Virus record (IMG/VR): IMGVR_UViG_3300047641_000075
Location: 1 to 20,241 of that record
From: a virus
Direction: 5' to 3' (one strand)
Length of the DNA: 20,241 nucleotides
Part shown: one piece after another, positions 1-20,241 of the stretch
Layout of the letters: the number at the start of each line of letters is the position of its first letter
How positions within the stretch are numbered: the stretch's first letter is position 1
Position numbers and translations under genes: made by a program
The notes under the pieces: model-generated
Told to the model about the DNA's origin: nothing
The model's input: the letters and a program-made list of their open reading frames with translations, nothing else
The model's database searches: none

Positions 1-957
1 TCAGTGTTTGTGCTCGTGGGAATGTGAGTGGACATGGGCGTGATGGGGCTCGAGTGCGCAGTACAGGTCCGTGACTTCGGTCATTTCGCAGTCGCTTTCG
101 ACTTCGGTTTGGATTGTGGCATGGCCTATTTGGAAGTCCCGAGCCAGTGTCTCGTTGATTTGTCTGACGATGTTCGCGCTTTGGGGCATTGTGCTGCCCT
201 CGGGAAGGCCCACATGGCAACTGAGCATTCTTACACCGTCTCCCACTGACCAGACATGCATGTCGTGCACATTGCGTACCTGTGGAACGCTCTTTATGGC
301 ATGGATAACCGCTTCGACGTCCACGTCTCTTGGTGTGCTCTCCATCAGAATAAGGCCGGCGTCTCGAATGATGGTCCACGATGACACGAAAATGAAGACA
401 GCGATCAAGATCGAGACGACTGGGTCAGCAGCCAGCCAGTGCGTGTAATGAACGATGATGCCGGCCACGACCACGGCAAAGCTGGACATGGCATCGCCTG
501 CCATGTGCAAGAAGGCTGCGCGGCTGTTGATGCTGTGCTTGGCGTCACCTGAAAGCGCTGCAGCGATGCCGGTGTTCATCACTACCGCGATGGCGGCGAC
601 CGCAATCATAATGGCAGAGTGGATCGCAACGGGGTGCTGTAGGCGATATATCGCACCGGTGCCGATCAGCACGGCGATCACAACAAGGGTCAATGCGTTG
701 AAAAGCGCAGTAAGTATGGCCACACGATGGAAGCCGTAGGTATGGCGCGCCGTTGCCGGCCGTTGCGCCATCCACAGCGCATAGGCTGCCAATGCCAGTG
801 CCAGTGCGTCGCTAAAGTTGTGGCCCGCGTCCGAAACAAGGGCGAGCGAATGGGAAACGACGCCTGAGACGGCCTCGATCAGCGTAAACCCCAAGGTCAC
901 CCCTAGGGAAGCCCATAGCGCTTTCCCACTCGTTGCACCGTGAACGTGTCCCGCCAT
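1..957 (-). CDS. CDF-family zinc/cadmium efflux transporter (CzcD-like)
   Basis: This 318-residue protein is a complete cation diffusion facilitator; its stop codon is the first three bases of the window. It should export Zn(II), Cd(II) or Co(II) from the cytoplasm in exchange for protons. Six hydrophobic segments fill residues 13-200. The metal-site motifs are visible: H46 and D50 (DAGHNFSD) in the second membrane helix and H151 and D155 (HMAGDAMSS) in the fifth, an HD-HD set typical of zinc-transporting members. The cytoplasmic domain follows at about 208-290 with HDMHVWSV. The C-terminus is histidine-rich (HHAHVHSHSHEHKH), a likely metal buffer. The ATG at 957 has only a distant SD (AAGGG, 14 nt upstream). 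A BlaI/CopY-like regulator lies upstream on the same strand, so the two may form a metal-response unit. Family assignment is secure; the metal is inferred. Confidence 0.93.
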   Translation of the reverse strand: MAGHVHGATSGKALWASLGVTLGFTLIEAVSGVVSHSLALVSDAGHNFSDALALALAAYALWMAQRPATARHTYGFHRVAILTALFNALTLVVIAVLIGTGAIYRLQHPVAIHSAIMIAVAAIAVVMNTGIAAALSGDAKHSINSRAAFLHMAGDAMSSFAVVVAGIIVHYTHWLAADPVVSILIAVFIFVSSWTIIRDAGLILMESTPRDVDVEAVIHAIKSVPQVRNVHDMHVWSVGDGVRMLSCHVGLPEGSTMPQSANIVRQINETLARDFQIGHATIQTEVESDCEMTEVTDLYCALEPHHAHVHSHSHEHKH

Positions 958-971
958 TACACAGCATTGTA
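958..971. promoter_or_regulatory. Possible TACA-N6-TGTA operator at the CDF start codon
   Basis: Directly in front of the CDF start codon lies TACA-N6-TGTA, whose central GC is also symmetric (TACAnnGCnnTGTA). BlaI/MecI/CopY repressors classically bind TACA-N2-TGTA. The half-sites match but the spacing is four bases longer, so this is only a candidate site for the regulator encoded next door. Confidence 0.3.
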
Positions 972-1092
972 CCCTTAGGCTGAGCCTTCACCCTTTCCAC
1001 GCCAATTGCTTTCGGCGGGCGAAGCCAACGCGATGCCGGCGCGTGATGGATGGGGTTTACCGATACCGAGCCAAGGCCGGAAAGCTAAACGA

Positions 1093-1656
1093 TCAACCTT
1101 CGGACGATATTTGAGCGATCGCGCTTAACAACGTGGTGACTAGTTCGTCGCTTTCGCCAGACTTCGCGTCAAGCGCGTCCATCATCCGCGGGAGCAGCGC
1201 GCCGAGCGATTCGCCGAGCAGCTTTTCGCAGACATTGTTCAGGATGCGCGCGGCCATCAGTTCGCGACCGGTAGTCGGCACATAGAACGGCGTCCGCTGA
1301 TCGTTCTTCTGACATTCCAACAGGCCCTTGTCGGTCATTCGCCGAAGTGTCGTTGCAATGGTTGCAAATGCGGCCGGCTCCTGTCCAAGCGCTCGTCGCT
1401 TGTAGAGAGAACGTTCCATGACGTCCATTCCACTGGCGGGCCTGCCGATTTCCCAAAGGACGCCCAATAACTCGGCCTCTAAACTGCCGAGAGACGTCAC
1501 TTCTTCGCCAGACAAGCGCGTCGAAGCTTCGCGCCCTCGAGTGCGAGCGGGGCCGATTCCTGCATACTTGAGCCATTGTACGCCGTTAAGCGATTGATCT
1601 GAATCTGTGGTGGGTACTGCGCGGTTTTTTGAAAGTGTAGCGTTTTTGTTCGCCAT
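1093..1656 (-). CDS. BlaI/MecI/CopY-family winged-helix transcriptional repressor
   Basis: The 187-residue product has the BlaI winged-helix fold at about residues 56-130. The core is LGSLEAELLGVLWEIGRP, then FATIATTLRRMTDKGLL (recognition helix and wing start), then a wing strand ending FYVPT. A helical dimerisation part follows at 131-187. Family members repress beta-lactamase, copper or other stress genes as dimers. BlaI proteins are usually about 120-130 residues; the extra 50 N-terminal residues are polar and may be a real extension or a start-choice artefact. An in-frame GTG at codon 53 would give 135 residues. The ATG at 1656 has an AAAGGA-type SD. The CDF gene follows after 135 bp on the same strand, so metal control is a reasonable inference but no inducer-sensing residues are identified. 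Confidence 0.85.
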   Translation of the reverse strand: MANKNATLSKNRAVPTTDSDQSLNGVQWLKYAGIGPARTRGREASTRLSGEEVTSLGSLEAELLGVLWEIGRPASGMDVMERSLYKRRALGQEPAAFATIATTLRRMTDKGLLECQKNDQRTPFYVPTTGRELMAARILNNVCEKLLGESLGALLPRMMDALDAKSGESDELVTTLLSAIAQISSEG

Positions 1657-1728
1657 GAGGGGGGATCCTTTCGGGCCTATCGACTAAGCGTCGTTTGGCA
1701 CCGAATCCGTGATACGTTTCATTAAGGA

Positions 1729-1756
1729 ATTCTACGCAAGTAATTGCGGTTAGAAT
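1729..1756. promoter_or_regulatory. 28-bp dyad at the regulator's predicted transcription start
   Basis: The left arm ATTCTACGCAA (1729-1739) and the right arm TTGCG-gt-TAGAAT (1744-1756) are complementary over 11 bp apart from a 2-nt insertion, with a 4-nt centre. The dyad sits just downstream of the minus-strand -10 box (1759-1764), covering the predicted start site of the BlaI-like gene. That position is typical of an autorepression operator. It is not the classic TACA-N2-TGTA BlaI box. Confidence 0.5.
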
Positions 1757-1758
1757 TT

Positions 1759-1764
1759 ATTATA
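1759..1764 (-). promoter_or_regulatory. Minus-strand -10 box (TATAAT) for the BlaI-like gene
   Basis: Read on the minus strand, 1764 to 1759 is a perfect TATAAT about 100 bp upstream of the regulator's ATG. The expected -35 position holds only a poor match (TTTCCC at 17 nt), so the promoter may be weak or activator-dependent. The surrounding stretch, 1741-1768, is clearly A+T-rich. Confidence 0.45.
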
Positions 1765-1849
1765 TCACACGTATCGCGGTAGGGAAAGCAGCAGGCGGAT
1801 TACCGGCAAAAGAGTCCGCGCACACGACGATTGTTGCGCTTTTTGAAGG

Positions 1850-2065
1850 CTATCTGGTTTGGGGGCTCGTGCGGACAATGGCCGTGCAACCTGGCAAATG
1901 GTGCCGAGATGTGTTGAAGAGCGGAAGGCTCATCGTGGACAGCAGCAAGAGCGCACCGACGACCAGCGCCACGGGCACCTGCCAAGGTGCTCTCTCGTTA
2001 CCGTTTGTTCCATACGCCCGGACGTTAAATCCAATATGCGAAATCAATGTCGTCGATGCAGTCAT
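1850..2065 (-). CDS. Possible small single-span membrane protein (71 aa)
   Basis: No family is recognised. The reading frame encodes 71 residues with one hydrophobic segment at about residues 29-49 (VPVALVVGALLLLSTMSLPLF), preceded by a polar N-terminus and followed by a short basic tail. The start is supported by an SD of AGGAA (2071-2075 on the plus strand) 5 nt before the ATG. A minus-strand TATACT lies at 2133-2138, with a TTGCTA only 15 nt further upstream, so a weak promoter is possible. It points the same way as the BlaI-like and CDF genes, about 190 bp upstream of the former. The SD and membrane helix argue for a real gene; the short length and lack of a family argue against. Confidence 0.4.
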   Translation of the reverse strand: MTASTTLISHIGFNVRAYGTNGNERAPWQVPVALVVGALLLLSTMSLPLFNTSRHHLPGCTAIVRTSPQTR

Positions 2066-2237
2066 AACAATTCCTATCAGTCTAACAGTGCGCTGACGTT
2101 GGCTTGTTCCATGTCTGGCTTTCGATTGTCCCAGTATAAATACGGGTTATTGTTAGCAAGTGCCGAAGTCTTCCTGAACCATTGGTTTTAGATGGCTGCA
2201 CCATGAAAAAATAATCTTGAAATAAGTTCACTCTCTA
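2066..2237. other. Intergenic spacer, no gene seen
   Basis: This A+T-rich stretch separates the minus-strand flank from the phage late promoter. I see no tRNA, repeat or convincing coding frame. Apart from the weak minus-strand -10-like TATACT at 2133-2138 nothing is recognisable. If the upstream genes belong to the host chromosome, the phage-host junction could lie between 1657 and 2237, but no attachment core can be identified from one side alone. Confidence 0.4.
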
Positions 2238-2266
2238 TTGACTCATACGAACATGCGTGCTATACT
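2238..2266 (+). promoter_or_regulatory. Strong sigma70-type promoter of the phage structural operon
   Basis: The -35 box TTGACT (2238-2243, five of six consensus bases) is separated by exactly 17 nt from the -10 box TATACT (2261-2266, five of six). The predicted start is near 2273. It is the best promoter in the window and drives transcription into the terminase genes through a leader of about 165 nt. Confidence 0.75.
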
Positions 2267-2272
2267 TGGTGT

Positions 2273-2418
2273 ATATCAATTCATTGGCACGGACGGTATT
2301 GCCAAATAACCCGTCACAGCAGCCGCGCTTGCGGAGTATTGAGATAATTACGAGTCGAAGGCGACGGAGCTGTCGGCACACCCACGTGACTGTAGGTGAG
2401 TGCCGGCATTATTTTTTT
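2273..2418 (+). promoter_or_regulatory. Structured leader RNA before the packaging genes
   Basis: Starting from the predicted promoter, the transcript would fold several hairpins before any gene: TTGGCA/TGCCAA (2284-2289 with 2300-2305), CCGC-gctt-GCGG (2323-2334), GTCG-aagg-CGAC (2354-2365), then the terminator at 2372-2418. The CGAC at 2362-2365 could pair instead with GTCG at 2372-2375, the base of the terminator stem, giving a weak competing structure. If terminated, the product is a small RNA of roughly 145 nt. The layout resembles the lambda pR'-tR' leader or HK022 put RNA; there is no sequence homology claim. Confidence 0.5.
2372..2418 (+). terminator. Intrinsic terminator in the late leader
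   Basis: The left arm GTCGGCACACC (2372-2382) pairs with GGT (2395-2397) and GTGCCGGC (2400-2407), with a 2-nt bulge and one G-U pair. It is followed by ATTA and a run of seven T (2412-2418). The first gene starts only 22 nt beyond the T-run, so late transcription must read through it. Confidence 0.65.
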
Positions 2419-2439
2419 GTCTGCGGAAGGGTGAGGACG

Positions 2440-2772
2440 ATGGAAACCAAGAGAGTGCAGTCTTGGGACGAGCTTTATCAAATGGGCGTACATCCGAAGA
2501 TTGCGGCGCAGCAGCGCGGGTGTTCGATGCGAACCGCGTTTCGAGCAATGGCGGCTGCGCATAGGAAATCCGTGCAGATCAATGCTCTGAACGCCGCTGC
2601 GCGTTCCGTGCGAATCATGGAGATCTCGCGCGTTTGCGATCAGAGCAACTGGCCTCGCGAGTTTCGGGAAATGGCGGATCGAATCGCTCGAGAGGGACCG
2701 TCGCGAGTGCCGGATTCCGACAGGGATGCGGTGCTCAGGGGATTGCCGCGCGGATTCGTTGCCGGTCGGTAG
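2440..2772 (+). CDS. Small HTH protein, candidate terminase small subunit or phage regulator
   Basis: The 110-residue product begins at an ATG with GGAAGG 9 nt upstream. The frame stays open to 2257, but those codons overlap the promoter -10 box and the terminator and are not plausible coding sequence. Residues 11-38 (ELYQMGVHPKIAAQQRGCSM and following) look like a helix-turn-helix, and the rest is mostly helical and basic. It is the first gene of the late operon, directly before a helical protein and the large terminase, the normal place for the small terminase subunit, whose N-terminal HTH recognises the packaging site. An alternative is a transcriptional regulator of the operon. No specific family was recognised. 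Confidence 0.6.
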   Translation: METKRVQSWDELYQMGVHPKIAAQQRGCSMRTAFRAMAAAHRKSVQINALNAAARSVRIMEISRVCDQSNWPREFREMADRIAREGPSRVPDSDRDAVLRGLPRGFVAGR

Positions 2773-2811
2773 TTGCTCACAGGTTTTCAGTTGAACAAAC
2801 GGGGATGAATC

Positions 2812-3108
2812 ATGACGATGACTGGAACAAAGCTCAGTGATTTTAGTGAAGAACCGAATACCGTCGACTTGGATGCCGAACGACAGCGAGAGCTGAAGAC
2901 TCTTAACAATGTCGAGAAAGAGGTCGAGAAGAGCCTTGCCCAGGGAGACTTGGCTGCTGCTCGGATCATGGTGCAAATTTCACAGAGCCGCCGAAAGCTG
3001 CTCGGATTGGACCGTAAGCCTGAAAAGGCCGATGGAAAGAACGGGGACAAGATGCTCGCCGAGGTGCGGGCGTTCTTTCGAAACGCGGATGGCGATGACG
3101 AGGATTAG
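2812..3108 (+). CDS. Small helical protein, possible terminase small-subunit component
   Basis: This 98-residue protein is predicted almost wholly helical: an acidic start, a charged helix over residues 22-45, a second over 46-63, then RRKLLGLDRKPEK and an acidic end (NADGDDED). The LLGLD-type tail after a helical core resembles the C-terminal part of some phage small terminase subunits. It lacks an N-terminal DNA-binding domain; the preceding gene supplies an HTH. Its end overlaps the start of the large terminase by 14 nt (ATG 3095) or 20 nt (ATG 3089), indicating translational coupling. The function is an inference from position and shape. Confidence 0.6.
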   Translation: MTMTGTKLSDFSEEPNTVDLDAERQRELKTLNNVEKEVEKSLAQGDLAAARIMVQISQSRRKLLGLDRKPEKADGKNGDKMLAEVRAFFRNADGDDED

Positions 3109-4387
3109 GGGGCTTGAGTTCGCCAAACTGGCATGGAACTGGGAGCCGCATTCGCCCGGCCAGCGCGATTGGATACTTTGCAACGCGCGGATCAAGGTGG
3201 CCGCATGTGGACGGCGATGGGGGAAAAGCGAGAGCACGGCAATCGACATAGCTCTGTATGCCGCTGAGCACAGCGGAACTACTCAGATCGTAGTTGCCCC
3301 GACGCACGACCAGACGACGATCATACTGGATGAAGTCCGGCGACGGCTGCATCAAGTGGTCGGCTCAGACTTTTGGCTGGAAGACAAGCGCTCGCCGTAT
3401 CCGCTGTTGCGCTTCGGCAGGGATGGGCCAAGAGCGTTGCCAACCACGGTGTTCGGGAGAACGGCGGGGCTCGACGGAAGAGGGCTGCGTGGGAGATCGG
3501 CACATCGGGTGATTGTGGACGAGGCCGCGTACGTGCCCGACCCCGTTATGGACAGTGTCATCACACCGCTCCTGGCAGACCGGGATGGCAAACTGATCTT
3601 GATATCGACGCCGGCTGGACGGAACCACTTTTGGCGGAGTTTTCTGCTTGGACGGGACAATGTCCAGTCGCGATGCCGGTCGTTTCAGTTTCCCAGCTCG
3701 GCCAATCCCTTTTTGTCTCGCGACTATTTGGCGCACGAGCAGGCTGTAAAGCCCGAAAGGACGTTTCGCGTGGAGTACCTTGCAGAGTTTGCCGACGCGG
3801 AAGGCACGGTGTTTCGGAATGTCAAGGAATGCTGTTCGGGCACATGGCAAGAGCCCTTTCCACAACATGTGTATGTTGGCGGCCTCGATCTTGCGCGACT
3901 GTCCGATTATTCCGTGCTCACTATCATTGACCGCCAAAACAACAGGGTGGTTCACCAGGAACGGTTTCAACGGATCTCGTGGCCACAACAGCGCGAACGT
4001 GTGCGGCTGGCCCTAAGGCGATACAACGGCGCAGAGGCTCTGGTGGAAGCCAACAGCGTTGGCGATCCCACGATAGACGACCTACGGCGCGAAGGCGCTC
4101 TTGTTCGCGGGTTCTCGACTACCGCGCAGACCAAGCGAGACCTTATCGACGCCTTGGCGGTGGCATTCGAGAACGGTGCAATCGCGCTTCCGGCCGAGGT
4201 GTACTGCAAGCCGATGATCGACGAGCTGCTCGAATATGCCTACGACCTTTCGCCCAGTGGCATGTTACGGTCGTCGGCGCCGGCAGGCGGGCATGACGAT
4301 ATCGTGATGTCCCTTGCGCTCGCATGGCATATGGCGCACAAGGTGACGCAACGGGCGGTGCGCACGGCGGGCCGCCGGTACACGTGA
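3095..4387 (+). CDS. terL: Terminase large subunit (packaging ATPase and nuclease)
   Basis: The 430-residue protein drives DNA translocation into the prohead and cuts the concatemer. The ATPase domain has a Walker A-like ACGRRWGKSES (37-47, K44), Walker B HRVIVDEA (D142, E143) and coupling motif ISTPAG (170-175). The RNase H-like nuclease domain shows GGLDLA (D265), LVEAN (E318) and GGHDD (D401, D402). All key motifs are intact. The longer open frame back to 2909 is rejected because it would run through the preceding gene; ATG at 3095, or 3089 six bases earlier, fits with a short overlap. SD is weak (GGATGG), consistent with coupling to the upstream gene. The C-terminus is basic. Confidence 0.95.
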   Translation: MTRIRGLEFAKLAWNWEPHSPGQRDWILCNARIKVAACGRRWGKSESTAIDIALYAAEHSGTTQIVVAPTHDQTTIILDEVRRRLHQVVGSDFWLEDKRSPYPLLRFGRDGPRALPTTVFGRTAGLDGRGLRGRSAHRVIVDEAAYVPDPVMDSVITPLLADRDGKLILISTPAGRNHFWRSFLLGRDNVQSRCRSFQFPSSANPFLSRDYLAHEQAVKPERTFRVEYLAEFADAEGTVFRNVKECCSGTWQEPFPQHVYVGGLDLARLSDYSVLTIIDRQNNRVVHQERFQRISWPQQRERVRLALRRYNGAEALVEANSVGDPTIDDLRREGALVRGFSTTAQTKRDLIDALAVAFENGAIALPAEVYCKPMIDELLEYAYDLSPSGMLRSSAPAGGHDDIVMSLALAWHMAHKVTQRAVRTAGRRYT

Positions 4388-4391
4388 CATA

Positions 4392-4410
4392 GGGGAGGAA
4401 ACCAATTTTG
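4392..4410 (+). promoter_or_regulatory. Strong SD that fixes a TTG start for the portal gene
   Basis: AGGGGAGGAA-type SD (4391-4400) lies 7 nt before TTG at 4408. No in-frame ATG occurs nearby, so the portal gene starts at TTG with an unusually long SD that may compensate for the weak start codon. Confidence 0.8.
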
Positions 4411-5823
4411 AATCCATTGATCAACACGTCGACCCCGTCTCCGGGAGCAGCGGTTGCAGCGTTGCTGGGGTTGGAGAGCTTTGCGTATTACCACGGTTAC
4501 CCTTACCCGGAGTTTGCCTTTGGGCCTCAGCAGTGGCCGCGAGACAACGGGCCGTTGCCAACTCCGTTGCCCTATGCGCGGATTCTGATTGACGAGGGTG
4601 CCGAGTTTCTGTTTCGGGGCGGCCCACCGAGGTTCACGGCACCTGGCTCGCAAGCCGCGCAGGCTATCATCGACCAAGTGATTCGAGACAACTCACTCGG
4701 CGCACGGTGGCTGTCGCTGGCGCGGTCGGCAGGAAACTGCGGCACGGTTGCCGCGAAGTTCGGCCTGTGGCGGGACGTCCATGGGGCTGAGCGCGTGAAG
4801 GTGTCGTTCTTGACCGCACCAGAGGAGTGCCGGGTATGGACCGATGCCCATGACTACACGCACATAACGATGGCGCGCGTTCAATATCCGTTCCGAGACC
4901 GTAAAACGAACACATGGTCGCTCTTCCGAGAGGAGTGGACAGATGACGAATGGGTTGAGTTTGAGCCGCTGTCCGTTTCGTCGGCTGGCATGCCATTGTC
5001 CTGGCGCGAGGAGCAAGACGATTGCGATCAGTGGCGCATCGCGAAAATCCGAGAGAACCCCTTTGGCGTGATCCCGATCACGTTGATTCGCAATCGACAG
5101 GTTGAGGGATCGCCGCTTGGCGTGGGCGATTGCTGGGGCGTGTTCCGAATCATGGACCGCGTTGCGCTGACGATGCACGGGCAGGATCGCTCCAATCAGC
5201 TTCACTCGGATCCCATTCGCGTGGTGAAGAACGCGGACCTCGAAAACCAGGGGCCGCTTTTGCCAGGAGAGGCGATCTCGGTGCGAAACAGCGACGGCAG
5301 CGGGGTTGCGGCAGATTTTGAGCTTGTAGAGCCGTCAGGCGCGGCCAGGCAGTATGTGCAGGCCTATGTGGAAAAGATGGAAGACCTGCTCTATCGCGCG
5401 GTAGGGATCTCGAAGGTGGACACCGCATCCATTGCCAATCGTGGGAACCTCACGCGGCTGGCGTTCCTAATGACCTACGCGCGCACCATTTCGACAACGG
5501 ATCGCAAGCGGCAGGCTTGGGGCCCGGACGGCCTTGGCATGTTTTTCGGGACGATGCTCTGCGGGCTGAACCGCGCCGGATATGCGGACGCACGCGGGGA
5601 CGTGGGCGACGCGGAAGTGATCGTGCAATGGCCGGACTACTTTGCGCCCACCGATGCCGACCGGAAATCGGTGACAGACAGAACGCTTTCGCAATTGCAG
5701 GCCGGGATGATCGCGCCGCACGCCGCAGCTCTTCGCTTGGCTGCGGCCGAGGGCGTTCCCGCTGCGGATATCGCACGGTTTGCAGACGAGGCAACGAAAT
5801 TTGGATCGCACAAGGAGAAATGA
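4408..5823 (+). CDS. Portal protein (SPP1 gp6-like)
   Basis: This 471-residue protein should form the dodecameric ring at the capsid vertex through which DNA enters and leaves. Length, position directly after the large terminase, and sequence style match the SPP1-type portal family. Supporting segments are a cysteine-containing beta region at about 110-160, ENPFGVIPITLIRN (216-229), a helical stem region RIMDRVALTMHGQDRSNQL (247-265), the later VEKMEDLLYRAVGISK, and a helical C-terminal crown with ADRKSVTDRTLSQLQAG. The scaffold gene follows after 3 nt. Nothing suggests disruption. Confidence 0.88.
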   Translation: MNPLINTSTPSPGAAVAALLGLESFAYYHGYPYPEFAFGPQQWPRDNGPLPTPLPYARILIDEGAEFLFRGGPPRFTAPGSQAAQAIIDQVIRDNSLGARWLSLARSAGNCGTVAAKFGLWRDVHGAERVKVSFLTAPEECRVWTDAHDYTHITMARVQYPFRDRKTNTWSLFREEWTDDEWVEFEPLSVSSAGMPLSWREEQDDCDQWRIAKIRENPFGVIPITLIRNRQVEGSPLGVGDCWGVFRIMDRVALTMHGQDRSNQLHSDPIRVVKNADLENQGPLLPGEAISVRNSDGSGVAADFELVEPSGAARQYVQAYVEKMEDLLYRAVGISKVDTASIANRGNLTRLAFLMTYARTISTTDRKRQAWGPDGLGMFFGTMLCGLNRAGYADARGDVGDAEVIVQWPDYFAPTDADRKSVTDRTLSQLQAGMIAPHAAALRLAAAEGVPAADIARFADEATKFGSHKEK

Positions 5824-5826
5824 CAG

Positions 5827-6318
5827 ATGAAGAACGATGAACAGCAGCAGGCGGGCACTGAGCCTGCCAACGTCCCGGCCGTCGACGGCGACACGAGCAC
5901 ACAGGCTCGAATCGAGAGGCTGACGCGGGAAAACGAGGAGTTCCGACGTCGGGCGGACGAAGAACGTCGCTCGCGCCTCACCGAGGATCAGCAGGTTCGG
6001 GAGGAACGCGACAGCTTGGCGCAGGAGGTGCAGCGTCTTCAGACGCGGGAGATGCAGAGCCGGATTGGCGCGGAGTTCAGGCTGCCGGCCGAGATTGCGC
6101 AGAGGCTCAACGGTGCCACGGAAGAAGAGATGCGCACGGACGCGGAGGCGCTCTCGCGGCATGTGGCGAGGCCGCACGCCGGCACGCCCACCGATCCGGC
6201 CCGCGAGCCGCGGGCGCCGCAGACGATAAAGCGCTCGCAACTGCGCGCCAACCCGGAGTTTGCACGGTCTCCCGAAGTAATGCGGGCGGCTCGGGAAGGA
6301 CGGATAGTGAACGACTGA
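5827..6318 (+). CDS. Capsid scaffold-like protein
   Basis: The 163-residue product is highly charged with a coiled coil over about residues 25-78 (TQARIERLTRENEEFRRRAD and following) and a disordered, proline- and arginine-rich C-terminal part containing short helices (ANPEFARSPEVMRAAREG). It lies between portal and coat genes, where scaffolding proteins are encoded; its composition is like GP20-type phage scaffolds, which direct coat assembly and then leave the prohead. The SD AAGGAGA (5812-5818) inside the end of the portal gene is 8 nt from the ATG, so the two genes are tightly linked. No protease domain is seen. Confidence 0.8.
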   Translation: MKNDEQQQAGTEPANVPAVDGDTSTQARIERLTRENEEFRRRADEERRSRLTEDQQVREERDSLAQEVQRLQTREMQSRIGAEFRLPAEIAQRLNGATEEEMRTDAEALSRHVARPHAGTPTDPAREPRAPQTIKRSQLRANPEFARSPEVMRAAREGRIVND

Positions 6319-6384
6319 CGCACCGCAAACGACTGTTCGTCACGACCAGTGATTGCAAGAGCGGCGACCGCGTGCCGCCTAGAT

Positions 6385-6411
6385 GACGCTAATTTGGTTA
6401 GCGTCTTTTTT
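6385..6411 (+). terminator. Intrinsic terminator directly upstream of the coat gene
   Basis: A perfect 8-bp stem GACGCTAA (6385-6392) / TTAGCGTC (6398-6405) with a TTTGG loop is followed by six T (6406-6411). The coat gene's ATG is 19 nt further on, leaving no room for a promoter after the terminator. It probably attenuates late transcription or, alternatively, protects or defines the 5' end of the coat mRNA. Confidence 0.75.
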
Positions 6412-6430
6412 GCTGCCATAGGAGCAGAAT

Positions 6431-7405
6431 ATGCCTTCGAACGATTTTATCACCACTACGGAAGCTGCCGGATTTATACCGGAAATTTGGCTTGGGGTCG
6501 CCCTCGGGCGCCTTAGGAGCTACTTGACCGTGCAAAGGACGGTCACCATGGACTCGGATCTGGAAACAGGCGCGTTCCAGGTAGGACAGGTGCTGCACCT
6601 GCCGAAGCGTGGCGCGCTCACGGTGAACGACAAGACGCAGAACGCCAACTACACAGTTCAAAACCCGTCGTCGTCCACAATCGACCTCACGCTCGATCAC
6701 CATAAAGAGGTGACATTTGCCGTTGAAAGCCGCACGGTCAGCACGGTGAACCAGGACGTCATCCAGGGATATGTGGAGGACGCGGCAATTGCAATTGCGG
6801 AGCAGATCGACACCGATCTCTTCACGCTCTCGGCAAGCGTTCCGAGTGAGCAATCGATCCCGATCACTGCGGCCGGTGTGCCGTCCACAATTACGGAGGG
6901 AGCAATCCAGTCGGCCCGCAAGATGCTGGTCGACAACAAGGTTCCCGCGCCTCAGCGCAAGTACGGCGTGATCGCGACCAGCCAGACCAACGCGCTGTTG
7001 TCGATCGATCGCTTGGTTCGCTACGACGCGCTTGGAGTCTCGAACGACATCACCAACGCCACGGTCGGCAACGGCGTCCGCACCATGGATGCCAGCATCG
7101 GCCGGCTGTACGGGTTTGAGCTCTGTGAGAGCCAATTGGTGCCGACGTCGGGCTCACCTGCCGTCGCTTCGAATCTGTTCTATGCCCGCGATGCCATGTT
7201 GATGGCCACACGCGCGCTGGAGCTTCCCGATCAACGGTACGGGGTGATGGCCACGGTGATGACCGATCCAGACAGCGGGATCACCATGCGCCTCTTGCAC
7301 AGCTATCAGCACATGGCCGGCGGCCACCTCATAACCCTTGACGTCCTCTACGGCTTCACGCTGATGCGGCCCGAGCATATTGTGAAGGTGGTGACCAGCG
7401 CATAG
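6431..7405 (+). CDS. Major capsid protein, P22 coat-like (HK97 fold)
   Basis: The 324-residue protein has the hallmarks of the P22 gp5-like coat family: an N-terminal FIPEIW segment (15-20) followed by a helical stretch; a beta section with GQVLHLPKRG and VNDKT; then DLTLDHHKEVTFAVESRTVS; and the spine helix YVEDAAIAIAEQIDTDLF (114-131). The C-terminal part has RYGVMATVMTDPDSGITMRL and ends in beta strands. It builds the icosahedral shell. AGGAG (6420-6424) lies 6 nt before the ATG. An intrinsic terminator sits just upstream. Coat genes are the most highly expressed late genes, so a separate control element here is meaningful. Confidence 0.88.
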   Translation: MPSNDFITTTEAAGFIPEIWLGVALGRLRSYLTVQRTVTMDSDLETGAFQVGQVLHLPKRGALTVNDKTQNANYTVQNPSSSTIDLTLDHHKEVTFAVESRTVSTVNQDVIQGYVEDAAIAIAEQIDTDLFTLSASVPSEQSIPITAAGVPSTITEGAIQSARKMLVDNKVPAPQRKYGVIATSQTNALLSIDRLVRYDALGVSNDITNATVGNGVRTMDASIGRLYGFELCESQLVPTSGSPAVASNLFYARDAMLMATRALELPDQRYGVMATVMTDPDSGITMRLLHSYQHMAGGHLITLDVLYGFTLMRPEHIVKVVTSA

Positions 7406-7443
7406 CGGCAATCCGTTCACATTTCCGTGAGCACTCGTAACTA

Positions 7444-7535
7444 AGGGGTGGAAAGCAATCTGGCCTTTGTGTGCAGGTTGTTGACCACCCCTCTGTGTGC
7501 GGCAACGCAGCAATGGAGTGCGAATCAAATAGGGG
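7444..7535 (+). promoter_or_regulatory. Inverted repeat and SD region between coat and connector genes
   Basis: AGGGGTGG (7444-7451) and CCACCCCT (7485-7492) are exact inverted repeats separated by 33 nt. The same CCCCT can pair with the connector SD AGGGG (7531-7535), so the left arm and the SD compete for one partner. This could set translation of the connector relative to the coat protein. There is no T-run, so it is not a terminator, and no good promoter was seen in this 136-bp gap. Confidence 0.35.
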
Positions 7536-7541
7536 ATTATT

Positions 7542-8267
7542 ATGAATGTCGACAGCGATGGGTGGCCGACGGTGGCAGCGGTGCTGGCGAGGACGGCGGT
7601 GTTGGGGGATGCAGTGGAGTTGTCTGCCGCGCAATCGGCAGAAGCGGCAGACATTTTGACAGAGGTGATCACACAGTTCCAATCTCCCGCGCCAACAGGC
7701 ACAGGCCGGCGCTTTACTCCGGTTACGGAAACACGGACGTTCGATGGATCGGGGCTTCCGGAGATGCGGGTGCCAGAAATGGTTCCAGGTGCGCCGTTCA
7801 CAGTCTTTGTGTATGAGACGCCGGTCACCGACGTCGTCCAGCGTGCCGATTACCGCGGGTTGGGCGTCACCGTCCTGGCAAGGCCGTTCTCATGTGCCGG
7901 TTCTGGCTTTTTTGCTCCGGCCCTTGGGGATTTCTCGCCGCAGGCGATTGACGGCGTTTTCCCGGCAGGCAAGCAAAACATTATCGTTTCCGCCACGTGG
8001 GGTTACGCGGCGCAGGTGCCCGCAGACGTCGCCATGGCGGTGGCGGGCGAAGCTGCGGCGAGGGTCATGATAGAGGTCGTCGGCGGCAGCGGCGGTATAC
8101 CATCGGTGCTTCGCAGCCGGACGACCGAAGTGCAACAAGGCAATACGCCGTTGGCGCAGACGACGAGCGCAATCACAGCTTGGCGCTCCATCTACCGTGA
8201 TTGTGTGAGACGGTATCGCGACACAGGGCTGTGGAAGCTGGCTGCGATTGCCGGAAGGATGGTTTGA
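7542..8267 (+). CDS. Head-tail connector/adaptor-like protein
   Basis: This 241-residue protein lies just after the coat gene, where the adaptor that docks beneath the portal is usually encoded. The segment FPAGKQNIIVSATWGYAAQVPADVAMAV (140-167) followed by a helix (AGEAAARVMIEVV) is the usual strand-turn-helix pattern of gp6/gp15-type head-tail connector proteins, in which V-P-x-D/E-V introduces a helix. The N-terminal part contains a possible helical bundle (1-47) and the middle is a beta-rich insertion. Start: AGGGGA 5 nt upstream of ATG. Family level confidence is moderate. Confidence 0.65.
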   Translation: MNVDSDGWPTVAAVLARTAVLGDAVELSAAQSAEAADILTEVITQFQSPAPTGTGRRFTPVTETRTFDGSGLPEMRVPEMVPGAPFTVFVYETPVTDVVQRADYRGLGVTVLARPFSCAGSGFFAPALGDFSPQAIDGVFPAGKQNIIVSATWGYAAQVPADVAMAVAGEAAARVMIEVVGGSGGIPSVLRSRTTEVQQGNTPLAQTTSAITAWRSIYRDCVRRYRDTGLWKLAAIAGRMV

Positions 8268-8273
8268 AATCAG

Positions 8274-8714
8274 ATGGGCTCCTCGTATGCAACGCAAATT
8301 GGTGCGCGGTCGGCCATGCTTCTTTCCGCGTTCCGCCAAAGGCTGGGGGTGACGGTGACGTGGCGGGGTCAAAGCTATGCGGCGCTGGTGGATCTTCCCA
8401 CGAGACGGCAGCTCAAGTACATTTCCGGCGGCACGCCTCAGAACGCCGCCGAGCCGGATGTGCGAACCGTCGAGCTCACGCCGGCTGATTTCGACGGCAG
8501 CGTCCCACAGGAAGGCGACACCGTGACGTTGGACGATGGATCTGGCCCTATGGAGTTTGTCATTGGACGATTTGGGACGACGAGGATGGCCGATATCCCA
8601 CAGGGCTACCATCTTCTTGTGTTCCGGCCTGCCCCTGCCGATTCGGCCACGGAGGCGGCTTCAGGCGAGGCCGGTGCGGGCAAGCGGAAATCGGTGGCAC
8701 CGTTGTTGCCATAA
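8274..8714 (+). CDS. Probable head-closure/stopper-type protein
   Basis: The 146-residue product follows the connector by 6 nt and precedes a tail-terminator candidate. A short N-terminal helix (SAMLLSAFRQRLG) leads into beta strands; PQEGDTVTLDDGSGPMEFVIGRF (about 79-101) has the GD-hydrophobic beta-barrel pattern common in phage head-closure proteins. The C-terminal 25 residues are Ala/Gly/Lys-rich and disordered. The ATG at 8274 has a weak SD (GAAATC); an in-frame ATG at 8316 would remove 14 residues. The role is inferred from position and fold pattern; no specific family was recognised. Confidence 0.5.
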   Translation: MGSSYATQIGARSAMLLSAFRQRLGVTVTWRGQSYAALVDLPTRRQLKYISGGTPQNAAEPDVRTVELTPADFDGSVPQEGDTVTLDDGSGPMEFVIGRFGTTRMADIPQGYHLLVFRPAPADSATEAASGEAGAGKRKSVAPLLP

Positions 8715-8759
8715 AGAACGCACGGGCGTGGACAGTCTGCCGTGTTGGGAGAACGAGCA

Positions 8760-9572
8760 TTGGTTACTAATCTCAGTGTGAAAGTATGCAACTGCGCCGT
8801 CCTGCTCACGTGGGACGGCGTGCCAAACGTCACATATTCTGTGGTGCGCACCGATCCAGGGACGTCGTCTTCAAGGTGCATCGCTTCGGGGCTAGTGCGG
8901 CCGCAGTGGTTGGACACCATTGCCACTGGCCTTGCACCCGGCATGGCCGTTGCCTATGGCGTTACAGTGGATGAAAGCGCCGACCCGCCTGCCACGGCAG
9001 ATGCCGTGTTCGGCACACCGAAAAGGACGTTTTTGCCCACGGTGCAAGCCGCGGTGGCGGCGGTGAGGCAGGCCGTGGCCTTTGTCGCCGTGCCGTCGAT
9101 CAATGCCGGGCTCGCTGCGGAGATGGTGCTGCCGTCGTCGTCCCGCCCCGTCCAGTTTGGCGATTCGTCGGTGGTTACAGGCGACTTGCAGGCCGTTTCC
9201 GAGCCAACGCTATGTGTCCGCTTCGAGTCGTTGTCCATGGTGCCCGTGGGGTCGGGCATATACGACCTGTCGATCGACACGGCAATCGTTGTCCGTCTTC
9301 CCAATGCGGGAGACAGCACTCCCGAGGATTACGAGCTTGTGGGGCTGTCCGTGATAGACGCAATCACGCACACGCTTTCGGGCAAGCTTTTCGCCTTCGT
9401 CGCATCGGCCGATCTCGCAACCGGCAAACCCATGTTGCCTGGCACCGCCGTGCTTCAGGACGCTCACGTGATCTCGGCCCGTCGCGACACCGGCGACACG
9501 GTTTCACTGGGAGGCGCAGCGAGGCTGGTGTCCTGGACACTGATTCACCGGTGCTCGATCTCGCAAGGGTAG
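8760..9572 (+). CDS. FN3-domain protein fused to a tail-terminator/completion-like domain
   Basis: I choose TTG at 8760 because GGGAGA (8747-8752) stands 7 nt before it; the upstream in-frame GTG at 8742 lacks an SD. The product then has 270 residues. Residues 1-75 look like a fibronectin type III domain: VTNLSVKVCNC, a tryptophan in LLTWDG, TYSVVR, then IATGLAPGMAVAYGVTV near the end. A helical linker follows (92-112). Residues 125-265 form a beta-rich domain with VRFESLSMVPVGSGIYDLSIDTAIVVRLPN and HVISARRDTGD, and by gene order (stopper before, tail tube after) should be the tail terminator/completion protein. FN3 domains in tail proteins are usually add-ons for surface adhesion. Confidence 0.55.
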   Translation: MVTNLSVKVCNCAVLLTWDGVPNVTYSVVRTDPGTSSSRCIASGLVRPQWLDTIATGLAPGMAVAYGVTVDESADPPATADAVFGTPKRTFLPTVQAAVAAVRQAVAFVAVPSINAGLAAEMVLPSSSRPVQFGDSSVVTGDLQAVSEPTLCVRFESLSMVPVGSGIYDLSIDTAIVVRLPNAGDSTPEDYELVGLSVIDAITHTLSGKLFAFVASADLATGKPMLPGTAVLQDAHVISARRDTGDTVSLGGAARLVSWTLIHRCSISQG

Positions 9573-9576
9573 CGCC

Positions 9577-9609
9577 GGGCCGTTGCCCCTCACGGGCCCT
9601 TTCGTTTTT
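9577..9609 (+). terminator. Intrinsic terminator before the tail genes
   Basis: GGGCCGT (9577-9583) pairs with ACGGGCCC (9592-9599) with one bulged G, loop TGCCCCTC, followed by TTTCGTTTTT. It begins 5 nt after the preceding stop codon and ends 63 nt before the tail-tube start. Confidence 0.7.
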
Positions 9610-9625
9610 CAAGAGGGTATCTGGA

Positions 9626-9642
9626 TTTCGGCATTGCCGAAA
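9626..9642 (+). promoter_or_regulatory. Perfect hairpin in the tail-tube leader
   Basis: TTTCGGC (9626-9632) and GCCGAAA (9636-9642) form a 7-bp stem with a 3-nt ATT loop, 30 nt before the tail-tube ATG. No T-run follows. It may be an mRNA 5'-end stabiliser, a processing site or a protein-binding site. Confidence 0.45.
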
Positions 9643-9672
9643 CGTAAATTCTTAGTTTGATTGGAAACCAAA

Positions 9673-10617
9673 ATGCCAACTACCACTGTATTTCCCAATG
9701 CCTTGTTTCGGCGCGGATTTTCTGGAACAAGCACGTTTGCTACTAATCTGGCGTCGGGCTACGGCACGGCGTACTCATTTCCATTTCGGGACATCAGCCT
9801 CGATATCACCGAAAATTCGGCATCGCCGATCTTGGCGGATTCATCGTCGATCCCGCACAACCGCGTGCTAGGGTTGACGTTGGGGCAGTTGATGCAAAGC
9901 GGGCCGGTGATGCCGGATCGCGGGTGGGCTGGGTTTCTTACCGATGCTTTTGGCCCACGGACAAACGGGTTTTTACCACCTTTTGGGTTGACCTTAGAAC
10001 CCTCGTCAGGTGACACCTCTGCCACCATTGCCGGTGTTTACTGGCAGAAGAGCGTGCTCGAAGGGCGGTTCAGCCAGCGAGGCGACGAGATGCTGATCGG
10101 GTACCAGGCGCATGCGATCGTGTTGGACCCGGCCAATGTCTCGGCTATTTCGCCGCTCACTGCCGCAGCAGGCACGGGGCTGGCGGGTGCTGGCCTGAGC
10201 TCGTTTGCCGCATGTTCGGTGCTCGTCGGCTCTGCCGCAGCGGACGGCATGCGCTCGTTTCGATTGACCCTTGACAATCGAACCCAGGTTCAGCCGGCGA
10301 TGGCAGATACGACGCACCGGATCTCTGCCGGCGCAACGCCTGGGCCGATTGGCGGCGAATTGGTGCTGACGCAGCTTCGAGGCGCGGCTAGCCCGCTGCC
10401 GTCAATCGATGGGGTGTACGGCATCACGCTGACAATTCCCACTGGCGACGGTTCGCATATCTTGACCCTTGCCCTTTCAGTGGCATACGAAAGCGCCGCG
10501 CAGCGGTACCAGGCGGCAGATTTCAATCAGCAGGCGTACACATACTCGCTCTTTGGCACGTCCACCGGCAACGCGACCAATTCGGCTGGATATCCGTTTG
10601 TGGCAAGCTATGAGTAA
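9673..10617 (+). CDS. Probable major tail tube protein
   Basis: The 314-residue protein starts at ATG with GGAAA 5 nt upstream; the frame extends four codons further to a TTG that overlaps this SD and is unlikely. It is beta-rich, low in cysteine and charged residues, and has a regular alternation of hydrophobic and Ser/Thr/Gly residues (TATIAGVYWQKSVLEGRF; FRLTLDNRTQVQPAM; GVYGITLTIPTGDGSHILTLALSVAYE), like phage tube or coat-type proteins. It follows the tail-terminator candidate and is preceded by its own leader structures, as for an abundant protein. Tail tube is the best guess from order and composition; a minor capsid decoration protein is possible. Confidence 0.5.
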   Translation: MPTTTVFPNALFRRGFSGTSTFATNLASGYGTAYSFPFRDISLDITENSASPILADSSSIPHNRVLGLTLGQLMQSGPVMPDRGWAGFLTDAFGPRTNGFLPPFGLTLEPSSGDTSATIAGVYWQKSVLEGRFSQRGDEMLIGYQAHAIVLDPANVSAISPLTAAAGTGLAGAGLSSFAACSVLVGSAAADGMRSFRLTLDNRTQVQPAMADTTHRISAGATPGPIGGELVLTQLRGAASPLPSIDGVYGITLTIPTGDGSHILTLALSVAYESAAQRYQAADFNQQAYTYSLFGTSTGNATNSAGYPFVASYE

Positions 10618-11689
10618 AGCACGGACGTACAGGGTGAGGCGGCGTGTTCGGATCTACCGGCGCCTTCTCGGAGCAAGAAAGGGGGCAGTTGGCCGAGCTG
10701 CCCTTCCGAAGTGGGAATCGCCCGTGCCGCCCTTGCGCTTCGCTGCTAAAACGGCAGATGGAATTGATGTCAAGCTGCTGCCTGCGGACAAGAATGGGCG
10801 GTCGGTGATGTCAACAGGGACGGCGGAGGAAACCCCTGGCAACGTGCCCGAAGTGCCGGTGCGCCTGACGGGCCTAAGGCAGGCGACGATGGTGGGGACG
10901 GGCACGGTGCGGGCGAACACGCCGTCTTCCCCAACATATCCGCAAACGACCAAAGTCCGACCATCCACGAAAAAAAGCGCCCAGCACCGCGCAGACACGG
11001 TAGATGCAGACACGGATCTGGCAGAGTTGGAGCCGCCAGACACAATGTCCAACAGGGCAAGAGCGGAGGCGGCGGCTGGCTCTGCACATGCAATGGCGAG
11101 CGCCGAACAGCAGCAGGAAGGCAGCGTAGGAGCAGATTTAGACCAGGCGGGCACCGAGAGGTTAGACATAATGTCTGTGCCCACTTACAAGGACGATGAG
11201 GGCGACAGATCACTATTGGAAAATGGCCTGGAGGACGATGATCGTGGGGTGCTGCACACCGATATGCTGAGTGTGCGTGGCATGCGAACCCGGGAACCTG
11301 GCGAGACTCCGCGTGTGAGGAAGAACGCGCGGCGGTACGTCGCGAACCCGAGTGAGGCGGCTGCGCATGTCATGCCGTTTTCCGATGACAATGTCAAACA
11401 GGACGCTGCCCCATTTGCCCATGAGGAAGCGGACGCGAACCAGTCGCAAGGCGAAGACGTGTTCGCAAAGTCGCAGTTCCCACGTTCTCCGACAATGGCG
11501 ACGAGCGACACGGCGCAGATATTGGCCGCGCTTGCGCAAATCCAGGAAATCGTCCGGGAGATATTCTCGGAACTGCACACCAGTGGCCGCACGGTTGGTG
11601 GTGTGCCGAGTTTGGGGCATATTGCCGTTGGCGGCGCGTCAATCAATGAAGCGCTCGGCAAGCGGGCCGGGGATGTGCGGCTGAGGTGA
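10610..11689 (+). CDS. Orphan basic/acidic disordered protein in the tail cluster
   Basis: No family is recognised. The ATG at 10610 overlaps the end of the tail-tube gene by 8 nt; the frame is open further upstream, but that region is inside the tube gene. The 359-residue product has three parts. Residues 1-36 are strikingly arginine/lysine-rich (RTYRVRRRVRIYRRLLGARK). Residues 60-300 are low-complexity, Ala/Glu/Asp/Thr-rich and probably disordered, with a repeat (VDADTDLAELEPPDTMS at 131-147; VGADLDQAGTERLDIMS at 173-189). Residues 300-359 hold a helix (TAQILAALAQIQEIVREIFSE) and a glycine-rich tail. By gene order this slot should hold tail chaperones or a tape measure. It has no hydrophobic segments. 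Confidence 0.7.
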   Translation: MSKARTYRVRRRVRIYRRLLGARKGAVGRAALPKWESPVPPLRFAAKTADGIDVKLLPADKNGRSVMSTGTAEETPGNVPEVPVRLTGLRQATMVGTGTVRANTPSSPTYPQTTKVRPSTKKSAQHRADTVDADTDLAELEPPDTMSNRARAEAAAGSAHAMASAEQQQEGSVGADLDQAGTERLDIMSVPTYKDDEGDRSLLENGLEDDDRGVLHTDMLSVRGMRTREPGETPRVRKNARRYVANPSEAAAHVMPFSDDNVKQDAAPFAHEEADANQSQGEDVFAKSQFPRSPTMATSDTAQILAALAQIQEIVREIFSELHTSGRTVGGVPSLGHIAVGGASINEALGKRAGDVRLR

Positions 11690-11692
11690 ATT

Positions 11693-14041
11693 ATGGATTT
11701 GGTGCCTTATCTATCGTTGTCCACCGATGCGCCCATCAATGTGCGGGGCGTGTTGGCTCAGGCAACTTATGAATTTGCCGAGCAGTTTGGCGAGACGGCG
11801 TGCTTGGTGGGCGCGGTCAACTCCGGGTGCAGGATAGATCCGGCGGCTCGCTTGCTCAGCGGACGGCCGTCACCTGTTTTTGCTGATTTTCCCCTGGCTT
11901 CCGAAGCTGCGGGTCCGGGGCAGTGGACAGGGTCGACCCAGGCGGGAACGAACGCTGCGGCGAGCCCCGGATCGTGGGTACTGGTTGCGGACCCAAACAG
12001 CGGCAAAATGGGCGCGCTGATGGACGATTGCAGCGATCCGGTTTCCTTCACACTTGCGCAGACGCCGCCGGCGGGCGGGAATCCGATTTACGACGGGTAC
12101 GGTTACACGGTGGACATTGTTCGCGGCGACCCTCCTGTATCTGCCTCTCGAACACCTTCGGAGACATATCTCATATGGCATCTCGGTACCGGATGGAAGA
12201 TCGAGGCGCGTTACGGTCAACCGTTTGTCCTCTATCAAGACATCGCGAACAACCCGAACAACCCATCATGGGCCGAGATGCGACGCTCGGACGGGTGGGA
12301 GGACAGCGCGGCGTATCTGAAATCGCGCAACGGCCGTCTTAGCCTCACAGTGCTCTGCTATCCTGCGCGCAACACCATTTCGATCAGCATCGGAGGCAGT
12401 GACATCGATTTGAGCTACACCGCTGCGGCCCTCCCGTTTCCATCGGGGCCGTATATGCTGGAAGGGCGCAATGGCAAGGTCAGGGTGCAATTTTGGACAT
12501 TGGGATATCCCGCAACATGGGCGTACACAAGCAAGATGCGCCGCCTGCCCTACGCACCCCAGAATCCGGCGAGCGGTGTGCAAATATCGCTGTGGCCGGC
12601 ACCGACGAACGCTTCCACGGTTGGACACCGGTTTTTCAACGTCAACCCTCCCGTTTCTCAGCCTTATCCCAATGGCTGTGCCGCCACTGTTTTGGCCGTT
12701 GCGGCCGTTGCTGACGCGACGTATTGGAACTACGTGATCACATGCACGGCACCGGCCACCAATGTGGACGGCAGCTCGCCCTTTTCTCCGGTGCTCGATT
12801 GGGTTTCCGTGAATTTTCCGTCGATATCCTATACCGCGACTTACTCGATGCCGGTCAAAGTGACGCCCGTGCGGGTCGAGCCTCATCTGTTCTTCGACTG
12901 GAACACGCTGACGGGCACGGCGTACTGCGATATAACGCTTGACAACAGCCGGGGCCAAAACTCTTTCTTTTCCGGAATGCGGGCTGGCACATTGACATTG
13001 GGCTGGCAACTGCCCGACGGAAGCGTCGTTTCCTATCCGTATCTGTCCGGATGGTTTGGCGAGACAAACGAGTTCATAAGGGCTGATCCGCAGCGGTTGA
13101 GCCGACACCGGATGTACGACATGACATACCCTCTGCGGGTGAACGCTTGCGGGGAGCTGGGATGGTTCGACGGATGGTGCATTTACGCGGCGATGCGATT
13201 TCTCGCGGAGGCCGGCGGCGTGATGTCCGACCCGACGTCGTTTGACTGGCTTCAGTACGTGCCACAAGGCACCGCCGGCCCGTGTGCAAGTGGGCCGAAC
13301 CCGACTGGCTGCACACATCCGCAAATTCCGTTCACGCCCGGAGTGAGGCCGCGTTGGCAGCCGAACCAGTCGGCGTCGCTCTGGAGCGAGATGGTGCGGA
13401 TTGCCGTTCGCTATCGGCAGGTGCTGGGAGGTGATCAGAACGGCTACTTGCGCACAGGTGCCTATGCCAGCAACACGGGAGTGCCATATCTTGGAAGTTT
13501 GGGCATGGCCATGTCACCAGCGCTGTTTCAGTTTCAAGGAGCAGGGACGTCGACCATTGCGGGGCTGCCGTACCTCAACGAGTTTGACGGGGAGCTGAGA
13601 GCGGTGGTGAGCGTTGCCGACGTCCGGTCGAGTGTGTCGCTTGTCGGGCGAGATCCGCAGGATTGGGGGCCGTTAGCCGTCACCGACAGCGACAATTACA
13701 CCAGCGTGGTTTTAGACCCGACGTCCCCGATCCATCGCGGCTTTCCGTGCGCAATGGTAGATCTTGATCCGACGTTCACAGATACGGCGTTCATGGAGAG
13801 CGCTGCGGCATTGATTTCGCAGCAGTGTGCAATTCCCACTCTGAACGTTGATTTCGGGGCGATTTTCCAGCCGAACCTGTTTCTGCATCAGACGGTGGAC
13901 GTTTTTGATCCGCTCGTGCTCGGCATCGCACCGATCACGTGCCAGGTAATGGGAATCGACGGCGATTTTGGCCTTGACCCGCACACAAAACGGACGGTGT
14001 GCAAATGCCGGATTATGGCGAAGTCCGTGGTGAACTGGTGA
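11693..14041 (+). CDS. Large tail protein, possible distal tail/hub component
   Basis: The 782-residue protein starts 3 nt after the preceding stop codon. It is beta-rich throughout. Residues about 100-285 look like a jelly-roll/lectin-like sandwich (ETYLIWHLGTGWKIEARYG; RNGRLSLTVLCYPARNTISI). The second half has SGMRAGTLTLGWQLPDGSVVSY, WFDGWCIYAAMRFLAEAGG and a C-terminal LGIAPITCQVMGIDGDF segment. There are 16 cysteines, unusually many for a phage structural protein, including CxC near the end (VCKCR). Position between tail-tube and fibre-type genes suggests a distal tail or hub protein, but I recognise no domain that proves it. No tape-measure features (long coiled coils) are present. Confidence 0.6.
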   Translation: MDLVPYLSLSTDAPINVRGVLAQATYEFAEQFGETACLVGAVNSGCRIDPAARLLSGRPSPVFADFPLASEAAGPGQWTGSTQAGTNAAASPGSWVLVADPNSGKMGALMDDCSDPVSFTLAQTPPAGGNPIYDGYGYTVDIVRGDPPVSASRTPSETYLIWHLGTGWKIEARYGQPFVLYQDIANNPNNPSWAEMRRSDGWEDSAAYLKSRNGRLSLTVLCYPARNTISISIGGSDIDLSYTAAALPFPSGPYMLEGRNGKVRVQFWTLGYPATWAYTSKMRRLPYAPQNPASGVQISLWPAPTNASTVGHRFFNVNPPVSQPYPNGCAATVLAVAAVADATYWNYVITCTAPATNVDGSSPFSPVLDWVSVNFPSISYTATYSMPVKVTPVRVEPHLFFDWNTLTGTAYCDITLDNSRGQNSFFSGMRAGTLTLGWQLPDGSVVSYPYLSGWFGETNEFIRADPQRLSRHRMYDMTYPLRVNACGELGWFDGWCIYAAMRFLAEAGGVMSDPTSFDWLQYVPQGTAGPCASGPNPTGCTHPQIPFTPGVRPRWQPNQSASLWSEMVRIAVRYRQVLGGDQNGYLRTGAYASNTGVPYLGSLGMAMSPALFQFQGAGTSTIAGLPYLNEFDGELRAVVSVADVRSSVSLVGRDPQDWGPLAVTDSDNYTSVVLDPTSPIHRGFPCAMVDLDPTFTDTAFMESAAALISQQCAIPTLNVDFGAIFQPNLFLHQTVDVFDPLVLGIAPITCQVMGIDGDFGLDPHTKRTVCKCRIMAKSVVNW

Positions 14042-14044
14042 GCT

Positions 14045-14482
14045 ATGAAAAAATCGGCTGCGGCAACTGGGAGAACAGTGACGGCTTCCTGCACGGTCAC
14101 GGGGACGGCGGCGTGCAACTGGCGGGCAACAACAACGTCCACCGGCGCGGCGCCTTCGGGGTTCGGGTCGATCGCGGACGAGTTTGTGACGGTGCCGGGG
14201 ATCGGAACCGTGGTTGGCGCGCAGGCGCTCGGCTTCGGGCTGACGTTCCTGCCGACGGGAATGGACCATCCCACCAACGGCCAGGCCACCGGCGTTGCGC
14301 TGTACCTGTCCACCAGCGACCCTGCCGATTCGCCGCTCTCGTGGAGCACCGTTATCGGTGGATCGACGGTCAGCGCGCCAACGGGCATAATCCTCGTTCA
14401 GAACTTCGGCGGGGTGCCCGCGCCTCCCAGCGGCACCGGCGCGAACCAGACGTACGGGGGAACGTTCTCGTATTCACGATGA
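14045..14482 (+). CDS. Hypothetical beta-rich tail protein, upstream half of a coupled pair
   Basis: Unknown family, 145 residues. The N-terminus is Lys/Thr/Ala-rich (MKKSAAATGRTVTASCTVTG); the rest is beta-rich (GFGLTFLPTG, ATGVALYLSTSDPADSPLSW, TGIILVQNFG) with a proline/glycine turn near the end. It begins 3 nt after the previous stop codon (GGTGAG-type SD in the gene end) and ends in a TGA that overlaps the next ATG (ATGA). A second frame is also open across this gene, but its translation is Arg/Gly-biased and not protein-like. The G+C content is visibly higher than in the genes before it. It is probably a short tail or receptor-associated protein. Confidence 0.6.
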   Translation: MKKSAAATGRTVTASCTVTGTAACNWRATTTSTGAAPSGFGSIADEFVTVPGIGTVVGAQALGFGLTFLPTGMDHPTNGQATGVALYLSTSDPADSPLSWSTVIGGSTVSAPTGIILVQNFGGVPAPPSGTGANQTYGGTFSYSR

Positions 14483-15411
14483 CACTGACCGTGACGGCGG
14501 CTGAGCACCTCTCGTTCGACGAGCCGGTGTACATGCAGCACCGCGCGACGTACCAAAACCTCGTCACCGGCGTCACCGTCTCATGCGGGCCTGCAAGCTA
14601 CACGTGGTCGGGCTATCCCGGCACGGAGCCGATGCCTGCGAACCTGGACTATTGGCCCAGCTTCACGACCGGACTGTTCGTGGCGTGCAACAACGGGGCC
14701 AGCTCGTCGGCGTCAATGGGGGTGAGCCTGTCGAGCACGGCGGACTTACAGTTTCAGCCTGCGGCGGGGCTTGCGGCGAAACCCTGGCCGCTGGAGTATG
14801 TCGGGGGCACCGTTCCGATCACAGGAACGCCTGTCACGATCAAGAATCTCTTGGTGACGGGCAGCGCAAGCGGCTACAGCCAGAGCGTAGCGCTGCAATA
14901 TTGCAGCACGAACCCCTACCCAGGTGAGTTTGCCGACAGCTACTACAGCGCGTCAGACCCCGGCTTCTTCGGCGCGGGACATTCCACGGTGACGTGGCAG
15001 CCGAAGAACACGCAGGTCTCGGTTGACGAGCAGCTAATCAGCGGCGTCGCCACAAGCCCGATGACGCCGAAGGTCGCGGCATGGCTTGCGGCGACGAACG
15101 CGGCCAACGTGGGCGGCACCGAGGCGCTTGGCGGCCCGCCACAGCCGTTCGTGATGTATGTCGACACTGGCAGCGGGCTTCCTTCCTATGTCATGGGGCT
15201 AGGAATTGTAGGCCCGGCAACGTCCTGGTCTCAGGTGACGCTCGACCCTTACAACCAGACGGAATACCCGAACGTGTCGGGCACGCAGCCCTACGAGTTC
15301 GGCTGCCTCAGCTTCCCGATGGACACGGCACTGGTGAAGGTGGGCTCGGTGACGCTGACCAGGCCAAACCCGAGCAGGGCGGCGGTGACGGTGGGCTGGA
15401 CGCTGGGGTGA
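14479..15411 (+). CDS. Hypothetical beta-rich tail protein, downstream half of a coupled pair
   Basis: Unknown family, 310 residues from the ATG that overlaps the preceding stop codon by four bases. It is beta-rich with many Ser, Thr, Gly, Tyr and Pro residues (GVTVSCGPASYTWSGYPGTE; STVTWQPKNTQVSVDEQL; VKVGSVTLTRPNPSRAAVTV), typical of baseplate or fibre-associated parts. A longer reading of this frame back to 13999 overlaps two other genes and looks non-coding before the ATG at 14479. The arrangement favours translational coupling; a minus-one frameshift joining both proteins is an alternative. The gene is followed by the promoter region of the toxin-antitoxin cassette. Confidence 0.65.
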   Translation: MTLTVTAAEHLSFDEPVYMQHRATYQNLVTGVTVSCGPASYTWSGYPGTEPMPANLDYWPSFTTGLFVACNNGASSSASMGVSLSSTADLQFQPAAGLAAKPWPLEYVGGTVPITGTPVTIKNLLVTGSASGYSQSVALQYCSTNPYPGEFADSYYSASDPGFFGAGHSTVTWQPKNTQVSVDEQLISGVATSPMTPKVAAWLAATNAANVGGTEALGGPPQPFVMYVDTGSGLPSYVMGLGIVGPATSWSQVTLDPYNQTEYPNVSGTQPYEFGCLSFPMDTALVKVGSVTLTRPNPSRAAVTVGWTLG

Positions 15412-15429
15412 GCGAGGGGTTGGATGGAC

Positions 15430-15486
15430 GGGAGTGTTTACCCGCCGCTGGGAGTGTGGTAAACTATTTACGCAGTACGCTAAAAT
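15430..15486 (+). promoter_or_regulatory. Promoter/operator region of the toxin-antitoxin cassette
   Basis: Direct repeats GGGAGTGT occur at 15430-15437 and 15450-15457, exactly two helical turns apart. Inverted GTTTACC (15436-15442) / GGTAAAC (15458-15464) and the short palindrome GTAAA-cta-TTTAC (15459-15471) overlap them. A promoter could be TTTACC with 17 nt to TAAACT (15437-15465), or use TAAAAT at 15481-15486 as the -10. Overlap of dyads and promoter fits autorepression by the antitoxin. Confidence 0.5.
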
Positions 15487-15510
15487 GTTGGTACAAAGCG
15501 AAGAAGCAGG

Positions 15511-15555
15511 CGATGAGGTAAAAAACGTGAGGCTGCGAACGTATGTACCTCATCG
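15511..15555 (+). promoter_or_regulatory. 10-bp inverted repeat in the antitoxin leader
   Basis: CGATGAGGTA (15511-15520) is exactly complementary to TACCTCATCG (15546-15555), with a 25-nt loop that itself contains two ACGT blocks. It lies between the promoter region and the antitoxin start and could be an operator or a leader hairpin that limits translation. Confidence 0.55.
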
Positions 15556-15573
15556 AAGCGGACCGTGGCCACA

Positions 15574-16101
15574 ATGTACAGAGAAGACAAAGCGACACAA
15601 CTTGCGGGATATCTCATCACGAGGGCAGGAGGAAAATGTAATTACACTGTCCTTCTCAAGATGCTGTACGCGTGTGACCGTGCCATGATCGAGACGTGGG
15701 GAATGCCGATCACCTATGATAAATGGGTCTCGATGCATTGCGGCCCGGTTCTTAGCGCCACATATGACCTAATAAAGAGGGCAAACCGAGGGCGAAGCGT
15801 GTGGAGGGACTATATCCGAACCGAGGGCTACAACGTCACGCTGATAACAAATCCAGGTGAGGAAATGCTGTCGGATGCAGAGATTGAAATTGCCAACAAG
15901 GTCTTTTCGGTCATGGGAGGGATGCAGTATGGAGAGGCGATCGAGTTGACGCACCAGAAGTTTCCTGAGTGGACTGACCCAGGCGAGACAAGCGTGCCTA
16001 TTTCTGTTTCGGATATGCTTGGAGCGATGGAGCAAGCGGGCGACGAATATGTCAACGAAGTAGAATCGCACTTTCAAGCTAATGAGTTGTTAGCACCTTA
16101 G
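15574..16101 (+). CDS. Panacea-domain (DUF4065) antitoxin
   Basis: The 175-residue protein matches the Panacea/DUF4065 pattern over its whole length: YREDKATQLAGYLITRAGGK, then LLKMLYACDRAMIETWGMPIT (27-47), the family hallmark HCGPVLSATYDLIK (55-68), LSDAEIEIANKVF (99-111) and ELTHQKFPEW (124-133). Panacea proteins such as PanA and SocA are antitoxins or adaptors that neutralise unrelated toxins. I start at ATG 15574, which places the YREDKATQ segment at the N-terminus as in relatives; GTG at 15565 would add three residues. The next gene begins 6 nt after the stop codon and encodes a MazF/PemK-like protein. The DNA is more A+T-rich than the flanking tail genes, suggesting acquisition as a unit. 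Confidence 0.88.
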   Translation: MYREDKATQLAGYLITRAGGKCNYTVLLKMLYACDRAMIETWGMPITYDKWVSMHCGPVLSATYDLIKRANRGRSVWRDYIRTEGYNVTLITNPGEEMLSDAEIEIANKVFSVMGGMQYGEAIELTHQKFPEWTDPGETSVPISVSDMLGAMEQAGDEYVNEVESHFQANELLAP

Positions 16102-16107
16102 GCGTTT

Positions 16108-16512
16108 GTGTTTATTCAGGCTGGAAGCGTTTTTCTTGCACGGCTGCCGTATGGCTCACCCAAGGACCATTGCTGTATATGCCTTACGGACAATGGCGGC
16201 ATGAGCGACTCTGTATTCGTCGTGCCAATAATGTCACCTACGCCAAAATGTGACCGCACGACTGTTCTCGCGACTGCTGATATTCCAGACTTTCTCAAGT
16301 ACGACTCCTATGTGTCATACACGCATTTAGTTGAGATGGACGTCACTACCCTTTCTACAAAAATCGTCCGTCATTTTTCACCCGTTTCCAAAGAAGTGCT
16401 CAAGCGTGTAATTGATGGCGCTTTTTCCTCACCTTTGACGGCAAGGGGCTATAGACAGTGGTTCAAGGATCGACTTGAAGAAAACGCCAAGGATGACGCC
16501 GGAGCGAAATAG
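16108..16512 (+). CDS. Putative MazF/PemK-like toxin of the Panacea cassette
   Basis: This 134-residue protein starts at GTG, 6 nt after the antitoxin stop codon. The pattern is that of the PemK/MazF SH3-like barrel: GSVFLARLPYGSPKDHCCICL (6-26), VFVVPIMSP (36-44), TTVLATADIP (51-60), then DSYVSYTHLVEMD (66-78) and SKEVLKRVIDGAFSSPL (94-110). MazF-fold toxins are mostly mRNA endonucleases. The typical MazF arginine in the first loop (GxxR-P) is not clear, so activity may differ or another target may apply. A weak AGG SD and the tiny gap imply translational coupling to the antitoxin, which would keep toxin output low. Fold assignment is from pattern only. Confidence 0.6.
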   Translation: MFIQAGSVFLARLPYGSPKDHCCICLTDNGGMSDSVFVVPIMSPTPKCDRTTVLATADIPDFLKYDSYVSYTHLVEMDVTTLSTKIVRHFSPVSKEVLKRVIDGAFSSPLTARGYRQWFKDRLEENAKDDAGAK

Positions 16513-16548
16513 CCTGCCTCCGTGGACGCTAAACATCAATATTGTAAG

Positions 16549-16625
16549 AGCCGACCTGCTCTGGAGCTTCCATCTGAAGCGTCCGGGGCTTTTTTGTTGC
16601 CCAATCCCGCACAGCGGGCCTTTTT
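16549..16625 (+). terminator. Tandem terminator-like hairpins after the toxin gene
   Basis: First hairpin: GGAGCTTC (16563-16570) with GAAGC-G-TCC (16576-16584), enclosed by AGCC/GGCT (16549-16552 with 16587-16590) and followed by T6 (16590-16595). Second: CCCGC-aca-GCGGG (16606-16618), then CC and T5 (16621-16625). They would insulate the cassette but also stand 44 nt before the next tail gene's start. Confidence 0.5.
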
Positions 16626-16640
16626 CTCCCGCAGGTAGTG

Positions 16641-16650
16641 CTTCCGGAAG
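16641..16650. repeat. 10-bp palindrome before the 746-residue tail gene
   Basis: CTTCCGGAAG is a perfect 10-bp palindrome. Its last six bases plus one (GGAAGG, 16646-16651) look like an SD but stand too far (17 nt) from the ATG at 16669; they sit beside a six-codon mini-frame (ATG 16652, MLRAAK) whose stop overlaps that ATG as ATGA. Confidence 0.3.
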
Positions 16651-16668
16651 GATGTTGCGAGCGGCGAA

Positions 16669-18909
16669 ATGATCTATTCTCAGTCACAATCTGAGGTCGC
16701 GGGCCTGCCGGCGGATCTCGGGTGGTACCGGTACTGCCAGGTGACGGCGGCGACGCAGGGGTGCGATGTCTGGTTCGTCGTGTGCGGACGATACTACCTG
16801 CTCACCAACAAAATCGCCGAAGGCATCGGCGGTGATCCGGACACGTACCTGATCGACCTTCAGTTGCAGCAGACTCCGCCTGGCAACGTTGCCGCGCTGG
16901 TTTGCCCGGCGAACGGGATCTTGGCGGCAGTGGACTCGCCGGCGCAACCCGTGACGGTCACAAGCTGGCAGTTCGGCTCTGCGGACGCGTTTATCGCTGC
17001 GACGGTGCCGATCTCCGAGCGCGGCGCGATGGTGCAGTACTCTCCGATGACGTTCGACCAGAGCGACGGCGCGGGGCTTGCGGGCGATTCCGGCGCGTAC
17101 ACCGTGGAAGGCCAGGCGAAATACCTGCTCTACCTGTGGGACGATGGCATTCTGAGGCTCACGCAGCCTGACGGCACGGGAAGCGGATGGAGCACGTTCT
17201 CATGGATCTTGGTGTCGGCGTTGATTGCGGCGGTCAACGCGATGTACCCCTACGCGGCAACAAGCGAATGGGCCGAGGGCGCACTTTGGACGGACGATTC
17301 GGGGAACCCGCTTTCAGACACGACTGTGCGGTCGCTGGACGTGCTCGACTTTGACGAGGAACGGCCAACGGCTAACGTCTATCAGTCGTTCGGCGAGAGC
17401 GTCACAATCGACTATGGGCCGCGCATACGGGTGGTGCGGTACGATCCAGGCGTTTGGGACTACGGCACAAACCGGACGGGCGCGGTGACAACGCCGCTGA
17501 TACAGCTTCGTGTGCGGTGGGCGAGCGTCGTGGAGGGATTGGTACTGCCGTCAAATGCACCCAGTGCGAGCCCTCTCGAGCCAACTGTCGGCGTGAGCAT
17601 GCTGCGGTACATGCTGACCGATCCGGCGCTGCCGGCTGCGCCGTACGACCCCATTTCGGCACCACGACTCGAAAGCACGAGCTGCGATGCGCTTGGTTTC
17701 TATGCAATTCCCGCCGTTTTGCCCTTTGGGGAGTTGTCAGCCTCAGATCCAATGCGGCGTCCGTTGCCATGGATCGATCTTGGTGCCATCGTGCCGTCGC
17801 CATCGACGGACGGACGGGCGACTCACCGGTTCATAATCCAGAACGCCGTCGTCCCGTTTGTGGATTTCATCATGCGGACAGTCTTGGTGGTCGAGCCCGC
17901 CGGTGGGCGATCTGTGGTGACCGGATCGATGGCTGGCAAGGTTTCATTGTGGCCGTCGCTCGACCTTTACGAGGATTGGCCTGCGCAGAATGTCTGGTTC
18001 AAAGGCCAAATGGGCGAAGGTTTGGATGCACTTTCGCTGCAACAGAACGGGCTGGTCGTGGCATTCTGCGCAAGCGCGACCGGCACTGGGCAGACGGAAG
18101 TCTATTATCTGACCCGCACGTATCTACAAGTAGACCCGCAACATCCACCGAACGTCGCCCTTGCGTTTCTCGGCAAGGTGCCCGGCCTTCAGCCCTCGCT
18201 CTTTATAAGCGATTATGCTGGCGACGTCTTCTTGCAATGTGGTGGGCGAGTTTACGCTGTGGATGTTGCGATGGGAACCGTGACTGAATCGGATCGTTAC
18301 GGTGCGCTCGCTGCAGGAGGCGACACGTTCCAGGCGTTTGCTGCGGTTTCCGGGGCGTTGTGGATCGCATCGGAAGTGGATAAGGCAGATGGCTTTGGCG
18401 GCATTTCGCTGGTCTCTTCTGACAATGGATCATCGACAAACAGAGTGACCGTTACGCCGATTTCGGGGCTGACAAACGTCGGCCGCCCCAGGATCTGCTA
18501 CGACCCTTCCACTGCCGTGGCATTGATGTTCTATCTGGAGAGACCGCTGGGATGGACTCCGGGCAATGTCGAGAACCTCCGGGTATTGGTGTCTTACGAT
18601 GGGCTGTCCACCTGGCAAACGGGGAAGTTCAGCGGCGGGACAATCAGTGCGAACGACGGCGTTCTCGATGGCGGTGCGCTGCTTCAAACGACTGCGCCGC
18701 CTCCGGTGGAACTTAGCGGCGGATCAAACTGGCAGCAGTGTGGCGGCGACGATGACTTGATCGACCAGATACCCGAGCAGTGGATATCTGCCTGTGCCGA
18801 AAGCCAGCAGGTGACGGCGAGCTGGTTCGACATATACGGCAAACTCTGCGTCAAGACATGGGCAGGGCCGAACCAGGCGACAAACGTGGTGGATGGTGGA
18901 ACATTATGA
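16669..18909 (+). CDS. Large tail/receptor-binding protein with Asp-box-like motifs
   Basis: The 746-residue product is beta-rich. The first 400 residues (for example DVWFVVCGRYYLLTNKIAEG and QAKYLLYLWDDGILRLTQPDG) resemble tail or baseplate sheets without a recognised family. From about 440 to 655 the sequence looks like a beta-propeller: repeated four-strand blocks (GLDALSLQQNGLVVAFCAS, SLFISDYAGDVFLQCGGRVY, TFQAFAAVSGALWIASE), with Asp-box-like SSDNGSST (583-590) and VSYDGLSTW (641-649). Asp boxes occur in sialidases and other glycan-binding propellers; catalytic arginine triads were not identified, so binding is more likely than hydrolysis. The stop codon overlaps the next ATG (ATGA). SD before ATG 16669 is weak. 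Confidence 0.6.
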   Translation: MIYSQSQSEVAGLPADLGWYRYCQVTAATQGCDVWFVVCGRYYLLTNKIAEGIGGDPDTYLIDLQLQQTPPGNVAALVCPANGILAAVDSPAQPVTVTSWQFGSADAFIAATVPISERGAMVQYSPMTFDQSDGAGLAGDSGAYTVEGQAKYLLYLWDDGILRLTQPDGTGSGWSTFSWILVSALIAAVNAMYPYAATSEWAEGALWTDDSGNPLSDTTVRSLDVLDFDEERPTANVYQSFGESVTIDYGPRIRVVRYDPGVWDYGTNRTGAVTTPLIQLRVRWASVVEGLVLPSNAPSASPLEPTVGVSMLRYMLTDPALPAAPYDPISAPRLESTSCDALGFYAIPAVLPFGELSASDPMRRPLPWIDLGAIVPSPSTDGRATHRFIIQNAVVPFVDFIMRTVLVVEPAGGRSVVTGSMAGKVSLWPSLDLYEDWPAQNVWFKGQMGEGLDALSLQQNGLVVAFCASATGTGQTEVYYLTRTYLQVDPQHPPNVALAFLGKVPGLQPSLFISDYAGDVFLQCGGRVYAVDVAMGTVTESDRYGALAAGGDTFQAFAAVSGALWIASEVDKADGFGGISLVSSDNGSSTNRVTVTPISGLTNVGRPRICYDPSTAVALMFYLERPLGWTPGNVENLRVLVSYDGLSTWQTGKFSGGTISANDGVLDGGALLQTTAPPPVELSGGSNWQQCGGDDDLIDQIPEQWISACAESQQVTASWFDIYGKLCVKTWAGPNQATNVVDGGTL

Positions 18910-19409
18910 CGTTGGCGACAATACAGATTAGGCGGGGCGCGTACGCGAATCTGCCGGTTTTGGCCGATGGCGAGATTGGCTTTACCGAGGACAAGGCGGC
19001 CCTCTGGATTGGCAGCGCTGCGGCCGGAGCGAACGTGAAGGTAACAGCGCGCTGGGCCGGGCCCTACTCGCCGTCGTCGGTGTACGATCCATACGACTTG
19101 GTGACGTATGCAGGCGGACTGTATATATGCGTCGTTACAAGCTCCGGCAACGTTCCGACCAACGGGGCCTGCTGGGCAGTGCTCGCGCCGCCGCTCGCCG
19201 GCTTGCTGCGCCGGCAGAAGGACTGTTTCGCAGTGTCGGGTGACGCCTACACGCTCTCGCAGACACCGAACGGGGTGCTCACGGACATCTATTTCGACGG
19301 GGTGCTACAGGCTGACAGCACGTACACCTATACGGGCTCGGCGCTGACCATAGCAGGAACGGTCAACCTTGCGCTGGTGAGCCAGATCTGCTTTGCCTAC
19401 ACGTGGTAG
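18906..19409 (+). CDS. Short tail protein with an Mtd-N-like start and carbohydrate-binding-like module
   Basis: The 167-residue protein starts at the ATG overlapping the preceding stop codon. Residues 5-36 (TIQIRRGAYANLPVLADGEIG, then FTEDKAALWIG) fit the short N-terminal repeat of major tropism determinant-like and many other phage fibre proteins, which attaches them to the tail. Residues 50-93 (W-x-Y-xxxx-VYDPYDLVTYAGGLYICVVTSS and W90) have the spacing of aromatic residues seen in CBM5/12-like chitin- or glycan-binding modules. A third beta segment follows to the end. It probably helps recognise the host surface. No diversity-generating retroelement (reverse transcriptase or template repeat) is seen in this window. 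Confidence 0.7.
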   Translation: MTLATIQIRRGAYANLPVLADGEIGFTEDKAALWIGSAAAGANVKVTARWAGPYSPSSVYDPYDLVTYAGGLYICVVTSSGNVPTNGACWAVLAPPLAGLLRRQKDCFAVSGDAYTLSQTPNGVLTDIYFDGVLQADSTYTYTGSALTIAGTVNLALVSQICFAYTW

Positions 19410-19503
19410 AAAGCCCGACACTTTCACTCAACCTCTCTACCCAGAAGATGGTGCCTTTCTCCTATGCGGGGAGACGTGAGAAAACGCAGAACTGCTCTTA
19501 CAT

Positions 19504-19556
19504 CCCTTCCTTTTTAGGGAAGGGACCGAGGGTTAGGTTCCGATGGGCCTTTCCCT
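19504..19556 (+). promoter_or_regulatory. Mutually exclusive hairpins before the tail-fibre gene
   Basis: CCCTTCC (19504-19510) pairs exactly with GGAAGGG (19518-19524). The overlapping AGGGAAGG (19516-19523) can instead pair with CCTTTCCCT (19548-19556) with a bulge, which would fold the ATG at 19543 and its upstream AGG into a loop. Only one of the two can form. Neither is followed by a T-run. Confidence 0.35.
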
Positions 19557-20241
19557 GTACGTGAAGACTCAAGAAAGAAACAGCATGAACAGATGCTTTA
19601 AGATGTTGGCGGTCACTGGCCTCGCGGCCTTTTTTGTTGCGCCCTGCCATGCGCAGCAGACGATCAACGGCGGGATCGTCCGGGCCGGGACGCTGCCTGT
19701 GGGGGCGATATCGGCTACCGGCACAGCTTCCGGAACGACGTTCCTGCGGGGCGACGGTTCCTGGCAGGTTCCGGCTGGCGGCGGATCGGGGACGGTGACC
19801 AGCGTCGCAGGGCCGTCGTTCATCGACTGGCTCCTCTCCGGCACGAGCTACACGGGCTCCTACGCCACAGGGCTGACAAGCAACGAGTACGACGTGCTCG
19901 GCGTCGACGGGAGCGGCAACGCGGGTTTGTACCCGATCACCGCTTCCTGGCTGCCAGCCAGCGGCGTTACGGCGGGGACGTACACGAACCCCACGCTCGG
20001 CATTGACGCGACCGGGCGCGTGATCGCGGCGAGCAGCGGGGTCGGGAGCACGGTGCTTCCGGCGGTCGCCGCGGCCACGTCGAACCAGGCCAACTCCGGC
20101 ATCGGCACCGGAGTGACCTACGGCACGGTGGCTCATGAGAACTCGTACCACACGACCGGCCTGGGCACGTTCACGCTTGGAATCACATGTGCGAACGCGA
20201 ACGACTTCGTGCTCGTGACGGCGGACACCGGCGCGAACGTG
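19543..20241 (+). CDS. Tail fibre protein with signal-peptide-like N-terminus (partial, runs off the window)
   Basis: The frame is open to the last base; the C-terminus is missing. ATG at 19543 has AGG 5 nt upstream and gives 233 codons here; ATG at 19585 gives 219 and begins a classic secretion-signal shape: MNRCFK, hydrophobic MLAVTGLAAFFVA, then PCHA-QQ as a cleavage-like site. After it come fibre motifs: ASGTTFLRGDGSWQVP (49-63, counted from 19585), GGGSGTVTSV, and GVTAGTYTNPTLGIDATGRVIAAS (128-150), both common in phage tail-fibre shafts. The protein should bind the host surface. A Sec-type signal is unexpected on a virion part assembled in the cytoplasm; see findings. Fibre assignment is firm, start choice is not. 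Confidence 0.78.
   Translation, partial: MGLSLYVKTQERNSMNRCFKMLAVTGLAAFFVAPCHAQQTINGGIVRAGTLPVGAISATGTASGTTFLRGDGSWQVPAGGGSGTVTSVAGPSFIDWLLSGTSYTGSYATGLTSNEYDVLGVDGSGNAGLYPITASWLPASGVTAGTYTNPTLGIDATGRVIAASSGVGSTVLPAVAAATSNQANSGIGTGVTYGTVAHENSYHTTGLGTFTLGITCANANDFVLVTADTGANV
19618..19635 (+). terminator. Terminator-like hairpin inside the fibre's signal-like codons
   Basis: GGCC-TCGC-GGCC (19618-19629) is followed at once by T6 (19630-19635). As DNA it is a short intrinsic-terminator shape; as codons it encodes GLAAFF of the putative signal peptide. The stem is only 4 bp, so termination efficiency would be low. Confidence 0.3.

Follow-up and report, generated by a model that had tools for sequence, protein, structure and literature searches.

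A putative SOS-controlled, terminator-gated late promoter in a prophage of a probable Armatimonadota host

The prophage left end and the start of its packaging operon

The window analysed in this study, by which we mean the whole stretch of 20,241 bases, is a complete IMG/VR record that opens with two leftward host genes (1–1656), encoding a cation-efflux transporter and a BlaI-type repressor, and an identical overlapping contig carries it further leftward into ordinary bacterial genes. From position 2440 onward the phage genes run rightward, with two small genes followed by those for the large terminase, the portal, the scaffold and a P22-like coat protein. The features on which the following account depends are these:

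2238–2266, plus strand: late promoter, TTGACT-17-(TG)TATACT, which no other sigma70-type site of the window surpasses, with a predicted start at about 2273
2248–2260, plus strand: predicted SOS (LexA) box, CGAACATGCGTGC, which takes up the spacer between -35 and -10 and lies directly before TATACT
2273–2370, plus strand: untranslated leader, without an ATG and with weak 5' hairpins
2371–2418, plus strand: intrinsic terminator, consisting of a hairpin (2371–2408) and a U tract to 2418
2440–2772, plus strand: gene that opens the packaging operon, encoding 110 aa, a small terminase by position only
2812–3108, plus strand: second small gene, 98 aa, with a weak match to phrog_645
3095–4387, plus strand: terminase large subunit (PF17289, PF03237, phrog_2)
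4408–5823, plus strand: portal protein (phrog_64), the query used for finding relatives
6385–6411, plus strand: internal terminator (z = -3.6), whose hairpin ends 26 nt before the major capsid gene

The near-consensus promoter that had been proposed from the sequence in an earlier note (TTGACT, 17 nt, TATACT) holds up well. It carries an extended -10 (TG) and ranks first among seven promoter-like sites in the window, and its score is matched by only 0.8% of shuffles (p = 0.008), which were made from the 200 nt preceding the terminator and from the 783-nt intergenic region. It thus supplies the strong sigma70 promoter expected of a lambda-type late operon; inspection by eye near the late start revealed no clear second -10-like element.

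The terminator is equally clear. Its hairpin folds at -19.1 kcal/mol (z = -2.9 versus shuffles) and is followed directly by TTATTTTTTT, and the run of seven T residues ends at 2418, ahead of the first packaging gene, as the same note had stated. The first ATG after it is at 2440, which leaves a gap of 31 nt between hairpin and start codon; another promoter cannot fit there, and read-through is therefore the only way in which the first gene can be transcribed. Its product has no Pfam or PHROG match. We observe that its reading frame is open from 2257, through both leader and terminator, but the residues encoded upstream of 2440 look non-coding and the open frame at 2257–2439 is therefore probably due to chance.

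The leader itself is a different matter. Three small hairpins had been claimed at its 5' end, yet the fold of 2273–2367 (-21.9 kcal/mol) is indistinguishable from the shuffle mean (-21.8 kcal/mol; z = -0.03), and that of the whole leader reaches z = -0.80. Since the 5' hairpins are no better than those of shuffled sequences, "structured" is the wrong word for the leader. A covariance-model search of Rfam with the leader region of the window returned no family match, and inspection of 2273–2418 found no ATG with which a leader peptide might begin.

The flanking transporter is 56–64% identical to proteins from one Armatimonadota group, and L009, a close capsid relative of the window, comes from an Armatimonadota genome; on the strength of this one flanking gene and the origin of L009, the host of the prophage is probably a member of the Armatimonadota. 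Host synteny around the prophage is not conserved, and an empty attachment site could not be defined from it. Of 291 Armatimonadota genomes, 129 encode a homologue of the large terminase (3095–4387) with about 30–46% identity, mostly in exactly one copy and with other genes downstream, which looks like a widespread and perhaps vertically inherited cluster, either gene-transfer-agent-like or a prophage. We rejected these as relatives of the window, because they belong to different clusters without a related portal or capsid.

Recurrence of the promoter-terminator layout in related phages

Alignments of the portal protein gathered a family of metagenomic phages, among which no isolated phage with a related portal was found. 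A strict scan for a promoter followed by a terminator, covering both strands of 31 loci (621 kb), gave seven pairs, six of which, the window's included, lie on the coding strand 2.0–2.65 kb upstream of the portal gene, which places them ahead of the first packaging gene. The pair in L122 can be added to these, as it failed nothing but the T-run rule of the strict scan. The same layout thus precedes the packaging genes in L122, L123, L124, L125, L127 and L171, with near-consensus promoters (9 to 12 of 12 matches), leaders of about 70–125 nt and terminators of -22 to -36 kcal/mol; L125 and L127, being closely related, make a single case. L123 and L171 derive from near-complete relatives of 42 kb and 52 kb. 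Gaps between hairpin and start codon in the relatives are 23–57 nt with no promoter inside, and the gene behind the L123 terminator matches the small terminase (phrog_2538, 1.5e-8). The same scanner recovered lambda pR'-tR' as a positive control.

We note that this layout is common and not universal: it is present in 7 of about 23 distinct loci having sequence upstream of the packaging genes, and most lack it in its strict form. Across seven less related loci promoters precede terminators far more often than expected (Fisher p = 1e-7), with two of the seven negative when taken singly, and the same comparison on the reverse strands gave no excess. Terminators also recur further into the late genes, 26–32 nt ahead of the capsid gene in the window (6385–6405), in L114 (2897–2914) and in L118 (3176–3202); L126, L170 and L192 have them shortly before the scaffold gene or another late gene.

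What recurs is the arrangement and not the leader sequence, which is conserved, hairpin included, among L123, L125 and L127, but not across the family; a wider scan with the L123/L125 terminator hairpin returned only the three contigs already known. The 5' hairpins, in which the earlier note had suggested looking for covariation among related phages, were not conserved in the relatives compared, and for a covariation check the close packaging-gene relatives of the window amounted to one identical overlapping contig only. The folds of the leaders ahead of the terminator are likewise unremarkable or modest in L122 (z = +0.8), L124 (z = -1.8) and L171 (z = -1.3). L009, the closest capsid relative, was discarded as a comparator, having another terminase and no such leader.

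Ten related phage records, among them several short fragments, yielded no protein of the lambda-Q (PF03589) or Q21 (PF06530) family in a search that covered these two of the three Q families, the third being PF06323 (PMC7171158). The window stops short of the right end of its prophage and so shows none of the regulators encoded there. Nor does any common gene adjoin the late promoter: its neighbour encodes a small protein rich in cysteine in L123, L125 and L171, and an HTH protein in L122. The former proteins, with paired cysteines resembling a zinc ribbon, are encoded directly before the promoter (L123, 3638–3901; L125, about 587–847; L171, 2639–2848). They have no convincing family match, and as candidates for an antiterminator we set them aside as unproven.

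Two further observations concern individual relatives. In L171 the late terminator is separated from the first late genes by a tRNA-Met gene (2987–3062). L117 and L005 proved to be one 46 kb contig, whose portal and scaffold genes stand at one end while the capsid gene occupies the opposite one. A genome that is circular or circularly permuted would look like this if the cut fell within the capsid gene.

An SOS-type box in the promoter spacer

The spacer of the late promoter reads CATAC-GAACATGCGTGC in the window and AATAC-GAACATATGTTC in L124. An Armatimonadota recA promoter, TTGCTG-CAATC-GAACATTTGTGC-TATAAT, holds the same box in the same register as the window, namely the -35, five bases, GAACATNNGTGC and the -10. 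Furthermore, CGAACATNYGTTG lies just behind the -10 of four Armatimonadota lexA genes, from four genomes of the probable host's group. Upstream of lexA in L197, L201, L222 and L223, just after the -10, we also observed tandem boxes, CGAACATNYGTTGCC-GAACRYYTGT. The pattern CGAACATNNGTNCTATANT was matched six times in the 291 Armatimonadota genomes, compared with no match for a reversed-pattern control, and the matches precede recA, a gene for a Y-family DNA polymerase and a DUF5131 gene. We consider it probable from these matches that CGAACATNNGTKC beside the -10 is the SOS box of Armatimonadota; a search of a limited literature collection turned up no paper on an Armatimonadota SOS box.

A count over 602 kb of related phage sequence gave two occurrences of the box, against 0.6 expected, one in the late promoter of the window and the other in that of L124; the other relatives are without it. 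By a matrix built from the lexA boxes alone the window site is 7th of 40,456 positions, with p of about 0.006 for the promoter core, so that the case for an SOS box rests on position as well as on sequence. As in a promoter of an SOS regulon, a LexA box of the host group, if the host phylum is correctly assigned, overlaps the promoter. The site at 2248–2260, which had escaped the earlier note, is thus likely an SOS operator. An SOS box inside the promoter also implies that the promoter is probably off in a lysogen, unlike lambda pR', which is not known to be LexA-repressed. The RNA of about 145 nt that had been envisaged as the uninduced product is accordingly less likely than an SOS-induced one, given the predicted LexA box within the promoter.

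Two possible locks on the packaging genes

These features lead us to propose, as a reading that we hold to be probable though well short of certain, that this prophage, whose host is probably one of the Armatimonadota, has an SOS-controlled, terminator-gated late promoter, which would be closed by two locks. Host LexA, bound to the SOS box within the strong sigma70-type promoter, would keep the promoter off in the lysogen, and DNA damage would release LexA and allow the late promoter to fire. Transcripts from about 2273 would then meet the intrinsic terminator ending at 2418, so that the packaging genes would still need read-through. This second lock might be opened by a phage-encoded processive antitermination factor, and the same factor might also carry polymerase past the terminator ahead of the capsid gene. 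The sequence itself shows the elements, their spacing, their recurrence in relatives and the likeness of the box to SOS promoters of the host phylum; LexA binding, the function of the terminator and the existence of such a factor are what we infer to complete the scheme. The earlier proposal that the late genes are switched on by antitermination therefore fares unevenly: a promoter followed by a blocking terminator does lie before the packaging genes, here and in six relatives, but the ten related records contained no lambda-Q or Q21 protein that might do the switching.

The main rival is a terminator that is leaky without any factor. Release of LexA would then be the sole switch, the terminator would serve to lower background, and a fixed fraction of read-through would suffice, with copy number after replication doing the rest. 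Such an SOS promoter with a leaky attenuator fits the recA-like register of the box, the failure to find a Q21 or lambda-Q gene in the ten records of relatives and the lack of significant structure in the leader. We nevertheless think it unlikely, as relatives that have no SOS box keep the terminator, often in a stronger form (-28 to -36 kcal/mol), and a further strong terminator stands just ahead of the capsid gene, whose product is the one most needed. The promoter and terminator might instead bound an independent small-RNA gene, giving an SOS-induced RNA of about 145 nt, with the late genes expressed from elsewhere. The unit is indeed complete from promoter to terminator, and in L123, L125 and L127 the leader is conserved, hairpin included; yet in the window, L122 and L124 the first gene follows the terminator too closely to admit another promoter, the leader sequence is not conserved family-wide, and it shows neither an Rfam match nor a stable fold, so that this reading seems quite improbable to us.

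Two other explanations take the terminator or its hairpin out of late control altogether. A terminator at the left end of a prophage might act as an insulator that blocks read-in from the host, as T1 does in Tn916, with the upstream promoter incidental; host genes do lie to the left of the window prophage, and T1/canT provides a precedent (PMC11658703). In L122, L123, L125 and L171, however, the promoter-terminator unit lies inside the phage genome behind other phage genes, and in every case the promoter comes before and never after the terminator, which makes an insulator very improbable. A DNA-level packaging site (pac) beside the small terminase gene, with a promoter-like sequence arising by chance, would account for the inverted repeats and for their position adjoining the terminase genes. 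It is hardly credible when promoters in relatives reach 12/12 and 11/12 of the consensus and the T runs stand on the late-gene side of the hairpins, as in terminators.

To return to the two-lock reading, the best-known terminator-gated late promoters are those of lambdoid phages infecting gamma-proteobacteria, and lambda pR'-tR' is the nearest architecture, likewise having a strong promoter, a short leader and an intrinsic terminator before the late genes. It differs in that the first genes here are for packaging and not for lysis, and the window cannot be filed under lambda Q because the defining protein was not found (no PF03589 or PF06530 member in the ten records of relatives). HK022 put is similar in that a leader directly follows the promoter and precedes terminators, whereas the 5' hairpins of the window are neither significant (z = -0.03) nor conserved, and for this reason it was not filed under put either. 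In regulatory logic the nearest system is the late promoter P3 of phage GIL01, where LexA acts with gp7 as repressor and firing awaits activation by gp6 (PMC6182141). As read here, the window would share with P3 a late promoter repressed by host LexA and a second, phage-controlled step, but this second step appears to be a terminator and not an activator site, there is one box in place of the tandem boxes of GIL01, and the host phylum differs. In Tn916 the terminator T1, before the operon of the element, is overcome by processive antitermination through canT (PMC11658703). There too a terminator stands before the first operon gene near the end of the element, but the promoter of Tn916 is at the far end of the element and that of the window is beside the terminator, and no canT-like RNA was identified.

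That uncultured phages so distant, and with no match to lambda-Q or Q21, share a terminator-gated layout suggests that the strategy is more widespread than the lambdoid examples or was invented more than once, and it offers a concrete place in which to seek a new antitermination factor. The SOS box would be a first testable link from DNA damage to prophage late genes in Armatimonadota. More tentatively, and on a proposition that we would not yet count upon, this phage family known only from metagenomes, some of it in Armatimonadota, may gate its packaging operon by a new processive antitermination outside the Q, N and put types, which in the window would come on top of a late promoter directly repressed by the SOS system; if so, one region would read both the damage to the host and the progress of the phage.

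Further terminators within the gene cluster had also been listed in the earlier note. That at 6385–6411 is well supported, as given above, and that at 9577–9609 is at chance level (z = -0.7). The one at 16549–16625 is real (z = -2.1), but it follows a SocA/Panacea pair and may belong to a separate cassette. The pair, a SocA/Panacea antitoxin-like gene and a small partner gene, occupies 15565–16512 with tandem terminators behind it, and the second-best SOS-type box of the window, CGAACGTATGTACC (15536–15549), lies 16 nt ahead of the SocA/Panacea gene. Pair and box together possibly form a cassette of their own within the late operon.

Follow-up and report, generated by a model that had tools for sequence, protein, structure and literature searches.

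What are two small, comparatively A+T-rich genes doing among the late genes of a provirus, between genes presumed to encode its tail? The window, by which we mean the whole stretch of DNA analysed here, corresponds to a virus record 20,241 bases long and represents a provirus fragment. The first-pass annotation of this stretch had recognised a complete Panacea gene followed 6 nt on by a gene for a 134-residue protein, and we find both open reading frames confirmed to the base. The two genes and the candidate signals that flank them are as follows.

15574 to 16101, plus strand: panA, putative standalone Panacea (SocA-like) antitoxin of 175 aa, ATG start placed by alignment of homologues; PF13274 (E 7e-18) and phrog_1281 (E 3e-19)
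16108 to 16512, plus strand: panT, putative PemK/MazF-like toxin of the phrog_19071 family, 134 aa, GTG start; phrog_19071 (E 7e-8) and profile alignment to PF02452 proteins
15511 to 15555, no strand assigned: 10-nt perfect inverted repeat upstream of panA (arms 15511-15520 and 15546-15555), candidate operator or leader hairpin; 53 of 20,000 mononucleotide shuffles have one
15436 to 15464, no strand assigned: 7-nt inverted repeat GTTTACC/GGTAAAC from a dyad scan, weak candidate operator
16516 to 16595, plus strand: stem (16516-16589) followed by T6, terminator-like (z -1.5)
16606 to 16625, plus strand: second terminator-like hairpin, 5-bp, with T5 (1 found, 1.0 expected by chance)

It is probable that the virus is an integrated prophage. 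At the left end of the window (positions 1-1656, minus strand) lie bacterial genes encoding a cation-efflux protein and a BlaI-type repressor, and a second contig (L135), identical over window positions 1-14306, extends to the left with further bacterial-looking genes. Across window positions 1-1656 and positions 1-3570 of that contig, the bacterial genes left of the phage genes also include an aldo/keto-reductase-like gene and one for a large surface-type protein. The junction between provirus and host probably lies near 2.0-2.5 kb, where G+C falls to 0.46, and terminase, portal and major capsid genes are found from about 2.9 kb onward. The genes between the capsid gene and an Mtd_N-type fibre gene at 18867 match no family and are taken as tail genes because of their order and length. 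The protein encoded at positions 18867-19406, close to the record's end, has an Mtd_N domain (PF18454, E 4e-7), resembling the N-terminus of a major tropism determinant. This virus is sparsely represented in databases; within positions 11693-18909 neither the two large late genes (of 782 and 746 aa) nor the genes next to them have a Pfam or PHROGs match or a relative in the phage collection.

The full-length Panacea (DUF4065) protein reported earlier is borne out by a PF13274 match of 66 bits, far over the curated cut-off of 25.7, and a domain search of PanA gave no second domain. PanA thus carries the domain by which PanAT loci are defined, and the 6 nt between panA and panT compare with the at most 100 nt allowed for such loci. 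Because its homologues begin there, we keep the start of panA at the ATG at 15574, as first annotated, and not at the GTG at 15565. The NCBIfam SocA model reached 13.7 of the 190 bits required in the window; this match and one to the NCBIfam CbbX model were dropped, as both fell far under the model cut-offs. PADLOC models cover neither PanA nor PanT, and PanT had no match among Pfam, NCBIfam and PADLOC models, while sequence searches of the PDB returned chance-level matches only (CbbX, E 0.6; 9iz3, E 1.6). A PHROGs search identifies PanT as a remote member of phrog_19071, a family of ~135-residue proteins whose genes lie immediately 3' of those of a single Panacea clade; each of the 27 partner proteins scanned matches it. 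The GTG start of panT at 16108 agrees with L084, L086 and other short members of the family. When viral contigs were scanned with the window PanA and PanT as single proteins, no close relative turned up, and a first scan with a partner alignment confirmed no locus, probably because the confirming sequence was the divergent window protein.

Do the two genes belong together? One could regard panA and panT as ordinary neighbours in a tail operon that form no functional pair, given that the cassette sits between two presumed tail genes on the same strand (the upstream open reading frame ends at 15411, the next starts at 16669) and that no promoter consensus was seen upstream of it. We consider this extremely improbable, since the pair turns up again in many settings, on plasmids and chromosomes as well as in unrelated phages. 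When it was sought at other loci, as the first-pass annotation had suggested, a homologous protein of ~135 aa was encoded directly downstream in 10 of 11 annotated phage and plasmid loci with a related PanA. An alignment-based PanA scan of viral contigs returned 77 loci, 73 with a partner, two with a broken partner and two with none; many of these loci are near-identical, and the non-redundant set comprises 68 distinct pairs. The linkage holds equally from the partner side, PanA being immediately upstream in 20/20 genome contigs and in all eight loci that a partner search found in 754 alpha- and gammaproteobacterial genomes. When 30 Panacea loci of Pseudomonas were compared, the partner was present in 9/9 of this PanA clade (assigned by E below 1e-60) and in 0/21 of the others. 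Spacing is mostly -4 to +27 nt in 113 pairs from diverse hosts. Likewise, the PanA and PanT trees are coupled: pairwise identities of the two proteins correlate with r 0.82, a value reached in 0 of 2000 permutations. The cassette is also richer in A+T than the flanking tail genes, as the first-pass annotation had noted, with a G+C of 0.507 for PanA (counted from 15565) and 0.484 for PanT against 0.596 for the window, and a third-position G+C of 0.58 and 0.50, respectively, against about 0.7-0.8 for phage genes. Chance neighbourhood is rejected on the linkage tests and contradicted by recurrence outside tail clusters. The partner family is rare and patchy (3/369 and 5/385 genomes), as expected of a mobile module, and the phrog_19071 toxin travels with one Panacea clade despite the general promiscuity of the Panacea domain. 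At five loci (L007, L042, L043, L070 and L077) PanA is intact and the partner is missing or broken, making these PanA proteins possible orphan antitoxins; in one of them, Escherichia phage PhiR5_2 (L007), this PanA adjoins ibrA/ibrB.

The family very probably has an experimental anchor. The PanAT pair of Pseudomonas moraviensis LMG 24280 was validated as toxic and neutralised, and specifically inhibits protein synthesis (Kurata et al. 2022, PMC8832971); its PanT has no CDD hit and was found to be MazF/PemK-like by HHpred, and the N-terminus of its PanA was restored as MIFSEQKVAQ (PMC8832971). We find MIFSEQKVAQ in Pseudomonas phage Sirocco together with a phrog_19071 partner, and IFSEQKVAQ in 4 of the 30 Pseudomonas Panacea loci, all four with a phrog_19071 partner. 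The P. moraviensis pair is therefore taken as a family member, very probably correctly, as judged from the PanA N-terminus, genus and partner rather than from the toxin sequence. The toxin-antitoxin pairing proposed at first is well supported, by linkage in both directions, by a constant gene order, by coupled trees and by the very probable presence of a validated pair in the family; that observation and its interpretation were essentially right. From its sequence, the window pair most likely belongs, as a very divergent representative, to a Panacea system that is already described and probably validated, and does not constitute a new kind.

Is PanT, then, a relative of MazF, as its PemK-like pattern had suggested? 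The PF02452 model matches none of 27 family members. In a profile-profile comparison of 57 partner sequences with 22 genuine PF02452 proteins, the two profiles are co-linear over 92 columns, i.e. the whole domain (score 29.6, P 1.2e-4, probability 55%); none of 200 column-shuffled controls reaches this score (best 22.6), and the reversed profile scores 11. Because the alignment spans the whole domain and no shuffle attains its score, a PemK/MazF-like relation is supported for the PanT family at the level of profiles. The alignment pairs the MazF strand 'RPxxVxS' with 'HLHxVxxDP' of the family, and 'PITS' with 'NISS'. Arg25 and Thr48 (Bacillus subtilis MazF numbering) are essential for cleavage (PMC10893535). 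In a register unsure by one residue, the place of the catalytic Arg is taken by an invariant His (67/67 family members), and that of the Thr by Ser or Thr in the family and by Met in the window toxin. The missing first-loop Arg pointed out in the first-pass annotation is indeed absent from the window PanT, but this is a property of the family and not peculiar to the window member. PanT might accordingly have a MazF-type fold with another target or chemistry, for example as a non-RNase inhibitor. CcdB shares the MazF-type fold and acts on gyrase. The family-wide replacement of the catalytic Arg by His and the Met at the Thr position in the window fit such a reading, which we nevertheless think unlikely, in that the P. 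moraviensis toxin, very probably of the same family, specifically inhibits protein synthesis (PMC8832971). A low chance may likewise be given to the proposal that the active site of this PemK-like, Panacea-linked family is built differently from that of MazF, on the invariant His21, Asp49 and, mostly, Cys52/His59, with the window toxin shifted further; its lack of Cys52 and His59 would then entail a different target or chemistry. Either way, the chemistry of the family cannot be read off MazF, the conservation pattern offers testable residues, and this residue pattern unlike that of MazF is where the remaining interest of the pair lies.

How far has the window pair departed from its relatives? 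It is ~29-33% identical to those of Pseudomonas. The toxin has Thr instead of Cys52 and Ile instead of His59, each kept by 65/67 relatives, and Met at position 42, which is Ser, Thr or Cys in 64/67; given these substitutions, its activity is not assured. The window PanT is moreover one of the two longest tips in the PanT tree, with 4.62 changes per column against a median of 0.41. These features, together with the five loci where PanA lacks a working partner gene, would suit a decayed module, in which PanT is inactive and PanA is kept for other ends, such as neutralising a PanT encoded by the host or by a competing element. We regard decay as quite improbable, since the panT frame is complete and the toxin retains H21, S43, D49, S67 and Y71. 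The window PanA too sits on a long tip (1.71; median 0.18), so divergence affected the two genes jointly and not just the toxin. In the PanT tree the window member joins the alphaproteobacterial L146 (G680) with support 98/92, and in the PanA tree it groups weakly with L014 and L141; this disagreement could reflect an old partner exchange within the clade or a long-branch error.

A further question is whether the cassette is an autonomous moron, as first proposed. Its position in the late region, its base composition, the upstream dyad and the downstream hairpins fit this view, but neither an empty site nor a promoter consensus was found. The dyads upstream and the terminator-like hairpins downstream are all present as described, but the hairpins are individually weak and no single downstream terminator is significant; the T6 stem, together with the second hairpin, may shield the cassette from transcription of the tail genes. 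A search for the empty insertion site through the flanking genes retrieved no relative except the second contig of the same virus, which ends at window position 14306, before the cassette. In the 46-kb record of a relative whose capsid is 64% identical, no Panacea gene is present, but the tail genes there cannot be aligned. The cassette is most likely a type II toxin-antitoxin moron.

Taken as a whole, we think it very likely that the locus is such a moron in the late region of the provirus, made up of a PemK/MazF-like phrog_19071 toxin and a directly binding Panacea antitoxin. By analogy with the P. moraviensis pair, the predicted effect of PanT is a block of protein synthesis, probably through RNA cleavage. 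PanA, as a standalone Panacea antitoxin, would bind its own toxin directly; the operon would yield the antitoxin first, and PanA would keep the toxin silent. Loss of the cassette, or a disturbance of PanA during infection, would free the toxin, and the pair might contribute to prophage maintenance or to the exclusion of other phages.

Compared with known systems, the window pair shares with SocAB of Caulobacter the SocA/Panacea-type antitoxin domain (PF13274), whereas the partner protein differs. As in MazEF and PemIK, the antitoxin gene comes first and the profiles align co-linearly over the whole toxin domain; unlike in those systems, the toxin family has no PF02452 match and an invariant His for the catalytic Arg, and a Panacea protein replaces MazE/PemI. 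Both window proteins are members of PHROGs families (phrog_1281 and phrog_19071) whose entries carry no function. Standalone Panacea antitoxins neutralise directly, and Panacea has been proposed to sense an activating cue (PMC10440598). The closest parallel is PanAT of P. moraviensis, which likewise combines a standalone Panacea antitoxin with a small toxin that is MazF/PemK-like by profile methods, whereas the window toxin lacks Cys52 and His59 and the window pair is known from its sequence. The locus extends phrog_19071, a toxin family with no name of its own but very probably with an experimental anchor, by a phage-borne and very divergent member.

Follow-up and report, generated by a model that had tools for sequence, protein, structure and literature searches.

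The window analysed here is a whole linear virus record from IMG/VR (IMGVR_UViG_3300047641_000075) of 20,241 bases, and its last gene encodes a fibre-like protein that begins with a predicted Sec signal peptide. The 3' end of this gene is missing, since its frame runs off the end of the record. The main features are as follows (positions are those of the window):

1 to 957, minus strand: cation diffusion facilitator gene, named from the annotation of plasmid matches (about 40% identical)
2,909 to 4,387, plus strand: open frame of the terminase large subunit (Pfam/PHROG searches); the true start is probably further in
4,408 to 5,823, plus strand: portal protein (phrog_64, 8e-11)
11,693 to 14,041, plus strand: 782-aa tail-region protein, signal peptide not called
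16,669 to 18,909, plus strand: 746-aa tail-region protein with no Pfam or PHROG family match, signal peptide not called
18,900 to 19,409, plus strand: tail protein upstream of the fibre, with an Mtd_N domain (PF18454) and a tail-fibre PHROG match, signal peptide not called
19,504 to 19,524, plus strand: hairpin CCCTTCC-TTTTTA-GGGAAGGG between the Mtd_N gene and the fibre gene
19,543 to 19,584, plus strand: optional 14-residue N-terminal extension MGLSLYVKTQERNS, if ATG 19,543 is used
19,585 to 19,653, plus strand: predicted Sec signal peptide MNRCFKMLAVTGLAAFFVAPCHA, if ATG 19,585 is the start (from the score and shuffles given below)
19,654 to 20,241, plus strand: mature fibre-like part, 196 residues visible, 3' end missing
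19,741 to 19,764, plus strand: FLRGDGSW fibre motif
19,963 to 20,019, plus strand: GVTAGTYTNPTLGIDATGR module (YTN..DAxGR)

The window, which carries terminase, portal and tail genes, most likely represents part of a prophage, because another locus, L012 (19,555 bases), is identical to positions 1-14,306 and reaches 5,249 bases further left, where it carries bacterial-type genes. The cation diffusion facilitator gene is a probable host flank of the prophage. Assignment of the host through a flanking aldo/keto reductase failed, as its best 80 matches listed (60-68%) are spread over many phyla. Left of the prophage, L012 also has a 931-aa open frame (13,928-16,723 of L012), probably a host gene, the C-terminal part of which resembles, by eye, secreted parallel beta-helix proteins. 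The nearest isolated phages to the terminase large subunit are about 30% identical and include Thermus phages and Tunturi_4. An identical copy of the 782-aa tail-region protein is present in IMGVR_UViG_3300047660_000018, and no relatives of the 746-aa protein were found in IMG/VR or among isolated phages. Inside the tail gene region, at 15,565-16,512, a gene with a SocA/Panacea antitoxin domain (PF13274, 7e-18) is followed by a 134-aa gene with a PHROG match of unknown function, in a stretch of low GC content (0.50 at 15,501-16,500); the two genes, presumably paired, have the look of a moron encoding a Panacea-type toxin-antitoxin system. The hairpin occurs once in the window, and its exact stem was present in one of the 250 loci compared, the window itself. 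It was rejected as a terminator or REP element, not being listed as terminator-like and having no second copy in the window, L012 or the other loci. No composition shift was found in the window at the fibre gene.

Read from ATG 19,585, the fibre starts with MNRCFKMLAVTGLAAFFVAPCHA followed by QQ, an N-terminus of the Sec/signal peptidase I type with a positively charged n-region, an uncharged hydrophobic core (MLAVTGLAAFFVA) and the c-region PCHA. Cleavage is predicted between A23 and Q24 (C21-H-A23/Q), with the small residues C at -3 and A at -1. A lipobox ends in Cys and has a small residue at -1; in VAPC the residue at -1 before Cys is Pro, and by eye the lipoprotein (SPase II) reading was rejected. 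A Tat signal was rejected as well, no twin-arginine motif being seen by eye.

Signals were scored with a home-made n/h/c model, in which a call is made at a score of at least 10.5 and the signal length is limited to 32 residues. In a calibration on E. coli K-12, this score was reached by 17 of 20 exported, 2 of 42 cytosolic and 12 of 19 inner-membrane proteins; because of the latter, proteins with further membrane segments were screened out separately. With a score of 13.05 and a signal of 23 residues the window fibre passes this screen, and none of the 18 other window frames scored was called. Shuffled sequences reached the score in 34 of 5000 cases for residues 2-70 and in 17 of 5000 for the whole protein (0.3-0.7%). 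The first-pass annotation had placed an export signal and fibre motifs on one gene starting at 19,543 or 19,585 and extending to 20,241. The frame, coordinates and motifs are as it described and the hydrophobic core is present from either ATG, but the gene is incomplete, being cut by the record end. Its suggestion that the 14 extra residues from ATG 19,543 would weaken the signal found no support, since the added stretch is net positive (K and R against E) and would only lengthen the n-region, with the core unchanged. The prediction that it recommended for both starts gave a call from ATG 19,585, but the longer start yields a signal of 37 residues, which the length limit rejects; FimC, in the calibration set, is a real signal with a long n-region (15 residues before the core). 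Inspected by eye, the position of a Shine-Dalgarno-like stretch favours ATG 19,543 (TTAGGTTCCG-ATG) over ATG 19,585. The calibrated score, the rarity among shuffles and the unchanged core thus indicate that this N-terminus is more than chance, yet it is a prediction.

The remainder of the protein has the marks of a tail fibre, namely sequence modules shared with other fibres and a location directly behind the Mtd_N/tail-fibre gene. Among these shared sequences, L165 matches at 51% over 45 aa; residues 1-219 gave no Pfam and no PHROG match (E 0.1). No relatives were found in the isolated-phage collection or in a scan of genome contigs. Searches of 12, 398 and 194 genomes matched 0, 11 and 3 genomes, respectively, and all matches were weak and on inspection were judged to be chance or RHS-type repeats. 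A search of IMG/VR for AQQTINGG-type N-termini returned two stretches, both unrelated matches out of context. Two small contigs (L095 and L096), which by eye resemble PRD1-type (double jelly-roll) viruses, were chance pattern matches.

The FLRGDGSW motif is common to the IMG/VR fibres L002-L009, and by eye none of the six with a visible start has a signal. The YTN..DAxGR pattern was found in at least 120 IMG/VR stretches. Among the matches listed, a signal was called on 6 of the 99 motif-sharing fibres with a defined start and not on the other 93, so that, judged from these sequences, the signal is a minority add-on. Conventional fibres with either motif therefore resemble the window fibre in their body motifs and differ in that nearly all are without a called signal. 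Homologues without a hydrophobic start had been named in advance as grounds for abandoning export; most motif-sharing fibres do start in this way, but this does not show inactivity of the signal in the window fibre. Five of the six calls are convincing (L115, which is lipobox-like, L135, L166, L182 and L208) and that in L164 is weak. In 80 of the 120 loci listed, the frequency of signals on motif fibres (5/64) did not significantly exceed that on other ORFs of 200 aa or more (9/302, p = 0.078). Locus L135 has two adjacent signal-bearing fibre-type genes between a tail-fibre-like gene and lysis-type genes (neighbours named by eye). Flags in L164, L126, L129, L145, L163 and L175 were judged false or of membrane type. 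Two further observations concern IMG/VR loci. L182 encodes, at 4,394-5,056, a 220-aa protein with a strong signal peptide among genes that by eye are portal- and capsid-like. The IMG/VR contig L250 carries four consecutive fibre- or spike-like genes with called signals (2,426-7,461), the last of which is homologous to the ORF114 spike of Tunturi_4.

Through one of the motif-sharing viral fibres, the comparison was extended to Tunturi_5, an isolated phage. Four of the five isolated phages of Tunturiibacter (soil Acidobacteriota) were found to carry signals on genes of the tail region that encode fibres, spikes or virion proteins, with as many as six such genes in a row; Tunturi_1 and Tunturi_2 are close relatives, and the scans covered parts of Tunturi_1, 2, 4 and 5. 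The earlier judgement that export of a fibre is unexpected thus holds in that signals on fibre-like proteins are unusual, but the window is not a unique case. In Tunturi_5, six consecutive tail-region genes (ORF337-342; annotated as three tail fibres, one virion structural protein and two hypothetical proteins) all have strong signals. Signals were called on ORF12, 13, 14, 16 and 17 of Tunturi_2 and Tunturi_1 and on ORF113 and ORF114 of Tunturi_4. In Tunturi_3, none of the 31 CDS of the structural region was called, and 2 of 32 further CDS were flagged, one being an annotated lipoprotein. Several other flags were judged false or of membrane type: ORF323 and ORF327 of Tunturi_5 (8 of 31 flagged in all), 26,547-27,206 of Tunturi_4 (1 of 28 in its first region) and the 44-aa ORF18 of Tunturi_2. 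Domains on the signal-bearing Tunturi proteins (GDSL lipase with LamG; CHB_HEX_C; a pectate-lyase fold and a beta-helix, the last two below the Pfam cut-off) point to predicted glycan-directed functions, and 2 of the 14 Tunturi proteins searched had a PHROG match.

The window fibre gave no homology match to the Tunturi stretches compared at E 0.5, and its link to them is one of architecture only, an N-terminal signal on a tail-region fibre, without sequence homology; the signal-bearing fibres of Acidobacteriota phages are a grouping made in this analysis. The closest counterpart is Tunturi_4 ORF113 (PP885687, 83,651-85,018, annotated as 'tail protein'), which likewise has a signal, a short linker and a DAxGR-like module (VTFDAKGRATS) and lies in the tail region behind a small signal-less fibre-type gene; in contrast to the window fibre it is complete, with 455 aa and eight cysteines in the mature part, and has no detectable homology to it. 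ORF337-342 of Tunturi_5 and the five genes of Tunturi_1/2 are similar as tail-region genes with Sec-type signals, but they form multi-gene runs with some enzyme-like domains, whereas the window shows one such gene before the record ends.

The signals of these genes are conserved. In the spike family of Tunturi_4 ORF114, all four members found (Tunturi_1/2 ORF17, counted once, Tunturi_4 ORF114, L249 and L250) have a signal, with bodies 33-58% identical. In ORF114, L249 and L250 the signal stands directly before the shared spike domain; in Tunturi_2 ORF17 that domain begins at about residue 486 and the signal is still at the N-terminus. Signal-like starts also occur in L249 for the families of Tunturi_2 ORF14 and ORF16, the ORF14 homologue being judged by eye as the model rejects Arg before the cleavage site and made no call. 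Conversely, the signal-less ORF112 of Tunturi_4 has a head starting at Met1 whose counterpart in Tunturi_5 ORF337 and ORF341 follows immediately after the signal (0 of 1000 shuffles each), and this head also matches Tunturi_2 ORF13 behind its signal (0 of 1000); ORF341 and ORF13 compared directly were equalled by 182 of 1000 shuffles. A search with the fibre-head pattern PxxG..WG..N.NF, which is probably too strict, returned no stretches. Judged from the retention in the spike family and from a fibre head found both behind signals and without one, signals seem to be modular parts that, once present, are retained. The idea of a fusion that borrowed a surface-protein start gains from this in its modular part, as supported by the ORF112 head for comparable genes.

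The signal-bearing proteins also differ in cysteine content from chosen signal-less structural proteins of the same phages: 85/4108 versus 21/5199 residues in Tunturi_2 (5.2-fold, p = 3e-14), 28/1180 versus 41/7435 in Tunturi_4 (4.3-fold, p = 3e-8) and 50/4585 versus 56/8836 in Tunturi_5 (1.7-fold, p = 0.005). Cysteine counts are even in 22 of 24 hand-picked signal-bearing proteins and in 20 of 54 signal-less motif fibres (Fisher p = 5e-6; the controls were 73 complete fibres, 54 of them with any cysteine). Counted once per family, 15 of 17 are even (p = 2e-4), and with every called ORF included, also doubtful ones, the difference is weaker but in the same direction (23/31 versus 20/53, p = 0.0016). 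The parity set holds cysteine-bearing proteins, leaving out L115, for its lipobox cysteine, and two small cysteine-free Tunturi_5 proteins; it omits flags judged false and the convincing non-fibre calls L184 and L188, and includes the uncalled 871-aa protein of L249 and the 220-aa non-fibre protein of L182. This set, the signal lengths and the families were fixed by hand, and the proteins are partly non-independent. In all six pairs of the spike family, cysteines are better conserved than other residues (11/20 to 19/22 versus 34-54%), although cysteines are often better conserved in general. The pattern would fit disulfide folding in an oxidising compartment outside the cytoplasm. The window fibre itself has one cysteine in the 196 visible residues of an incomplete protein, and several signal-less window proteins are as cysteine-rich as the signal-bearing Tunturi proteins.

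A phage protein with a Sec signal and an exported enzyme of tailspike fold are already known. Lys44 of phage fOg44 is described as an endolysin exported with a true Sec signal (PMC6116005); it shares with the window fibre a Sec signal peptide on a phage protein and differs in being a lytic enzyme. WceF of Pantoea stewartii combines a tailspike-like fold with an export signal (PMC7949094) and acts on exopolysaccharide, as in the case considered here, but it is a bacterial gene with a Tat signal encoding a beta-helix hydrolase. In a limited search of the PMC literature, no description of tail-fibre cassettes being exported came up. The Tunturi paper's main text, so far as available, has the word 'signal' in a reference title only and lacks 'tail fib'.

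On balance, the window gene probably encodes an exported, glycan-directed fibre or adhesin acting outside the cytoplasm, although our confidence in this is moderate. In the proposed mechanism, a prophage tail-region protein of fibre or adhesin type would be exported by the host Sec machinery, its signal would be cleaved after PCHA, and the protein would fold and work outside the cytoplasm. It would most likely be directed at surface or matrix glycans and made late in infection, and may work like the signal-bearing fibre and spike genes of Acidobacteriota phages. Export, glycan target, oligomeric state and timing of the window fibre are what we infer; the observations themselves are an N-terminus resembling a signal, fibre motifs, a gene position directly after a tail gene and, on comparable genes of other phages, signals that recur and are conserved. 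The glycan-type domains on the signal-bearing Tunturi proteins are the reason for favouring a glycan-directed fibre. Points against export are the 93 of 99 motif fibres, among the matches listed, that were not called, the lack of a detected signal-bearing homologue of the window fibre, the non-significant excess of signals on motif fibres, and the cysteine picture in the window, with one cysteine in the visible mature part and several cysteine-rich proteins that have no signal.

The accepted view is that tail fibres are both produced and attached in the cytoplasm; in T4, fibres attach in vitro to finished particles. A virion fibre with an extracytoplasmic step, which after export would be oxidised and form trimers in the periplasm or on the cell surface and join the tails only when virions leave at lysis, is the foremost alternative, though we regard it as doubtful. 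Signals are carried by Tunturi_2 ORF13 and ORF14 (annotated as tail fibre, pectin lyase or, in Tunturi_1, tail spike; both above 125 aa), ORF12-17 of Tunturi_2 are flanked by a tail gene on one side and the endolysin gene on the other, the head domain of Tunturi_5 ORF337/341 recurs on a signal-less Tunturi_4 protein, and the even, conserved cysteines suit such a route. Docking after release would also fit Tunturi_1/2, as the parts covered (bases 1-45,000 of 63,277 and 1-40,000 of 63,169) show no signal-less annotated fibre or spike above 125 aa. However, a signal-less 'tail protein', 'lytic tail protein' or 1307-aa 'virion structural protein' of Tunturi_2 could bind the receptor, Tunturi_4 has, next to its signal-bearing fibres, a 912-aa tail fibre that lacks a signal, and the Tunturi paper, in its main text so far as available, mentions neither mass spectrometry nor SDS-PAGE. 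The membrane-held fibre for late assembly proposed in the first-pass annotation survives in part, since late assembly outside the cytoplasm would fit the cysteine data. That Sec-exported fibres and spikes of some phages acquire disulfides while folding in the periplasm or on the cell surface, docking on virions only during lysis, the window fibre being one of them, is put forward as a speculative extension, slightly less probable again.

An ordinary cytoplasmic virion fibre, with an N-terminus that is only signal-like or a true start further downstream, is unlikely. Most motif-sharing fibres start without a called signal, and 17 and 34 of 5000 shuffles do reach the score; yet the three signal regions follow one another as expected up to a cleavage site with small residues, and conserved signals recur on comparable genes. 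Rather improbable, too, is a decoy, adhesin or superinfection-exclusion factor secreted by the lysogen, that is, a moron with its own expression unit. A separate intergenic stretch with a hairpin precedes the gene, and bacterial-type genes border the record, which makes a prophage probable. The single promoter-like site in 15,200-20,241, where one promoter type was scanned, nevertheless lies on the minus strand (15,205-15,234). For the class as a whole, a role confined to the lysogen, one of the options first raised, becomes less likely because comparable genes lie in tail regions of plaque-isolated phages and the Tunturi paper, in the part available, reports integrase or recombinase genes for no isolates other than Tunturi 3-5. 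Least probable is a host secreted protein with fibre-like modules encoded beyond the prophage end: the intergenic hairpin and separate start, a record ending before the right end of the prophage, and host enzymes with tailspike fold and export signal, such as Tat-exported WceF (PMC7949094), would allow it, but the fibre motifs are common to viral contigs, composition does not shift, and no convincing relative was found in 398 Pseudomonadota and 194 Verrucomicrobiota genomes, a weak point as the host phylum may differ.

The exported, glycan-directed fibre or adhesin is thus the reading preferred here, and the data suggest that export of fibre proteins from the cytoplasm occurs in some phages. 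Where fibre-like genes form runs and combine conserved signals with disulfide-type cysteines, this would imply a second route beside cytoplasmic assembly, comprising either phage adhesins or enzymes exported to act on the host matrix or parts of the virion completed outside the cytoplasm. As the cultivated phages Tunturi 1, 2, 4 and 5 and their hosts exist, the question is directly testable.
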